From positions 241,059 through 305,058 of the forward strand of contig JAKFVD010000016.1 of the NCBI GenBank assembly GCA_021732365.1: DNA of 64,000 nt, written 5' to 3'. Below, piece by piece: positions 1 to 64,000 of the stretch (position 1 is its first letter; each line of letters opens with the position of its first letter). The position numbers and the translations under genes were made by a program. A model generated the notes under the pieces. It worked only from the letters and a program-made list of their open reading frames with translations. It was not told the origin of the DNA and made no database searches. Source of the DNA: Methylotenera sp. GTDB taxonomy: Bacteria > Pseudomonadota > Gammaproteobacteria > Burkholderiales > Methylophilaceae.

Positions 1-186
1 ATTCACGTGACTAATACATTGCTCACACTGGTGATTAGCGGTTTGTTTGTCTTGCTTAGATTTTGAATCTGGCTGGCTATGCTGGATTAAATCAGAAAAG
101 TGGCTTATTTCATGTGTGGCAATGCCCATTTGCGTAAAAGCAAATAGTACGACCAAACTGAAATGAATAAATAATCTATGCAACAT
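1..186 (-). CDS. Partial secreted hypothetical protein (N-terminal 62 residues)
   Basis: The gene starts at an ATG at 186 and runs off the left edge of the window. The first ~24 residues (MLHRLFIHFSLVVLFAFTQM...) form a basic start followed by a hydrophobic stretch, as in a signal peptide. After it comes a hydrophilic stretch rich in His, Gln and Lys with a C-x-x-C motif (CEQC) near residue 55. The layout recalls small secreted cysteine-pair proteins of the DUF2946 kind, but with only 62 residues visible no family can be assigned. It lies downstream of sodB on the same strand, beyond a terminator, so it is probably a separate unit. Confidence 0.5.
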   Translation of the reverse strand, partial: MLHRLFIHFSLVVLFAFTQMGIATHEISHFSDLIQHSQPDSKSKQDKQTANHQCEQCISHVN

Positions 187-232
187 AGTTGCAATATTAG
201 CAGAAAATAATGAATATTTAGCACACGAATAT

Positions 233-262
233 AAAAAAGGCCGCTGTTGCGGCCTTTTTTTT
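233..262. terminator. Rho-independent terminator after sodB
   Basis: A perfect 6-bp GC stem (GGCCGC, loop TGTT, GCGGCC) is flanked by A-run and T-run on either side, so it can work in both directions. It sits 17 bases past the sodB stop and closes the minus-strand unit. Confidence 0.85.
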
Positions 263-278
263 CACTGCAATTGATAAC

Positions 279-860
279 TTAAGCAAAGTTTGCAGACGCA
301 AAATCCCAGTTTGCTAATGAGGCTAAAAATGTTTCTACAAATTTAGGACGCGCATTGCGATAATCGATGTAATAAGCATGTTCCCATACATCAATCGTTA
401 ATAAAGCTTTGTCACCAGTAGTCAAAGGTGTGCCAGCAGCGCCCATGTTTACAATATCCACAGTGCCGTCCGCTTTTTTAACTAACCATGTCCAACCAGA
501 ACCAAAATTACCAACCGCTGACGCTTGAAAGGCTTTTTTAAACTCATCAAAACTGCCCCATTTTGCATTGATGGCATCCGCCAATGCACCTGTTGGTGCG
601 CCGCCGCCATTAGGTTTCATGCTGTTCCAAAAAAATGTGTGATTCCATACCTGGGCAGAGTTGTTGTAAATGCCAGCAGAGGATTTTTTGATGATTTCTT
701 CTAAAGTTAAATTTTCAAACTCTGTACTTTTGATTAGATTATTTAAATTAGTTACGTATGTTTGGTGATGTTTACCGTAATGAAAATCCAGTGTTTCTTC
801 TGAAATATGCGGGGCTAAAGCGGTTCTAGCGTATGGTAATGCGGGTAAAGTATGTTCCAT
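279..860 (-). CDS. sodB: Iron superoxide dismutase SodB
   Basis: Cytoplasmic enzyme that dismutates superoxide to peroxide and oxygen. The 193-residue length is normal for the family. The four metal ligands are visible at the usual places: His27 (DFHYGKHH), His74 (VWNHTFFW), Asp157 and His161 (DVWEHAYY). The [10 protein letters not shown] segment and the AVGNFGSGW segment are of the iron type rather than the manganese type; this is inferred from motifs. An AGGA ribosome site lies 8 bases before the ATG. It is the last gene of a minus-strand series, 52 bases after the HAD-UbiA gene, and is followed by a clear terminator. It may have its own promoter in the short AT-rich gap. Confidence 0.95.
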
Positions 861-912
861 GGTGTTTTCCTAACATTGATAAAAATTATTTTAGTAATTG
901 CTCTTATATTGG

Positions 913-2334
913 TTAAAACTTTAATGCTGCTATAAATATGCAGGCAGAAATCAATAATACAAGTAAGCTCTGCCAATCTCTTGCTGCAAATACTACAGGG
1001 TCATCGTCTACTTGGCCGCGATGCGCTTTCATCCACATTCTGCTTACCCAATACAATAAAAGTGGCGGCATTAGCCACAGCCACATGGTGTTGGGATACA
1101 TTAGGTTGGTTTCTGGGTTGTTAAGGTACAAAGCCAAAATCAATACAGAGCCCAAACCCGAACTTACGCCTATAGACATCAACACAGGCAAATCGTTTAC
1201 CGAGTAACCCCTGCCAGCAGCTTCTTGCTTATTGCTTTGCAAGGTAATTAATAATTCTGAGTAGCGTTTTACCAAGGCTAGGCTTAAAAAGATAAACATT
1301 GAAAATGCCAGCAACCAGAAAGATGGAGTAATCATAGTGGCGGCAGCGCCTGCAATAATTCGCATGGTATACAAACCAGCCAGCAGCATCACATCCACAA
1401 TCACTTGTCTTTTTAGACGAATTGAATAAGCCAGAGTCATTACAAAATATGCAGCAAGCACTAAAATAAAGCGATTTGGTAGCAACAGAGATACTGCAAA
1501 AGCAACGCCTAAAAGCAAAGGTACCATCAGCATGCCCTGCCACAGCGGAATAGTGCAGGCTGCAAATGGACGTTTACGTTTACGGATATGTTGTCTATCA
1601 GAATCTAAGTCCAGCAAATCATTCAGCACATAAACTGATGACGCGCACAGACTAAATGCGATGAAAGCGTAAAAAACCTGAACAATTCCCTCAAAAGCAT
1701 TTAGTTGATGAGCGGCTAGCAAAGGCACAGCTATTAACAAATTTTTAAGCCATTGATGCACACGCAAAGCACGCAGATACACTAAAAGGTTAGCGCGCGG
1801 CGTTTTAATGGTTTGTACGTCATTGGCTTTTTCTGATGCCCTTTGCGCAAGGCTATCGCTAGATGTCACCACAATTGCACTTGCCGCATGTGCCCACACA
1901 TGCAAATCCACATACGAATCGCCTGCATAATCAAAATTACGCTCACCAAATAACTTAACCAAATAATTGGCCTTATTTTTGCCTGCTAGATTCACCCCTT
2001 TTTCGGTTGCAAGCACTTGGTCAAAGCATCCAAGATGCGCGGCGATTCCATTTGCCCATAGCATAGGTGAAGCCGTCACCAATACTACCTGCCGACCTTG
2101 TTCACGCGCTTTTTCTATCATGCTCATTACTTCTGGGCGATATGGCAACGTTTCCCAATTAAAAATTACATGCTCTGCCAAACGCTCTTTTAAATAAACC
2201 TTACCTTTTAACAACCAAAAAGGCAGCAAAAATAAGCCCAGCGGATATTGTTTAAGCATTAAAAAAAATGCTTCGTATAGCAAATCTGTGGCAATTAAGG
2301 TACCGTCACAATCAACGCATAGTGGTTTATTCAT
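913..2334 (-). CDS. HAD phosphatase fused to UbiA-type prenyltransferase
   Basis: A two-domain protein of 473 residues. The N-terminal ~190 residues are a HAD-IB-like hydrolase with motif I DCDGTL right at the start and a VTASP motif II. The remainder is a multi-spanning membrane domain of the UbiA family, with the aspartate motif NDLLDLDSD followed by RKRKRPFA and the second YSIRLKRQVIVD motif. The aspartate/RP spacing resembles decaprenyl-phosphate phosphoribosyl transferases. The likely reaction is transfer of a phosphoribosyl-type group to a polyprenyl phosphate, with the HAD part removing a phosphate; this is inference. I placed the start at the ATG in front of MNKPL because an AAGGG site lies six bases before it and the extension upstream would overlap the previous gene. 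The neighbours, a small transporter and a GT39-like enzyme, suggest lipid-linked sugar modification of the envelope. Confidence 0.85.
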   Translation of the reverse strand: MNKPLCVDCDGTLIATDLLYEAFFLMLKQYPLGLFLLPFWLLKGKVYLKERLAEHVIFNWETLPYRPEVMSMIEKAREQGRQVVLVTASPMLWANGIAAHLGCFDQVLATEKGVNLAGKNKANYLVKLFGERNFDYAGDSYVDLHVWAHAASAIVVTSSDSLAQRASEKANDVQTIKTPRANLLVYLRALRVHQWLKNLLIAVPLLAAHQLNAFEGIVQVFYAFIAFSLCASSVYVLNDLLDLDSDRQHIRKRKRPFAACTIPLWQGMLMVPLLLGVAFAVSLLLPNRFILVLAAYFVMTLAYSIRLKRQVIVDVMLLAGLYTMRIIAGAAATMITPSFWLLAFSMFIFLSLALVKRYSELLITLQSNKQEAAGRGYSVNDLPVLMSIGVSSGLGSVLILALYLNNPETNLMYPNTMWLWLMPPLLLYWVSRMWMKAHRGQVDDDPVVFAARDWQSLLVLLISACIFIAALKF

Positions 2335-2338
2335 ATTT

Positions 2339-2743
2339 TTACCCTTGCGCCATAATTGCCACACCCAATGCAATGCAAAGCGTGCCTACAATTTTTGTGG
2401 TAGATAATACTTCACCATTAATAAAAAAAGCCAATAACATCGTCACTACAAAACCCAAGCCAACAAACGGATATGCAAAACTCACATCTACCCGCGCTAA
2501 AACCAGCAGCCAAACTGCAGCACTGGCAAAATAAAGCGTTAATCCGCCAAGCACATACACATTTGTGGCAATTGCAGTAAAGGCTTGCATGGCCGATTGC
2601 GATTGCATCGCCTGCAATACGGATGCATTGCTCATGCCCGTTTTAAGCACAATCTGCGCGATAGACGATAACAAAACGCTGCATAAAATCAGCAAAATTA
2701 AGTATTGATTCATTTTTGGTTTATCTTTCATTAGTTTTGCCAT
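2339..2743 (-). CDS. Small EamA/EmrE-like membrane protein
   Basis: A 134-residue protein with four predicted membrane helices, of the drug/metabolite transporter superfamily (small EmrE/ArnE-like size). Helix 1 contains AQIVLK, which fits the small transporter pattern. The gene begins directly after the stop of the GT39 gene (TAA then ATG), so the two are translationally coupled; internal ATGs at residues 5 and 11 are possible starts because no good ribosome site is visible. ArnE/ArnF relatives flip undecaprenyl-linked aminosugars. Position between a GT39-type transferase and a UbiA-type enzyme makes a lipid-sugar flippase more likely than drug efflux, but this is inference. Confidence 0.75.
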   Translation of the reverse strand: MAKLMKDKPKMNQYLILLILCSVLLSSIAQIVLKTGMSNASVLQAMQSQSAMQAFTAIATNVYVLGGLTLYFASAAVWLLVLARVDVSFAYPFVGLGFVVTMLLAFFINGEVLSTTKIVGTLCIALGVAIMAQG

Positions 2744-3964
2744 TTAAGTTGCATTAATTAATTTGTATCTTGCTGCTAAATTTTGTAATGCATAGGCGGC
2801 AAATATCGCCAAAAATGGGTTGATTGGCATATGGTAGCGGTCTTGCGCAACCGTTAATATGGGGAATACAAAGAAAAATGCTGCCACCACAAAAAGAACA
2901 TTAAAAGGTACTAACTGACGCTCTTTTAGTAGCTTGTAAACACCTATGCTAGCAAATACCAATATTAACCACCAAAACATACTAGAGATAAGTTTCATCC
3001 CTATTAAAATCGGCTTACTAAAGCGTTTTTCTAAATACCCGTTCCAAACGATACCGATTGTTTCTGCTTTGTAGGTAATTAACGCACGCTTTAAGGCTAA
3101 TTTTGCATAGCCCAAAGGATTGTGCACAATAAAATCTATCGCTTCTTTTTTAAAGTAATTGTCGCGCGCCACTTCATTTTTAAACGGCAAATCGGTTAAA
3201 TCGGTATAGCCGCCGTTTGAATTCGGATTATTACCCATCCATAAATTGGCCCCGCCATTGGCAGAAACCAACACAAACTCGCCAAATACTTGGTGATTGC
3301 GGTACACCCAAGGTGAAAATAACAAAGTTGCGGTGATTGCTGCAATACAAAATGATTGAATTGCAGCTCGCCAGTCTTTGTTGGCTAGCCAATCTAATAT
3401 TGGTAAAAACAGAAATATGAACTGTGCGGTTGGCCGCACATAGGTTGCCGCACAAATCAAAGCGCCCCAGATGATGGCTCTTAAAATTGGCGATAACTGC
3501 TTACATCCCCAAACATAAATTGCTGATAATATTAAGAAAATAAAAATTATCTCGCTTGCTAATATAGTGGTGAACTGAATTAATATTGGCCATAATGCTA
3601 TTAAGAATGCTGCAATTAATGCGACATTATTATTTAAATAACGCTGTGCAATTGCATAGGTTAGCCAAACAATTAATGTGCCGATTACAATGTTAAACAC
3701 CACAATTGGCAAAAATGAAATGCCGAAAATCTTGTAAATAACCGCATAAATGGCAGAAGTGCCAACAGGCCAATAAACAGTAATATCGCCGTTAGGAAAC
3801 GCATAACCGTTGCCTGTTGCTATGCTTTGCGCAAACACATCGTATAAAAATGAATCGGATACTGGCACTACAGGCACCAAGCATGCCCAAATTACCCTGA
3901 GCAAAATCGCTAAAATTAATAGATTTTTTATATTGAAAATAGGTGCTTTTTGAAATAAATGCAT
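2744..3964 (-). CDS. GT39/PMT-like membrane glycosyltransferase
   Basis: A 406-residue integral membrane protein with about ten hydrophobic segments. It has the first-loop acidic residues typical of GT-C fold enzymes (PVSDSFLYD after the first helix), then YWPVGTSAIYA, resembling dolichyl-phosphate-mannose protein mannosyltransferase and ArnT relatives. These enzymes use polyprenyl-phosphate sugars as donors and act on the periplasmic face. The acceptor (lipid A, protein or glycan) cannot be told from sequence. It lies between xerC and the small transporter on the same strand with short gaps. Together with the two following genes it looks like a donor-synthesis, flipping and transfer set. Confidence 0.8.
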   Translation of the reverse strand: MHLFQKAPIFNIKNLLILAILLRVIWACLVPVVPVSDSFLYDVFAQSIATGNGYAFPNGDITVYWPVGTSAIYAVIYKIFGISFLPIVVFNIVIGTLIVWLTYAIAQRYLNNNVALIAAFLIALWPILIQFTTILASEIIFIFLILSAIYVWGCKQLSPILRAIIWGALICAATYVRPTAQFIFLFLPILDWLANKDWRAAIQSFCIAAITATLLFSPWVYRNHQVFGEFVLVSANGGANLWMGNNPNSNGGYTDLTDLPFKNEVARDNYFKKEAIDFIVHNPLGYAKLALKRALITYKAETIGIVWNGYLEKRFSKPILIGMKLISSMFWWLILVFASIGVYKLLKERQLVPFNVLFVVAAFFFVFPILTVAQDRYHMPINPFLAIFAAYALQNLAARYKLINAT

Positions 3965-4005
3965 ATTAATCCTATTGATTTATTGTTGGCTTATTTTGGT
4001 CATTA

Positions 4006-4920
4006 TTAAACACTGGTCTTTTTTGCTCTTGGATGTGCATTATCGTACACCTTACTTAAATGCTGAAAATCTAAATGCGTATACACTTGAGTGGTACTAA
4101 TATTGGCATGGCCCAGCATTTCTTGCACCGCGCGTAAATCGCCGCTGGATTGCAACACATGCGACGCAAAGCTGTGCCGCAACATATGTGGATGCACTGA
4201 AGTATGAATGTTCTGCTTAATCGCCCACTCTTTAATGCGATATTGCACATTTCTGGGAGTTAATCGCTTGCCCTGTTTGCCAACAAATACGGCTTTATCT
4301 TGCGGATTTCCATCAAAAGATGCGTCATCTGGGCGCATGCTTAGCCATTGCTGAATGGCTTTTATAGCAAACTCGCCAAGCGGCACGATGCGGGTTTTAT
4401 TGCCTTTACCCGTTACCGTTATCGTGCCTTCTGTAAAATCCAGCGCGCCTATGTTTAAATTCACCAATTCGCTTAAACGCAAGCCAGACGAATAAAATAA
4501 TTCCAAAATAGCATGGTCGCGCACACTTAATAGATCATTTTCTTTAATATCCACCAGCTTAATTGTTTGCTCAATTGATAGCGCGTACGGCAGTGTCTGG
4601 GCTGATTTAGGCGCGCGCAAACCTAATACTGGATTTTGCAAATAACCATGCTGCTGAATCAAAAAGTTAAAAAAACCGCGCCAACAAGATAATAAGCGCG
4701 CGATACTTTTTCCACCCAAACCTTTGCCATGAAGACCAGCCACAAAGCGCCTTATGTGAGTATTTTGCAGCTCATTTAAGTTTAATTGATCGCTTAATTG
4801 CACAAGCTGTGTCAAATCTCTTGAGTAATTCTTGCAGGTCAGCGGACTTAAGCGCCGCTCAAAACTTAAAAATTCCAGATATTTGGCAATTAAGATTTGT
4901 GCTGAAGCATCGGCTGACAT
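4006..4920 (-). CDS. xerC: Site-specific tyrosine recombinase XerC
   Basis: Resolves chromosome dimers at dif together with XerD. The complete tyrosine recombinase catalytic set is visible: Arg in GLRLSEL, Lys in TGKGNK, the H-x-x-R box HPHMLRHSF, the LGHANIS histidine and the nucleophile Tyr in TQVYTHLD. The N-terminal SAM-like core-binding domain (YLEFLSFERRLS) is present and the length is normal. An in-frame TTG lies five codons upstream (4935), but I prefer the ATG in front of SADAS; neither has a strong ribosome site. The gene follows dapF and DUF484, the common proteobacterial order. Confidence 0.95.
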   Translation of the reverse strand: MSADASAQILIAKYLEFLSFERRLSPLTCKNYSRDLTQLVQLSDQLNLNELQNTHIRRFVAGLHGKGLGGKSIARLLSCWRGFFNFLIQQHGYLQNPVLGLRAPKSAQTLPYALSIEQTIKLVDIKENDLLSVRDHAILELFYSSGLRLSELVNLNIGALDFTEGTITVTGKGNKTRIVPLGEFAIKAIQQWLSMRPDDASFDGNPQDKAVFVGKQGKRLTPRNVQYRIKEWAIKQNIHTSVHPHMLRHSFASHVLQSSGDLRAVQEMLGHANISTTQVYTHLDFQHLSKVYDNAHPRAKKTSV

Positions 4921-4949
4921 ATTTTCTGTTGGCAAACTGTTTTGACTAA

Positions 4950-5615
4950 TTAGGAAAGCGCCAAATGTCGCGATAGTGCTGCACTAATGAGCTCACTCAT
5001 TTTATTTAAAAAATCTGTGCCCATTTCTTCATAAAATCGGCTGTCACTATCGCTGGCTAACGCTAAAAATCCAAATAGGTTAGGTTGATGCAAGCCAATA
5101 ATCGCCAATGATGCAGCAGGTTCTATAAACCAATCTTCACCCACAATAACAGGTGGTTTGCCACAGTAAGCGTGCGTGCGTGACGCAATCCATGTTTTTA
5201 CGAGTTCAGAAGTTTCGCTAAACACCAAGTTAGCTTGGCTAGATTGATCCAATGGTTGTACCCAAATGCGCAAGCACGTATCACTTAAATCAAACATTTC
5301 GGGCAAATCGTGGCTAATTAATTGCTCAATTGAATCAAAACTTTTAGCCTGATGCAAACGCAGATTAAACGCATGCATTTTATTAGCCGTGATGTCGTTT
5401 TGCTGTGCATTTACAACCAACTCAGAAAATCGACTCTCAAGCGCGGTGATTTTATCGCGCTGCGCCAATTGCTGACGTTCTGCCAATGAGATTGTGCCGC
5501 CACCGTGTGGGCTAGGTAAGTGAATATCTGCCAATAAAGCAGCGTTTTCTTCAAAAAATTCAGGGTGATTTTTTAAATAGCTTTTAATTTCTGCTAAATC
5601 TATTGTTTCCGACAT
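4950..5615 (-). CDS. DUF484 family GAF-like protein
   Basis: A 221-residue soluble protein. The N-terminus (IKSYLKNHPEFFEENAALLADIHLPSPHGGGTISLAERQ) is the signature of DUF484, followed by a short coiled region and a GAF-like domain. The function is unknown. It sits between dapF and xerC, where members of this family are usually found, and is probably co-transcribed with both: the gap to xerC is about 30 bases and to dapF about 46. Confidence 0.88.
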   Translation of the reverse strand: MSETIDLAEIKSYLKNHPEFFEENAALLADIHLPSPHGGGTISLAERQQLAQRDKITALESRFSELVVNAQQNDITANKMHAFNLRLHQAKSFDSIEQLISHDLPEMFDLSDTCLRIWVQPLDQSSQANLVFSETSELVKTWIASRTHAYCGKPPVIVGEDWFIEPAASLAIIGLHQPNLFGFLALASDSDSRFYEEMGTDFLNKMSELISAALSRHLALS

Positions 5616-5661
5616 TATTGTTCCCTAAAGTTAACCACTTATTTTAATCAAAATTGCTCCA

Positions 5662-6492
5662 TCAAATCTCAATCTGACCTTCAAACACAAACTCTGCAGG
5701 CCCAGTCATCATGACTGGCGCGGTCTCTCCAGCCCATGCAATGCTCAACCTGCCGCCACGTGTATTCACCAAAACAGGCGATTGCAAAAGCCCTAACGCA
5801 ATACCACTTATCGCCGCCGCGCAAGCACCTGTGCCACAAGAAAGCGTTTCGCCACTGCCGCGCTCATATACGCGCAGATTAATTTCATGCGCATTCAAAA
5901 CTTGCATAAAGCCTGCATTCACCCGCTGTGGAAAGTCCACATGCGATTCAATTTGTGGCCCAAGCGTTGCTACTTTTGCTTGCTCTGTGTTATCCACAAC
6001 CATTACTGCATGCGGGTTACCCATTGAAATGGCAGAAATTGTGATGGTTTCTGCCTGTAATTTCAAAGCATATTGTGCTTGTAAGTTTGTCGCCGCAAAT
6101 GGAATACGTGCAGGCTCAAAAATGGGCGCGCCCATATTCACAGTCACCTGCCCATCGTTTTGCAATTGCAACACAATAATTCCGCTGGCGGTTTCAACTT
6201 TTATGTCAGTTTTAGTGGTTAAGTTTTTTTCAAAAACAAAACGCGCAAAACAACGCGCACCGTTGCCGCACTGCTCTACCTCGCCGCCATCTGCATTAAA
6301 AATGCGGTATTTAAAATCTACATCTACCGTAGTGCTTTTTTCAACTATCAATAATTGATCGCAACCAACACCAAAATAACGGTTGGCGATTTGTTTGATT
6401 TGACTTTTGCTAAGCGCAACATTCTCTGAATAGCCGTTAATCACGACAAAATCATTACCTGCGCCCTGCATTTTTGTGAACTTTAGCTGCAT
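5662..6492 (-). CDS. dapF: Diaminopimelate epimerase DapF
   Basis: Converts LL- to meso-diaminopimelate for lysine and peptidoglycan synthesis in the cytoplasm. Both catalytic cysteines are visible, Cys75 in EQCGNGARC and Cys219 in LSCGTGACA, with the expected flanking residues. The 276-residue length is standard. A good GAGGT ribosome site lies five bases before the ATG. It is the first gene of the minus-strand series and diverges from metK. Confidence 0.96.
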
Positions 6493-6515
6493 TTTTACCT
6501 CAATTGGTTACGTGT

Positions 6516-6544
6516 ATTCTACCAAATTTGAGTGTTTACAAGTG
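6516..6544 (-). promoter_or_regulatory. Probable promoter of dapF
   Basis: On the minus strand, an extended -10 (TGG TAGAAT) is preceded 17 bases earlier by a weak -35 (CACTTG). It lies about 25 bases ahead of the dapF start. Pattern match only. Confidence 0.4.
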
Positions 6545-6652
6545 CTTATCCGTGTACAATCCGCAATCCAACAGTGATTTATAATATTTGCTTTAGCCTT
6601 TAGTCGATATTATTTTCTCTTTTTTAAATATTAAGTTTTCAAGGCGCAACTC

Positions 6653-7816
6653 ATGAATGAATATCTATTTACCTCAGAATCCGTTTCTGAAGGCCACCCA
6701 GACAAACTCGCAGACCAAGTATCCGACAGTATTTTAGATGCTATTTTAGAACAAGACCCAACTGCACGCGTAGCCGCAGAAACTTTGGCTAATACTGGCT
6801 TGGTGGTTCTTGCTGGCGAAATTACAACTACAGCCAATGTTGATTACATTAAAGTAGCACGCGATTGCATTAAACGTATTGGTTATGACAACACAGAATA
6901 TGGCATCGATTACAAAGGTTGCGCGGTATTAGTCGCTTATGACAAACAATCGCCTGACATCGCACAAGGTGTTGACGGCGCACAAGACGATCCATTAGAC
7001 CAAGGCGCGGGCGACCAGGGTTTGATGTTTGGCTATGCGGTGGATGAAACGCCGCAATTAATGCCGCTACCAATCTGGTTAAGTCATCGTTTAATGGAAC
7101 GTCAAGCTGCGTTGCGTAAAGATGGCCGTTTGCCATGGTTGCGTCCAGATGCGAAAAGCCAAGTTACTGTGCAATATGTAGATGGCAAACCATACAAAAT
7201 CGATACGGTTTTGGTTTCAACTCAACACTCACCCGATATCAGCTTAGAAGATATTCGCGAAGCAACCATTGAAGAAATCATCAAGCCAATGTTGCCTAAA
7301 GAGTTAATCAAAGGCGAAATTAAATATTTGGTTAACCCAACAGGTCGCTTTGTTATTGGCGGCCCACAAGGCGATTGCGGCTTAACAGGCCGTAAAATCA
7401 TTGTGGACACCTACGGCGGCGCAGCCCCTCATGGTGGCGGTGCGTTCTCAGGTAAAGATCCTTCAAAAGTGGACCGTAGCGCCGCTTATGCTGGCCGCTA
7501 TGTAGCCAAAAATATTGTGGCGGCTGGTTTAGCATCACGTTGTTTAGTGCAAGTGAGTTACGCCATTGGCGTGGCGCAACCAACTTCTGTAATGGTTGAA
7601 ACGTATGGCACAGGTAAAGTTTCAAACGAGGTATTGACGCAATTAGTGCGTGAACATTTTGACCTGCGCCCAAAAGGCATTGTAAAAATGTTGAACTTAT
7701 TGCGCCCAATTTACACAAAAACAGCAGCTTATGGCCACTTTGGTCGCGATGAGCCTGAGTTTACTTGGGAAGCGACCGATAGGGCAGCAGCACTGAAAGC
7801 CGCGGCAGGTTTATAA
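6653..7816 (+). CDS. metK: S-adenosylmethionine synthetase MetK
   Basis: Makes SAM from methionine and ATP. The signature blocks are all present: GHPDKLADQ near the N-terminus, the hexapeptide GAGDQG and the P-loop-like [19 protein letters not shown]. The 387-residue length is typical. The AAGG site lies about 8 bases before the ATG. The 160-base leader shared with dapF was checked for a SAM riboswitch and none was seen; a TATAAT at 6580-6585 has no convincing partner. It is followed by a long inverted repeat and then the riboswitch-controlled ahcY, so metK and ahcY are probably transcribed separately. Confidence 0.97.
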
Positions 7817-7835
7817 GTCTTAATATGTAGCAAAC

Positions 7836-7889
7836 ATAATGAAATCATGGCTTTACAAAAACCATGATTTCATTATAATTCGATTTTTT
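7836..7889 (+). terminator. Long AT-rich inverted repeat after metK, likely terminator
   Basis: A perfect 15-bp inverted repeat (ATAATGAAATCATGG and its complement) has an 11-base loop. A run of six T follows eight bases after the second arm. The arms are low in GC for an intrinsic terminator, but placement 19 bases after metK fits. Confidence 0.6.
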
Positions 7890-7913
7890 GTAATTTATAG
7901 TTTTAGTAATTCA

Positions 7914-8126
7914 TAACCGAGGAACGTTGCGAGGTTACGTTAGTTTTGAAATATCAAAACGATGTAAACCCTAGGCTCGGTTAGCAATATTGGTAAAGTT
8001 TTTATCATTATTGTAAACGGCGTTCACCTAACCGTGCCAGACACGGGATGCAGGTGGGCAAAGTTAATGTCTCTCTCAATTCATCCCCTCTGGTCACCAA
8101 ACTTCATTATTGTTTAAGGAAAAACG
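7914..8126 (+). promoter_or_regulatory. SAH riboswitch controlling ahcY
   Basis: The leader matches the S-adenosylhomocysteine riboswitch. P1 is an 8-bp stem, TAACCGAG (7914-7921) with CTCGGTTA (7976-7983). The conserved GGAACGTTGCGA block follows the first strand and the CTAGGCTCGG block contains the second. P2 is a hairpin rich in GTTTTG/CAAAAC. A long extra hairpin lies at 7985-8013. The pseudoknot is GAACG (7922-7926) with CGTTC (8021-8025). Downstream a hairpin CACCT...AGGTG with an inner CCGTG/CACGG stem probably forms the expression platform before the AAGGA site of ahcY. Known members switch on genes for SAH recycling when SAH accumulates. Confidence 0.9.
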
Positions 8127-9542
8127 ATGAATACCGTGACTGATTTAACATTCAAAGATTACATTGTTGCTGATATTAATTTAGCAACTTTTGGCCGTAA
8201 GGAAATTGCGATTGCCGAAACCGAAATGCCAGGCTTAATGGCGATTCGCGAAGAATTTGCACTTGCACAGCCATTAAAAGGTGCGCGCATTACTGGCTCT
8301 CTACACATGACCATTCAAACAGCAGTACTGATTGAAACGCTGAAAGACTTAGGCGCTGAAGTACGTTGGGCATCATGTAACATCTATTCAACACAAGACC
8401 ACGCGGCGGCGGCGATTGCGGCAGGCGGCACACCAGTATTCGCCATCAAAGGCGAAACATTGACTGAATATTGGGATTACACACACCGTATTTTTGAGTG
8501 GGCTGATGGCGGCTATACTAATATGATTTTAGATGATGGTGGCGATGCAACATTGCTTTTACATCTAGGTACGCGCGCTGAAAAAGATTTATCGGTTATT
8601 GCTAACCCAACTTCAGAAGAAGAAATCTGCTTGTTTGACGCGATTAAAGAAAAATTAAAAGTTGACCCAACTTGGTACTCAACACGCTTAAGCAAAATCA
8701 TTGGCGTAACAGAAGAAACCACAACTGGCGTGCATCGTTTGTATCAAATGCATAAAGAAGGCAAATTGGCTTTCCCAGCGATTAATGTAAACGATTCTGT
8801 CACTAAATCAAAATTCGACAATCTATATGGTTGCCGTGAAAGTTTAGTTGATGCGATTAAACGCGCAACGGATGTGATGATTGCAGGCAAAGTGGCTGTG
8901 GTTGCAGGTTATGGCGATGTAGGTAAAGGTTCTGCGCAAGCTTTACGTGCGTTATCTGCTCAAGTTTGGGTAACAGAAATTGATCCAATTTGCGCATTAC
9001 AAGCGGCAATGGAAGGCTACCGTGTAGTCACAATGGATTACGCCGCTGAGCATGCCGATATTTTTGTAACAGCTACTGGTAATTACCATGTGATTACGCA
9101 TGACCATATGGCAAAAATGAAAGACCAAGCCATTGTGTGTAATATCGGTCACTTTGATAACGAAATCGATGTAGCTTCACTAGAAAAATATGAGTGGGAT
9201 GAAATCAAGCCACAAGTTGACCATGTGATTTTCCCAAATGGTAAAAAGATCATTCTGCTAGCGAAAGGTCGTTTAGTGAATTTGGGTTGTGGTACAGGAC
9301 ATCCAAGCTATGTGATGAGCTCTAGCTTTGCCAATCAAACCATTGCGCAAATTGAGTTGTTTACCCAGCAAGCAAAATATCCAGTAGGCGTTTATACTTT
9401 GCCTAAGCATTTAGATGAAAAAGTCGCGGTGTTGCAATTGAAAAAATTAAACGCACAATTGACGCGCTTATCTGAAACGCAAGCGGCTTACATTGGCGTG
9501 TCGCAAGATGGCCCATTTAAGCCAGAAACTTATCGTTATTAA
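8127..9542 (+). CDS. ahcY: Adenosylhomocysteinase AhcY
   Basis: Hydrolyses S-adenosylhomocysteine to adenosine and homocysteine, removing the product inhibitor of methyltransferases. The NAD-binding glycine motif ([15 protein letters not shown]) and the substrate-domain [13 protein letters not shown] block are visible. The C-terminal FKPETYRY ending is typical. The 471-residue form carries the insertion common in bacteria. AAGGA lies seven bases before the ATG. It heads an operon with a small membrane protein and metF and is under the SAH riboswitch. Confidence 0.97.
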
Positions 9543-9564
9543 TCGTTAATTTGGGAGCAGACAC

Positions 9565-9909
9565 ATGAAATTGTTGATTGGATGGTTGTTAAGCGCATTA
9601 GCTTTATTGGCTGTGGCGTATCTTGTACCTGGCATTCATGTGTCTAGCTTTATGTCTGCCTTAATCGCGGCTGCGGTTATTGGTTTGGCTAATATACTGA
9701 TTAAACCGATTTTATTAATTCTCACGCTGCCAGTGACGATTATCACGCTGGGTTTATTTATATTTGTGATTAACGGTCTGCTATTTTGGTTGGCGGGTTA
9801 TTTTTTGCAAGGCTTTGATGTAAAAACTGTTACCGCTGGGATTATTGGCGCGATTGTTTACAGCATTATTTCGTGGATATTAAGCGCAATTGTAGTTGAT
9901 AAAAAATAG
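9565..9909 (+). CDS. Phage-holin-family four-helix membrane protein
   Basis: A 114-residue protein with four hydrophobic helices, matching the family annotated as phage holin family or DUF360 (PF04020). The VIGLANILIKPILLILTLPVTIITLGLF type segment is diagnostic. Despite the name it is a chromosomal gene found between ahcY and metF in many betaproteobacteria; its role is unknown. The gap to ahcY is 22 bases with a GGGAG site, and to metF 15 bases, so it belongs to the operon. Confidence 0.85.
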   Translation: MKLLIGWLLSALALLAVAYLVPGIHVSSFMSALIAAAVIGLANILIKPILLILTLPVTIITLGLFIFVINGLLFWLAGYFLQGFDVKTVTAGIIGAIVYSIISWILSAIVVDKK

Positions 9910-9924
9910 AAGTTAACACTAAAA

Positions 9925-10761
9925 ATGAAGCAAAATTTACCGTTAAGTTTTGAGTTTTTCCCGCCAAAAACGGCAGATGGTATCGCCAATTTGCGTGAAA
10001 CACGTACGCAACTTGCGCAATATAATCCTGAGTTTTTTTCAGTCACTTTTGGTGCTGGTGGCTCTACAACCGACCGCACCAAAGAAACAGTATTTGAAAT
10101 TCAAGCAGAAGGCTATCAAGCCGCACCGCATATTTCATGCATATCCTCTAGCAAAGAAGAAATTCGCGAATTATTAAGTGCATATCAAGCCAAAGGCATT
10201 AAGCGTTTAGTCACATTGCGTGGTGATGTGCCATCAGGCGAAGTGAGTGTGGGCGATTTTAAATATGCCAATGAGTTGGTGAGCTTTATTCGCCAAGAAA
10301 CGGGTGATTGGTTTCATTTGGAAGTCGCCGCTTATCCAGAGTTTCATCCAGAAGCACTATCTGCCGCCAAAGATATGGCTAATTTTAAACGCAAAGTAGA
10401 AGCAGGTGCCGACTCGGCCATTACGCAATACTTTTACAATGCGGATGCTTACTTTAGATTTATTGATGAGTGCGAAGCAGATGGAATTACCATACCAATC
10501 GTGCCCGGTATTATGCCTATATACAACTACACGCAATTAGCCCGCTTTTCAGGCGTATGTGGCGCAGAAATACCCCGTTGGTTGCGTTTAAGGCTAGAAG
10601 CATATGCAGACGATTTACCATCGTTACGTGCTTTAGGTGTAGATGTGGTAAGTGAGCTTTGCGAAACTTTACTAGCTTGGGGTGTGCCTAGCTTGCACTT
10701 CTACACGCTCAACCAAGCAGGCACTATTTCAAAAATTATTGATAACTTAGAGATTAAATAA
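9925..10761 (+). CDS. metF: Methylenetetrahydrofolate reductase MetF
   Basis: Reduces 5,10-methylene-THF to 5-methyl-THF, the methyl donor for methionine regeneration. The sequence begins SFEFFPPKTADG, with SVTFGAGGSTTDRT, LRGDVPSG and the ITQYFYNADAYFRFIDEC segment, all typical. The 278-residue single-domain length is the bacterial form. It closes the ahcY operon and is followed by a strong terminator. Confidence 0.96.
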   Translation: MKQNLPLSFEFFPPKTADGIANLRETRTQLAQYNPEFFSVTFGAGGSTTDRTKETVFEIQAEGYQAAPHISCISSSKEEIRELLSAYQAKGIKRLVTLRGDVPSGEVSVGDFKYANELVSFIRQETGDWFHLEVAAYPEFHPEALSAAKDMANFKRKVEAGADSAITQYFYNADAYFRFIDECEADGITIPIVPGIMPIYNYTQLARFSGVCGAEIPRWLRLRLEAYADDLPSLRALGVDVVSELCETLLAWGVPSLHFYTLNQAGTISKIIDNLEIK

Positions 10762-10793
10762 CCTGACAATTAATTTACTGGTAGATTAAAAAT

Positions 10794-10827
10794 AAAAATG
10801 GCGCTTAGATTTGAGCGCCATTTTTTT
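10794..10827. terminator. Bidirectional terminator between metF and smg
   Basis: Stem TGGCGCT/AGCGCCA with an 8-base loop is extended by A and T runs on each side. It serves metF on plus and smg on minus, which converge here. Confidence 0.92.
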
Positions 10828-10832
10828 ACAAA

Positions 10833-11291
10833 CTAGTGAACCGTTAATCCGCGTGGATTAAAAAAAGCATCTTCCACGAATAGGTAATCTTTTTCGCGGC
10901 CTTCATTCCACAAGGCAATCATCGAAATCCAACGCATCTCTTCGACGGTAATCACTTCTTGTTTTAAAGCCATGGCGCGATCCACAATTAAATCGCGCTC
11001 CATGTCGTTAATCACTTTGGCTTGTTGTAAAAACAAAATAAAACCAATGCTTTCAGTATTGATTTTTTTAATTTCATTATCTGAAAATATACGCATACCA
11101 GAATATTCATGCGAGTAATTCAGCTCTGGTTGAGTTAACTGATATTTCATTTCTTGATACCAATCAAACGCGCCATTAATATCCGTTTTTTCAAATCCAG
11201 CAGCTGATAACTCCTGTTCCATCACATCAATATCTGGCATTGTGTGGTGCGCAAAATAATTTTCAAACATGAACACCAATACTTCAAACAT
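10833..11291 (-). CDS. smg: Smg/DUF494 family protein
   Basis: A 152-residue protein starting MFEVLVFMFENYF, the hallmark of the DUF494/Smg family, whose function is not known. The ATG is preceded by AGGAGA four bases away; a TTG six codons upstream was rejected because it lies before this site. It follows dprA, as smg follows smf in Escherichia coli. There is a 58-base gap to dprA and a terminator immediately downstream. Confidence 0.88.
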   Translation of the reverse strand: MFEVLVFMFENYFAHHTMPDIDVMEQELSAAGFEKTDINGAFDWYQEMKYQLTQPELNYSHEYSGMRIFSDNEIKKINTESIGFILFLQQAKVINDMERDLIVDRAMALKQEVITVEEMRWISMIALWNEGREKDYLFVEDAFFNPRGLTVH

Positions 11292-11349
11292 AGCATCTCC
11301 TAAGCACAATTTGGAATCTGTTTACAGCTGACATTTCAAAATATTCTTA

Positions 11350-12462
11350 TTAAATGAGTCGTTGATATTTGCCACCGTTCAAGGCTGTGATTTCGCCTTT
11401 TAGCTCCATCACCATAAGCATGGCTGAAAGCTGTTCTGTAGTCAATCCAGAAACCGTTAATACTGTTTCAAAATCAACAGGGTCAAATCCCATGTAAGCT
11501 AGTACTGGATTGGGTTCTGAGCCATTCACCTCCACTTCGCCCATTAGCCCCAATGGGCTAATGTTAGGCAGCATATTTTTTAATTCTTCTAATATATCTG
11601 CAGTGTTTTCAACTAGCTTTGCACCCTGCTTAATCAACTGATGACAACCTTTGGCAACGGGCGAATGAATGGAACCTGGTATTGCAAAAACTTCACGGCC
11701 CTGCTCAATCGCCAAACGTGCAGTAATCAGTGAACCGCTATCTACATTCGCTTCAACCACCAAACAGCCTAAACTTAGGCCACTAATAATCCGATTTCGC
11801 CTGGGAAAGTTTTGCGCTTTTGATGGTGTACCTAATGCAAATTCAGAAATAATCAGACCGCGCTCAGCAATTTTATGTGCTAAATCGCGATGCCTCGCTG
11901 GATAAACAATATCCAACCCAGTACCTACTACTGCAATCGTTGCGCCATTACTTTTGAATGTACCGCGATGTGCTGCCCCATCAATACCTAATGCCATTCC
12001 GCTCACCACACACAGGCCGCTGTTGCATAAGCTTTCTGCAAAATCTTCTGCATTTTTCTCACCTTGTGGCGTGCTACTTCGACTACCGACCATGGCAATA
12101 CTAGGGTGGTTGAGCCACTGCAAATCACCTAGTGCATACAATAATATTGGTGGATTACTAATTTCTAACAGTGCTTGTGGATAAGCTTTGTCAGCTAGTG
12201 TCACAATATGTGTGTTGTCTTTTTTTAGCCAGTCGAGTGTTGGCTTAATGACATCGGTCTGAATACCATTTAGTATTTTTTGCGCAATAGGTTCGTCAAC
12301 CACTTCTCGCAGTTGATGGCTTTTTGCAGTGTAAATAGCTTCTGGCGAACCAAATTTAGTCAATAGCTGATAAATGCCAGCATTGCCCAAACCGATTGTT
12401 TGACTCAGTGAAACCCAAAGCGCAACATCAGACTCCTCAATGTTGGCTTTGTTTTGCATCAT
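11350..12462 (-). CDS. dprA: DNA processing protein DprA (Smf)
   Basis: Binds incoming single-stranded DNA and loads RecA during natural transformation. The N-terminal ~75 residues are a helical SAM-like domain. The Rossmann-like DprA domain follows with MVGSRSSTPQGE, VVSGMALGIDGAAHRG and PRRNRIISGLSLGCLVVEA. The C-terminal winged helix-like DML1 domain (last ~60 residues) is present. The start is one of two adjacent ATGs. It lies 14 bases after the LysM gene on the same strand. Confidence 0.94.
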   Translation of the reverse strand: MMQNKANIEESDVALWVSLSQTIGLGNAGIYQLLTKFGSPEAIYTAKSHQLREVVDEPIAQKILNGIQTDVIKPTLDWLKKDNTHIVTLADKAYPQALLEISNPPILLYALGDLQWLNHPSIAMVGSRSSTPQGEKNAEDFAESLCNSGLCVVSGMALGIDGAAHRGTFKSNGATIAVVGTGLDIVYPARHRDLAHKIAERGLIISEFALGTPSKAQNFPRRNRIISGLSLGCLVVEANVDSGSLITARLAIEQGREVFAIPGSIHSPVAKGCHQLIKQGAKLVENTADILEELKNMLPNISPLGLMGEVEVNGSEPNPVLAYMGFDPVDFETVLTVSGLTTEQLSAMLMVMELKGEITALNGGKYQRLI

Positions 12463-12476
12463 ATTTTTATAATATC

Positions 12477-13631
12477 TTAAGGTGTGTGAACAGAATCTGC
12501 TGTATAAATTGCATCTGTGGTGTTCATAATCAGCGCATAAGATACGCGATCAAATGTTCTAAAAACCATCATTAAGCCAACACGCTCATCTGGCAACTTT
12601 ACATCGCCTGGTTTAAGCACTAGCTTGGTTTGAACAGGCGCTTTCTCAAAATTCACAATTTTCTTGCCGTCAGCATCTGTTTTAACATCAAAATTTAGCT
12701 CTTTTAGTTTTTTCTCTTCGGCTAGCGCTTTATTTGATGATGATTCCTTATATTCAGGATCTCTAATCACGCGGCCGTATCGGCTGATTGCCAACACATG
12801 GCCCTCTTCTAAGCCATCACTTTTACCACGATTAATTGACACAACAGTGTTAGGGCCACCCTCTGCAACGCCGCCATATATGCGCATAATACGGCCTGAA
12901 ATTTGCGTTTCTGGCGCATGTGGCACAAAGCTACTTTTAAATTCATCAGGCGAAACAACCAATCTATCTTTGGTAAAAATTTCTTCCTTAGCGCGCACAA
13001 TGTCACCAGTCGCAGGTTCGCCATAGCGCGCAATATCCACATCACCCAAATAAATCGCTTCTGTACCCAGCACTTCTGCTGTATCTGGGTCTCTTAACAG
13101 CTCACCAGGGCGATAAATATTCCAGTGTGTGCCCTGGCCCTCTTTAATCCCGTTAATGTAAATGCGCGTGCCTGGGCTTAGTACAACACGATTTTCTTGA
13201 CCCGCGATAATACGCGGCGCTACATCTAATTTACCGTTTTCAATCAACAAAGGTTGACTTAAAAACGGGCCGATAATATTGGGTGCAATGGTAAAAATTG
13301 CTTCTTTTTCTAACGACTCTATACGCACGCCAGGCTCTAAAGTGACCGTTTCATGCAGTAATTTTAACTGCGGTGGGCCGCTGCTAGTGTCTAGCACCAC
13401 AACATCACCAGGATAAATTAAATGTGGGTTTTTGATTTGATCGCGGTTCATGCGCCATACTTTTGGCCATTGCCATGGATCTTTTAAAAATCTGCCTGAA
13501 ATACCCCATAAAGTGTCACCTTTTACCACCACATGACGCTCTGGATGGTTTTTTTGTAGCTGAATTTCATCAGCATTTACATGCAAGCTTAAGCAAGCAA
13601 GTACTAGCAGCGTTATAATGCGTTTATTCAT
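12477..13631 (-). CDS. Exported LysM-domain protein
   Basis: A 384-residue protein with an N-terminal signal peptide (cleavage likely after HVNA) and a LysM domain at about residues 33-85 (VVVKGDTLWGISGRFLKDPWQWPKVW...HLIYPGDVV). The remaining ~300 residues form no domain I recognise, though this architecture is usual for the gene next to dprA in betaproteobacteria. LysM binds peptidoglycan, so a periplasmic envelope role is likely. It diverges from def. Confidence 0.85.
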   Translation of the reverse strand: MNKRIITLLVLACLSLHVNADEIQLQKNHPERHVVVKGDTLWGISGRFLKDPWQWPKVWRMNRDQIKNPHLIYPGDVVVLDTSSGPPQLKLLHETVTLEPGVRIESLEKEAIFTIAPNIIGPFLSQPLLIENGKLDVAPRIIAGQENRVVLSPGTRIYINGIKEGQGTHWNIYRPGELLRDPDTAEVLGTEAIYLGDVDIARYGEPATGDIVRAKEEIFTKDRLVVSPDEFKSSFVPHAPETQISGRIMRIYGGVAEGGPNTVVSINRGKSDGLEEGHVLAISRYGRVIRDPEYKESSSNKALAEEKKLKELNFDVKTDADGKKIVNFEKAPVQTKLVLKPGDVKLPDERVGLMMVFRTFDRVSYALIMNTTDAIYTADSVHTP

Positions 13632-13691
13632 TGCATGACCTCGGTCAAAAAGCGGCTAAAAATAAGGTTTAGCATTCGCGAAATTGCATTA

Positions 13692-13721
13692 AATTTATCA
13701 CGTAATTCATTCAACAATCAA
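13692..13721 (-). promoter_or_regulatory. Possible promoter of the LysM-dprA-smg unit
   Basis: Minus-strand TTGATT, 18-base spacer, TAAATT, some 60 bases before the start. Sequence match only. Confidence 0.3.
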
Positions 13722-13758
13722 GCTTTTTTGCAAAAATGAAAGTTTTTTACAAAGCTGG

Positions 13759-13787
13759 TTGTTGATATAAGACAACACTTTTAAAAT
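13759..13787 (+). promoter_or_regulatory. Possible promoter of def-fmt
   Basis: TTGTTG, 17-base spacer, TAAAAT. Transcription would begin within about 3 bases of the def ATG, and no ribosome site is visible, so a leaderless or very short leader is implied. Confidence 0.4.
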
Positions 13788-13796
13788 TTAACGACT

Positions 13797-14312
13797 ATGG
13801 CACTACTGAATATACTCAATTACCCTGACCCGCGCTTGCACACGGTGGCTAAACCTATCAAAGAAGTGAACGCTGAAATTCGCCGATTAATCGATGATAT
13901 GGCACAAACAATGTATGACGCGCCTGGTATTGGCTTGGCGGCAACCCAAGTGAATCAACACATTCAATTGATTGTGATTGACACCAGCAAAGAGCAAAAC
14001 AATTTGCAAGTGTTTATTAACCCTAAAATCGTGGCAAAAAGTGGTTTGCAAGATTACGAAGAGGGTTGCTTGTCCGTGCCTGGTGTTTACGAGAGCGTAA
14101 CACGCGCAGAAAAAATCACGGTTGAGGCATTGGATAATCAGGGTAAGCCATTCAAACTAGACGCAGAAGGTTTATTAAGTGTTTGTATTCAGCATGAAAT
14201 GGATCACTTATTGGGCAAAGTGTTTGTAGAATATTTGTCACCGTTAAAGCGCACCCGCATTAAAACCAGAATGCTTAAACACGCACGCGAAATTACGCGC
14301 AACAATTATTAA
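13797..14312 (+). CDS. def: Peptide deformylase Def
   Basis: Removes the formyl group from new polypeptides. The three family motifs are clear: [15 protein letters not shown] with the metal ligand Cys91, and QHEMDH with His133, Glu134 and His137. Length 171 is normal. It is the first gene of def-fmt, with one base between stop and the fmt ATG. Confidence 0.97.
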
Positions 14313-14313
14313 T

Positions 14314-15273
14314 ATGCGCATTATTTTTGCAGGCACGCCTGAATTCGCAGTCCCCGCGCTTGCTGCTTTAATTGCCGCGGGGCATGAAATTGTGATGGTA
14401 TTAACTCAGCCAGATCGTCCTGCTGGACGTGGCATGCAGCTGAAAGCCAGCCCAGTTAAGCAATTGGCATTGCAACACAATTTAACCGTTTTTCAGCCAC
14501 AATCGCTTAAAACAGCTGAAGTGCAGGCAGAAATTGCTGTAGCGCAGGCCGATGTGATGATAGTCGCCGCTTATGGCTTGATTATTCCTACCGCTGTTTT
14601 AAATATGCCAGACCAATATGGAAAAAAGCGTGGTTGCTATAACATCCACGCCTCTTTATTGCCACGCTGGCGCGGTGCGGCACCGATTCACCGTGCGTTG
14701 CTGGTCGGCGATACTGAAACTGGCGTAACGATTATGGAAGTGGTGCCTGCGCTGGATGCAGGCGCGATGATTAGCAAAGGTGTGGTGCCGATTACAGATA
14801 ACGATACTACGCAAAGCCTGCACGATAAATTGGCCAAAATCGGTGCAGACTTAATGGTGAAAACCATGCAAGATTTGGTCGAAAATAAAGTGTTAAGTAG
14901 CACAACTCAAGATGAGAGTTTGGTCACTTACGCGCACAAATTAGAAAAATCTGAAGCGGCAATTGATTGGTCTAAAAGCGCGATTGAGATTTCACGCCAA
15001 GTACGCGCTTTCAATCCGTTCCCTGTGGCTACTGCACAATTTAAAGGTGAAACTTGCCGCATTTGGTTTGCCAGTGCGGTAGAACAAGACTTATTAAAGC
15101 CAGACTTAACCCTAAATTTTGGGCAAATTATTGGGTTAAGTCCGCATATTGATGTCACTTGCAGGCAAGGTATTCTGCAAATTCATGAGTTGCAAATGCC
15201 GGGCGGCAAACGCCAAACGGCACAGCAATTTGTGCAAAGCCAGCAAGTTAAGCTGGGCGATTTTTTTAGCTGA
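14314..15273 (+). CDS. fmt: Methionyl-tRNA formyltransferase Fmt
   Basis: Formylates initiator Met-tRNA using 10-formyl-THF. The FAGTPEFAVPAL start, the catalytic NIHASLLPRWRGAAPI block and the ALDAG aspartate block are intact. The C-terminal OB-like domain (about residues 205-319) is present. Together with Def it forms the formylation cycle, and both are cotranscribed. Confidence 0.97.
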   Translation: MRIIFAGTPEFAVPALAALIAAGHEIVMVLTQPDRPAGRGMQLKASPVKQLALQHNLTVFQPQSLKTAEVQAEIAVAQADVMIVAAYGLIIPTAVLNMPDQYGKKRGCYNIHASLLPRWRGAAPIHRALLVGDTETGVTIMEVVPALDAGAMISKGVVPITDNDTTQSLHDKLAKIGADLMVKTMQDLVENKVLSSTTQDESLVTYAHKLEKSEAAIDWSKSAIEISRQVRAFNPFPVATAQFKGETCRIWFASAVEQDLLKPDLTLNFGQIIGLSPHIDVTCRQGILQIHELQMPGGKRQTAQQFVQSQQVKLGDFFS

Positions 15274-15274
15274 T

Positions 15275-15286
15275 TTTGAGGGTTAA
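15275..15286 (+). repeat. TTTGAGGGTTAA motif, copy 1
   Basis: One of four exact copies of this 12-mer in the window. It lies just after fmt. Confidence 0.6.
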
Positions 15287-15365
15287 GTCTTGAATTTAAA
15301 AAGGTTTAACATCATATTCATAGCATCATTCAAATAAACACATTTGTAATCGTTAGGAGATTCTG

Positions 15366-16238
15366 ATGTTTGGCAATTGGTTAAAAACTTCTATCTTAAT
15401 GGCGGCAATTGTCGCCTTGTTCGGTACAGTTGGCGCAGTATTTGGCGGCGGCAGTGGTATGTTAATCGCGCTTTTATTTGCGGCGGGTATGAATATTTAC
15501 GCGTATTGGTTTAGTGACAAAGCCGTGCTTAAAATGTATGGCGCGCAAGAAGTGTCCCCTGACAATAATTATGGCAACGGCCAATTTCGCAATTACTACA
15601 ATATGGTGAAAGAATTGGCACAAAATGCCGAATTGCCCATGCCAAAAGTATATGTAATGAACGAAAATCAACCCAACGCATTTGCCACAGGGCGCAACCC
15701 TGAAAACGCAGCGGTGGCGGCGACCACTGGGATTATGCAAGTATTAAATGAGCGCGAATTGCGTGGCGTAATGGCGCATGAGCTTGCGCATGTTAAGCAT
15801 CGCGATACGCTCATTTCCACTATATCTGCCACCATGGCGGGTGCAATTGCCTCTATCGCGCAATTTGGCATGTTTTTTGGTGGCAATCGCAACAGTGATG
15901 GCGAACGCGGTAGCCCGATTATCGGCATCTTAATGATGTTTTTGGCGCCACTTGCTGCCAGCTTGATTCAAATGGCCATTTCGCGCGGTCGCGAGTTTGA
16001 AGCCGACCGCATGGGTGCAGAAATTAGCAAAGACCCAAAAGCCTTAGCCAGCGCGCTAGAAAAAATTCACAACTACGCGCATCAAATTCCAAACGAAACC
16101 GCAGAAGCACACCCTGAAACTGGACAGATGATGATTATTAACCCACTTTCTGGTGCAGGTTTAAAGGGCTTGTTTAGTACGCATCCGCAGACTGAGGAAC
16201 GTGTTTCTAGGTTGATGGCGATGGCGACAAATTTTTAA
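15366..16238 (+). CDS. htpX: Membrane zinc protease HtpX
   Basis: An inner-membrane M48 metalloprotease that takes part in membrane protein quality control. Two N-terminal helices precede the zinc motif HELAH in [13 protein letters not shown], with the third ligand glutamate in FEADRMGAE. Two more helices lie between. The [10 protein letters not shown] substrate-groove segment is typical. A GGAG site lies seven bases before the ATG. It probably has its own promoter in the 92-base gap after fmt. Confidence 0.95.
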
Positions 16239-16249
16239 TTATCGATAAC

Positions 16250-17122
16250 TCAGCGCGAATCAAACGGTGCGAAAATTTGGCCTAAAAAAGTTTTAGGATA
16301 ATCGCGTTCGTTAAGTCCTATTTCTTTAATATGCCGATTTTTGGGTAAATACCAACTGCCAAAAATCACATCCCAAATAATAATGTTGTTGCCGTAATTG
16401 TGATTCGATTCCTCTGGGTTTCGTGCATGGTGCCAGCGATGTAATTCGGCAGTGCCTAAAATGTAATTCAGCCAGCCAAAACGCAAATGAATATTGGAAT
16501 GCTGAAAAAATCCGTTGGTGGCATAGGCAATATAATAAAGCGCCAACACGCTCTCGCTCACGCCCAGCAATATAAATGGAATGCTATCGCACAGCATTTG
16601 TAATACTTTTTCTAGTGGATGAAAACGCGATGTATTAAGCCAATATAGCTGCTCAACCGAGTGATGCACAGAATGTAGCCGCCATAAAAAACGATTGTTA
16701 TGCGCGGCTCTGTGCAGCCAATAGAGTAAAAAATCTACCACCACAATCATTAATATTGCCTGACTCCAAATTGACCAATCATGCGGCCAATAATCATGCA
16801 TTTTCATTTCTGGTGCGTGCCCTACCAGCCAATAAGCCACTGTAAAACTGATTAAAGGCGGTAAAGCCAATTGCACCAAGCCGATAAACATTAAATCGGT
16901 TTTCACTTCGTGCAGGCTGGAATACCAATCGCTTCTGTATGGAAATTTAAACTCTAGCAACATAATAATAAAAGCGGTGCTGAGTATGGATATATAAGCG
17001 TTGGTTCTGGGCGAAACGCCGTAAAATTGCAGAATTGCAAATAACGCTAATCCAAATGACATGACAACGGGATAATGCAGCCAAGGCAATAAGTCTTTAA
17101 AGGTTTTCATATGGCCTTTCAT
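16250..17122 (-). CDS. Sterol desaturase/fatty acid hydroxylase family protein
   Basis: A 290-residue membrane protein with four or more helices. It has the histidine clusters of the di-iron fatty acid hydroxylase superfamily: LHRAAHNN, LHSVHHS and LHRWHHAR...NHNYG. Substrate is unknown; family members hydroxylate or desaturate lipids or sterol-like compounds. An ATG four codons later (17110) is an alternative start with AAAGG close before it. It converges on htpX with an 11-base gap and no clear terminator. Confidence 0.85.
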   Translation of the reverse strand: MKGHMKTFKDLLPWLHYPVVMSFGLALFAILQFYGVSPRTNAYISILSTAFIIMLLEFKFPYRSDWYSSLHEVKTDLMFIGLVQLALPPLISFTVAYWLVGHAPEMKMHDYWPHDWSIWSQAILMIVVVDFLLYWLHRAAHNNRFLWRLHSVHHSVEQLYWLNTSRFHPLEKVLQMLCDSIPFILLGVSESVLALYYIAYATNGFFQHSNIHLRFGWLNYILGTAELHRWHHARNPEESNHNYGNNIIIWDVIFGSWYLPKNRHIKEIGLNERDYPKTFLGQIFAPFDSR

Positions 17123-17297
17123 TACAAAATTAACCTATACAAACAATGCTTATGATTAAGTATGCATGTGTAAAGTTGATGACAAACTAAGCTTAATAGC
17201 TGGTTAATTCATGTTACAAAGCCTAATGTTGTATTTGTGCAAAGCGCGATGCGCGCTTATCAAGTAAAATCCGACCATCTTAAATTAAAGGCTTGCC

Positions 17298-18596
17298 TTG
17301 TATATTTCCCAACAGATCGCTGCAATCGCAGTTTCTCAAGTGCTATCAGGTCGCAACCTGACTTTGGCGCTGCCAGACGCGCTTAAATCTTACCCAAATG
17401 CCACGCCGCAACAGCGCGGCGCAGCGGCGGATTTAAGTTATGGCACCTTGCGTTTTTATGGCGAAGTGAACGCTTACTTGGTTAAGCTACTTGAAAAACC
17501 CTTAAGTAATGAACATATCACTGCGCTTTTGTTGGTGGCGATTTATCAGTTATTGCATGATAAAGCGGATGATTTTACGGTGGTGAATCAGGCGGTTGAG
17601 GCGGCGAGTTATGCCAAACCGCGCTGGGCGAAAAGCCTAGTGAATGGTGTTTTGCGCAACTTTTTACGCCAAAAAATAGTGTTAAGTAAAGCCATTCAAT
17701 CCGATATAGAAAACAACGAAGTCGCACTTTATTCTTATCCACAATGGTGGATTAATAAGCTTAAACATCAATATCCATCATCTTGGCAAAACATTTTAGC
17801 TACAGGCAACGCGCATCCGCCTATGACTTTGCGCGTGAATGTGCGAAAAACCAGCGCCAAAGAATATGTGCAATTGCTGGCACGCCAAGATATTGTGGCA
17901 ACCCAAGTGGGTGAATATGCGGTGATTTTAGAGCAGCCAATTTCTGTTGAAAAAATTCCAGGGTTTTTGGACGGCGTGGTTTCTGTACAAGATTATGGCG
18001 CGCAATTAGCAGCAGGCTTGCTGGATGTGCATTCAGGCTTAAATGTATTGGATGCTTGTTGCGCACCAGGTGGGAAAACTGGGCATATTTTAGAGTTAAG
18101 TGACGTAAAACTAACTGCGCTGGATAACGATGCCAGCCGTTTAGACCGCGTGGAAAGCAACTTAATCCGCCTGAACCTAAGCGCCGATTTACAGCTAGGC
18201 GATGCGGCAATTTGGCAGAGCAATCAGCCGTTTGAGCGTATTTTAGCGGACGTACCATGTACCGCATCGGGCATTGTTAGGCGACATGTGGATATTAAGT
18301 GGTTGCGCAGAGAGCGTGATATTTTGACATTTACGCAACAACAAGCGCTAATTTTGGCTAATTTGTGGCAATTATTGGCAAAAGGCGGTAAATTACTTTA
18401 TGTCACCTGTTCGATTTTTAATGAAGAAAATCAACAACAAATAGATGCTTTTTTACTTAAAAACCCTGATGCGACTCAATTACCGTTAATCTTAACCAAT
18501 GAAAACCATCAAAATATTCAATCTGAGCATGGTCAGCTTATACCCAACAGTCGGCACGATGGTCTTTTTTACGCATTATTGCAAAAAACTGCGTAA
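17298..18596 (+). CDS. rsmB: 16S rRNA m5C967 methyltransferase RsmB (Sun)
   Basis: Methylates C967 of 16S rRNA using SAM. The N-terminal ~140 residues resemble the NusB-like RNA-binding domain. The methyltransferase part has DACCAPGGKTGHILEL, the catalytic-cysteine motif DVPCTASG and the TCSIFNEEN cysteine. It starts at TTG, with AAAGG seven bases before and no in-frame ATG near. The 432-residue length is typical. It heads the rsmB-DUF4390-ntrYX block. Confidence 0.93.
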   Translation: MYISQQIAAIAVSQVLSGRNLTLALPDALKSYPNATPQQRGAAADLSYGTLRFYGEVNAYLVKLLEKPLSNEHITALLLVAIYQLLHDKADDFTVVNQAVEAASYAKPRWAKSLVNGVLRNFLRQKIVLSKAIQSDIENNEVALYSYPQWWINKLKHQYPSSWQNILATGNAHPPMTLRVNVRKTSAKEYVQLLARQDIVATQVGEYAVILEQPISVEKIPGFLDGVVSVQDYGAQLAAGLLDVHSGLNVLDACCAPGGKTGHILELSDVKLTALDNDASRLDRVESNLIRLNLSADLQLGDAAIWQSNQPFERILADVPCTASGIVRRHVDIKWLRRERDILTFTQQQALILANLWQLLAKGGKLLYVTCSIFNEENQQQIDAFLLKNPDATQLPLILTNENHQNIQSEHGQLIPNSRHDGLFYALLQKTA

Positions 18597-19269
18597 GCGC
18601 ATTCTTTTGGGCGCGTGTGTTTCGCTCATTAGCGTGTGTTCGGTTGCGTTTGCCGCAGGCAGTAGCATTGATATTGAGCAAGCTGAACTGCACCCATTAG
18701 AAGATTTTTACGCACTTTCTGCCGAAGTTAACGTCGTTTTTGATGACGCAATTGAAGCGGCCGTCAATAAAGGTGTGCCGCTGCATTTTTTAATTGAGTT
18801 TCAAGTCGTTAGCCCACAAAAATACTGGTTTGATGATGAAATCGTGACGGCAACGCGTAGTGTAATGTTGAGCTATCATGCCCTCAGTCGCCAATATTTA
18901 GTCAATCGCGGCACGCATCAGAAATCGTTTGAAACATTGGGCGAGGCGGCGCAAGAGTTAATGCAAATTAACGATTGGAAAGTATTAGAAAAAGCGCTAG
19001 TTGAAAAAAATGAAATCTATAATGCAGCCTTATTGGTAAGGCTAGACAAAACTAAACTGCCTAAAGCCATTCAGGTAGACGCGCTTTCTTCTGAAAAATG
19101 GAACTTGACCTCTCAAAAATTCGAGTGGGCACTCAAAGATTTATGGCTTAAAGAGCCTTTAAACAAAGAGATGTTGAATAAAGAAACGCCAAATAAAGAA
19201 TCGATTAATAAAGAAACTATCAATAAAGAACCCCAGAATAAAGAATCTGGCGGCAAAGAACTCAAATGA
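18559..19269 (+). CDS. DUF4390 exported protein with NKE-repeat tail
   Basis: An exported protein of the DUF4390 family, found between rsmB and ntrY in betaproteobacteria; function unknown. The chosen ATG gives a basic start and a hydrophobic signal segment ending near SVAFA. The gene overlaps the rsmB 3' end by 38 bases. An in-frame ATG at 18529 and non-ATG starts further down are possible since no ribosome site stands out. After the conserved domain (to the LKDLWLKEP region) comes a tail of seven pentapeptides of the form x-N-K-E-x, which is not a usual part of the family. Confidence 0.75.
   Translation: MVFFTHYCKKLRKRILLGACVSLISVCSVAFAAGSSIDIEQAELHPLEDFYALSAEVNVVFDDAIEAAVNKGVPLHFLIEFQVVSPQKYWFDDEIVTATRSVMLSYHALSRQYLVNRGTHQKSFETLGEAAQELMQINDWKVLEKALVEKNEIYNAALLVRLDKTKLPKAIQVDALSSEKWNLTSQKFEWALKDLWLKEPLNKEMLNKETPNKESINKETINKEPQNKESGGKELK
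19159..19263 (+). repeat. Seven 15-base units coding for xNKEx
   Basis: In-frame tandem units (LNKEM, LNKET, PNKES, INKET, INKEP, QNKES, GGKEL). The AATAAAGAA core is repeated exactly in five units. Confidence 0.85.
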
Positions 19270-19286
19270 GTTTCGCCCAATAGCTG

Positions 19287-21593
19287 ATGAGATATATTGT
19301 TTTTGTAAGTGTAGCGTTAGGACTAGTACTGCTGTACTTACTTTCACTGGCTAGCGCCAATACGGCGACTTCAACCGATTATTATAAAATTCTACTGTAT
19401 TTAAACATTGGCTTGGCTGGTGTTTTACTGGTACTGATTGCCATTCAACTATGGCATTTGTATAAAAAAATCAAAACGGGCGTGGTGGGCAGCCGCTTAA
19501 CCTTGCGTTTGCTGGGCACATTTGCCTTGATGGCGATTATTCCGGGGCTAATTGTATATTTAGTGAGTGTGAATTTTTTAACCCGCTCAATCGAATCTTG
19601 GTTTAATGTCAAAGTAGAATCGGCGCTGGATGGCGGCTTAAGTTTAGGGCAGCGCGCCTTAGATATTATGTTGCAAGACGTAGAAGAAAAAGCCGAAAAT
19701 ATGGCGACTAGTCTGGCCTTTTTGCCATCACGCAGCCATTACAGCTTGTTAAACGATTTACGCGAAAAATCTGGCATACAAGATGCAGTTTTGTTAACGC
19801 CGCAAGGCCGCATTATTTCGGTTTCCAGCAGTGATGCCAATAGTTTTCTGCCCGAACTACCAAGCATTCCGCAATTGCGCCAAGCACAAAGCCGTATCTA
19901 TGGAAAAATTGAGCCAATACCCAACAAAGGCCTGTATTTGCGTGTGTTAGCGCCCGTTAACTCGCAAGAGTTGGCAGGTGAAGTGCGTATTTTGCAATTA
20001 CTGCAGCCTGTACCAAAATCCCTTTCTAATACGGCGGAGGCGGTGCAAGACGTCTATCGCGACTATCAAGAGTTATCTTACAGCCGCAATGCGCTTAAAG
20101 ATGTATTTGCGTTAACACTCACCTTGGTTTTAATGCTGGCGATGCTATCTGCGCTGGCCATTGCTTTTATATTAAGTCGTCGCATTACCCAGCCACTAAC
20201 AGTGCTGGCAGAGGGCACGCGCGCGATTGCCAGCGGCGATTACAGCTCTATGCTGCCAGAACACGGTAAAGATGAGCTAGGCATTTTGGTTAAATCGTTT
20301 AACAGCATGACACGCCAATTAAACGATGCGACAAAAGCGACTGAAAGAAATCGTGCCAGAGTAGAAGCCGCGCGCAGCTACTTAGAAACCATTCTGGCGC
20401 ATTTGTCATCTGGCGTGCTGGCGATTAACGAAAAAGGTGAGTTGCGCACTTATAACTTAACAGCGAGTACCATTTTAGGTTTAAATTTAGCGCAATTTGA
20501 AAACCAGCAGTTCACTAAAATTAGTGATAACCATGCTTTTTTAGCGGAATTTATCAGCATTGTAAAAGCCCATTTTGAGCTCACCAAAACCGAAAACTTA
20601 GCCAAAACGGAGCTTTCTCGTCAAATTGAAATTGTGAATCCGCAAGGCAGGCAATTACTATTAGTGCGCGCTACACGCTTACCAAACGATAGCCGCGCGG
20701 GTAGTGGCGATAACGGCTTTGTAGTGGTGTTTGACGATGTTACAACGATGGTACAAGCCCAACGTGACGCTGCTTGGGGCGAAGTGGCCCGCAGGCTTGC
20801 GCATGAGATTAAAAACCCGCTGACGCCGATTCAATTATCCGCAGAACGCTTACAGCATAAATTAAGCACCAAATTAAATACCACCGATGCCAACATGCTG
20901 CAACGCGCCACTGATACAATTGTTAATCAAGTGAGCGCCATGAAAACCATGGTAAACGAGTTTAGCGAGTATGCACGTGCGCCATCTGCACATTTAAGTC
21001 GTCTCAATATCAATCAGCTAATCCGAGATGTATCTGCACTTTATGAAAATGGTCGCGACGAAATGTTTAATCACGAAAATCAGCATCACGCATTGAGCCA
21101 AACCGACAGCAATAGCATTCATATTCGCTATGAATTAATGCCCAATATGCCTGATATTTTGGGCGATGCAACCATGTTAAGGCAGGTATTACACAACTTA
21201 ATGCAAAATGCACAAGATGCATTAAGCCCTGTTGATGGGGTGCAAAATGTTAAAGCACCTGAAATTTTAGTGCACACCAGTTTTAACGAATCGACCATTA
21301 AACTCATGGTAAAAGACAATGGACAAGGCTTTCCCGCTGGCATTATTTCTCATGCTTATGAGCCTTATGTCACTACCAAAGTGCATGGCACAGGCTTAGG
21401 TTTGGCGATTGTGAAGAAAATGGTAGATGAACATGCAGGCCAAATTAAAATTGAAAATAACGCAACAGGCGGCGCAAGTGTCACTATTTTATTGCCTATT
21501 GAGCCCGAACATTTAGCAGCATCCAATAGCAAATCCAGCATTTCACAAAAATTGAACGACAGTAATCATAGAAAATCGGTAAGGAAAGTATAA
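19287..21593 (+). CDS. ntrY: NtrY-like sensor histidine kinase
   Basis: A 768-residue membrane kinase. N-terminal helices (about residues 1-105) enclose a sensor region, followed by another helix near 275-300, a HAMP domain (SRRITQPLTVLAEGTRAIASGDYSS), a PAS-like domain, the HisKA box RRLAHEIKNPLTPIQLSAERL and a GHKL ATPase (NLMQNAQDAL, DNGQGFP, GTGLGLAIVKKM). The order and the twin start helices match NtrY. It probably phosphorylates the regulator encoded two bases downstream. The signal is unknown; nitrogen status or redox are suggested for relatives. Confidence 0.88.
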   Translation: MRYIVFVSVALGLVLLYLLSLASANTATSTDYYKILLYLNIGLAGVLLVLIAIQLWHLYKKIKTGVVGSRLTLRLLGTFALMAIIPGLIVYLVSVNFLTRSIESWFNVKVESALDGGLSLGQRALDIMLQDVEEKAENMATSLAFLPSRSHYSLLNDLREKSGIQDAVLLTPQGRIISVSSSDANSFLPELPSIPQLRQAQSRIYGKIEPIPNKGLYLRVLAPVNSQELAGEVRILQLLQPVPKSLSNTAEAVQDVYRDYQELSYSRNALKDVFALTLTLVLMLAMLSALAIAFILSRRITQPLTVLAEGTRAIASGDYSSMLPEHGKDELGILVKSFNSMTRQLNDATKATERNRARVEAARSYLETILAHLSSGVLAINEKGELRTYNLTASTILGLNLAQFENQQFTKISDNHAFLAEFISIVKAHFELTKTENLAKTELSRQIEIVNPQGRQLLLVRATRLPNDSRAGSGDNGFVVVFDDVTTMVQAQRDAAWGEVARRLAHEIKNPLTPIQLSAERLQHKLSTKLNTTDANMLQRATDTIVNQVSAMKTMVNEFSEYARAPSAHLSRLNINQLIRDVSALYENGRDEMFNHENQHHALSQTDSNSIHIRYELMPNMPDILGDATMLRQVLHNLMQNAQDALSPVDGVQNVKAPEILVHTSFNESTIKLMVKDNGQGFPAGIISHAYEPYVTTKVHGTGLGLAIVKKMVDEHAGQIKIENNATGGASVTILLPIEPEHLAASNSKSSISQKLNDSNHRKSVRKV

Positions 21594-21595
21594 GC

Positions 21596-22861
21596 ATGGC
21601 ATCACGAAATATTTTAGTGGTGGATGACGAAATTGGCATTCGCGAGCTATTAAGAGACATTTTAGAAGATGAAGGTCACCACATTACGCTGGCAGAAAAC
21701 GCACAAGCGGCCAGAGATGCGCGCTTAAAACAGCGGCCAGATTTAGTATTGCTGGATATTTGGATGCCTGATTGCGATGGCATCAGCCTGCTTAAAGAAT
21801 GGGGCAATGCTGGCTTGTTAACAATGCCTGTGGTCATGATGTCTGGCCATGGCACCATTGATACCGCAGTAGAAGCCACGCGCATTGGCGCATTTGATTT
21901 TTTAGAGAAGCCAATTGCGTTGCAAAAGCTGCTTAAAACAGTAGCTGCCGCATTAAAACATGCAGAAAATCATCCAAAAACGGAAATGAACTTAGCCAGT
22001 TTCGGCAAAAGCCTCGTGATTAATGAGTTAAAGCAGCGTTTAGAGCAAATTTCGCGCTCTAAAAATGCGCTATTACTCATCGGTAAAAAAGGCGGCAGTG
22101 TAGAACTATGTGCACGATTTTTGCACAGCACTGGCACGCCTTGGCTTGGTTTGACCGAATACGAAAAACTGGCAAATGCGCCTTTAGAAATATTAGAACT
22201 TGCACGCGATGGTGTTGTGTTTATTGATGAAATTGCGGCACTACAAAAAACTGAGCAAAAAGGCCTGCAGCTGTTATTAGCCAAAGCAGAAAAATATCAA
22301 GTGCGCGTGGTCTGCGCAAGTGCTTCCACCCTGCCGCAGTTAGCGAGCAACCCTTTATTTGATTACACATTATTGCAAACGCTTTCGCAAAGCACCTTAA
22401 AAGTACCCGCATTAAATGACCATAAAGAAGATATTCCAGATTTAGCGACGGCAATGGCTAGTTTGCTGGTGGAAACATCTGGTGCAGATTATAAAAGCTT
22501 TGATGTGGCCGCCTTAAATGCCTTAAGAAATGCCGATTGGCCAGGTGATTTAGCCGAATTAGAGGCCGTTGTACAAAACGCCATGTTAAGCAGCTTAACC
22601 GACAAAATTACCTTGAATGATGTCACTAGGGTTTTGGAGCAGTTTACTAGCAGCGAAACTGGTCCATCTTCTGCAGCACAATTGCCTGTGGAATTAACAC
22701 AGCCTTTGCGCGAAGCGCGTGATGATTTTGAGCGCTTTTACTTTCAACATCATATGAAGTTAATTAATAATAATATGAGCAAACTAGCGGAAATTTCTGG
22801 GCTAGAGCGCACGCATTTGTACCGCAAACTTAAACAGTTGGGCATCAAAATTAAAGGCTAA
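21596..22861 (+). CDS. ntrX: NtrX-like response regulator with degenerate AAA+ domain
   Basis: A 421-residue regulator with receiver (Asp54 in LLDIWMPDCDG; KP at 105-106), a central region and a Fis-type helix-turn-helix at the end (SKLAEISGLERTHLYRKLKQLGIK). The central region is homologous to sigma-54 activators but altered. The P-loop place reads LIGKKGGSVE rather than GExGxGKE. The GAFTGA loop and the surrounding segment are absent. A Walker-B-like VVFIDEIA is kept. It therefore probably cannot act on sigma-54 through ATP hydrolysis and may bind DNA as a phosphorylation-controlled factor. It is cotranscribed with ntrY and converges on xth. Confidence 0.85.
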   Translation: MASRNILVVDDEIGIRELLRDILEDEGHHITLAENAQAARDARLKQRPDLVLLDIWMPDCDGISLLKEWGNAGLLTMPVVMMSGHGTIDTAVEATRIGAFDFLEKPIALQKLLKTVAAALKHAENHPKTEMNLASFGKSLVINELKQRLEQISRSKNALLLIGKKGGSVELCARFLHSTGTPWLGLTEYEKLANAPLEILELARDGVVFIDEIAALQKTEQKGLQLLLAKAEKYQVRVVCASASTLPQLASNPLFDYTLLQTLSQSTLKVPALNDHKEDIPDLATAMASLLVETSGADYKSFDVAALNALRNADWPGDLAELEAVVQNAMLSSLTDKITLNDVTRVLEQFTSSETGPSSAAQLPVELTQPLREARDDFERFYFQHHMKLINNNMSKLAEISGLERTHLYRKLKQLGIKIKG

Positions 22862-22875
22862 AATTAGCTAAAAAG

Positions 22876-22887
22876 TTAACCCTCAAA
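22876..22887 (-). repeat. TTTGAGGGTTAA motif, copy 2
   Basis: Exact copy on the minus strand in the gap between ntrX and xth. Confidence 0.6.
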
Positions 22888-23647
22888 TCAGAGTCAAAAT
22901 CACTGGCGTATGATCAGATGGGCGCTCTAGCTTGCGCGGTGCTTTGTCAATCACGCAGCTTTCACATTTGCTTTTTAGCGCATCGCTCACCAAAATATGG
23001 TCAATACGCATACCAAAATTGCGCCTAAAACCCATCATGCGGTAATCCCACCAAGTAAAGCTTTTGTCTGCTTGTCCAAACAATCTAAAACTATCATGTA
23101 AGCCAAGCTTGGTTAATCGTTGAAAAGCCTCGCGTTCACGCGGGCTAACCAGAATCTGTCCTATCCATGCAGCTGGGTCATGACAATCGCGATCTTCTGG
23201 CGCAATATTGTAATCGCCCAGTAATACTAAATTCGGGTATTTTTTCAGCTCATCGGCAAGCCAAACTGTTAATGCATCTAGCCAACGCATTTTATACATA
23301 TATTTATCAGAATCTACCGCTTGGCCGTTGACGATATACACACAAACAACGCGAATGCCATTGATTGTCGCGCTAATCACGCGCTGCTGCTCATCCTCAA
23401 AATTAAAGATGCCGCGCTCAACATCTGTCATTTCATGGCGGCTTAAAATCGCCACGCCATTGTAAGTTTTTTGCCCTGCGTGTACAGCATGGTAACCAGT
23501 GGCGGCTAATTCAGCATACGGAAATTTACTATCCTCTTGCTTGGTTTCTTGAATACACAAGGCATCTACAGGATTATCGCGCAACCAATCCAACACGTGC
23601 GGCAGACGCACATTCAACGAATTGACATTCCATGTCGCTAATTTCAC
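22883..23647 (-). CDS. xth: Exodeoxyribonuclease III (XthA family)
   Basis: AP endonuclease and 3'-5' exonuclease of base excision repair. Metal and catalytic motifs are visible: TWNVNSLNVRL, IQETKQED, LLGDYNIAPEDRD, the MRIDHILVS block and the final SDHTPV histidine. Length 254 is normal. It is a single gene that converges on ntrX. Confidence 0.93.
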   Translation of the reverse strand: MKLATWNVNSLNVRLPHVLDWLRDNPVDALCIQETKQEDSKFPYAELAATGYHAVHAGQKTYNGVAILSRHEMTDVERGIFNFEDEQQRVISATINGIRVVCVYIVNGQAVDSDKYMYKMRWLDALTVWLADELKKYPNLVLLGDYNIAPEDRDCHDPAAWIGQILVSPREREAFQRLTKLGLHDSFRLFGQADKSFTWWDYRMMGFRRNFGMRIDHILVSDALKSKCESCVIDKAPRKLERPSDHTPVILTLI

Positions 23648-23774
23648 AGATTAATCTCGAGTTATGTATTATTTTTATTCTAACATGCACAAAAATTTGG
23701 CTGAATTTTAGTGTTAAGTATTTAAGAGCAAATGTCGGTTTGTGTTAAAGTTTCGGCTTTTTTGGGCATAGAGC

Positions 23775-24410
23775 GTGATTAAAGCGGCGATATTTGATAT
23801 GGACGGGCTATTGATTGACTCTGAGCGCATCATTATGCAAGCCTGTATCGCCGCTGCCCGTGAGATTGGCATCACTTATATACAAGCACAATATACTGAA
23901 CTGATTGGCCGTGCTGGGCCAGATTCAACGTGCCGAATGATTGCTCAGTTGGGTGGTGAGGAAAATTTTAATCGCGTCATGCAAGGCCTAGATGCAAGAC
24001 TAGCAGAGCATAACCATACTTTTCCACTAAAAGCTGGCGCACTGGATTTGCTAAATCATTACCAAGTAAACAATATTATTTGCAGCGTAGCGTCGTCTTC
24101 ACCTACGCACCATATTACGCATCGCTTAAGCCAAGTAGGCGTGCTAGATTTTTTTAGCCACATCACCAGCGGACAAGAAGTAACGCATGGCAAACCGAAT
24201 CCTGATATTTACCTGCTTGCGGTTAAAAAATTAGGCTTAGATGCTGCAGAATGTATTGTGTTTGAAGATAGCGAAACAGGCGCCTGCGCTGCAATTGCCG
24301 CAGGTTTAAAGGTGGTAGTAGTGCCGGATTTATTGCAGCCGGGTGAATATGTGAAAGAGAATTGCCATCAAGTAGTAGAAAGTCTGCAAGATTGGTTAAA
24401 CCACTTGTAG
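23775..24410 (+). CDS. HAD-IA phosphatase (beta-PGM-like)
   Basis: A 211-residue soluble HAD hydrolase. Motif I is DMDGLLIDS at residues 8-16, motif II SVASSS, motif III lysine in GKPNPDIYL, motif IV EDSETG. The cap is the helical type used by sugar phosphatases such as the 2-deoxyglucose-6-phosphatase group. Substrate is not predictable. It begins at GTG; no better ATG lies near. It stands alone and its stop overlaps a hairpin. Confidence 0.85.
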   Translation: MIKAAIFDMDGLLIDSERIIMQACIAAAREIGITYIQAQYTELIGRAGPDSTCRMIAQLGGEENFNRVMQGLDARLAEHNHTFPLKAGALDLLNHYQVNNIICSVASSSPTHHITHRLSQVGVLDFFSHITSGQEVTHGKPNPDIYLLAVKKLGLDAAECIVFEDSETGACAAIAAGLKVVVVPDLLQPGEYVKENCHQVVESLQDWLNHL

Positions 24411-24476
24411 TAGCAGATAAATTGCGCCCTCGCGGTAAATGTTACAAAATAGGCTGTCAAGAGGGCTCGTGCTACT
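24409..24476. terminator. Nested inverted repeat between converging genes
   Basis: Outer arms AGTAGCA (24409-24415) and TGCTACT (24470-24476) enclose inner arms GCCCTC (24426-24431) and GAGGGC (24461-24466). It lies exactly between the HAD gene and the STAS-like gene, ending in TTTTA on plus. A terminator role is likely but the interior is long. Confidence 0.5.
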
Positions 24477-24477
24477 T

Positions 24478-24831
24478 TTAAACATGGGAATGACGGTTTT
24501 TTAACGCTTTACGTGCACTTAGCAAAGCAATATTTGGTGTTTTATTATTTTCAGTGAGCCTTTGACGTATTGCGTTCGCAATAGAGCGGAATGTGGCCTC
24601 GTTTGCGTGCAAAATTGATACGTGTTGGGCGAGCCAATCTAGATTATTTCTGACTGCCAATACTCCAAACAATTCATCAGCGTATGACTCTGAAATTGAG
24701 AACACATTTCTAAAATCTATTTGAATTTTTTGAGAGCTCTTAGCTAATCTTTCGACTTTTAAGCGCAGCTGCGCTGCTGCTTGGCGAGAAGCTAGGTCTG
24801 AGTTTTCAATTATAATTTTGTAGTCGTTCAT
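24478..24831 (-). CDS. STAS-like protein (DUF4325)
   Basis: A 117-residue soluble protein matching the STAS-like DUF4325 pattern: FRNVFSISESYADELFGVL at about residues 40-58, predicted to be the strand-helix around the phosphorylated residue in anti-anti-sigma factors. The upstream gene encodes a GHKL ATPase, nine bases away with a strong AGGAG site between, so the pair should be translated together. Such partners act as kinase and target in sigma-factor switches; whether that holds here is unknown. Confidence 0.78.
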   Translation of the reverse strand: MNDYKIIIENSDLASRQAAAQLRLKVERLAKSSQKIQIDFRNVFSISESYADELFGVLAVRNNLDWLAQHVSILHANEATFRSIANAIRQRLTENNKTPNIALLSARKALKNRHSHV

Positions 24832-24840
24832 GCTGAACTC

Positions 24841-25794
24841 CTAAAAAGTTCGTCCAAATAGTTCACTAAGTATAATCTCAAACTCATCTTCTGCATATTG
24901 CGGATTTTTATCAGAAATTCGACTTGAGTCAAACCTACATGCAATTGCAACGCCTTGCCAGTGTATTGGTAATTTTGAATACTGAAATTTACCGTCAGGA
25001 CTAATGAATAGTAATGTATCACCCGACGCAATCCAGCATCTGCCATTAAATAAATGGACTGCATCAATTAACTTGGCGAGTCCCAGTCCCATATGATGAT
25101 TTTCTGACTCAACAACATGAGCATCTTTTCCTATTGGATTACCCATGATGTCAGCTGGAAGTCTTTGAGTCCAGCTATCCACCTTCTTCTTCTTGGTGGA
25201 GTTGCCTTTTTGAATACACCACTTAATTGCTGATTGATGGTCTTGGAAGTCTTTTCCAACACGTTGCAACTCACGCAAAAAACCTAAACCACAATCAGCG
25301 ATTGCAAATTCAAAATTAAAGCCAACAGTATCATTCCATTTTTGCGCCATTGAAACGCCAGTTGACTTACCGTGTGCCCATACGTTATCTAATAAGTCCC
25401 CTACAAGTTCGCATATAGTAGATGCAAATTCCGAATATTGCGGCTCAGAAAAAAGCTTTCTGATGCATTGGTTTATTTCACTTGTTGCATGGTCAGTTTG
25501 CTCTCTGCTTTCCAGTAGCACTAAAGCACTATAATTTGTACCAGCACCTTTTCTTTTGTACGTATAACTATCTTGTTGACCTAATGCTTTTTCTATACCA
25601 ATTGCAAGCGCATAGTCTAGTAAAGACTTCGGCAACTCAAGCTCATCAAGTTTAAGATTTCTATTTTTAGCCCTTGCTACATACGCTGACCAATATCCAG
25701 GTGCTGCATGCCTGTCTAATATGTCGAAAAAAGCATCACGTCCATTATCGGACAGTAGCAACTCTCGATTCAACAGCGCATGTAAACTATCCAT
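24841..25794 (-). CDS. GHKL ATPase partner of the STAS-like protein
   Basis: A 317-residue protein. The C-terminal half is a GHKL ATP-binding domain with N-box LVGDLLDNVWAHG, G1 box IADCGLGF and G2 box HMGLGLAKLID. The N-terminal ~110 residues have no recognisable domain and no membrane segment. No HisKA dimerisation domain is present, which sets it apart from sensor kinases and brings it closer to anti-sigma kinases. It starts eight bases after the prlC stop with AGG in between. The pair is not part of the usual prlC surroundings and may be acquired. Confidence 0.78.
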   Translation of the reverse strand: MDSLHALLNRELLLSDNGRDAFFDILDRHAAPGYWSAYVARAKNRNLKLDELELPKSLLDYALAIGIEKALGQQDSYTYKRKGAGTNYSALVLLESREQTDHATSEINQCIRKLFSEPQYSEFASTICELVGDLLDNVWAHGKSTGVSMAQKWNDTVGFNFEFAIADCGLGFLRELQRVGKDFQDHQSAIKWCIQKGNSTKKKKVDSWTQRLPADIMGNPIGKDAHVVESENHHMGLGLAKLIDAVHLFNGRCWIASGDTLLFISPDGKFQYSKLPIHWQGVAIACRFDSSRISDKNPQYAEDEFEIILSELFGRTF

Positions 25795-25802
25795 GTGGAA
25801 AC

Positions 25803-27863
25803 CTATACACTCATCCCATTATGCCTTAACAGCGCATCCATACTTGGCTCTCTACCCCTAAACGCCACAAATGATTCCATCGCTGGGCGGCTGCCGCCTT
25901 TGGCTAGCACTTCGTTTTTAAAGCGGCTGCCTGCTTCGGCGGATAGCGTGCCCATTTCTTCAAATAAGCTGTATGCATCGGCAGACAATACTTCTGCCCA
26001 TTTGTAGCTGTAATAGCCCGCTGCATAGCCGCCTGCAAAAATATGGCTAAAGCTGTTTGGAAAGCGATTCCATTTTGGTGGCCTTACTACGGCTACTTCG
26101 TCACGCACTTGTTCAATCAAATCTAGCGCGGTTTGTTTTCCATTTGGGTCAAACTCGCCATGCAAACGCATATCGAATAATGAAAACTCAATTTGGCGCA
26201 CGGTTTGCATACCCGCTTGGAAATTTTTGGCAGCTACCATTTTGTCAAACAACTCACGCGGCAATTGCGCGCCTGTGTCTACATGGGCAGTCATATGACG
26301 CAGCACTTCCCATTCCCAGCAGAAGTTTTCCATAAACTGGCTGGGCAATTCCACCGCATCCCATTCCACACCCTTAATGCCAGAAACGCTGTAATCATCC
26401 ACTTGGGTAAGCATATGGTGCAAGCCATGGCCGAATTCGTGGAACATGGTGATGACTTCGTCATGCGTAAACAAAGCTGGTTTACCGCCAACTGGGGCTG
26501 AAAAATTGCAGGTTAAATAAGCCACTGGCAATTCAATGCCGTTGGCTTTTTTGCGGCGGGTAATGCACTCATCCATCCATGCGCCGCCGCGTTTATTGTT
26601 GCGGGCATATAAATCTAAATAGAAATAGGCGATTGGCTTATTTTGGGCGTCTGATATTGCATAGAATGCCGCATCGGCATGCCAAAGTGGCGCTTCCGCT
26701 TTGCGCACTTGCACGCCAAAAATGGTTTCAACCACTTTAAACAAGCCAGCCAATACTTTGCTTTCTGGGAAGTACTGTTTTACTTCTTGGTCTGAAAACG
26801 CGTATTTTTCTTCACGCAATTTTTCGCTCACATACGCCACATCCCATGCTTGCAAATCGTCAATACCCAGCTTTTTGGCATAGGCAAGCAGCTCTTGCAT
26901 ATCTTTTTCAGCGTAAGGCTTGGCGCGCTTGGCTAAAGTATCCAAAAAGTCGGTGACTTGCTTTGGCGTGTCAGCCATTTTGGTAGCAAGCGATAACTCA
27001 GCAAAGTTTTTAAAGCCTAGCATGCGCGCTTCTTCTTGCTTGAGCTTTAGAATATCTTTAATCAAACCTGTGTTATCCCATTCGGGCTTGCTTAACTCTG
27101 ATGCTCTTGTGGCATAAGCACGGTATAGCGTTTCGCGCAAAGCGCGATTATCCGCGTATTGTAAAACTGGCATATAAGACGGAAAATGCAGGCTAAATTG
27201 ATAACCAGCTACTGTTATTTTTTCGTTACCAGCTTGCGCTGCTAATTCCTTCTTAGCCGCATCGGCAGCCGCTTCAATCGCATCTTCTGGCAGGCCAGCT
27301 AAGTCCGCCACATCTGCAACGATATATTTAAAATCGTTGGTGTTATCCATAATGTTTTCTTCAAACTTGGAACCCAATTTTGAAAGTTCTTCGCTGACGG
27401 TTTTGAAACGTGCTTTTTGCTCTTCAGGTAATTCGGCGCCGCCTAATTTAAAATCGCGCACTTCATGATTAATAATCGTCTGTTGGGTTGGGGTCAGCTT
27501 GACAAAATCACTGCTGGCCTGAATCGCCTTGAATTTCGCGTATAAGCGCTCATCTTGTGATATATCGCTGCCATAATCGGTCAACTTCGCCAAATTGTCA
27601 TTATAGGCTTCACGTAATTCTGGGCTGTTTACTACCGCATTCATGTGCCCCACTTGGCTCCAGGCACGCGCTAGTTTTTCACTATGATCTTCTAACTTAA
27701 GTGCAAAGTTTTCCCATGTCGGCGTTTCTTGTGAAGTCGCCAATTGCTCAACCAAAGCGCGGCCTTCTGCAATTAGGCTATCAATTGCGGGGCTGATGTG
27801 CTCTGGTTTAACTTCATCAAATTTGGGCAGGCCAGAAAAAAACAAAAGTGGGTTTTGCGACAC
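25803..27863 (-). CDS. prlC: Oligopeptidase A (PrlC)
   Basis: A cytoplasmic M3 zinc metallopeptidase that degrades signal peptides and short peptides. The zinc motif is in FHEFGHGLHHML with a second glutamate further on. The 686-residue length and the N-terminal NPLLFFSGLPKFDEVKPEHI start match the family. It is followed closely by the ATPase/STAS pair and preceded by DUF4870 11 bases upstream. Confidence 0.95.
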   Translation of the reverse strand: MSQNPLLFFSGLPKFDEVKPEHISPAIDSLIAEGRALVEQLATSQETPTWENFALKLEDHSEKLARAWSQVGHMNAVVNSPELREAYNDNLAKLTDYGSDISQDERLYAKFKAIQASSDFVKLTPTQQTIINHEVRDFKLGGAELPEEQKARFKTVSEELSKLGSKFEENIMDNTNDFKYIVADVADLAGLPEDAIEAAADAAKKELAAQAGNEKITVAGYQFSLHFPSYMPVLQYADNRALRETLYRAYATRASELSKPEWDNTGLIKDILKLKQEEARMLGFKNFAELSLATKMADTPKQVTDFLDTLAKRAKPYAEKDMQELLAYAKKLGIDDLQAWDVAYVSEKLREEKYAFSDQEVKQYFPESKVLAGLFKVVETIFGVQVRKAEAPLWHADAAFYAISDAQNKPIAYFYLDLYARNNKRGGAWMDECITRRKKANGIELPVAYLTCNFSAPVGGKPALFTHDEVITMFHEFGHGLHHMLTQVDDYSVSGIKGVEWDAVELPSQFMENFCWEWEVLRHMTAHVDTGAQLPRELFDKMVAAKNFQAGMQTVRQIEFSLFDMRLHGEFDPNGKQTALDLIEQVRDEVAVVRPPKWNRFPNSFSHIFAGGYAAGYYSYKWAEVLSADAYSLFEEMGTLSAEAGSRFKNEVLAKGGSRPAMESFVAFRGREPSMDALLRHNGMSV

Positions 27864-27874
27864 GTATAAATCCT

Positions 27875-28216
27875 TTAGTTAATCAATCTTAAGCATAGCG
27901 GGTAACGATACGTTTCACCCTTACTAGTTGAGATGGCGGCGATTATGCAAAAAACAACGTTAAAAATCCAAACAATCGGAATCAACACAAAACCAATCAA
28001 AATCCAAACCAAAATACCTGCAATAAACTGCGCAATCAGCATGGTGATTTGAAAATTCAAAGCCTCTTTAGATTGGTCGGCCAAATAGGCGCTATCGTCT
28101 TTTTTAAGAATCCACACAATCAAAGCAGGGATAAACGAAAAAACCGTACCGCCTAGATGCGTAACAGTGGCAATGTTTTTATCATCGTTGTTTGGAACCA
28201 TTATTTCTGTGCTCAT
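27875..28216 (-). CDS. DUF4870 small membrane protein
   Basis: A 113-residue protein with three hydrophobic helices and a cytoplasmic N-terminus; the segment THLGGTVFSFIPALIVWILKK followed by FQI is characteristic of DUF4870. Function unknown. A GGTG site precedes the ATG. It sits between ptsI and prlC on the same strand. Confidence 0.85.
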   Translation of the reverse strand: MSTEIMVPNNDDKNIATVTHLGGTVFSFIPALIVWILKKDDSAYLADQSKEALNFQITMLIAQFIAGILVWILIGFVLIPIVWIFNVVFCIIAAISTSKGETYRYPLCLRLIN

Positions 28217-28245
28217 TTTATTTCACCTATAGTAATTATCTTGGC

Positions 28246-30051
28246 TTATTGCAGATTAAATTTGGTGACCATTAGTTCAATTTTCTCTAAGTCGGTATTA
28301 CTTAACACTTTGTTTGCATTGAATTTTAGCTGGGTAATTTGACTATGCAGCACCTGCTGTTTTACGCTTAAAATATTGCTGGGATGCATGGATAATTGAC
28401 GCAAACCCATACCAATCAGCAGCTTGGTCAGCTTGGCGTCACCTGCCATTTCGCCGCATACGGCAACCGATTTCCCCAACTTGGCACCCGCTTTTATAGT
28501 CATCGAAATCAACTTTAAAACCGACGGATGCAAGGCATTGTACAGATGCGCTACTGCGTCATCAGTGCGGTCAATCGCCAAGGTGTATTGAATCAAATCG
28601 TTGGTGCCAATAGACATAAAATCCAGCTCTTTGGCAAAAGCCTCTGCATTGATAGCAGCAGCAGGCACTTCAATCATGCCGCCTAATGCGATATTCTCAT
28701 CAAACGGAATATCCTGTTTACGCAGGCTAATTTTCGCACGCTCTAACAATAACTTGGTTTGGCGCAATTCAGATAATGTAGACAACATGGGAATTAAAAT
28801 TTTGATATGTCCATAATGCGATGCGCGCAATAACGCACGCAACTGCGTATGAAAAATTTGCGGCTCACTCAAGCATAAACGCACTGCACGCAGGCCCAAT
28901 GCTGGGTTGGCGCAATTGCTCACCGTGTCTGGGTTCATTTGCTTATCAGCGCCTAAATCCAGCGTGCGAATAGTGACTGGCATGCCTTTCATGGCTTCTG
29001 CCACCTGCTTATAAGCTAAAAACTGCTCTTCTTCATCGGGCATTTCGCGCTTGTTCATAAACAAAAATTCGGTGCGGTACAAACCAATGCCAGTCGCGCC
29101 CGCTGCTTTTACCGCAATCACGTCTTCTGGCACTTCAATATTGGCTTGCAGCTCAATCGCCGTGCCGCACATGGTGACTGCTTTAGTGGATTTAATGCGC
29201 TGTAATTTTTGTTGTTCCAGCTCCCACTGCTCTTGGCGCAACTTGTATTCAGCCAAAATCTCTTTGCTTGGGTTAACAATCACCACACCCAAACTACCGT
29301 CTACAATAATCAGTTCGTTGTCGTCAATTAAATCGCGGGCACGCTGCAAAGCCACAATTGATGGGATATTCAGGCTGCGCGCCAAAATGGCGGTATGCGA
29401 TGTCACGCCGCCTACATCGGTAATAAACGCGGCAAAATGGTGTTGCTTAAATTGAATGGCATCTGCTGGCGAAATATCGTGCGCCACTAAAATTGTGGCG
29501 TTTTCTTGCTGCTTCACCGATTGTTGTTTAGTTGATTGTTGATTAGCCGCTTGATTTGGCGCCTGATTTGGATGACCCAACAACACTTTGATCACACGTT
29601 CGACAACCTGCACCACATCTTGCTTGCGTTCACGCAGATACTCATCTTCAATGGCATCAAATTGTTCAACAATATCATCCATCTGCTGCTTAATCGCCCA
29701 TTCCGCGTTGCATTGCTCTTTGCGGATAATGTCTTTAGGGATTTCTGAAAGAGACTTGTCGGCCAGCATCATCAAATGCGTATTGATAAAAGCGCTGATT
29801 TCAGCAGGGGCGTTTTTAGAAAGCTGGCTTTGGATAGTTTCTAAATCTTTTTTGACCGTGTTGATAGCTTCACTAAAACGCGTGATTTCATCATCGATTA
29901 AATGGCCTGGCAATACGTAATGCACCACCTCTAGCAGCGCATTTGAAACCAAATGCGCGCGGCCAATCGCAATACCACTGGATACGCCAATACCGTGGAT
30001 ACTAAAACTGGAACTTGCTGCTATGTTAGATGTGGTTTGTGCTTTACCCAA
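28246..30051 (-). CDS. ptsI: PTS enzyme I (PtsI) with Q-rich insertion
   Basis: Transfers phosphate from PEP to HPr. The phosphorylated histidine is His219 in GGVTSHTAILARS. The PEP-binding barrel with GIGLYRTEFLFM and the SIGTNDLIQYTLA segment are intact. It starts at TTG, three bases after the HPr stop. The GGTGAA just before can serve as ribosome site. A run of Asn, Gln and Lys occupies residues 161-182, between the HPr-binding domain and the phosphohistidine domain, where other members have a short linker. No EIIB/EIIC permeases are nearby, so the PTS looks regulatory. Confidence 0.93.
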   Translation of the reverse strand: MGKAQTTSNIAASSSFSIHGIGVSSGIAIGRAHLVSNALLEVVHYVLPGHLIDDEITRFSEAINTVKKDLETIQSQLSKNAPAEISAFINTHLMMLADKSLSEIPKDIIRKEQCNAEWAIKQQMDDIVEQFDAIEDEYLRERKQDVVQVVERVIKVLLGHPNQAPNQAANQQSTKQQSVKQQENATILVAHDISPADAIQFKQHHFAAFITDVGGVTSHTAILARSLNIPSIVALQRARDLIDDNELIIVDGSLGVVIVNPSKEILAEYKLRQEQWELEQQKLQRIKSTKAVTMCGTAIELQANIEVPEDVIAVKAAGATGIGLYRTEFLFMNKREMPDEEEQFLAYKQVAEAMKGMPVTIRTLDLGADKQMNPDTVSNCANPALGLRAVRLCLSEPQIFHTQLRALLRASHYGHIKILIPMLSTLSELRQTKLLLERAKISLRKQDIPFDENIALGGMIEVPAAAINAEAFAKELDFMSIGTNDLIQYTLAIDRTDDAVAHLYNALHPSVLKLISMTIKAGAKLGKSVAVCGEMAGDAKLTKLLIGMGLRQLSMHPSNILSVKQQVLHSQITQLKFNANKVLSNTDLEKIELMVTKFNLQ

Positions 30052-30053
30052 GC

Positions 30054-30323
30054 TTATTCACCTTCACCAAAATAGTCGTTAATCAATGCATCTAATGCGG
30101 CAATGGCGGCTACTTCATCCGCACCGCTTGCCTCTAAAGTCACTGTTGAGCCTTTAGCCGCCGCCAACATCATCACACCCATAATACTTTTGGCGTTCAC
30201 TTTACGGCCATTGCGCTCTATCCAAATTTCGGCAGTAAACTGGCTGGCTGTTTGTGTGAGTTTGGTGCTGGCACGCGCATGCAAGCCTAATTTATTAATA
30301 ATGACGATGTCTTGTTTAATCAT
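30054..30323 (-). CDS. ptsH: Phosphocarrier protein HPr
   Basis: An 89-residue HPr. The catalytic histidine is in LGLHARAS and the regulatory serine, target of HprK, is in AKSIMGVMML. It lies three bases before ptsI and 26 after the EIIA gene. Confidence 0.96.
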   Translation of the reverse strand: MIKQDIVIINKLGLHARASTKLTQTASQFTAEIWIERNGRKVNAKSIMGVMMLAAAKGSTVTLEASGADEVAAIAALDALINDYFGEGE

Positions 30324-30349
30324 TTTTATATATTCTTATTAGTGTTCAT

Positions 30350-30763
30350 TTAGGATTGTTTATTGTGATGACAGCCTGATTTTGTAAAATGCACCACACC
30401 ATCGCGCCCGCCGCTCACTGCTTTTTCCACAATTTTCTTAATGGATTCATTGCGATACGTTAACACGCGCACAAGCATTGGCAAATTTAATCCTGCAACA
30501 CCTTCTACATCGTGGCCCGATAATAATTTAATCACCACATTGCAAGGCGTGGCGCCATACATATCAGACAGCACCAATACGCCATCACCTGTATTGAGCT
30601 GATCCACCAAAGCCTGCGCCTGCGGCAACACATCAGCTGGGTCGTCATTTGTGTTAACGGCAATTGCTGCTAATTGCGGCGGCTGTTTGTTCATCACATG
30701 TTTCGCGCAGTCAATTAAGCTTTCGCCTATTTGGCCGTGCGCGATAATCAAAATGCCAATCAT
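30350..30763 (-). CDS. PTS EIIA component, mannose family
   Basis: A 137-residue EIIA of the mannose type, with the phosphorylated histidine in LIIAHGQIGESL and the SDMYGATPCN block. No partner EIIB, EIIC or EIID is visible, which is common for this cluster in betaproteobacteria and points to signalling. The C-terminus ends in CHHNKQS. It sits between rapZ and ptsH. Confidence 0.92.
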   Translation of the reverse strand: MIGILIIAHGQIGESLIDCAKHVMNKQPPQLAAIAVNTNDDPADVLPQAQALVDQLNTGDGVLVLSDMYGATPCNVVIKLLSGHDVEGVAGLNLPMLVRVLTYRNESIKKIVEKAVSGGRDGVVHFTKSGCHHNKQS

Positions 30764-30825
30764 CTTTGCTGTTTTACCTTTTAAATTTAAAAACGCTATT
30801 GCTGAATGTTTAATCCAACCAATAT

Positions 30826-31674
30826 CTAATCTAACTCGCGATGCCGAATAATGACTTGTTGTTTTTGTTGTTTAAAATAAGCACTTAATTGTTCCACAAA
30901 ATACACAGATCGATGCTGCCCGCCTGTGCAACCAATTGCTACTGTTAAATAACTGCGGTTATCCGCGTTAAAGCTGGGTAACCATTTTTGTACATAATGC
31001 TGAATATCGGCCAGCATTTCAATGGCGGCAGGTTGATTCGCCAAAAACGTTTGTACGGCTGCATCTTTACCCGTTAATGGTTTTAAAATGGGGTCGTAAT
31101 GCGGGTTAGGCAAGCTACGTATATCAAATACAAAATCAGCATCCAGCGGAATACCGTTTTTAAAACCAAACGAAGTAAATAATAAAACCAAACCTTGGTT
31201 GGCATGGGCCTGCTCTGAAGAGATGAGCGCACGCACATGATTGCGCAATGCATTTGCGCTTAAATTACTGGTATCAATATGATGGCCCAGCGCGGCAACG
31301 CCTGCCAATAAATCGCGCTCGTTGGCAATACTTTCGGCCAGAGTGGTGCTTTCATTGCTTAGAGGATGCTTGCGCCGTGTTTCTGAAAAGCGCTTAACCA
31401 AGGTTTCTACGGCAGATTCTAAAAACAAGACTTGCACTTGGTTGCCATCGGCTTTTAGCGATTCAATCGCTTGCGGCAAAGCCTCTAGCGCAGCGCTACG
31501 GCTATCGATACTAATGGCGATTTTGCTGTGATTTGTAGCATTTAAATGCTGGGTAGTTTGTGGCAACAAGGTAGCAGGCAAATTATCGATGCAGTAAAAA
31601 TTATTGTCTTCTAAGGCACGTAGCACAATACTTTTACCTGAGCCAGAAAGACCCGTCACAATAATAATTTGCAT
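30826..31674 (-). CDS. rapZ: RNase adapter RapZ family nucleotide-binding protein
   Basis: A 282-residue P-loop protein; Walker A is GLSGSGKS at residues 8-15. The C-terminal domain has LFTSFGFKNGIPLDADFVFDIRSLPNPHY and the GCTGGQHRSVYF block. In enterobacteria RapZ steers RNase E to the GlmZ/GlmY sRNAs; in betaproteobacteria its role is less clear. The ATG overlaps the hprK stop by one base (TAATG). Confidence 0.93.
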   Translation of the reverse strand: MQIIIVTGLSGSGKSIVLRALEDNNFYCIDNLPATLLPQTTQHLNATNHSKIAISIDSRSAALEALPQAIESLKADGNQVQVLFLESAVETLVKRFSETRRKHPLSNESTTLAESIANERDLLAGVAALGHHIDTSNLSANALRNHVRALISSEQAHANQGLVLLFTSFGFKNGIPLDADFVFDIRSLPNPHYDPILKPLTGKDAAVQTFLANQPAAIEMLADIQHYVQKWLPSFNADNRSYLTVAIGCTGGQHRSVYFVEQLSAYFKQQKQQVIIRHRELD

Positions 31675-32675
31675 TATTTTGCCTGCCGACTTTTTATTTT
31701 ATAAGGTTGAGAAGTCGCTAATTTAGCGTTTTCTATGCTGTCTTTTTGTATCATTTGTTTTTGGCGTTGGCTAAATTGTTTTGTGGCATTGATGCCCCGT
31801 ATCAGCAGCATATGGTTGCGTACCGCCACCTCTAACAATACCGCAATATTGCGGCCCGCCGCAATCGGTATGACCACCTTAGTAATATCTACACCCAATA
31901 CCTGCTCATGCTGGGTTTTGACATTAAGCCTGTCTAAGCCCATCGGGTTTAGCGCGTCTGCCAGCTCTAGCTGAATAATCAAATCCAGCGGCTTGGTCGG
32001 CTTAACGGCATTATCGCCAAATAACGCGCGAATATTCAAAATTCCTAGACCTCTTACCTCTAAAAAATCTTGTAACAATGCGGGGCAACGGCCTTCAATG
32101 CGCTCTGGGGATATTTTAAAAAAATCGACGATATCATCGGCCACCAAACGATGACCGCGCGTGATCAACTCTAATGCCAGCTCACTTTTACCAATTGCCG
32201 CATTACCTTTAATTAGCACACCAAAACCTTGCACCTCCATAAAAACACCGTGCAAACTGGTGGTTTCGGCCATGGCCAGTTTTAAATAATGGCTTAATAA
32301 ATCCATTAACTGCGGGCTTTGCATGGGTGAGGTAAATAAAGGGATGCAATGGGTATTAGCCGCAGAAATCAATTCTTTGGGTGCTTTTTCGCCATTTGCT
32401 ACAACTACTGCGGCTAAATCGGTGGCGTAAAGATTGGCGATTGCCTGCTGCATGGCAATAATACTTAACGAATTTAAATAGTCCATTTCTGCACACCCCA
32501 ATACCTGTACGCGGTTTGGATGTACAAAATTAAGATGTCCAATTAATGCCAGGGATGGCTTGGTGACTTTTTCGGAATTAAGTTGGTTATTACCGCCATC
32601 AAGCCCAGCAATCCAATTGAGCTTAAGCTTGAGGCGGGTTTCTTTGAAGAGATCGGCTACGTTAATTTGAGCCAT
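31674..32675 (-). CDS. hprK: HPr kinase/phosphorylase HprK
   Basis: A 333-residue protein that phosphorylates HPr on serine. P-loop GNAAIGKSELALEL and the family signature EVRGLGILNIRALFG are present. The first ~130 residues form the N-terminal regulatory domain. It follows hpf with a 14-base gap; the ptsN gene often found between these two is absent here. Confidence 0.93.
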   Translation of the reverse strand: MAQINVADLFKETRLKLKLNWIAGLDGGNNQLNSEKVTKPSLALIGHLNFVHPNRVQVLGCAEMDYLNSLSIIAMQQAIANLYATDLAAVVVANGEKAPKELISAANTHCIPLFTSPMQSPQLMDLLSHYLKLAMAETTSLHGVFMEVQGFGVLIKGNAAIGKSELALELITRGHRLVADDIVDFFKISPERIEGRCPALLQDFLEVRGLGILNIRALFGDNAVKPTKPLDLIIQLELADALNPMGLDRLNVKTQHEQVLGVDITKVVIPIAAGRNIAVLLEVAVRNHMLLIRGINATKQFSQRQKQMIQKDSIENAKLATSQPYKIKSRQAK

Positions 32676-32689
32676 AATTAAGGGTTAAG

Positions 32690-33034
32690 TTAGTTAAGAG
32701 TTTGGTTTTCATCAACAGCTTGATGTTTAACAGCACCGTTGGTTTTGTGATGACTACCCAATTTTTCTTTGTGTTTGACGACCTGACGGTCTAGCTTGTC
32801 GGTCAACATGTCAATCGCACTGTACATGTTTTCGTCTATGCACTCGGCATGTAAATCATTGCCGGGTACGTGTAATGTAGCCTCTACTTTTTGAGCGAGT
32901 TTTTCTACACTCATGGTAACTTTTACGTCAATCACATGATCAAAGTGATTGCGAATTCTAACAAGCTTGCTTTGCACATACTCACGCATGGCAGGGGTAA
33001 TTTCTAAGTGATGTCCAGTTAATTGTAAATTCAT
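32690..33034 (-). CDS. hpf: Ribosome hibernation promoting factor Hpf
   Basis: A 114-residue HPF/RaiA protein that binds the 30S subunit and helps 100S dimer formation. It opens MNLQLTGHHLEITPAMREYVQSKL, as in the family. The start follows a strong AAGGAG seven bases away; the longer frame upstream was rejected. The tail after residue ~95 is rich in His and Lys. It lies downstream of rpoN with a leader containing an inverted repeat. Confidence 0.94.
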   Translation of the reverse strand: MNLQLTGHHLEITPAMREYVQSKLVRIRNHFDHVIDVKVTMSVEKLAQKVEATLHVPGNDLHAECIDENMYSAIDMLTDKLDRQVVKHKEKLGSHHKTNGAVKHQAVDENQTLN

Positions 33035-33048
33035 GACTTGCTCCTTAT

Positions 33049-33111
33049 TGAAATTGTTCAACAATATTTAGCTTGCCAATAAGGTGTAACTAAACTTATC
33101 GAACAATTTCA
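33049..33111 (-). repeat. Perfect 11-bp inverted repeat in the hpf leader
   Basis: TGAAATTGTTC (33049-33059) and GAACAATTTCA (33101-33111) are exact complements, 41 bases apart. The near arm ends a few bases upstream of the ribosome site. ATTGTTCAACAAT overlaps the near arm and could form a competing hairpin. Confidence 0.75.
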
Positions 33112-33189
33112 GTGTACACCTTTGGTTATTTTTTGCGAGATGGTTTGAGCAGTTTATTGCGTTTTTTTGTAAGGTTTTTGTAAAAACAG

Positions 33190-34764
33190 TTATAACGATT
33201 TGCGTAAATTAGCTGGCGGAATATTTAAAGACTCGCGATACTTAGCAATCGTTCGGCGCGCCACAATAATGCCTTGCTTAGCTAGTACATCGGTAATTTG
33301 ATTATCTGACATTGGTTTTTTAGGCGTCTCTTCTGCCACCAATTGTTTAATCAGTGCGCGAATAGAAGTTGCCGAAGCAGAACCGCCCGCATCGGTTGAA
33401 ACATGGCTGCCAAAGAAATATTTAAGCTCAAAAACACCGCGCGGAGTGAGCATATACTTATGCGTTGTCACCCGCGAAATGGTCGATTCGTGCAATTCCA
33501 ACTCTTCCGCAATTTCGCGTAACACCAATGGTCGCATGGCGATTTCACCATGTTCAAAAAAGTTACGTTGACGGTCTACAATAGCCTGAGAAACGCGCAA
33601 AATCGTTGAAAAACGCTGCTGGATATTTTTAATCATCCATTTGGCTTCTTGCATTTGAGTTTGCAAATACTGATTCGAATTTTCGCGGTTGCGCTTCAAT
33701 ATATCGGCATACATTTGGTTAATGCGCAATTTAGGAATCACGCCATCATTCAATGTGGCAATCCAAATGCCTTTTACTTTCTTAACCAATACTTCATGCT
33801 GAATAAAATGATCGCGACTGAGTTGCGCAAAATCGCTACCAGGACGCGGGTTTTGTTGTTTGATTAAAGTTTGTGCCCCTTTTAGCGCAACATCATCACA
33901 ATTCAACAATTTACGTAATTTAGCAAAATCTTTATTCGCCAACACCGCTAAATGTTGCCCAACGACCAATTTAGCAATATCCAAAAATTCAGTCTTTTTT
34001 GGCAATGCATTTAATTGCAGCAATAAACATTCTTGCAGATTCACCGCACCCATACCTGGCGGATCTAAATGTTGAATCAGTTTAAGCGCGGTCTCTAGCT
34101 CTAATAATTCAACTTCTAATTCTGGCGGAAGCAGCTCTGCCATTTCCTCTAATGATTGCTCTAAATAACCATCGTCATTAATACTATCAATCAGCAACAG
34201 CACCAAGGTTTGGTCGCGCTCTGACAAAGGCATTAATTTTAATTGGCTCAATAAATGATCACGCAGACTAATAGAAATCACTTCTTGGCGCGTGTAATCG
34301 CTGTCATCATCGTCATGATTATTTTGGCGACCACCCTCATCCCAATTGCTCGCACTACCATATTCTTCATAGGTTTCGTCAAAATCTGCGGCTGAAAAAT
34401 CTTCTGCTACGGATGTACTTTCTTGCTGAATGTCAGATGACTCTTGGCTATTAGCAGTACTGGTTTCTTGATAGTCGATACTATTAAATGAGTCTGGCTC
34501 ATCGCCGTTTAATGCTTGCTTGCCGTCTGCATCTAAAGGATCGTTATCGGCGCTTTTTTGTAGCACGCCTTCATCAATACCAGCATCAAATTCGTCACCC
34601 GCATCTTCACCATCTACCAGCTCTAGCAGCGGGTTTTCTTGCAAAATTGTATCTAGCTCTTGATTTAACTCTAAGCTAGACAATTGCAACAAACGAATCG
34701 ATTGCTGCAATTGTGGCGTTAACGCCAAATTTTGCGACATTCTAAGTTGTAGATTTTGCTTCAT
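33190..34764 (-). CDS. rpoN: RNA polymerase sigma-54 factor RpoN
   Basis: The 524-residue sigma-54. Region I is Gln/Leu-rich at the start (LRMSQNLALTPQLQQSIRLLQLSSLEL). An acidic region II spans about residues 50-150. The core-binding and DNA-binding domains follow, with the RpoN box ARRTIAKYRESLNIP near the end. It works with activators such as the one at 55.5 kb. It follows lptB on the same strand, the usual order. Confidence 0.96.
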   Translation of the reverse strand: MKQNLQLRMSQNLALTPQLQQSIRLLQLSSLELNQELDTILQENPLLELVDGEDAGDEFDAGIDEGVLQKSADNDPLDADGKQALNGDEPDSFNSIDYQETSTANSQESSDIQQESTSVAEDFSAADFDETYEEYGSASNWDEGGRQNNHDDDDSDYTRQEVISISLRDHLLSQLKLMPLSERDQTLVLLLIDSINDDGYLEQSLEEMAELLPPELEVELLELETALKLIQHLDPPGMGAVNLQECLLLQLNALPKKTEFLDIAKLVVGQHLAVLANKDFAKLRKLLNCDDVALKGAQTLIKQQNPRPGSDFAQLSRDHFIQHEVLVKKVKGIWIATLNDGVIPKLRINQMYADILKRNRENSNQYLQTQMQEAKWMIKNIQQRFSTILRVSQAIVDRQRNFFEHGEIAMRPLVLREIAEELELHESTISRVTTHKYMLTPRGVFELKYFFGSHVSTDAGGSASATSIRALIKQLVAEETPKKPMSDNQITDVLAKQGIIVARRTIAKYRESLNIPPANLRKSL

Positions 34765-34770
34765 ATATGT

Positions 34771-35493
34771 TTACAGCCTAAAATCTTTACCCAAATATAC
34801 TTCACGCACCGCTTCATTGTTCACAATATCGGCAGGATGGCCAGACGCAAACACCGTACCGTCATTCACAATATAGGCACGGTCGCAAATACCTAAAGTT
34901 TCGCGCACATTGTGGTCTGTAATCAACACGCCAATATTTTTGCTGCTTAAAAAACGAATGATTTTTTGAATATCCAACACGGCAATTGGGTCGATACCCG
35001 CAAATGGCTCATCTAACAAAATAAAACTTGGGTTTGTGGCTAAACAGCGCGCTATCTCAACGCGACGGCGCTCACCGCCCGATAGGCTAATCGCGGTGCT
35101 ATTACGAATATGCACGATATGTAACTCTTGCAGCAAAGACTCTAGCTGCGTATGCTGTTCAGCCTCAGTTAAATCTTGCAGTTCTAAAATGGCTAAAATA
35201 TTTTCGGTAACGGTCAGTTTACGAAAAATAGACGGCTCTTGTGGCAAATAGGCTAAGCCCATGCGCGCACGGCTATGAATGGGCATGCGACTTAAATCTT
35301 TACCATTGAGCAAAATACGGCCAGCATCTAAGGTTACCAAGCCAACTATCATGTAAAAGCTAGTCGTTTTGCCTGCGCCGTTTGGGCCCAGCAAACCGAC
35401 CACTTCGCCACTATTAATTTGCAACGAAATATCTTGCACTACTGTGCGTGATTTGTAGGATTTACGTAGATGCTCTACAACGAGTTCGCTCAT
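34771..35493 (-). CDS. lptB: LPS export ABC transporter ATPase LptB
   Basis: Drives LPS extraction from the inner membrane with LptFG. Walker A is [12 protein letters not shown], signature [13 protein letters not shown], Walker [13 protein letters not shown], and a switch histidine in [10 protein letters not shown]. Length 240 is normal. It lies six bases before rpoN. Confidence 0.96.
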
Positions 35494-35513
35494 TTTTAGT
35501 TTTTTTAGTTAAT

Positions 35514-36149
35514 TTAATTAGACGGAGCTTCAAGCTTATTACTAAATCTTAAGGTTTTATCCACTCTTGGTGGCGGATTGTTGTTGCTAGATGAGTCTGG
35601 CTTATTGTCCGTGCTGGCAGCTGGTTTATTTTTAGGCTGAATAATGGCTTTTACACGCCCGCTTGATGTACCGCCACTTTCAGATTTTGCACCGCCAATC
35701 ACTTCGGCGAATTCGGCATTTGCGTCATAGCTAATATAGTCACCATACACAATATCTTCGCCACGTTTAACCCAAGCTTTTGTATAAAGTTGCACTTTAT
35801 CCATACGCCCATCGTATTCAATACGCTGTCCGCTACCTTGCATATACTCATTTTTGCCTTCACGCTTTTGCTTGAAAGTGGTTGGATTACCCGTTGAGGT
35901 GCTATGCTGAAAGCCATCTTTATCTTCACGCACAATCAGCTTATCGGCACGAATCACCAAAGTACCTTGCGTTAAAATCACATTACCCGTGTAAGTACTG
36001 GTTTTTTTTGCATCGTTAACCGTTACCGTATCAGCTTCAAGCTCAATCGGCTTATCGCGGTCAGCCGATTCAGCCCACACTTGCAAGCTAAAGCATAAGC
36101 TTAAACCCAAGCTTAACTGCAATAGACTTTTGCGAATAAGGTTACTCAT
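35514..36149 (-). CDS. lptA: LPS transport periplasmic protein LptA
   Basis: Periplasmic bridge for LPS. A signal peptide (LLQLSLGLSLCFSLQVWA) is followed by the OstA-like beta-jellyroll, DKPIELEADTVTVNDAKKTSTYTGNVILTQG. The C-terminal ~45 residues are low-complexity (Asn, Ser, Pro). The ATG before SNLIRKS has GGAGA ahead of it; the longer frame overlaps lptC and was rejected. Confidence 0.92.
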   Translation of the reverse strand: MSNLIRKSLLQLSLGLSLCFSLQVWAESADRDKPIELEADTVTVNDAKKTSTYTGNVILTQGTLVIRADKLIVREDKDGFQHSTSTGNPTTFKQKREGKNEYMQGSGQRIEYDGRMDKVQLYTKAWVKRGEDIVYGDYISYDANAEFAEVIGGAKSESGGTSSGRVKAIIQPKNKPAASTDNKPDSSSNNNPPPRVDKTLRFSNKLEAPSN

Positions 36150-36159
36150 TGTTTCTCCG

Positions 36160-36855
36160 CTATTTCTTTTTAATGGCTGACTTAGTGGCAGCATTCACTT
36201 TGTTCGATTGATTCTTAACTACTTTTTTTGCCTGTATTTTACTGGCTTTTGCAGATTTAGCTGCGTTTTTTGCTTGAACGGCTGGCGGCCGCTCATAATG
36301 CACTTTGACTCTATCCAATAAAGTCACTGTTTGTGCTTTTTTATCGTAAACCATTCCAACTGCCGTAATCACTGTTTTCGGTGCTTGTTTAATTGTCACA
36401 GGCGCATTGGTTTTCACTAAATCTTGTTTTGGGAAAATCCATAATTTTTCTGTTAACACCTGCATTTCACCTTTACCCTCAAACGCTTGGCGCACTACTT
36501 TTACATTATCAACCAACTCTACTTCTTCGCCATTGCTGGAAATATATCCGCGCAAACCTTCAATTTGTGTATAAGGCTTATTCACTGTGTACTGCGTAAA
36601 ACGCGGACGTTGCAACACGGTGCTATCGTCGTCAGGGTAATGCAACATTTCAGTAGCGGCTAAAATATAGCGCAACTGCCCTAGCGCATCTGTTTGCGTG
36701 GTCACAAAATTATGCATGGTGTAATCGGGATCATGCCGATTACTACCATCCAGCTTAGGGCCTTGCTGCTCAACGGTTTGATTAATCCAAAACGTCAGCA
36801 AGGCCAGCATAACAGCCAGCACAATCGGAAAAAATAAAGCAGAACGACTTATCAT
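36160..36855 (-). CDS. lptC: LPS export protein LptC
   Basis: A single N-terminal helix (ALFFPIVLAVMLALLTFWI) and a periplasmic LptC domain up to about residue 185. The last ~40 residues are Lys/Ala-rich and extend beyond the usual length of the family. It is coupled to lptA in the kds-lpt block. Confidence 0.88.
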   Translation of the reverse strand: MISRSALFFPIVLAVMLALLTFWINQTVEQQGPKLDGSNRHDPDYTMHNFVTTQTDALGQLRYILAATEMLHYPDDDSTVLQRPRFTQYTVNKPYTQIEGLRGYISSNGEEVELVDNVKVVRQAFEGKGEMQVLTEKLWIFPKQDLVKTNAPVTIKQAPKTVITAVGMVYDKKAQTVTLLDRVKVHYERPPAVQAKNAAKSAKASKIQAKKVVKNQSNKVNAATKSAIKKK

Positions 36856-36889
36856 GCGGTTTAATTTTTCACCATTTATTTAGCAAAAA

Positions 36890-37459
36890 CTATTCAACAA
36901 AAAATGGCGCCATTTGGGCACTTAAGGTATCTTGTGCCTGCATAATAAGCTCACATAATTCGCGCACAGCGCCATGCCCACCTTGCTTTTGCGTAATGTA
37001 ATGTGCACGATTTTTAACCGATAACGGCGCTGCAGGCACCGTCACCGCCAAACCACATCGTAACATCGGCGGCATATCCACTACATCATCACCCATAAAA
37101 GCCACGCAATCAGCCGCAATATTTAGCTTGCCAATTAAATCGTTAAATGCAACCAATTTATCATCTACACCTTGGTAAAAATACGCAACACCTGTACTTT
37201 CAGAGCGCTGCTTGACCACGTTTGATTTGCGCCCAGTAATGATAGCCATTTGCACGCCGCTATTTTTTAGCAACTTCATACCCAAGCCATCTTGTGTATT
37301 AAAGGTTTTGTATTCTTGTCCGTCATCACCGATGGTTAAGCCGCCATCAGTCATCACACCATCCACATCAAAAATCACCAACTTAATTTTTTTCGCGCGA
37401 TTTAACACTTCTGCTGACACTTCCAAATTAAAATCCAAATCAAAGTCTAAATCGCTCAT
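36890..37459 (-). CDS. kdsC: KDO-8-phosphate phosphatase KdsC
   Basis: Makes free KDO for the LPS core. HAD motif I is FDVDGVMTDG, then the NTQDGLGM stretch and GDDVVDMPP motif IV. No cap domain, as expected for type C0; 189 residues. Its ATG overlaps the kdsD stop by one base. Confidence 0.94.
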   Translation of the reverse strand: MSDLDFDLDFNLEVSAEVLNRAKKIKLVIFDVDGVMTDGGLTIGDDGQEYKTFNTQDGLGMKLLKNSGVQMAIITGRKSNVVKQRSESTGVAYFYQGVDDKLVAFNDLIGKLNIAADCVAFMGDDVVDMPPMLRCGLAVTVPAAPLSVKNRAHYITQKQGGHGAVRELCELIMQAQDTLSAQMAPFFVE

Positions 37460-38478
37460 TACACTACTTTCGCTTTTAATAAATCGTGCATATTAAATGC
37501 ACCAACCAACTTTCCTGCGTCATTGGTCACTAGCAGACCATTAATTTTTTTGTTTTCCATCAGCTCGACCGCTTCTACTGCTAACTGATTAGCATTAATC
37601 GTATTCGGGCTGGTATGCATCACATCGCTGATTTTGGCGGTGCTGGCATGAATGCCATTCGCAAATGCGCGACGTAAATCACCATCGGTAAATACACCAA
37701 TCGGCTCAAAATTAGCGTTAACTATCGCCGTTAGGCCCATGCCTTTATTGGTCATTTCAATCAATGCGGCTGATAATAAAACATCGGCAGATACGCTTGG
37801 AATCGCTGCTTCTACACGCATCACATCTTTTACGCGCGTGAGCAATTTACGGCCAATGCTGCCGCCAGGGTGCGAACGCGCAAAATCTTCTGCAGTGAAA
37901 TCGCGTAAGTTAAGCACACAAACTGCCAATGCATCACCCAAAGCCAGGGCGGCTGTTGTACTGGCAGTAGGTGACAAGCCAAGCGGACACGCTTCTTGCG
38001 CGACTTCTGCACTTAGATGAATGTGTGATTCTTTTGCGAGTGTTGAATTTGGCGCACCTGTGATGCTAATCACTTTGGCGCCCAAACGTTTAATGGTGGG
38101 CAAAATATTCAGCAGCTCATCGCTTTCACCTGAGTTAGAAAGCGCAATCACCACATCACCATCGGTAATCATGCCTAAGTCACCATGACTAGCTTCAGCA
38201 GGATGCATAAAAAAAGCAGGAGTGCCAGTGCTGGCAAGGGTGGCAGCGATTTTGCCGCCTATATGCCCAGATTTACCCATGCCACTAACCACAACTCGGC
38301 CTTGGCAATGTAGAATAAGCATGACGGCTGCTTCAAAATTAGCATCCAACCGACTAGCTAAAGCGGTGATTTCTTGTGCTTCTATCGATAATACATTGCG
38401 TGCTAACTGCAAAGTAGACAGATTATCTGCCTGTTTAGGTGCATGTGCGCGATCTGATTGCAATAAGGTAGGTGCCAT
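37459..38478 (-). CDS. kdsD: Arabinose-5-phosphate isomerase KdsD
   Basis: Converts ribulose-5-phosphate to arabinose-5-phosphate, the first step to KDO. The SIS domain (VVSGMGKSGHIGGKIAATLASTGTPAFF, ALSNSGESDE) occupies residues ~40-190 and two CBS domains ~215-335. It is the first gene of the long minus-strand block. Confidence 0.94.
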   Translation of the reverse strand: MAPTLLQSDRAHAPKQADNLSTLQLARNVLSIEAQEITALASRLDANFEAAVMLILHCQGRVVVSGMGKSGHIGGKIAATLASTGTPAFFMHPAEASHGDLGMITDGDVVIALSNSGESDELLNILPTIKRLGAKVISITGAPNSTLAKESHIHLSAEVAQEACPLGLSPTASTTAALALGDALAVCVLNLRDFTAEDFARSHPGGSIGRKLLTRVKDVMRVEAAIPSVSADVLLSAALIEMTNKGMGLTAIVNANFEPIGVFTDGDLRRAFANGIHASTAKISDVMHTSPNTINANQLAVEAVELMENKKINGLLVTNDAGKLVGAFNMHDLLKAKVV

Positions 38479-38486
38479 AAGCGATT

Positions 38487-38515
38487 AGTATAAAAGGGAA
38501 ACCATGACTAATAAA
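38487..38515 (-). promoter_or_regulatory. Possible promoter of the kdsD block
   Basis: TATACT lies 8 bases before the kdsD ATG, with a weak TTTATT 17 bases upstream. Transcripts would have almost no leader. Confidence 0.35.
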
Positions 38516-38645
38516 GTAAAATACAGCGGTTCTTGAGTAAAATAGTAAAAGTAGGCACAATTTTTGCCCTATTTAACTAATCGTTTTACCAAAACAATCA
38601 ATAACGAATAAAAATGCTTTTACATTACATTGAAATAAACCACAT

Positions 38646-40622
38646 ATGTTCGACTCCTTAACCAGTGTTTTACTCTTGCTCACCAGCTCTGTATTAGCTG
38701 TTGCGTTTTTTCGCGCCTTGCGCTTGCCCGCTATGCTGGCCTATTTTTTGGTGGGTGTGCTATTTGGCCCTTATGCCCTTAATTTATTACCAAGCACCGA
38801 AAGTGGTCGTCATGTAGCCGAATTTGGCATTGTGTTCTTGATGTTTAGCATCGGTCTGGAGTTTAGCTTGTCTAAACTTTACGCCATGCGTAAAACTTTA
38901 TTCGGTTTAGGTGGTGCGCAGGTATTAATTACTTTGGGCGTAGCCATGTTAATTGGCTGGTTGGCAGGGTTAAGTTTAGTGACTGCGTTTGTGATTGGCG
39001 GCGCGTTAACTATGTCGTCCACCGCTATCGTGTCTAAAATATTAATGGAACGTGTCGATTTAAACTCGCGTCATGGTCGCTTAAGTATTGGTATTTTATT
39101 ATTTCAAGATTTAGCCGTTATCCCTATTTTGGTGTTGATTCCTGCGTTAGGCGCACAATCTGGCAACTTGACCAGTATTTTAGGTATTTCACTACTAAAA
39201 ACCGTTATTTTGCTGTTTATATTATTTAAATTCGGCAAAGGAATTATCAACTTCTGGTTTAGCGTGGTGGCAAAACAACGCTCGCGCGAATTGTTTGTGA
39301 TGAACGTATTAATGGTGACTTTGCTGCTGGCAACTGTCACCAAAATTGCAGGTTTGTCTTATGCATTGGGCGCGTTTATCGCTGGCATGCTGATTTCAGA
39401 GACGCGCTATCGCTATCAAGTGGAATCGGATATTGCATCTTTCCGCGATATTTTGCTTGGGCTGTTTTTTATCAGCGTAGGTATGTTGCTAGACTTTAGC
39501 CAGCTTGGCAAACATATTGGCTTAGTGCTACTGCTTTTAGTGTGTTTTGTGTTATTTAAAGCGTTTGTTATTGCTGTTTTAAGCCGCTTATTTGGCTACG
39601 AAACGGGCGTTGGTATTCGCACTGGCATGGTATTGGCACAAGCTGGTGAGTTTAGCTTTGTGATTTTAGCCTTAGGTTTAGAGCAAAATTTAATCGGCGG
39701 TGATGAGCTACAAGTAGTACTAGCCGCATCATTATTATCCATGGTAGCCGCACCATTTATTATTCAGTACAACGGTAAGATTGCGCGTAAATTAGTTAAA
39801 AGTTATACCCGCAATAGTAGCCAAGTAGTGGATGAAATTGATAGCGTGGCCAAAAATTTAAAAGATCATGTGATTATTTGCGGCTATGGCCGCAGTGGCC
39901 AATATTTGGGCCGTTTTTTAAAAGAAGAAAACATTCCTTTTATTGCGCTAGATATTGACCCAACGCGTGTGCATGAAGCGGCTTCTGCTGGTCAGCACGT
40001 GATGTATGGCGACGCAGGCAGACGTATTGTGTTAGAGGCTGCTGGTGGTGCACGCGCTAAAGCTTTAATTGTCAGCTATTCTGATATGCGCGCATCGATG
40101 AAAGTATTGCATGTGGCACAAGAGGGTTATCCCAATTTGCCCGTGATTGTGCGCACCTACGACGACGCGGATATTGACACGTTTAGAGATGCAGGTGCCA
40201 CTGAAGTGGTTCCTGAAGTATTAGAAGGCAGCTTGATGCTGGCTTCACATGCCTTAGTGCTATTGGGAATCCCTTTAAATCGCGTCGTTAAACGTATTCG
40301 GCTATTTCGTGAAGAGCGCTATAAAATGTTTCAAGGCTATTTCCATGGCTTAACCGATGTGGCGAGTGAAATTACGGAAACACATCAAATTAGGCTGCAT
40401 TCAGCTGAAATTACGAAAGAAGCTTATGCAGTAGGTATGCGGCTTAACAACATTAATTTTGCTGGCTTTAACATTGAGCTACAGCATATCCGCCGCCCCA
40501 ATATGTTGGAGGACATCTTGCCACGTCCAGATATTGTGATTGGTGAAGGCGATATATTGGTGTTACTGGGCAGCCCAGCGGATTTAGGCAGCGCTGAAAA
40601 ATTCCTACTCACAGGTCGTTAA
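38646..40622 (+). CDS. CPA2-family cation/proton antiporter with TrkA domains
   Basis: A 658-residue membrane antiporter. The first ~385 residues are a 12-13 helix Na/H exchanger domain (FRALRLPAMLAYFLVG, MSSTAIVSKIL, FQDLAVIP). An RCK NAD-binding domain follows (HVIICGYGRSGQYLGRFL) and a TrkA-C domain at the end (about residues 575-655). This is the KefB/YbaL layout, so K+/H+ exchange gated by ligand is likely. It diverges from kdsD and is followed by the ThiO-like gene three bases on. Confidence 0.88.
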   Translation: MFDSLTSVLLLLTSSVLAVAFFRALRLPAMLAYFLVGVLFGPYALNLLPSTESGRHVAEFGIVFLMFSIGLEFSLSKLYAMRKTLFGLGGAQVLITLGVAMLIGWLAGLSLVTAFVIGGALTMSSTAIVSKILMERVDLNSRHGRLSIGILLFQDLAVIPILVLIPALGAQSGNLTSILGISLLKTVILLFILFKFGKGIINFWFSVVAKQRSRELFVMNVLMVTLLLATVTKIAGLSYALGAFIAGMLISETRYRYQVESDIASFRDILLGLFFISVGMLLDFSQLGKHIGLVLLLLVCFVLFKAFVIAVLSRLFGYETGVGIRTGMVLAQAGEFSFVILALGLEQNLIGGDELQVVLAASLLSMVAAPFIIQYNGKIARKLVKSYTRNSSQVVDEIDSVAKNLKDHVIICGYGRSGQYLGRFLKEENIPFIALDIDPTRVHEAASAGQHVMYGDAGRRIVLEAAGGARAKALIVSYSDMRASMKVLHVAQEGYPNLPVIVRTYDDADIDTFRDAGATEVVPEVLEGSLMLASHALVLLGIPLNRVVKRIRLFREERYKMFQGYFHGLTDVASEITETHQIRLHSAEITKEAYAVGMRLNNINFAGFNIELQHIRRPNMLEDILPRPDIVIGEGDILVLLGSPADLGSAEKFLLTGR

Positions 40623-40625
40623 TTA

Positions 40626-41636
40626 GTGGCTGCTAAAAAAGTAGTGGTAGTAGGTGGCGGAATTGTTGGCTGCCTAACTGCGCTTGAGCTGATTAATCGC
40701 GGCTGCCAAGTCACCTTGGTTGAGCGCAATGTGGTTGCAAGCCAAACTTCTGGCGAATCTTCTTGGGCGGGTGCTGGTATCTTATTTCCACTTTTGCCTT
40801 GGATGTATAAAGACGAAGTGAATAAGCTAGCCCTTGCTGGCGCCAGCATTTACCCACATTTATGTAAGCGCTTACTCACAACAACTGGCATAGACCCAGA
40901 GTTAATCAACTGCGGCATGCAAATTTTAGCGCCTGCGGATGCGTTAACTGCCACAGATTGGTGCCTGAAAAACAACGTTCCCGTACAAGCGAATTCGCAA
41001 GGCCTTTTTTTACCGAGCGTTGCGCAAGTGCGTCCACCACAACTATTAAAAGCATTACGTTTATCACTAATACAAAGCGGTGTTACTTTGCTAGAGCGCA
41101 CAGAATTGCAGGCGCTTAATCAGTCTGAACAACTAAATAGCTGGCAAACCACCACTGGCGAGATTTTAGAAGCAGACCAATTTGTAGTGACCTCAGGCGC
41201 TTGGAGTTTTGAGCTATTAAAAAACACGGCTCAGCAGCTCAACATTAAACCCATGCGCGGCCAAATTTTGCTTTATGAACAAGTTGGCGAAAAACTTTCG
41301 CACATTATCTACAAAGACGGTTTTTATTTAGTGCCGCGACAAGATGGCTTGTTGCTGGCTGGTAGCACTTTAGAAGATGTGGGATTTGATAAAAATACGA
41401 CTGAAGATGTAAAACTGGCCTTGCAAACAAAAGCCGAAACTATTTTACCTAGCTTAAAAAATGCAAGTGTACTCAAACATTGGTGTGGTTTACGGCCAGG
41501 TACGCCAGAAAATCTACCCACCATTGCTGCGCACTCTAGCATTCAGAATCTTTATTTGAATACTGGGCATTTTCGCTACGGCTTAACCATGGCACCAGCC
41601 AGCGCGCAACGTATTGCTGCGCTAATGTGTGATTAA
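40626..41636 (+). CDS. FAD-dependent glycine oxidase-like protein (ThiO-like)
   Basis: A 336-residue DAO-family oxidase. The FAD-binding GGGIVGCLTALELINRG is at the N-terminus, and the C-terminal GHFRYGLTMAPASA block is typical. ThiO makes dehydroglycine for thiazole synthesis. A MoeB/ThiF-like gene converges on it, which suits thiamine, but thiS and thiG are not in the window. It starts at GTG, coupled to the antiporter. Confidence 0.8.
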   Translation: MAAKKVVVVGGGIVGCLTALELINRGCQVTLVERNVVASQTSGESSWAGAGILFPLLPWMYKDEVNKLALAGASIYPHLCKRLLTTTGIDPELINCGMQILAPADALTATDWCLKNNVPVQANSQGLFLPSVAQVRPPQLLKALRLSLIQSGVTLLERTELQALNQSEQLNSWQTTTGEILEADQFVVTSGAWSFELLKNTAQQLNIKPMRGQILLYEQVGEKLSHIIYKDGFYLVPRQDGLLLAGSTLEDVGFDKNTTEDVKLALQTKAETILPSLKNASVLKHWCGLRPGTPENLPTIAAHSSIQNLYLNTGHFRYGLTMAPASAQRIAALMCD

Positions 41637-41645
41637 TGCTGGTTC

Positions 41646-42398
41646 TTACAGCTTAGCACTACAAACTGTGCAAGCGCTGTCGCGATTCAATTTAATCGTG
41701 CGCCATTCCATACTCAGCGCATCCAAAAGCAATAATCTTCCTTGCAGGTTTTCACCAATTTGCATGATTAACTTAAGTACTTCTGCCGCTTGCATAGTGC
41801 CGATAATACCCACTAGCGGCGCAAAAACGCCATTTTCGGTACAGCGCATTTCGGTATCGCTTCCTGTGTCAGGATACAAACAATGGTAACAAGGGCTGGT
41901 TTCATTTCTAAAATCAAATACTGAAATTTGCCCTTCAAACCCAATTGCAGCGCCAGAAACCAATGGTTTTTTTAGATTAAAACAAATACGGTTCAACGCA
42001 TAACGTGTCGCAAAATTATCACTGCAATCAATGACGACATCTGCATCTTTCGCTAGCTGCACAAACTCAGCTTCGGTTGATTTTTGCTGCACGGTTTTTA
42101 CCGTAATTTGAGGGTTAAGTATTTGAATTGATTGCTGCGCAGAAAGCGCTTTATTCACACCAACTGATTGCGTTGTATGAATAATTTGTCGCTGTAAATT
42201 GGTTAAGTCTACCGTATCAAAATCACAAATAGTCAGCTTACCCACACCTGAAGCCGCCAAATATAAAGCGACTGGCGAACCCAAACCACCAGCGCCTACA
42301 ATTAACGCATGGCTGTTAACTATTTTTTCTTGACCTTCATAGCCAATTTTTGGCAAAAGAATATGACGGCTGTAACGTAAAAGTTGGTTGTCGTTCAT
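41646..42398 (-). CDS. MoeB/ThiF/HesA-family adenylyltransferase
   Basis: Adenylates the C-terminus of a ThiS/MoaD-type carrier. ATP-binding GAGGLGSPVALYLAASGVG, arginine in NLQRQI, two zinc C-x-x-C pairs (CYHC, CTVC) and MRCTENGVFAPLVG are present. No rhodanese domain, 250 residues. It begins six bases after the pilin-like gene, so it may be transcribed at the end of the pilus operon. MoeB and ThiF cannot be told apart here. Confidence 0.88.
   Translation of the reverse strand: MNDNQLLRYSRHILLPKIGYEGQEKIVNSHALIVGAGGLGSPVALYLAASGVGKLTICDFDTVDLTNLQRQIIHTTQSVGVNKALSAQQSIQILNPQITVKTVQQKSTEAEFVQLAKDADVVIDCSDNFATRYALNRICFNLKKPLVSGAAIGFEGQISVFDFRNETSPCYHCLYPDTGSDTEMRCTENGVFAPLVGIIGTMQAAEVLKLIMQIGENLQGRLLLLDALSMEWRTIKLNRDSACTVCSAKL
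42107..42118 (+). repeat. TTTGAGGGTTAA motif, copy 3
   Basis: Exact copy within the MoeB/ThiF-like coding sequence. Confidence 0.6.
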
Positions 42399-42404
42399 CT
42401 GTTA

Positions 42405-43214
42405 CTAATGCAGTTGACCCGCTTGAATCATGGCGTTGTAGAGTACGTAAGGTGAAATCCAAGTGACTAAATCATCAAACTCGCCAGCGACAGATGCGCT
42501 TGCTGTTTGGGTGCGACTGTAAAATATTGTGGTGGCAATTTTATTTGCCACCTCATCTGCACCCACCTCTGCATCTGCCAAGGCACCATTGGCGCCGGTT
42601 GAGTAAACTACTGCGACTGCATTACTAATAAGCAGATTAGCTGGAACACATTCTGGTGTAGTAATTTGGCCACAAGATACTCTTAAATCGGGATTTAGCG
42701 CGGGCACATTGAGCGGAGGTGCGGGATTTGTTCTGGATATGCCAATATCCTGCAATTCGTTAGTGCTGGTAAAGTCGGGGATATTTCGGATTCCATAACC
42801 AGTTGGCAAGCCCGCAACAACGCCGTTTGGATTATCTACTTGTGTAACGGCATAACGTATAGGATTATTCCAAGCGTCTATAGCAAAACCTTGCGAATTT
42901 ACCGGCTGCATACCCAATGTGGCTGCTGGCAAAAATCCTTGCTGAACTGTGCAAGGACCGCTGGCGTTGGGCGCAGCAATGCCTTGACTAGCCGCTGTCG
43001 CAGGGCACGGCAATCTTCCGTTTGCTTGCGCAAAACCCAACAAAGCCTGTTTGGCGTTATCTAAGGTATTAAGTGTTTGCGTTTGTGCAGCTTGCTCGCG
43101 TTGTGCACGCAATGGCAATAATAATGCAGATAAAACCAAGCCAAAAATAACCAATACGATGGCCATTTCTACCAAGGTAAAGCCTTTTTGTTTAATCTGT
43201 TTTTTAAGCGTCAT
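42405..43214 (-). CDS. Type IV pilin-like protein with N-terminal methylation motif
   Basis: A 269-residue protein with a class prepilin cleavage site: KQKGFTLVEMAIVLVIFG, with cleavage between Gly and Phe, and the conserved Glu at +5. The mature part has an N-terminal hydrophobic helix. Length is large for a pilin. LPCPA and several Pro/Asn-rich segments occur. The start overlaps the preceding gene by four bases. It is probably a minor pilin of the MSHA-like system. Confidence 0.82.
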   Translation of the reverse strand: MTLKKQIKQKGFTLVEMAIVLVIFGLVLSALLLPLRAQREQAAQTQTLNTLDNAKQALLGFAQANGRLPCPATAASQGIAAPNASGPCTVQQGFLPAATLGMQPVNSQGFAIDAWNNPIRYAVTQVDNPNGVVAGLPTGYGIRNIPDFTSTNELQDIGISRTNPAPPLNVPALNPDLRVSCGQITTPECVPANLLISNAVAVVYSTGANGALADAEVGADEVANKIATTIFYSRTQTASASVAGEFDDLVTWISPYVLYNAMIQAGQLH

Positions 43215-44818
43215 GGCGATATGATATAAACTTGGTCGTTGTGATTGTTGCTTTTTTGTTTGTTAACTGCATCGAAAATCAAATCATTATTTGTATTTTC
43301 AATGCTATCCAAATAATTGTTCATATTGTTGGACGGGCGAATTTGCGTAACCGCTGGCTGTGCTTCAGTTGTGTTTAGCAAATCGCCAGCACTAATCAAC
43401 AATGCATTGATACCAGTTTTAAATCTTGACTGCAAATTAGCAATCGGCGACCATTCATAATAAAAATAATCTTGCCATAAATTGGTTTTAAACCAATCGG
43501 ACTCTTTTAAACCAATGGCAAGTGTGCCAGCGTTGTTGCAAACTGCTCGGGCGCCAGAAATTATACAACCTGCACCTGCGGAATAGATATCTGCATAACT
43601 TGGCACGGAATACGTGTAAGTATTGTTTGCGCCTCCAACATTGTGCGTGCAAAGGCCGTTAATATCACAGCTAAATGTTCTGGTAGTACGAGTGCAACTG
43701 CCCGCGCCTGTGCAAGTACAATCAGCGCCTGAACGTGTACAGCTACCAGCGGATGAAGTCCATGCTGTACCACCACCCCTTCTAAATACAACGTTTAAAA
43801 GGGGGTTAAAGCTGCAACTACAACTGCTGGCCGAAGCACAACTGCAAGTATCTGTAATATCAATTGGCAACATGCCTTTCGTGTTTGTGCCAGATGACAC
43901 ATGATTATTGAGTGCAGCGCCTAAATTAGCCGCATACGGAAACTGTCCGTTTTTGGTTCTGTATTGACTCAGCAATTTGCTCGATTCGCCACTTGCGCGG
44001 TTAGTCACAGCCGCCATCAATTCATCAATCGTAATAAAAACCAATTTATCGTTAAAGTAATAAGGTTTTGTCACACTAACGTCTGCCTCTGTTACATCTC
44101 GGCTATCTTGCCCGATGACAAAATCTTCATTGGGTATATCGTAATTGGCGTTGTTATAAGTTGTTGCGCCTGTACTAAAACTATCCAGATACTGATTTGC
44201 ATTTGGCGCATCCCCTGCGCGATTTTGCCCAGTTAACACATTGCCAGGTGCAATAATCACAGCGGCTACTCGGTTGGATATGACGTTTCCATTTTTATCT
44301 CGCACAATCAGCCAAGGGTAAACTGGATTGCTGATGACGCTTGGGTTAATAATTGGGTCTATGGGGGCTATAGCGGCGCTTTCATACTTGTGCACTAGAT
44401 TGCGCGATACAGCATACCAAAAACGATTTCCTTGGGCGTCTTGATAGTTTTCACCAATGCCAGTTTGAGGTGCGGTACAGGGATTGCCTTGTCCATATAC
44501 GGGAAGCTGACCAATTAATAAACTGTAACTAAAAGTAGATGTTGGAGAATTGCAATCACTTAAACCATCATAGTTCGGTACTGGCTCTCCATTTCTATCT
44601 GGAAACGGCATCTGCCCCGGATAATAGAGATGGCTGGCAGACCAAGCGATTAACGCCTGTTTTGCTTGATTCAGAGCCAAATACGTTTTTTTATCTTGCT
44701 CTATTCTTAAACTATTTTGATCGTACGATTTTAGTAAATACGCAGTCGCTACCAAGGCAATAACAAATGCCATTAAAATTAATGTCACCCCACTTTGCCT
44801 ATAAAATTTATTTTGCAT
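43211..44818 (-). CDS. Large pilin-like protein with Cys-rich insert
   Basis: A 535-residue protein that begins YRQSGVTLILMAFVIALVATAYLLKSY, a prepilin-like hydrophobic start with QSG/VTL at the position of the cleavage site but without the usual Glu at +5. The body contains ALIAWSASHLYYPGQMPFPD, which resembles the LPCPA region of its neighbour. Residues 325-427 hold 12 cysteines, many as C-x-C. I do not recognise a family for this part. The mature protein may be an exported minor pilin or adhesin. Confidence 0.7.
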   Translation of the reverse strand: MQNKFYRQSGVTLILMAFVIALVATAYLLKSYDQNSLRIEQDKKTYLALNQAKQALIAWSASHLYYPGQMPFPDRNGEPVPNYDGLSDCNSPTSTFSYSLLIGQLPVYGQGNPCTAPQTGIGENYQDAQGNRFWYAVSRNLVHKYESAAIAPIDPIINPSVISNPVYPWLIVRDKNGNVISNRVAAVIIAPGNVLTGQNRAGDAPNANQYLDSFSTGATTYNNANYDIPNEDFVIGQDSRDVTEADVSVTKPYYFNDKLVFITIDELMAAVTNRASGESSKLLSQYRTKNGQFPYAANLGAALNNHVSSGTNTKGMLPIDITDTCSCASASSCSCSFNPLLNVVFRRGGGTAWTSSAGSCTRSGADCTCTGAGSCTRTTRTFSCDINGLCTHNVGGANNTYTYSVPSYADIYSAGAGCIISGARAVCNNAGTLAIGLKESDWFKTNLWQDYFYYEWSPIANLQSRFKTGINALLISAGDLLNTTEAQPAVTQIRPSNNMNNYLDSIENTNNDLIFDAVNKQKSNNHNDQVYIISP

Positions 44819-44829
44819 TTCTTCAAACG

Positions 44830-45318
44830 CTAAAAACTATCTTCGCCAATCGTACCGCTATCAACCTGTGCGCCATGGCTTCTTGCTTCACGCACACGGT
44901 TATTTTGTGGGTCATACACTTGACCAGCTTTTAGGGTTAATCTGCGGCCATTGGCAGGCAATTTAAGTGGAACGCGATTGCCATTTTCGGGCAGGCTACC
45001 CACTTGTACGTCTTTATTACCAGAGTTTTCTTGCATGGCTTGGTTGTTAATCCACACAGTGCCTTGTTTGCCATCGTTACGCTTAACGTAGCCCTGCATG
45101 TTAATAGCATCTGGCAATTCTACAGGCGTAGATTCAGCTTGCTGGTCAGATGTTTCAACGGGTGTGACCACCATTACTTTTTTAGTTTGGCGCAAATAAT
45201 TCAGCGTGCTGCGCTCTGCGGGTGAGCTAAATAAACGGCCAATTGGCTGTGCAGCTTGCGTTGCTTGCATAAGCGCGATTTGCGTAGTGACTAAGATGAA
45301 TAATGCAAAAAATTTCAT
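44830..45318 (-). CDS. Exported MshK-like protein
   Basis: A 162-residue protein with a signal peptide (cleaved near QAAQ). It contains GYVKRNDGKQGTVWINNQ and LTLKAGQVYDPQ, resembling the periplasmic MshK and PilP-like pilus assembly proteins. It overlaps the PilO-like gene by one base. Confidence rests mainly on position. Confidence 0.65.
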   Translation of the reverse strand: MKFFALFILVTTQIALMQATQAAQPIGRLFSSPAERSTLNYLRQTKKVMVVTPVETSDQQAESTPVELPDAINMQGYVKRNDGKQGTVWINNQAMQENSGNKDVQVGSLPENGNRVPLKLPANGRRLTLKAGQVYDPQNNRVREARSHGAQVDSGTIGEDSF

Positions 45319-45950
45319 TACAGTGCTCCCGCCGAAATAACATTACTCAGTTGTGGGTCGCGCAGGGTTAGCCAGTCAATTTCACATACCGCTTTTAAAT
45401 TTGCACTGATATTTTTGGTATTAATCGCTGCGCCAACTGGTCGGCTAATTTCACAATCGCGCACAATAAGCGGGGTTGGCTGTTCTTGCAAACCATCTAA
45501 CAGCGTCAACAAATCGCCTTCGTGCAACATATCTAAGTTCAATTTCATCACAGAACGGTGTAAAGCAAAATTACCTAGATTCGACAAGAAGGGTGTTTTA
45601 TAGTTTTCTTGCAAGCCGATGCTGTAATCAATACTGAATAATTTATGTTGATTGTGAATTTGACGCAGTGTTTCTATCCACTCTATGCGCCGTTCTTCGC
45701 CAATAAAACCGCTGGCAAGCAAATCGTTATATGCTGGCAAATACTGCGTAATCATTTCTTTTTCTAAGCCTGAAGACTGGTATTTTTGGCGCGCCTGATT
45801 CAATAAATTTTGCTGTGTGGCCAGCGCTGTTTCATTTTTTTTGCGATATTGATCCGCAAAACTGATTAATATCCCCGCTATTAGCAATACCGCGCCCAAA
45901 CCAATAATCGGGTTGCGTAGTTTGCGCCAATCTTGTTGGGTCATACTCAT
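45318..45950 (-). CDS. PilO/MshJ-like inner-membrane protein
   Basis: A 210-residue protein with one N-terminal helix (IIGLGAVLLIAGILISF), a coiled region and a small periplasmic domain. Layout and place before MshK-like match MshJ/PilO/GspM. It overlaps the upstream gene by four bases. Confidence 0.65.
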   Translation of the reverse strand: MSMTQQDWRKLRNPIIGLGAVLLIAGILISFADQYRKKNETALATQQNLLNQARQKYQSSGLEKEMITQYLPAYNDLLASGFIGEERRIEWIETLRQIHNQHKLFSIDYSIGLQENYKTPFLSNLGNFALHRSVMKLNLDMLHEGDLLTLLDGLQEQPTPLIVRDCEISRPVGAAINTKNISANLKAVCEIDWLTLRDPQLSNVISAGAL

Positions 45951-47590
45951 GATGCGCTCTCTGTAGCGTTTAATGCAGCACTTGTTGCGGCGGCAGGCTG
46001 TGTCTTTAACACAATTTTGAGCTTAAAAATGGCGGGCGGGCTTTCAGCCGCGGTTTCATCGGTTGTGCTACCTTGTAAATTTGCCAGTGAGCTCACATTA
46101 ACGGGTTCTTGTAATATGGTCACAGCTTCTACTGCTGGATTAGCCTTCAGGGTCGCCACAAATTGACTCACCGTATTTAAAGCAGCACGATAGTCACCTG
46201 CAAAGCCTTTTATCTCCGCATTTAAAAAGCCTACTTGTATCAGCTTTGTTGTATCTTGGTTTGGGTTTACGCTGGCTTGGTTATTGTAGGTTTGATTGCT
46301 TTGTGTACCAACATTGCCAGCGGTATCGTCCGCCACCTCAGCCGTTGGGCTAAGCATCCAGCGCATTCTATTCAGCGTAATTTCAGGCATGTTTTCGCAC
46401 GCCGCGCTTAATATCTGCATAAACTGCGCAGGCGTTTGATTATTGGCTTGAATGGTTTGCGCTAAATCTGTGGCGACTTTTAACTCAGCACTGGGAATGG
46501 GCGTACTGGGGAAATTTTTGGCAACTTCATCATATAAGCGTTGCTGTTGTTGCGTTTGAGCAGCGATTAACTCTAATTGATTTTGCTGTTGCCTGCCCTG
46601 CCAAGCATAGACTCCCGCCAAACCAACGCCCAATACGGCAATTGCTGCTGTGGCAATATATAAACTACGGCAGGTATTGTTTAAGCTATGAATTTTGCTG
46701 TATGACAGTGGTGCCAAATTATCAGGCACATTGCCATTTGCCAGCAATTGCATATGCAGTAATTCAGGGTGTGGCTTAATTAAGCTTTCTGCCAGATTAA
46801 TATTTTTGGCATACGCTAAAATATCGACTGTTTTACATTCTAGGCCTTGATCTTGACTGATGCTTTTTGCAATTTCATGGTGTGAATTGTCTAGCGCTGG
46901 CAGTATCATTTGTAGCGGTGTTTCGCCATTAATTAAACGCTGGCTCATCAAATAAAGCCGCGTTTTTTCAATCTCCACCAAGTAAAAGTAAGCCAATTGG
47001 TTTGGCTTAATATCGACCATTGGCACCAAGCGACTCATGCGCAAACGGCCATTGTGCATATAGGTTTGCCTAAAGCCAGAGGGCAACTGCTCGCACAATA
47101 AAATATGTGGCGCCATCAGTTTCATTTGGCGCACCATCACTTGGCTCATCATCGGCAACAAATATACGCCCACTAACGGCGATTGATTGGCTTGAATCAC
47201 GTCTAGCCAGCCTTGAAGCGAATCCGCATTGCTTAACGCCACAAATAAAAAGTTATCGTCTTTGCGCTTATCGGCACTGCGATTAATAAAATGTGCGGCG
47301 CGAAATGTGCTGTTGCGGTTAAATTGATTGAGCTTACGGTCAAGAATCTCGCGACGTGCACGCCCAACTGTATGCGGCAAGCTTTCTAGTTTATAGTCTT
47401 CTTCTACCGCGTCCACAATTAAGTAAATATTGGTGTCGGGCTGTTTGGCTAAATATTCGCTAAATGCGGTGTAATCTTGGTCGATATTATTAAAAACTGC
47501 ATAGCTTTGCAGCTTGGCGCCATGCCAAATACCAGCAGTTAGGCTGCTATTATTGGCACACAGAATGAGTTTTTTTGCGCTACTTAACAT
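45947..47590 (-). CDS. PilM/PilN or MshI-like assembly protein
   Basis: A 547-residue protein: cytoplasmic N-terminal part (about residues 1-305), one membrane helix (LYIATAAIAVLGVGLAGVYAW) and a periplasmic C-terminal part with a coiled stretch. This is the layout of GspL and MshI, or a PilM-PilN fusion. It would link the ATPase to the periplasmic subunits. Confidence 0.7.
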   Translation of the reverse strand: MLSSAKKLILCANNSSLTAGIWHGAKLQSYAVFNNIDQDYTAFSEYLAKQPDTNIYLIVDAVEEDYKLESLPHTVGRARREILDRKLNQFNRNSTFRAAHFINRSADKRKDDNFLFVALSNADSLQGWLDVIQANQSPLVGVYLLPMMSQVMVRQMKLMAPHILLCEQLPSGFRQTYMHNGRLRMSRLVPMVDIKPNQLAYFYLVEIEKTRLYLMSQRLINGETPLQMILPALDNSHHEIAKSISQDQGLECKTVDILAYAKNINLAESLIKPHPELLHMQLLANGNVPDNLAPLSYSKIHSLNNTCRSLYIATAAIAVLGVGLAGVYAWQGRQQQNQLELIAAQTQQQQRLYDEVAKNFPSTPIPSAELKVATDLAQTIQANNQTPAQFMQILSAACENMPEITLNRMRWMLSPTAEVADDTAGNVGTQSNQTYNNQASVNPNQDTTKLIQVGFLNAEIKGFAGDYRAALNTVSQFVATLKANPAVEAVTILQEPVNVSSLANLQGSTTDETAAESPPAIFKLKIVLKTQPAAATSAALNATESAS

Positions 47591-47627
47591 GTTTTTTTGG
47601 TCGAATTTTTACCATTAACTTTCAAGT

Positions 47628-48833
47628 TTAAAGCTTCATTTTACTAAATGAATCGTACACCGGGCCCAGCACAGAAACCATAATAAACGCCAATATTAAG
47701 CCCAAAATAACCGTTAAGGCTGGCTCTAATAATTTCAGCATTTTCTGCATCAGCTCGTTTACATCTCTATCGTAAAAATAACTAATATTCAGCAGTGATT
47801 TATCTAGCGCACCTGTGCTTTCGCCCACTTTAATCATACGCACCACCAATGGCGGAAACAATCCTGCATTATGAAAACTTTCCGACATGCTATCGCCCGC
47901 GTTAATCTGAGCATGCGCGCGACTTAACGCATCGGCAATGACACGGTTACCCACAATTTTTTCGCAAGTTTTAATAGCCTGCAAAATAGGAATACCTGTT
48001 TGATACATTAACGCAAAATACCGCGCAAAACGCGCCATGATAATTTTATGCAAAATATCGCCAGTTAACGGCAATTTTAATTTGAGATAATCAAACCGAT
48101 AACGCGCCTCTGCACTTTGCTTTACATAAGCCACTGCACCTGCAGCCAACACTAGCGGCACGGTGATAATCAGCCACCAATAATTCACGAATGCATCTGA
48201 AATAAAAATTAAAATACGCGTATTAAGCGGTAACTCTTGGCCAAGACTATTTAAAAATTTCACCATTTCTGGCACTAAATACACCATTAAAAAGGTGACC
48301 GCCGCCAATACCACCACCAACACAAATAGCGGATATGCTAATAATTTTTTAGTTTGACTCAGTAGCTCATCTTGCCATTTCAATGTATTGGATAAATTAT
48401 CAAATACAGCAGGCAATTGCCCCGTTTGCTCACCAGCACCAACCAAATTCACAAATACTTCATCAAATACATCTGGGTGTTCGGCCAATGCTTGGCTGAG
48501 CATTTTACCGCCCTCTACTTCACCCGCAATCGCACCCAACACTTTTTGAAAATACAGGTTTTGCGTGCTTTCGCGCAAATCATTTAAACCTTCTAAAATT
48601 GGCACACCTGCGCTGGTTAACTGCTCTAGCTGAAAGCAAAACATCACCAAATCGCGATTACTGACTCTATTTTTTGCAAAGGTATTGCTGGATTTAGTGC
48701 TAGATCTAAATGTGATTAAGTCTAAGCCCATACGCTCTAGGCGTAGCTCTAAATCAACCTCGTTCTGCGCGTCAATTTGGCCTTGTGCATGGCGTCCAGT
48801 TTGATCGATTGCTTTGTAATTAAAAGTGGCCAC
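47628..48833 (-). CDS. Type II secretion F family protein (MshG/PilC-like)
   Basis: A 401-residue inner-membrane platform protein with two T2SSF domains and three helices. It starts at GTG in ATFNYKAIDQTGRHAQGQ and has FCFQLEQLTSAGVPILEGL and ALMYQTGIPILQAI in the two halves. It lies nine bases after the ATPase gene. Confidence 0.92.
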   Translation of the reverse strand: MATFNYKAIDQTGRHAQGQIDAQNEVDLELRLERMGLDLITFRSSTKSSNTFAKNRVSNRDLVMFCFQLEQLTSAGVPILEGLNDLRESTQNLYFQKVLGAIAGEVEGGKMLSQALAEHPDVFDEVFVNLVGAGEQTGQLPAVFDNLSNTLKWQDELLSQTKKLLAYPLFVLVVVLAAVTFLMVYLVPEMVKFLNSLGQELPLNTRILIFISDAFVNYWWLIITVPLVLAAGAVAYVKQSAEARYRFDYLKLKLPLTGDILHKIIMARFARYFALMYQTGIPILQAIKTCEKIVGNRVIADALSRAHAQINAGDSMSESFHNAGLFPPLVVRMIKVGESTGALDKSLLNISYFYDRDVNELMQKMLKLLEPALTVILGLILAFIMVSVLGPVYDSFSKMKL

Positions 48834-48842
48834 AATTCAATG

Positions 48843-50549
48843 CTATTGAGATAGGCGTGAAGTTAAATCAATGACGCGCATCACCTCATCAATGCTGGTG
48901 TAGCCTTCTAAAATGCGGCGCACGCCATCGTCTGCCAGCGTAGTAAAGCCTTTATCTAAGGCCATTTTTCGCAGCTCATCCAAGTGCGCGCGGCGCGCAA
49001 TCAGCGAATCCATATCGCTATCAATACGCAGTAGTTCTAATATCGCCATACGTCCGCGATACCCTGTTTGATTACAACGCTTGCAACCTTTATGCTTATA
49101 AATTTGAATCGCTTCGTTACGCTTAACGCCCAAAATTTTGCGTTCTTCGTCCGATGGCTTAACAGGCTCTTTGCATTGTGGGCACAGCACACGCACTAAG
49201 CGCTGCGCTACCACACCAATAATATTGCCTGCCATAATGTCGGGTGAGATACCAATGTCGGTTAAGCGTGGAAATGCACCCAATGCGGAGTTAGTGTGTA
49301 AGGTACTAAATACTTGGTGGCCTGTCATCGCGGCGCGGAAAGCCATGGTGGCAGTGTCTTGATCGCGAATTTCGCCCACTAAAATAATGTCAGGGTCTTG
49401 CCGCATAATCGAGCGAATACCGTTGGCAAAGTCCACTTTATTCACTTCAGCGACTGAAGTTTGCCGCATCATGGTCACTGGATACTCCACTGGGTCTTCC
49501 AGCGTCATGATGTTCACAGTTTCATCATTTAAGTGAGATAACAGTGAATAAAGTGTTGTGGTTTTACCGCTACCCGTTGGACCTGTCACCACCAAAATGC
49601 CTTCTGGTCGCGTCATCATCAGCTTTAATTGCGCCAAAGTGCTAGTACGCAAACCCATTCGCTCTAGCGGAATAATCGATTTTTCGCGATCCAACACACG
49701 CAAAACGATATTTTCGCCATGAATAGTCGGGTGTGTAGACACCCTGAAATCAATCGGGCGGCCGCATAAATTCATGTTCAAACGGCCATCCTGTGGTGAG
49801 CGTGTTTCGGCAATATCCATACCACTTATTACCTTTAGCCGTACCGCAATGCCTGGCCAATAACTTTTATGAATACTGCGTACTTGCTGCAAAACACCAT
49901 CGATACGGTATCGAATGCGTAAAAAAGCATATTCAGGCTCAAAGTGAATGTCCGATGCCGCGCGTTTTACCGCATCCATTAATAGCGCGCCAACTAATCG
50001 CACCACTGGCTGCGTATACTCATCACCATCAGCGGTTAAACTTTGATAATCAATTTCGCCAGTTTCAATCTCGCGCAAAATGCCATCAACTGAAAGCTCG
50101 TAACCGTAAAATTGGTCAATATGCTCTTCTAATTGCGCTTCTGCTGCCATTACAGGCTTGAGCTGGATTTGCCCACCCAGCATGGCGCGCAATTGGTCTA
50201 GCGCCACCACATTAAACATATCCGCCATTGCCACAATCATGGTTTTGGTAATGTCTTCATAAGCCACTGGCAACAAATGATAACGCCGCGAAAAGTCCTC
50301 TGGCACCATTCTTAAGGCATCGTTATCCGCAACTACGGTGCTTAAATCGATACTTTCTTGGCCAATGGTGTGCGCAACCAAATCGCGCACCATGCTTTCT
50401 GATACGAATCCTAAGCGCACCAATTGGCGACCTAGCGGGATATTGTTTTGCTCTTGCTCAATCAAAGCAATGCGCAACTGGTCTTGACTAATCAAGCCCT
50501 GTTGCATCATTAACTCGCCTAAGCGTAATTTACGTCGCTGTTCTGCCAT
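48843..50549 (-). CDS. MshE/PilB-like assembly ATPase with MshEN domain
   Basis: Powers assembly of pilus or pseudopilus. The C-terminal ATPase has Walker A GPTGSGKTTTLYSLL, the Asp box, Walker B and a four-cysteine zinc site (CPQCKEP, CKRCNQTG). The N-terminal ~60 residues carry the repeated MshEN pattern, RLGELMMQQGLISQ then LGRQLVRLGFVS. This domain binds cyclic di-GMP in MshE. The 568-residue length fits. Confidence 0.93.
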   Translation of the reverse strand: MAEQRRKLRLGELMMQQGLISQDQLRIALIEQEQNNIPLGRQLVRLGFVSESMVRDLVAHTIGQESIDLSTVVADNDALRMVPEDFSRRYHLLPVAYEDITKTMIVAMADMFNVVALDQLRAMLGGQIQLKPVMAAEAQLEEHIDQFYGYELSVDGILREIETGEIDYQSLTADGDEYTQPVVRLVGALLMDAVKRAASDIHFEPEYAFLRIRYRIDGVLQQVRSIHKSYWPGIAVRLKVISGMDIAETRSPQDGRLNMNLCGRPIDFRVSTHPTIHGENIVLRVLDREKSIIPLERMGLRTSTLAQLKLMMTRPEGILVVTGPTGSGKTTTLYSLLSHLNDETVNIMTLEDPVEYPVTMMRQTSVAEVNKVDFANGIRSIMRQDPDIILVGEIRDQDTATMAFRAAMTGHQVFSTLHTNSALGAFPRLTDIGISPDIMAGNIIGVVAQRLVRVLCPQCKEPVKPSDEERKILGVKRNEAIQIYKHKGCKRCNQTGYRGRMAILELLRIDSDMDSLIARRAHLDELRKMALDKGFTTLADDGVRRILEGYTSIDEVMRVIDLTSRLSQ

Positions 50550-50609
50550 ATGTTAAATTTGAACCATTATTTTTGAATCGTTATTATTAATATTGTTGTC
50601 ATTTTATAT

Positions 50610-52055
50610 TTATTGAATAGCCGTAATTCTTGCTTCTAAAGCTACTTTATCAATTTTAGAAGCAGTTGACTGACTTAACTGCAACGCGCGTTGATAATAC
50701 GGAAGTGCCAATTTAGGTTTTCCTAACTGATCCAAACTCACACCCAAGTTAAATGCATTATCTGCGCTGGCATTTAATCGATATGCATCAAAATAAGCTT
50801 GTTGCGCGGCTGACCATTGATTTAAATCTGCATAAAAATTACCTAATGTTGCATGCAAGTTTGCATCATCAGGTTGCTTTGCCAGCATATTTTTAATGCG
50901 GCTTTCATTACTTGCCACATCGTTTTGCGGCTGACTATCTAATATAGCACTCGTTGCCAGCGCATTTCTAGGCTCCACTTCTAACACTTTTGCATACCAG
51001 CCATTGGCATCAGCCACGCGGCCTTGCCTTTGTGCTATTGCGCCTAAACCCATTAACGCATCTACATTACGCAAATCGCGCTGTAAAACTTGCCTATAAA
51101 GTTTGCTTGCAACGGCATCGTTACCCACGTTATACGCATTAAAAGCATCCATCAAAATGGGGTTAACGCCTAACTCTGGCTTGGTTTTGGAAACTTGAAT
51201 AGACGCACTTTTAGAAGCAATTTCTTCAACTTCGACCACTTTAGATGCATTTTGTTTAGGCTGGCTAGCTGAGCTGAACTGACTAGATTGAACTTTAGCC
51301 GTTTTTTCAGCCACCATCTCATCTAGCATCACCTCATTTTCGGTCAAACTTTCATTGTTGAATACTTGCGCGTTTTGTTTTTTATTACCGGGCTTTACTG
51401 TTTGTATAAGTGTTTCAGTTTCTGCAAAGGTAATCGGTGCAGATTGCTTTTCAGCCACAGAATCTGCAATTGACTGTGCAGATAACGCCTCTGCATTAAC
51501 TGGCGGCAGCGATACTAAAGCAGGTTCTGAGTTTGCTGGTAACGGCTCTGGCAATATTGCAGCAGGCTTTGCCACTATAAAATCTGGCTCTTTATCCATA
51601 AATAAATAAAAATAAGCAGCAACCGCCAGTAAAGCGCACAAACCAACACCCGCAATTAATGCCAGAATTGTATTGCGATTATTAGATTCAATCCGTTTAG
51701 CTGCAAATACATTGGCTGCGCTTTTTGCAGAGGCTTTGCTTGTCGCAGAAGTTTTGCTTGCAGCTAATTCATTGAGCTTAAATGTGCTGGTAATCGAAAA
51801 TATATCGGCGTTGTTTTCTGCACTGCTGCTAACAGGTTGAGCACTTTTATTTGAAACTGGCGACAATTCCATTTCAAGCGCATTTGCCGCCGCCAATTTT
51901 GCTGATGCAACATTAGCAGGCACCACATCCGCTTCTAAAGTCAGCTGATTATCTGCTGGCAAGTCTTCAAGCTTAACCTGCTCAGGTTGCGCCACTTTAG
52001 CCGTTTGGGCTTTGGCCTCTTGGGCTTTATCTAATGCTTTAATCAGTAAACTCAT
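50610..52055 (-). CDS. TPR protein (MshN-like)
   Basis: A 481-residue protein: N-terminal Ala/Ser-rich cytoplasmic part, one helix (ILALIAGVGLCALLAVAAYFYLF, about residues 133-152), a long low-complexity periplasmic part, and at the end about five TPR motifs (residues 310-480). MshN has this arrangement between mshE and mshL or mshM. It may bind the secretin. Confidence 0.75.
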   Translation of the reverse strand: MSLLIKALDKAQEAKAQTAKVAQPEQVKLEDLPADNQLTLEADVVPANVASAKLAAANALEMELSPVSNKSAQPVSSSAENNADIFSITSTFKLNELAASKTSATSKASAKSAANVFAAKRIESNNRNTILALIAGVGLCALLAVAAYFYLFMDKEPDFIVAKPAAILPEPLPANSEPALVSLPPVNAEALSAQSIADSVAEKQSAPITFAETETLIQTVKPGNKKQNAQVFNNESLTENEVMLDEMVAEKTAKVQSSQFSSASQPKQNASKVVEVEEIASKSASIQVSKTKPELGVNPILMDAFNAYNVGNDAVASKLYRQVLQRDLRNVDALMGLGAIAQRQGRVADANGWYAKVLEVEPRNALATSAILDSQPQNDVASNESRIKNMLAKQPDDANLHATLGNFYADLNQWSAAQQAYFDAYRLNASADNAFNLGVSLDQLGKPKLALPYYQRALQLSQSTASKIDKVALEARITAIQ

Positions 52056-52096
52056 TGATTAATCTACCTGCAAATGTGGCGCAAACATCCCACAAA

Positions 52097-53995
52097 TCAA
52101 TTCGCTTCTTCAAGTACGTTTTGTAATTGTTGTGCTGGTAGATATTGTTTATAGCTTTGCAATTCATCACTTTCTAAGCTGGCATTAGTGATAACCGTTG
52201 GGCGTAAAAAAATGACTAATTCAGTTTTACGGTTTGCGTCATTTTTACCAGTAAATACTTTGCCTACACCAGGAATATCCGATAAGCCAGGTACTTTATC
52301 GGTGTTCTTAAATATCTCATCCTGCATTAAGCCGCCCAAGATTGCGGTATTTCCACTTTTAAGTTGCAACAATGATTCCATCTCTCGCACTTGAATCACG
52401 GGCACAAAGCTTTGCACACTTCTCACGCCAGTCACAGGGTCTCTAAACGCTGGATTGGGGTCTTCTACCCTATCAACTTGACGCGAAATGGTAGGGCGAA
52501 CGTTGACATTTACATCACCTCCCTCATTAATTTGTGGCGTTACACTCATTACTACGCCCACTGGCACTGTATTGGGCGTGGTAGTAAAAGATTGTAAATT
52601 TTGCGCACCGTTGCCATTTGACTGTGAAATTTGCGCTTGCACTGTGAAATACACCAAGTTATCCACTACCTTAAGCACCGCTGTTTGGTTATTTAGCACC
52701 ATTAATTTAGGGCTAGATAATACTTTTGTATCACCAAACTGTTTAAGCAAAGTAATAGAAGTCGCAATATTGCCAATTCTGCTTACTGGGTTTAAATAGC
52801 CCGCCACAAAACCAGCTGTGGTTGCCACGCCTAGCGCATTGCTGCCAGCCCCGGTAAGTGAGCCATTGGCACCAAAAGTTGTATCTGGGCCTAACGTTTG
52901 TTGAAATTGAAAACCACTATTGCTTAAACTATTATTTAAACGACTCCAATCAATGCCCGCCTGAAAACTATCGCTCAAGCGAACTTCAACAATAGTTGCC
53001 TCAATCAACACTTGGCGTCTTGCACTTCCCATTACTTTATCAATAAATTCCTGTACTTTTTCATGCTGCTTGTTAGTTGCACGCACACTAATCACACCTG
53101 TTTCCGGATTGGCAATCACATTGGCTGCAAACAGTGTTTTATATTCCGAGCGCTGCTGATTACGTTCTTCAGTTGCGGCCTTTGCTGCATCTGACAATGC
53201 TGTTGTCGTTGCATTCGTGCCAGCAATTTGCGCAGCAGGCTCTGTAGCACTGCCAAAGCGCGTCACAATCACTTCTTTATCCGTTTCCGCCAGCAACTCT
53301 TTGAGATTGATTATTAACGATTCCCATAGATGGTTTTTAGAAGTGCTATCAACAGATGTGCGCGAGCTGTTGTTTGCGCCATTGCCCGAAGTACTGGTTG
53401 TAGTTGTTGAGCCATTTGCGCCAGTGCTTGCTGCCTGACCTGTACTGGAAATCTCTGCCGCTGCGCCAATAAAACCTTTGGTATCACGGTTAATATTCAC
53501 ATAATCTACTTTGTAAATACGCAACACTGGCTGGTCTGGCGCAATATACAACACATTTCCGTCCATTTTATAGGTTAAGTCTACTTGCTTGGCTAAGCGC
53601 TCTAAAATGGCTGGCAAGGTTTGATCCACTGCATTTAAAGTGACACGGCCTTGTATGCTGGGGTGAATATCAATATTGAGCTTGCTCTCACGCGCAAGCG
53701 CAAACAAAATCTCTTTTACAGGCACTTCGTTGACTACTACGCTGTAAGTTTGCGCGTTGGTGGTGGCTCTGGGCACAGGTAGTTGCGGGTTGCTACGCAC
53801 GGGTTTTGGTATGGGCGCAGCATTAACGTTATTTTGATTGGCTAATTGACTATTTTGTTGTGTGGATAAACTGCCATCAATATGGCCTTTTGATGGCGGC
53901 ACCACAGTCTTGTGCGCGCATCCAGCTATAGCAATACAAATTGCAAATAGCATGCTGAATTTAGCTTGGTCAATTTTACTGTTTTTATGATGCAC
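52097..53995 (-). CDS. Secretin lipoprotein (MshL-like)
   Basis: Outer-membrane channel. The GTG chosen at 53995 gives a lipoprotein signal with lipobox IAGC; AGGGAG lies ten bases before. A TTG at 54058 gives 21 more residues that do not suit a signal peptide. After the STN-like N-domain (about residues 75-150) and an N1 domain comes the secretin core (LIEATIVEVRLSDSFQAGIDW, VPVGVVMSVTPQI, GNTAILGGLMQDE). An inserted Gly/Ser/Thr-rich loop lies in the middle. The final KTELVIFLRPTVI is typical. Confidence 0.9.
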   Translation of the reverse strand: MHHKNSKIDQAKFSMLFAICIAIAGCAHKTVVPPSKGHIDGSLSTQQNSQLANQNNVNAAPIPKPVRSNPQLPVPRATTNAQTYSVVVNEVPVKEILFALARESKLNIDIHPSIQGRVTLNAVDQTLPAILERLAKQVDLTYKMDGNVLYIAPDQPVLRIYKVDYVNINRDTKGFIGAAAEISSTGQAASTGANGSTTTTSTSGNGANNSSRTSVDSTSKNHLWESLIINLKELLAETDKEVIVTRFGSATEPAAQIAGTNATTTALSDAAKAATEERNQQRSEYKTLFAANVIANPETGVISVRATNKQHEKVQEFIDKVMGSARRQVLIEATIVEVRLSDSFQAGIDWSRLNNSLSNSGFQFQQTLGPDTTFGANGSLTGAGSNALGVATTAGFVAGYLNPVSRIGNIATSITLLKQFGDTKVLSSPKLMVLNNQTAVLKVVDNLVYFTVQAQISQSNGNGAQNLQSFTTTPNTVPVGVVMSVTPQINEGGDVNVNVRPTISRQVDRVEDPNPAFRDPVTGVRSVQSFVPVIQVREMESLLQLKSGNTAILGGLMQDEIFKNTDKVPGLSDIPGVGKVFTGKNDANRKTELVIFLRPTVITNASLESDELQSYKQYLPAQQLQNVLEEAN

Positions 53996-54107
53996 GACGC
54001 GCCCACTCCCTAATAACTGCACACATTGTGTTATCGCATAAGCTGCGTTAAATTGCAATATTAAGCTATTGAATACTTTATAAGTTTTAGTTATAAAACG
54101 TGTGTTA

Positions 54108-55505
54108 TCAGAGTGTTTTTTGTGTTTCTTTCAAAACGCCAGCAACTGTACGTAATTGTGGCTGATTTTTTTGAATCTCGGCAGGTAGATTTTTTAGTGC
54201 TTGCACGGCTTCAAATCGATTAGCAAAACTACCATACAACACAGTTAAAAAAGGCTGCGCGCCAATTCCTTTTACTACGGTAGAAGTGCGATAAACATAT
54301 AAATTATCTAACTCCACCTGCTGACTTAACCGATTTAAATCGTTTAATATTTGCTCATCGCTATAACCGCCTAACAATTGAATACTCACAGTTGTTGGCG
54401 GTTGATTGGTAAGCCAGATTTCTGTCGCCAACAAGCGGCGATTTAATATTGACGGCTCTGGCGGCGTTGCAGGCATTGGTGTTTGAACTGGTTGAGAAGG
54501 CAATACAGGCCTAACCTTTGCAGTAATTGCTTCAGGCGTAACAATTGTCACTGAGTTTTTTGTTACTGGCTGGCTCACTTTTACAGCAGGCTTTTGCAAA
54601 GCGATACTCGCCCAGTATCCGCACACTAAACCAATCAACAATAACGCCAGCCATTTTAAAATTTCAGATGATTGAGGTGTTAACTTTGCTTTTTCTGCGC
54701 CAAACTCGCTATCTTTAATCGCCGCGCGCACTTGTTTTTGTGTCACTTGGTAAACGTTATCGGCAAAAGCGGCTAACAAAGCTTTATCTGCCAAAATATT
54801 GACACGCCTAACCAAACCCTGTGCGGATGAAGCGATGCTGTTAATGGCTGATTTTGTGAATAAATGCGGACCAAAGTAGCCCGCCGCGCGCAGCCTAAAT
54901 ATCAAATACTCACCAATTTCTTTAGGTTCTAACGGCGCTAAATTAAAGCTATGCGTAATACGCTCGCGCAATTGGCGAATATGCGTTTGATTCAAATTAT
55001 CATCCAGCTCAGGCTGGCCAAAAAGCACAATTTGCAGTAATTTATCGTGATTAGTTTCTAAATTTGAGAGCAGCCTAATTTCTTCCAAGGTTGCCAGCGG
55101 CATGCCCTGCGCTTCTTCTACAAAAATCACTACTTGCTTACCGGCCGCGTGCCTCGCCAATAAATGGCTTTGCAGTACCTGCATCACTTTTAAGCGGTCT
55201 GCATTTTTGGGCAGCTTTAATTGCAGCTCAAACGCAATGGCATGCAAAATATCTTCTGGTGCCACGCTAGGGTTAGCCAGATAAATACTCTCGATTTTCT
55301 CTGGTAACATGGTTTGTAGCATGCGGCATAACATGGTTTTGCCGCTACCCACCTCGCCCACTACTTTAATAATACCTTCACCATTTAAAATGGCGTAAAT
55401 TAAAGCATCCAAAACCGCGCCGCGCTTGCCACCCGTGTAGAAAACTTCGGTATTAGGGGTGATTTTGAATGGCGGTTCTTTTAAACCAAAATGGGCGTAG
55501 TACAT
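54108..55505 (-). CDS. ExeA/MshM-like AAA ATPase
   Basis: A 465-residue protein with a cytoplasmic AAA ATPase (MYYAHFGLKEPPFKITPNTEVFY, Walker A GEVGSGKTMLC, Walker B VVIFVEEAQ), one helix near residue 290 and a periplasmic C-terminal part ending in a SPOR-like region. ExeA and MshM assist secretin assembly through peptidoglycan. It heads the structural part of the operon. Confidence 0.85.
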   Translation of the reverse strand: MYYAHFGLKEPPFKITPNTEVFYTGGKRGAVLDALIYAILNGEGIIKVVGEVGSGKTMLCRMLQTMLPEKIESIYLANPSVAPEDILHAIAFELQLKLPKNADRLKVMQVLQSHLLARHAAGKQVVIFVEEAQGMPLATLEEIRLLSNLETNHDKLLQIVLFGQPELDDNLNQTHIRQLRERITHSFNLAPLEPKEIGEYLIFRLRAAGYFGPHLFTKSAINSIASSAQGLVRRVNILADKALLAAFADNVYQVTQKQVRAAIKDSEFGAEKAKLTPQSSEILKWLALLLIGLVCGYWASIALQKPAVKVSQPVTKNSVTIVTPEAITAKVRPVLPSQPVQTPMPATPPEPSILNRRLLATEIWLTNQPPTTVSIQLLGGYSDEQILNDLNRLSQQVELDNLYVYRTSTVVKGIGAQPFLTVLYGSFANRFEAVQALKNLPAEIQKNQPQLRTVAGVLKETQKTL

Positions 55506-55529
55506 GTTAGAAACAAATCATATTTGCGA

Positions 55530-56963
55530 TTATTTTTCTTCTTGTAATTGAATGCGGCTGTAGAGTGTTGTGCGGTTAATGCCTAGCATTTTTGCGGCTT
55601 GGCTCAAGTTGCCGTGCGTGATTTTCATTGCGGCTTCTACATATGCTTTTTCCCAAGATTTTAATACTTGGTCTAAATTAACGTTAGCCTCATTTTGTAA
55701 ATGTTGCAGCGCGTAACCCGACAAATCACCGCTGTTACTAATTGTTGGACCATCTATTTCATTTTGGCGCGATAAATCAAGCTCAGCTGAAAGCTGCACT
55801 TCATTAACAGTTTGGCCAGCATATTTGGCAATTAAGCGAATAATAATATTGCGCAACTCGCGCACATTGCCAGGGAAGTGATAACTTAACCAGCGTGATT
55901 GCGCTTTTGTATCTAGCTTAAACGATTGCTGGCCTGTTTCGCGCGCATAAAAGTCATTAAAGTGCTGCAGCAAAATCAGGCTATCTTCTGCTAAATCACG
56001 TAACGGCGGCACTTTAACCGCAAATACACTTAAACGATGATATAAATCTGATCTAAAATTACCTGCGCGCACTTCTGCACGTAAATCTCTATTGGTAGCC
56101 GCCACTACTCGTGCTTTGCTTTTACGCACTTGGGTTTCACCCACGCGCGTATAGTCACCGTTTTCCAGCACGCGTAATAGTTTGGCCTGCATTTCCAACG
56201 GCAATTCGCCAATTTCATCTAAAAAAAGCGTGCCCTCAATGGCGTCTTCAAAATAGCCAGTGTTAGCATTATTTGCACCTGTAAACGCACCTTTGGCATG
56301 TCCAAATAAAATAGATTCTGCCAGCATGGGTGAAATCGCCGCGCAATTAATCGATAAATACGGCGCTTTTGAACGTTTACTAAAGCGGTGGAAGTTGCTG
56401 GCTACGCGCTCTTTACCGCTACCAGATTCGCCTTCAATCAATACAGGAAAAGGCGAATCGGCAAATTGACGGATTTGTGTAATCAAGGTTTGCATAGGCA
56501 AACTTTCGCCTATCATGCCGCCATTTTTGTCTTCTGCTTTTTCGGTTAGCGCTTGCTCAGTTAATTCAACGCTTTGTACTTTTAATGAGTTTAAGAGCAG
56601 TTCTTTTAGCTTATCGACATCGCAAGGTTTGGGAATAAAATCCAGCGCGCCTAAAGCCAGTGCATGCTTCACATTGACATCATCGCTTTGACCAGAAAGC
56701 ACATGAATTTTCATGCTGGGCGAATGTGCCAGCAATTCACCAATCATCTTAAAACCTTCATCAGGCTTATGCTGAGCTGGCGGCAAGCCCAAATCGACCA
56801 GAGCCAATGCAGGCGGCTCGTCTAATTGTCTTAGTAAGCTTTTTGCCTGCGCGCGTGAATCGGCCACGCACACCTCAAAGTGTTTGCTCAGCACATAGTG
56901 CAAAGTATCGGTAATGAGCGGGTCATCATCAATAATGATGAGTACAGGGCGCACTTCAGCCAT
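55530..56963 (-). CDS. Sigma-54-dependent response regulator (NtrC family)
   Basis: A 477-residue activator. The receiver has Asp57 in LVDLGLPP, with a KP at ~112. The AAA+ domain is complete: Walker A GESGSGKE, the sigma-54-contacting GAFTGA in HAKGAFTGANN, and Walker B LFLDEIGELP. The Fis-type helix-turn-helix is at the end (SQAAKMLGINRTTLYSRI). The receiver resembles PrsR, the PEP-CTERM-box regulator, but no prsK or PEP-CTERM gene is seen. It is 24 bases upstream of the ExeA-like gene and may regulate the pilus operon. Confidence 0.88.
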   Translation of the reverse strand: MAEVRPVLIIIDDDPLITDTLHYVLSKHFEVCVADSRAQAKSLLRQLDEPPALALVDLGLPPAQHKPDEGFKMIGELLAHSPSMKIHVLSGQSDDVNVKHALALGALDFIPKPCDVDKLKELLLNSLKVQSVELTEQALTEKAEDKNGGMIGESLPMQTLITQIRQFADSPFPVLIEGESGSGKERVASNFHRFSKRSKAPYLSINCAAISPMLAESILFGHAKGAFTGANNANTGYFEDAIEGTLFLDEIGELPLEMQAKLLRVLENGDYTRVGETQVRKSKARVVAATNRDLRAEVRAGNFRSDLYHRLSVFAVKVPPLRDLAEDSLILLQHFNDFYARETGQQSFKLDTKAQSRWLSYHFPGNVRELRNIIIRLIAKYAGQTVNEVQLSAELDLSRQNEIDGPTISNSGDLSGYALQHLQNEANVNLDQVLKSWEKAYVEAAMKITHGNLSQAAKMLGINRTTLYSRIQLQEEK

Positions 56964-57011
56964 TGATTTATCCTTATGATTGAAACGTTTGTTGATTTTT
57001 TTGTTAAAGAT

Positions 57012-57040
57012 ACTATAACTGTTAAAAAGCGGGCTATCAA
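57012..57040 (-). promoter_or_regulatory. Promoter of the response regulator-pilus operon
   Basis: Minus-strand TTGATA, 17-base spacer, TATAGT. Nearly ideal sigma-70 elements about 49 bases ahead of the regulator start, whose AAGGA site lies near the ATG. Confidence 0.65.
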
Positions 57041-57142
57041 CGTTAAGTTTGCAAAACCTATTTATGCCGCCCGCAAGTGGTTAAGTCAGTTATATAGCGC
57101 GTTTTTTATGCAAGCATAATGAATAAAGCGTGAGCTTTTGAC

Positions 57143-57649
57143 TCATCTTTGATTGGTTATGGCTCGATTATTTCTAGTTTGATTACTGCGCTGTCGATTG
57201 GTACGCGGCCTGTTGAAATCTGGTTTACGTCCATCCCTATAAGCATAAGGCCTAGTGTATCCGATAGGATACCCATATCGTGACCCTAATATCCATTGAG
57301 GAATAGTTGCCTGTTGTGATTCGTTAACTTGCTGCTCTAGCAGTTCTAATTTTCTTTTTTCAATTGCAATTGCTTGCAGCTCTGTAAACTCTTTTTGCTT
57401 TTGCTGGCGTTCTAGCTCAACTGCTGCTGCTCTTTCTACAGAAAGCGCATTTGCCCTATCAATGCGCTCACGCGCTAAAATTTGGTCTTCTATCGGCGCG
57501 TCTGGAATATTCTTTAGCTTACGAACTGTATGGCTCAAGCATGGCTCATCTTGATACGTTAATTTATTGCTGCTGTCTTTACATACAAAAATCTCTGCCT
57601 GCGCTTGGCAAGATAGCATTAATATAAACACGATTAGTAATTGCCTCAT
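57143..57649 (-). CDS. DUF4124 exported protein
   Basis: A 168-residue exported protein. The signal peptide MRQLLIVFILMLSCQAQA is followed by EIFVCKDSSNKLTYQDEPC, the DUF4124 pattern with two cysteines. The middle is a charged coiled stretch and the end is Arg/Asn-rich. The chosen ATG follows GGAAG by nine bases; a longer frame exists upstream. Function unknown. Confidence 0.8.
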   Translation of the reverse strand: MRQLLIVFILMLSCQAQAEIFVCKDSSNKLTYQDEPCLSHTVRKLKNIPDAPIEDQILARERIDRANALSVERAAAVELERQQKQKEFTELQAIAIEKRKLELLEQQVNESQQATIPQWILGSRYGYPIGYTRPYAYRDGRKPDFNRPRTNRQRSNQTRNNRAITNQR

Positions 57650-57755
57650 TTTTAGCATCTTCCACTTGTTTGTAAGCGCATACATAGAAAAATAAATGGA
57701 TTAATTATATTACGTGTTTGTCAGCGTTTTAGATGGGGAGTTCGCTAGATTATTT

Positions 57756-57795
57756 GATTAAAAGTTAACCCTCAAATTGCGTTAACTTTTTAATC
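57756..57795. repeat. Long inverted repeat before the integrated element
   Basis: GATTAAAAGTTAAC and GTTAACTTTTTAATC pair over 14 positions with one extra base, loop 11 bases. It lies between DUF4124 and attL. On the minus strand it may have terminated the ancestral tRNA-His transcript. Contains copy 4 of the TTTGAGGGTTAA motif. Confidence 0.6.
57765..57776 (-). repeat. TTTGAGGGTTAA motif, copy 4
   Basis: Exact minus-strand copy overlapping one arm of the inverted repeat. Confidence 0.6.
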
Positions 57796-57870
57796 TTATT
57801 AAATACTTAACTAAGCAGTAGTATTCACTTAAAAGCTTTAGCTAAAAGATTTTGAGCAGGAATTAAATAG

Positions 57871-57916
57871 ATGGGGTGGCTGATGGGGCTCGAACCCACG
57901 ACAACAGGAATCACAA
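57871..57916. repeat. attL, 46-bp copy of tRNA-His 3' half
   Basis: Identical over 46 bases to the end of the tRNA-His gene at 63070-63115. It contains the T-arm and 3' CCA but stops in the anticodon region, so it is no functional tRNA. Confidence 0.95.
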
Positions 57917-57971
57917 CCTGAGTAACATTTAACCCTAAATTATTGATTTGAAGTTACATAAGCAAGTTTTC

Positions 57972-58044
57972 TGTCTAATAACCAATATACTTTATATCAA
58001 CTTACTATTGAGCTTATCGTTAACAATATTCACGATATTAGACA
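57972..58044. repeat. Two inverted TATTAGACA sites beside attL
   Basis: TGTCTAATA at 57972-57980 and TATTAGACA at 58036-58044. The same 9-mer occurs twice next to attR. Likely integrase arm-type or excisionase sites. The 290-base gap to DUF3800 has no gene. Confidence 0.6.
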
Positions 58045-58124
58045 AAAATGCGGTTGTACGTGAACCTTTTGTGAAAATCTTTACCAAATAGTAAATTAAA
58101 TAACAATGTGTTAAACATTTTGTT

Positions 58125-58204
58125 TATAATTTGCAAATAAATGGATTGGGGGTTCCCGGTCGGCGTCACAGCCTCGGTGAGTGCATCGGGGCTTTTCGCT
58201 TTTT
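58125..58204 (+). ncRNA. Candidate short structured RNA or single-strand origin
   Basis: A TATAAT at 58125-58130 (no good -35) is followed by a GC-rich block and ends in a 9-bp hairpin (58171-58179 with 58184-58192, two or three G-T pairs) and TTTTCGCTTTTT. A transcript of about 65 bases ending there is plausible; alternatively the hairpin only stops transcription from the left or acts as a second-strand origin. Confidence 0.35.
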
Positions 58205-59033
58205 AGGGGTAAACTTTCAATCCCCAATTTTCATATCCAGCACCTACTGCCTCTCTACCACCACTACAAAAAAACTTTGTTTTTAAAGTCTCAAAAGCAA
58301 TATTTTGCTGTGTGGGTCGCAAAATACTGAGCCCTATCGGTCTTGCTACTAGATCTGCAAGTTGCAGTCCAGCAGAATTAACTTTTTTGTCTGCAAAGAT
58401 TATGTCAAACGGCAATCTTTTACCTAATTTATTAGCTCCGTCACAAATTCGTCTGAATTCCAATTCAAGTTCGTTATCTTCTTTTTTACCTCTGCACTCC
58501 ACAATTACATGGGTTAACTTATCTTCTTGTTTTTTCTCAATAATGAGTTCATAAAGTGTTTCTAAACAAAAACCTAATGCAATGTGGTATGGATTTTGTA
58601 CAACACTATCTGGTTTTGCACTCAATTTATTCTTGTCTATTACACAACTTATCAAAATGAAATTACTTACTTCAATAATGCTAGTAAGCTCAGATATGAA
58701 AGCATTTTTAATGTCTTTGTTTGGAAAAACGAATTCACCTCTTTCCTTTCTTATTTCATGTTCGTGCAAAACAACTGAATCATGTCCAAAATGATTAAAT
58801 TTAAACTTTTGTAGTGCAGATACAACTTTTTCGCTGTAATGCCTTTTATGAAAAACACACAAGGCTAATACAAACATTGGATATGCCGCATCCAAATTTT
58901 GCATTCCATGGTCGCCACTTTCATCAACGTACACGACAAAATTGCTGAATTTTGATGAATTGTTTTCCGCTTTTGGCGGAGAATCTAATTGAATTTCTTC
59001 ATTTTCGAATAAAGAAAACTGCTGCTGTTCCAT
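58203..59033 (-). CDS. DUF3800 protein
   Basis: A 276-residue soluble protein. The family marks are VYVDESGDHG at about residue 34 and the C-terminal LQLADLVARPIG. The fold is predicted to be RNase H-like with acidic residues that could bind metal, including DESGD and the ADLVA aspartate. Members lie often on mobile elements and near defence genes; activity is unproven. AAGGA precedes the ATG by 8 bases. It diverges from the 164-residue gene. Confidence 0.85.
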   Translation of the reverse strand: MEQQQFSLFENEEIQLDSPPKAENNSSKFSNFVVYVDESGDHGMQNLDAAYPMFVLALCVFHKRHYSEKVVSALQKFKFNHFGHDSVVLHEHEIRKERGEFVFPNKDIKNAFISELTSIIEVSNFILISCVIDKNKLSAKPDSVVQNPYHIALGFCLETLYELIIEKKQEDKLTHVIVECRGKKEDNELELEFRRICDGANKLGKRLPFDIIFADKKVNSAGLQLADLVARPIGLSILRPTQQNIAFETLKTKFFCSGGREAVGAGYENWGLKVYP

Positions 59034-59147
59034 AAAACTATTCCTTCACTCACCACCATTATTTATCACTTTAATATATTAGAAGATTATGGGCTAATAT
59101 CTTGATCCAAATTCTTTGCTTTAGAATTTCAAATTTACAGCTAGGGG

Positions 59148-59176
59148 TTGTTTATATTCCCTCATATCTTTATAGT
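59148..59176 (+). promoter_or_regulatory. Promoter of the 164-residue gene
   Basis: TTGTTT, 17-base spacer, TATAGT. The spacer contains ATTCCCTCA (59156-59164), whose complement lies in the spacer of the rep promoter. Confidence 0.6.
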
Positions 59177-59199
59177 GTTAACATATTCAGGAGCTTAAA

Positions 59200-59694
59200 A
59201 TGAGTAATAACCCTAGCAATCCCCCTGAGCCAGAAGATAAGTCATTAACTCCAATTGTTAGACCACAAAGCTATTCTGAAAAACTAGTAAATGCTCTTAG
59301 TGACAATATCTTACCAAAAGAAACTGTTCCTGAAACTCAACGTTTTGCAGCACTCTCACCTGAGCAGAAGGAACAGCTTGAGCAGATCGAAAAACGTGCT
59401 TTGATTCAATTTACAGGCATGTTAGATGAGCTTGAATCTGCACTAGGTATGTTGCGCATGGGTCACCATTTTGGCTGGAAGGTTTTATATTTAATTCACA
59501 GCAAAAAAACGATCCGCAAGTATGAAGAAATACTTGATATTAAAATTCGTGATATTTTTCCAGATGAAGGGCCAAGCGCAGAGCGTTCAATAGGTTTAGA
59601 AATTGCTAAAAGATTCTCTAATTTTTGGAAGGTCGTTTCTGGTGAGACAGAAATGACTAAAGAAGATAAGGAAAATCGAAGGAAAATCGAATAA
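59200..59694 (+). CDS. Unknown element-encoded protein
   Basis: A 164-residue soluble, charged protein without a family I recognise. The N-terminal ~55 residues are Pro/Ser-rich, followed by helical segments (SPEQKEQLEQIEKRALIQFTG, LESALGMLRMG). No signal peptide or membrane helix. GGAG lies seven bases before the ATG. A promoter precedes it and a terminator follows, so it is a single-gene unit. Place next to rep suggests a role in replication or control, unproven. Confidence 0.7.
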   Translation: MSNNPSNPPEPEDKSLTPIVRPQSYSEKLVNALSDNILPKETVPETQRFAALSPEQKEQLEQIEKRALIQFTGMLDELESALGMLRMGHHFGWKVLYLIHSKKTIRKYEEILDIKIRDIFPDEGPSAERSIGLEIAKRFSNFWKVVSGETEMTKEDKENRRKIE

Positions 59695-59710
59695 TTTTAA
59701 ATTAAACCTC

Positions 59711-59737
59711 AAAGGGAGCTTGACGCTCCCTTTTTTA
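59711..59737 (+). terminator. Terminator before rep
   Basis: GGGAGC, loop TTGAC, GCTCCC and six T. Confidence 0.93.
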
Positions 59738-59766
59738 TTGTCTATTCTGTGAGGGAATGCTAAATT
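59738..59766 (+). promoter_or_regulatory. Promoter of the rep-DUF4224-int operon
   Basis: TTGTCT, 17-base spacer, extended -10 TGC TAAATT. It begins directly after the terminator T-run. Transcription would begin close to the rep ATG at 59774, giving a nearly leaderless mRNA. The spacer contains TGAGGGAAT (59750-59758), the complement of the motif in the other promoter. Confidence 0.55.
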
Positions 59767-59773
59767 ACCTTAC

Positions 59774-60922
59774 ATGAAAAACGAAGACAACAAATTAATT
59801 GCAGTTAATCCTACCGCGTTCGGCTCGGTTGGTTGTGCGGATGCGCCAGCACCGCTCAGCCAACCGAACGAAGGCGGAACAGCAACGCCTCAAACATCAT
59901 CGATATTGGAATCTGCAGATGCCCCCCGTCTGGTAATACGGGGGGAAAGTTTAAATAATACAGATAACGACAATGGTGAAAAGTTTGAGCTTTTTAGTGT
60001 TAACGGCAAACCAGTTCTTATATCTACTCCATTACCTAAAGCAGATGGTGAGCCTTATTCAGCAATAACCGATTTTCTTAACTGCACATTCACTTTTAAA
60101 GAATTCAATATTGATTCAGTTATATTTGATTTAGTTAATTGCTTAGGTAAAAGTTTTTCGCCCACCATAAATAGATATAAGGGCTTGCATGGTTGGCAGG
60201 AATCCATCCAGCTAGGTGAAACTAAAACATTCTTTGCTTATGGCGGACAAAATAACACCGCATTTTTATCCATACCTGCTGAGGGCTGCCATATGGTCCC
60301 AAGCTGGCTTTCACTAACCAAACTTTTACGCGATAAGTTTAAAGCCAAAATTACTAGATGGGATGGTGCTGTTGACGACTATGAAGGAATTTATAACGTC
60401 GATTTGGCTGTGTCTTTATACCAAGAAGGATTATTTAATGCAGGTGGAAAAATGCCATCTTGTAGTCAAAATGGAAATTGGATAAAGCCTGATGGGCGTG
60501 GTCGCACATTTTATGTTGGCAGACGCGAAAATGGAAAAATGCTGCGCGTCTATGAAAAAGGCATGCAACTTGGGAAGAAGTTTCATCCATGGGTGCGTTG
60601 GGAAGTTGAGTTTCATAATAAAGATCGTGATATTCCTTGGGATGTATTACTAGAGCCTGGCAAGTATGTAGCTGGATCATATCCAAAAGCCACTGGATGG
60701 GTTCAAGAGAAAATGCAACGTATTCGCACATTGCAGGACACAACTCGAATTCATTATGACTGTTTAACGCATTATCTATCTAATGGATTTGGCAAGCATA
60801 TAAACGTCATGCTAGAAATCGAAGGATCATATGAAAATGTAGTTAAAAAAATCATTAGAGATGGTATACCCAAAAGATTAAACATGCCTATTCCAGCCAA
60901 AAATGATGGGTGGGCTGAATGA
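59774..60922 (+). CDS. Rep_trans-family replication initiator (RstA/NicK-like)
   Basis: A 382-residue initiator. After an N-terminal ~75-residue low-complexity part, the region from DFLNCTFTFKEF on fits PF02486 (Rep_trans): GLHGWQESIQLG, AKITRWDGAVDDYEGIYNV, FYVGRRENGKMLRVYEKG and WVRWEVEFHNKDRDIPWDVL. The family includes RepC of pT181, NicK of ICEBs1, Orf20 of Tn916 and RstA of CTX phage. They nick DNA by a tyrosine and start rolling-circle replication. Two GC-rich hairpins lie inside the 5' coding part. The stop overlaps the next ATG by four bases. Confidence 0.85.
   Translation: MKNEDNKLIAVNPTAFGSVGCADAPAPLSQPNEGGTATPQTSSILESADAPRLVIRGESLNNTDNDNGEKFELFSVNGKPVLISTPLPKADGEPYSAITDFLNCTFTFKEFNIDSVIFDLVNCLGKSFSPTINRYKGLHGWQESIQLGETKTFFAYGGQNNTAFLSIPAEGCHMVPSWLSLTKLLRDKFKAKITRWDGAVDDYEGIYNVDLAVSLYQEGLFNAGGKMPSCSQNGNWIKPDGRGRTFYVGRRENGKMLRVYEKGMQLGKKFHPWVRWEVEFHNKDRDIPWDVLLEPGKYVAGSYPKATGWVQEKMQRIRTLQDTTRIHYDCLTHYLSNGFGKHINVMLEIEGSYENVVKKIIRDGIPKRLNMPIPAKNDGWAE
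59814..59877 (+). repeat. Long imperfect hairpin inside rep
   Basis: Arms 59814-59832 and 59860-59877 begin CCGC and end TCGGTTGG/CCAACCGA; nearly all of about 18 positions pair. The loop holds a second GCGG/CCGC stem. It is much more GC-rich than the element around it. Confidence 0.7.
59922..59945 (+). other. Putative double-strand origin / nick hairpin
   Basis: CCCCCCGT (59922-59929) and ACGGGGGG (59938-59945) are perfect complements around the 8-base loop CTGGTAAT. From established knowledge, origins nicked by Rep_trans proteins of the NicK/Orf20 type contain a C-run/G-run inverted repeat with the nick between the arms, and several lie within or at the start of the rep gene. The nick site here is inferred. 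Confidence 0.65.
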
Positions 60923-61143
60923 GCATATTAAATATAATATTTTTAAGCTCTCAAGAGCTCAAAGAATTAACAGATTTAAAAATTCCAAAAGCTCAAATGC
61001 GGTGGCTTGATAAAAATAAGTACCCCTATGAAATAAGCGCTGCTGGTAAACCCAAAGTGCTCCGCTCGTACTTATTTGATCGACTCCAGAATACTTTAAA
61101 TAAGACACAATCAGCTGAACCAAATTTTGATGCAATCAGATAG
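60919..61143 (+). CDS. DUF4224 small DNA-binding-like protein
   Basis: A 74-residue protein with FLSSQELKELTDLKIPKAQMRWLDKNKYPYEISAAGKPKVLRSYL, the DUF4224 pattern. Such proteins are encoded just before integrases of small elements and may be excision or control factors. It overlaps rep by four bases and lies nine bases before int. Confidence 0.82.
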   Translation: MSILNIIFLSSQELKELTDLKIPKAQMRWLDKNKYPYEISAAGKPKVLRSYLFDRLQNTLNKTQSAEPNFDAIR

Positions 61144-61152
61144 AGAAAACTA

Positions 61153-62154
61153 ATGGGCAGAAGACGTAAATTCAATTTCAATTTACCACCAAGAATGTAT
61201 CTAAAACATGGTGCTTATTACTATGTTTCTAGAGAAAATAAATGGATAAGATTATCAGAAGATAAAGCGATAGCATTTGCTAAATGGGCAGAAATTGAAG
61301 GCGAAACGCCTAGAGAAAATGGATCAGAAAAGCCTTTAACTGGATCTGTTGGTGCATTAATTGAAAAATACATGATTGAAATTGCACCTCGAAAAGCAAA
61401 ATCAACTTATCAAGGAAATTTAATTGAAGCTAAAAACTTAAAAGATGTATTTGGCAAAATGCTTGTATTAGAAATAAGACCCATGCATGTTGCGAAATAT
61501 TTAGACATTCGTGGAATAAAAGCACCAGTTAGAGCGAACCGAGAAATATCCCTGCTTTCACACATTTTTAGTTATGCAATGAGATGGGGTCAGATAGACA
61601 GAAATCCATGTATTGGGGTTGCTAAGCATCCTGAAAAAGGTCGCGATCGTTATATTTCAGATCAAGAATTTGAAGGGGTAAAAAAACTAGCAAGTGATTT
61701 AATTGTGATCGTAATGGATTTTGCATACATAACCGCAATGAGAAAAGGTGATATTCTCAAACTTAGATTAGATCAAATTAATGATGAAGGCATATGGATT
61801 AAACAATCGAAAACAGGTACTAAACAGCTCTATGAGTGGACAGATGGCTTGGTTAATGTTGTTAGTAGAGCGAAAGCATTAAAACGACCTATACAAGGTT
61901 TATATTTGTTTTGCACACGACAAGGACAACCTTATTCAGATACTGGAATTAAAGCAATGTGGAACCGAGTGCAAATTAAATGGGCTGAATCAGGAGGTCA
62001 ACGTTTTACTTTTCATGATATTCGTGCAAAATCTTTAACAGATGCTAAAAGGCTAGGATTAGATGCACAATCTTTAGCGGGCCACGCAAATGCTGAAATG
62101 ACAAATCACTATATAAAATTAAAGGAATTTAAAAGGGTAAAGTCACTGAAATAA
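61153..62154 (+). CDS. int: Tyrosine integrase of the element
   Basis: A 333-residue phage-type integrase. An arm-binding N-terminal part (residues ~1-60) is followed by a core-binding domain (~70-160) and the catalytic domain: Arg in TAMRKGDIL, Lys in QSKTGTKQ, FHDIRAKS (H-x-x-R), the LAGHANAEM histidine and Tyr in TNHYIKL. It would integrate the element at tRNA-His. It shares an operon with rep and DUF4224. Confidence 0.92.
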   Translation: MGRRRKFNFNLPPRMYLKHGAYYYVSRENKWIRLSEDKAIAFAKWAEIEGETPRENGSEKPLTGSVGALIEKYMIEIAPRKAKSTYQGNLIEAKNLKDVFGKMLVLEIRPMHVAKYLDIRGIKAPVRANREISLLSHIFSYAMRWGQIDRNPCIGVAKHPEKGRDRYISDQEFEGVKKLASDLIVIVMDFAYITAMRKGDILKLRLDQINDEGIWIKQSKTGTKQLYEWTDGLVNVVSRAKALKRPIQGLYLFCTRQGQPYSDTGIKAMWNRVQIKWAESGGQRFTFHDIRAKSLTDAKRLGLDAQSLAGHANAEMTNHYIKLKEFKRVKSLK

Positions 62155-62157
62155 GTA

Positions 62158-62967
62158 TTAATAATATTTGTAGTTATCATATTTACTACCAAAAGGAATT
62201 AAATTTATTTCATCCCTAAAATTAGGCTCATAAATTTCAGGGCTCTGCCCATCATAATTAGTTTTTAAACTTCTTCCATGTTTAATTAATTTACTGAGCA
62301 ATGACATGCAAAAATAAATGGCATCATCATTTCGAATTAATAAATATTGAACAACATTATGATTTGAAAGATTTCTATTTCCATCTATTGTTGTGCCAAA
62401 ATAATTTGCCACATCAATAATTCTTTCTTGATCAGTAAACTTTTTGTGTTCACTTAAATAATTTTCGGTAAGTTTGTTATTTTCTTTGATTGTCTCGTTT
62501 AATAATCTTATTGACTCTTCTATAACTGTGAAATCATAAATAGCTTTTTCATTCAAAGATAAATTATTAAACAATATACTTCGCAAATTAACAGTATCAA
62601 TTTGCGGTTCACCAATAATTGGGCAAAGTCTTACAAAGTCAAAATCATCAATATTTTTACCCGCATTTATCCAATTTAAAAAAGACTTCCTTTGGGTAAA
62701 GTATTCTTTATGCGTCGGTTTTACAAAACTTTTTGTAACGAATAGATACTTATTAATATGAGTAAGTATTGCTATAGCAGCATTAACATTTTTTATTTCT
62801 TTAAGTGCCAATTCCTTATTTTTTAAATTTTCGATAACTGTTTGTGCACCTGATGCACCGAAAAAAGCACCTAAACCAGTACCTAAAAGAGGCAAAATAA
62901 AATCTTTATTTAAAATCTTATTAAATAAGAAATTTATGCATTCTAATAAAAATAATTCAGGAGTCAT
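62158..62967 (-). CDS. Unknown membrane-anchored protein
   Basis: A 269-residue protein. One hydrophobic Gly/Ala-rich segment, about residues 22-45 (FILPLLGTGLGAFFGASGAQ), is followed by a long helical cytoplasmic or periplasmic part with no motif I know. It is cargo-like: convergent with int, AT-rich and without a clear ribosome site. Position at the element end next to the tRNA, a usual site for cargo, allows a defence or exclusion role, but the sequence does not show it. Confidence 0.7.
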   Translation of the reverse strand: MTPELFLLECINFLFNKILNKDFILPLLGTGLGAFFGASGAQTVIENLKNKELALKEIKNVNAAIAILTHINKYLFVTKSFVKPTHKEYFTQRKSFLNWINAGKNIDDFDFVRLCPIIGEPQIDTVNLRSILFNNLSLNEKAIYDFTVIEESIRLLNETIKENNKLTENYLSEHKKFTDQERIIDVANYFGTTIDGNRNLSNHNVVQYLLIRNDDAIYFCMSLLSKLIKHGRSLKTNYDGQSPEIYEPNFRDEINLIPFGSKYDNYKYY

Positions 62968-63004
62968 TTTAGAATAATCTCAATTCTTAAATTTTTATAC
63001 AAAA

Positions 63005-63023
63005 TATTAGACAAATGTCTAAT
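63005..63023. repeat. Palindromic pair of TATTAGACA sites beside attR
   Basis: TATTAGACA (63005-63013) and TGTCTAAT (63016-63023) face each other with two bases between. Likely integrase arm sites. As a hairpin followed by ATTTTG on minus it might also end the tRNA transcript. Confidence 0.6.
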
Positions 63024-63069
63024 AAATACTTATTAATTGATGTGAAGTGTTGAGATAAAGGCAAGATAA

Positions 63070-63115
63070 ATGGGGTGGCTGATGGGGCTCGAACCCACGA
63101 CAACAGGAATCACAA
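63070..63115. repeat. attR within tRNA-His
   Basis: The 46-bp identity to attL covers the 3' half of the tRNA gene, from its 3' CCA to the anticodon loop, so the element supplies the half now in use. Confidence 0.93.
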
Positions 63116-63147
63116 TCCTGGACTCTACCAACTGAGCTACAGCCACC
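63071..63147 (-). tRNA. tRNA-His (anticodon GTG)
   Basis: The anticodon loop is TTGTGAT between 5-bp arms. The G at position -1 opposite C73 and the encoded CCA are present. The T-arm GTGGG TTCGAGC CCCAT is canonical. Confidence 0.97.
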
Positions 63148-63168
63148 ATTGAAACTAGATAAGCAGTT

Positions 63169-63245
63169 TGGTCTGCCCGACAGGAATCGAACCTGTAACC
63201 CCCAGCTTAGAAGGCTGGTGCTCTATCCGGTTGAGCTACGGGCAG
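63169..63245 (-). tRNA. tRNA-Arg (anticodon TCT)
   Basis: Acceptor CTGCCCG/CGGGCAG, anticodon loop CTTCTAA, T-loop TTCGATT and encoded CCA. It lies 21 bases from tRNA-His. Confidence 0.97.
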
Positions 63246-63309
63246 ATGGTTACACGTTTGAAGCACTAACTAAAAGGGAAGACCACTTTATTTTTACTGC
63301 TAAAGTAAT

Positions 63310-63386
63310 TGGTCGGCGTGGAGAGATTCGAACTCCCGACATCCTGCTCCCAAAGCAGGCGCGCTACCAGGCTACGCTACACGCCG
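63310..63386 (-). tRNA. tRNA-Pro (anticodon TGG)
   Basis: Acceptor CGGCGTG/CACGCCG, anticodon loop TTTGGGA, T-loop TTCGAAT and encoded CCA. First of the three in the transcript. Confidence 0.97.
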
Positions 63387-63396
63387 AAGAGGCAGA

Positions 63397-63425
63397 AATA
63401 TAGCGCAATACAGCCTTTTGGTCAA
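63397..63425 (-). promoter_or_regulatory. Promoter of the tRNA Pro-Arg-His operon
   Basis: TTGACC, 17-base spacer, TATATT on the minus strand, about 10 bases before the mature tRNA-Pro end. Confidence 0.8.
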
Positions 63426-63478
63426 TTCTAATATGTTAAAATGTTACTTTATTTTTAATAATTGTTTGAATTACACGT

Positions 63479-64000
63479 ATGACAGCACAAATTATCAATG
63501 GCAAAGCGATTGCAGAGGATTTATTAAACAGCATTAAGGCAAAAGTGACTGCGCGAGTTCATGCAGGAAAACGTGCACCTTGCCTTGCCGTTGTATTAAT
63601 TGGTGCAGACCCAGCATCCGCTATTTATGTGCGTAATAAAAGACTGGCTTGCGAAAAAGTAGGCATTAAGTCGATTGCTTATGATTTACCGACCAGCACT
63701 ACTCAAGCCGAATTATTTGCTTTAATCGATCATTTAAATACCGATTCAACAACTGACGGTATTTTGGTGCAATCGCCTTTGCCTAGCCATATTGATGAAG
63801 ATTTATTGATAGAGCGCATTAGCCCAAATAAAGATGTAGATGGATTTCACCCTTACAATATCGGCAAACTTGCGGTGCGCCAGCCAGCTTTGCGCTCTTG
63901 CACACCTTTTGGTGTGATTAAATTATTACAAGCCTACAATATTGAGCTAATGGGCTTAGATGCGGTAATTGTCGGTGTATCCAACCATGTAGGCCGCCCT
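63479..64000 (+). CDS. folD: Methylenetetrahydrofolate dehydrogenase/cyclohydrolase FolD (partial)
   Basis: The first 174 residues before the window ends. It starts [16 protein letters not shown]; the catalytic lysine segment ([17 protein letters not shown]), GILVQSPLP and the [16 protein letters not shown] block are present. It supplies one-carbon units by interconverting 5,10-methylene- and 10-formyl-THF, which fits with metF and fmt in the window. It diverges from the tRNA operon. Confidence 0.95.

Follow-up and report, generated by a model that had tools for sequence, protein, structure and literature searches.

The two genes that follow prlC in a 64,000-nucleotide stretch of Methylotenera sp. 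DNA (contig JAKFVD010000016.1, here called the window) most likely form a horizontally acquired, self-contained kinase-STAS phospho-switch. The pair would belong to a mobile subfamily that is akin to the CapKS and VapKSC systems and most likely antiphage, a reading to which a probability of about 0.6 is assigned. All three genes are on the minus strand, with the open reading frames and gaps given in the original prediction. prlC itself (M3 oligopeptidase; 25803-27863) is the upstream host gene and lies outside the module. After 8 bases it is followed by the gene for a 317-aa GHKL ATPase or kinase of the SpoIIAB/RsbW type (24841-25794), recognized from the ORF list, its match to phrog_3364 and a structure model, and after 9 more bases by the gene for a 117-aa DUF4325/STAS partner (24478-24831), recognized by Pfam and a model. 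A HAD hydrolase gene on the plus strand (23775-24410) is the convergent downstream neighbour.

The STAS gene starts behind an AGGAG ribosome site, and the kinase start has just a weak AGG that overlaps the prlC stop codon. A promoter scan found five candidates against 4.2 expected and is uninformative. The GC content of the pair is 39.4%, compared to a window mean of 42.2%, and 10.8% of same-size stretches are equally low, such that low GC alone is not diagnostic. The unit had been described as closed by a nested hairpin. A nested hairpin does exist between the pair and the convergent HAD gene (24405-24480), but its folding statistics are modest and it is weaker than claimed: its minimum free energy of -21 kcal/mol was equalled by 10 of 200 shuffles (z -1.63), and it is absent from the list produced by a terminator scan. 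Because its T-run comes after the stem on the plus strand, it fits the HAD gene better than the kinase-STAS unit. A dispersed repeat element was also considered for the hairpin DNA and ruled out, as it is present in single copy in the genome.

By its distribution the pair appears to be horizontally acquired and foreign to prlC. All 15 genomes of the genus contain prlC, and the kinase is found in one of them, the genome of the window, which is also the sole carrier among the 61 genomes searched. The arrangement is thus foreign to the usual surroundings of prlC, as had been proposed. One relative has an empty site (L055), where the HAD gene lies only about 45 bp beyond the end of prlC. In seven others (L059-L065) an exonuclease-like gene adjoins prlC instead of the pair. 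Other occupants of the prlC end include a TPMT-type methyltransferase cassette (L058, and similarly L054), CopG/BrnT-like genes plus another gene (L053), and DUF5343 with Hypoth_Ymh (L056). Since the 3' end of prlC in relatives is either empty or filled with different small cassettes, it is a variable site of small insertions within the genus (24410-25803 in the window); a literature search found no paper on a prlC hotspot. The window copy resembles in this respect two Gallionella-group copies that reside behind thiC. A different DUF4325 match, in a 364-aa open frame, occurs in another genome of the genus on a contig other than that of its prlC (L050, G002:C18:3496-3660).

Single-sequence searches understated the family to which the pair belongs, and a two-sequence profile revealed it. 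Queried alone, the window kinase matched one Leptospira plasmid and nothing in phages, viral contigs or genome contigs. The window STAS protein had no tblastn match in plasmids or phages, nor had a VapS-type STAS protein (L041) any in plasmids. A profile built from the window and Leptospira plasmid sequences found nine loci in genome contigs and matches in 3 of 369 genomes of the class, which are the window genome and two more. In the order, 3 of 399 genomes have a match, including the window genome and one decayed copy. A profile of 11 sequences detected 43 loci among the IMG/VR viral contigs. Counting the window and plasmid copies, 57 subfamily loci were examined, which collapse to 45 distinct pairs when exact duplicates are merged. 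L130-L132 were left out because their contigs had been included before; L078 and L129 share one contig, and L072 and L087 are probably one locus. Carriers of the subfamily are Proteobacteria and Leptospira, and the wider phrog_3364 family occurs in 26 of 398 genomes of the phylum. A decayed subfamily kinase with stop codons (G1069:C173; L085, L086) is a sign of turnover.

The two genes behave as a linked pair in the loci examined. In all 57 loci the STAS gene directly follows the kinase gene; 55 cases were scored by distance (among them L124, with a 183-nt gap), and L074 and L081, where the kinase is read in two pieces, were scored from maps. Kinase and STAS identities correlate closely in a mirror-tree comparison that omits these two loci (r 0.976 over 43 pairs; none of 2000 permutations as high), a value to which shared descent contributes. 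Single-chain kinase-STAS proteins also exist in the wider family (L040, L042 and L045). The PADLOC model for DrmA, PDLC02567 (1750 positions), is matched by kinases at positions 58-212 (L128, 2.3e-6; L044, 4.8e-8) and by STAS partners at positions 305-397 (window, 5.3e-7; L096, 6.1e-7; L128, 1.1e-4). These matches are collinear with a fusion to the DISARM helicase and suggest that a long form of DrmA has a kinase-STAS module built in. The L072 kinase matches a further PADLOC candidate, PDC-M65A (9.4e-7). A search for an associated target gene, which the original prediction had recommended, gave a negative answer: no third gene is constant beside the pair among the 57 loci.

Pfam, NCBIfam and PADLOC give no match for the ATPase itself, which does match the phage family phrog_3364 at E 6e-44. 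In its model (pLDDT 80.1) the catalytic domain adopts a SpoIIAB-like GHKL kinase fold. The best nine VIA matches (Z 10.8-13.7) consist entirely of SpoIIAB, RsbW and UsfX chains, headed by 1l0o_A (Z 13.7, rmsd 2.7, 134 residues aligned), and other GHKL ATPases of the topoisomerase type come next at Z about 10. Foldseek alone gave weak matches, the best at E 8.5e-4. Residues 1-80 form a short N-terminal region that is mostly helical in the model and lies outside the structural matches, while the ATP lid (about 198-236) is long and modelled at low confidence (pLDDT <50 over 203-236). Its motifs consist of an N-box at 132-141 (N137, H141), D167-x-G169-x-G171 and H234-x-G236-x-G238-L. N137, H141, D167, G169 and G171 are invariant in all 45 distinct pairs. 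Residue 133, which corresponds to the general-base position of SpoIIAB, is Glu in 37 pairs and Asp in eight, the window copy being one of the latter. By analogy, the protein would act as a protein kinase.

The partner scores 40.4 bits against DUF4325 (PF14213), compared to a cut-off of 23, and this is the only Pfam family above cut-off. The initial descriptions of the two proteins, a GHKL ATPase lacking HisKA and a DUF4325 STAS-like protein, both hold, with no HisKA seen in the kinase model. Both phrog_3364 and DUF4325 are families of unknown function, of which the window subfamily is one branch. The STAS model (pLDDT 88.8) consists of a STAS domain plus one C-terminal helix (101-115). It matches RsbS (Z 7.6), RsbV (7.0) and SpoIIAA (6.5), and SLC26-type STAS domains match as well as or better than these anti-sigma antagonists (one at 8.7). 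Foldseek returned no match under 0.001, and CapS and VapS are not among the matches listed in either structure search. S49, D39, D52 and E53 are invariant in the 45 distinct pairs. S49 lies where the second STAS helix begins in the model, aligns with the corresponding Ser of the CapS protein encoded in the same genome, and is likely to be the phospho-acceptor.

Control of bacterial immunity by kinase-STAS switches was reported in 2026, the output being a repressor or a toxin (PMC13373217). Single-stranded DNA activates CapK, whose phosphorylation of CapS derepresses immune operons; VapK, VapS and VapC constitute a related antiphage toxin-antitoxin set (PMC13373217). This report alone was relevant in a literature search for a described two-gene system of the window kind; DUF4325 is mentioned by name in two papers. 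The invariance of S49 and its alignment with the phospho-serine of CapS argue that the window pair would therefore work like CapK/CapS and VapK/VapS. It shares with CapKS a GHKL kinase gene followed by a STAS gene, an equivalent conserved Ser, a SpoIIAB-like mechanism and a link to immunity. However, CapK as described carries an N-terminal HTH and STAS, CapS carries a wHTH DNA-binding domain, and their genes precede an immune operon (PMC13373217), whereas the 117-aa partner in the window has no wHTH and what lies downstream is the convergent HAD gene, not an immune operon. The window kinase has no Pfam HTH, and a full STAS domain is not recognized in the helical N-terminal 80 residues of its model. 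W68 of CapK, a single-stranded DNA contact, falls in a gap when CapK is aligned to the window kinase. Given these two features, sensing of single-stranded DNA is only conjectural for the window kinase.

The same genome also encodes a genuine CapKS pair (L049, G000:C4:132000-147814; 10908-15153), whose CapS matches PDB 9z72 at E 1.2e-50. Behind the pair lie genes for Multi_ubiq, ThiF and DUF6527, which make up a Bub-like operon controlled by CapKS. The Ser of this CapS is residue 59 and the N-box Asn of its CapK is residue 216, corresponding to S54 and N218 in the published proteins (PMC13373217).

The likeness to VapK/VapS/VapC lies in a kinase and a stand-alone STAS protein of ~110 aa encoded by adjacent genes. 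Unlike these systems, the window pair has no VapC, a shorter kinase N-terminal domain and a separate place in the tree. A gapless alignment puts VapS S48 on E48 of the window protein, one residue before S49, and the solved VapS (9z7o) is found by sequence at E 0.4 only. With the SpoIIAB/SpoIIAA and RsbW/RsbV couples the pair shares folds, the type of ATP-site residue and an acceptor Ser that opens the second STAS helix; it differs in the extra N-terminal region of the kinase, the long lid with its conserved Q210 and P213, and the lack of an adjacent sigma target. In a kinase tree calculated from 15 of the 57 subfamily members together with 17 further kinases, the subfamily branches apart from CapK, VapK and 14 more kinases with support 100. 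The pair thus appears to be a variant that works like CapKS and VapKSC, a member of neither and a clade of its own.

Other kinase-STAS loci have different arrangements. In five of 13 loci checked, a third gene right behind the STAS gene encodes a small protein that has a single hydrophobic stretch (L031, 6654-7097; L032, 9524-9988; L037, 8326-8961; L039, 8310-8762; L046, 8448-8972). The L031 and L032 proteins resemble each other, as do those of L037 and L046, and the five loci may possibly represent a kinase-STAS-membrane-effector variant. Two pairs that are sister to VapK with support 94 (L034, 12136-13370; L036, 4755-5929) have no co-directional third gene within 150 bases.

The subfamily is mobile, linked to prophages and concentrated in the antiviral hotspot of P2-like phages, a connection absent from the original prediction. 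A P2-type portal gene is present in 31 of the 43 viral-contig loci, and a portal or gpA gene in 34. In 29 of the 31 portal loci, 45-61 bp separate the STAS gene from the portal gene; L088 and L112 are the exceptions. In E. coli the pair occurs in 25 of 5426 genomes, always at 80-90% DNA identity to the query, and in both E. coli regions that were opened it lies between the replication endonuclease and the portal; WP_023352532.1 and WP_023352533.1 are one such E. coli pair. This portal-adjacent site is the gpA-gpQ hotspot described in PMC9122126, where old/tin, retrons and further antiviral systems are found. Location there does not prove a defence function, because non-defence cargo occupies the same hotspot according to that source. 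The genes that recur between gpA and the pair encode a small hypothetical protein (18 of 31 loci) and a DinI-like protein (15 of 31), and other families occur five times or fewer; for four of the 31 loci the fetched piece lacks gpA, so that these have no list of intervening genes. 'STAS' and 'HATPase' do not occur in the main text of PMC9122126, and the pair may be listed, untested, among the 169 hotspot systems of its Table S5B.

Outside P2-like phages, the neighbours of the pair include AbiJ (L071), a HipA-like kinase (L072), a type I R-M system (L076), a type III methyltransferase (L075), a ResIII/TnsA-like gene (L069) and an integrase island (L082). The surroundings of the window copy showed no prophage or defence island. 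Among 50,697 phage records neither the window kinase nor the L096 kinase found a match, and the prophage link therefore derives from the IMG/VR contigs and the E. coli genomes.

These contexts bear on several other explanations for the pair. It would be surprising, though not absurd, if it were an orphan remnant of a VapKSC-type system that has kept its kinase and antitoxin-like STAS protein and whose toxin has been lost or is encoded elsewhere. VapK-VapS-VapC is a published relative (PMC13373217), and three-gene sets with a PIN protein occur in the wider family (L033, L041). However, tblastn found VapC in none of the 57 loci, with queries that do find another VapC at 25% identity, and the subfamily is a separate clade that is conserved without VapC. 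The only PIN match in the window genome belongs to a gene of the classical VapBC type, which has a small partner of its own upstream, and a VapKSC-type VapC query had no match in this genome in a search run without a positive control. An improbable alternative is a prophage-control module, in which the pair would respond to DNA damage and govern lysogeny or induction instead of protecting the host. The many relatives in prophages, and the DinI-like gene between gpA and the pair in about half of the portal loci, speak for such a module. Yet the pair is also found away from recognizable phage genes (window, L069-L071) and on the Leptospira plasmid, and in P2-like prophages it occupies an exchangeable slot and not a place among the regulators. 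Least credible of all is a functional partnership with prlC in peptide turnover, for which the shared direction and the 8-base gap would speak: the other 14 genomes of the genus have prlC and lack the pair, and close relatives lie behind thiC, AbiJ or HipA-linked genes, or stand alone.

The description of the pair as an anti-sigma style switch requires division. A SpoIIAB/SpoIIAA-style kinase-substrate switch is favoured by the structural matches, the motifs and the pairing; the anti-sigma function is not. There is no sigma factor gene among the ORFs of positions 20000-32000, in agreement with the observation that no such target is adjacent. The nearest one seen is rpoN (33190-34764), 7.4 kb upstream of the pair in what is presumably an ordinary cluster with lptB-, hpf- and hprK-like genes, and no reason was seen to link the two. 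The carriers, Proteobacteria and Leptospira, are not known as organisms of the sigmaB/sigmaF type, which also counts against a partner switch in which the kinase would sequester a sigma factor and the STAS protein would release it. SpoIIE phosphatase matches in the genome are at or below cut-off (25.1 bits compared to 25; 22.2) and are not beside the pair. The closest relatives studied by experiment, CapK/CapS and VapK/VapS, act on a repressor and a toxin, respectively (PMC13373217). Thus, although SpoIIAB, including its sigmaF complex, and RsbW are the best structural matches, control of a sigma factor is distinctly improbable.

The preferred reading, a self-contained phospho-switch, would operate as follows. 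A stress signal, which by analogy may be single-stranded DNA or some other indication of phage attack, would activate the GHKL kinase. The kinase would then phosphorylate the STAS partner on Ser49, and the phosphorylated STAS protein would leave the partner that it holds, releasing the response. Single-stranded DNA is the natural guess for the signal, and it and the defence phenotype are proposed by analogy; an antiphage role is probable from the location of the relatives. No effector gene was found beside the pair. Because no third gene travels with it, the target would be a conserved cell or phage protein, or would lie within the pair itself. A tentative extension, which we consider possible but rather doubtful, is that kinase and STAS protein are the whole antiphage system. 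The STAS protein, once phosphorylated or released, or else the kinase, would in that case act directly on a host or phage protein that is conserved from Proteobacteria to Spirochaetes.

If this extension is true, regulator and effector would be one and the same in the pair, which would then represent a novel type of immune module. The subfamily keeps the switch without an adjacent repressor or toxin as output, yet it is recurrent cargo in the antiviral slot of P2-like phages. Direct tests are feasible because copies exist in E. coli prophages. The target of the pair would reveal either an effector principle not seen before or the means by which mobile elements tap a core function of the cell.
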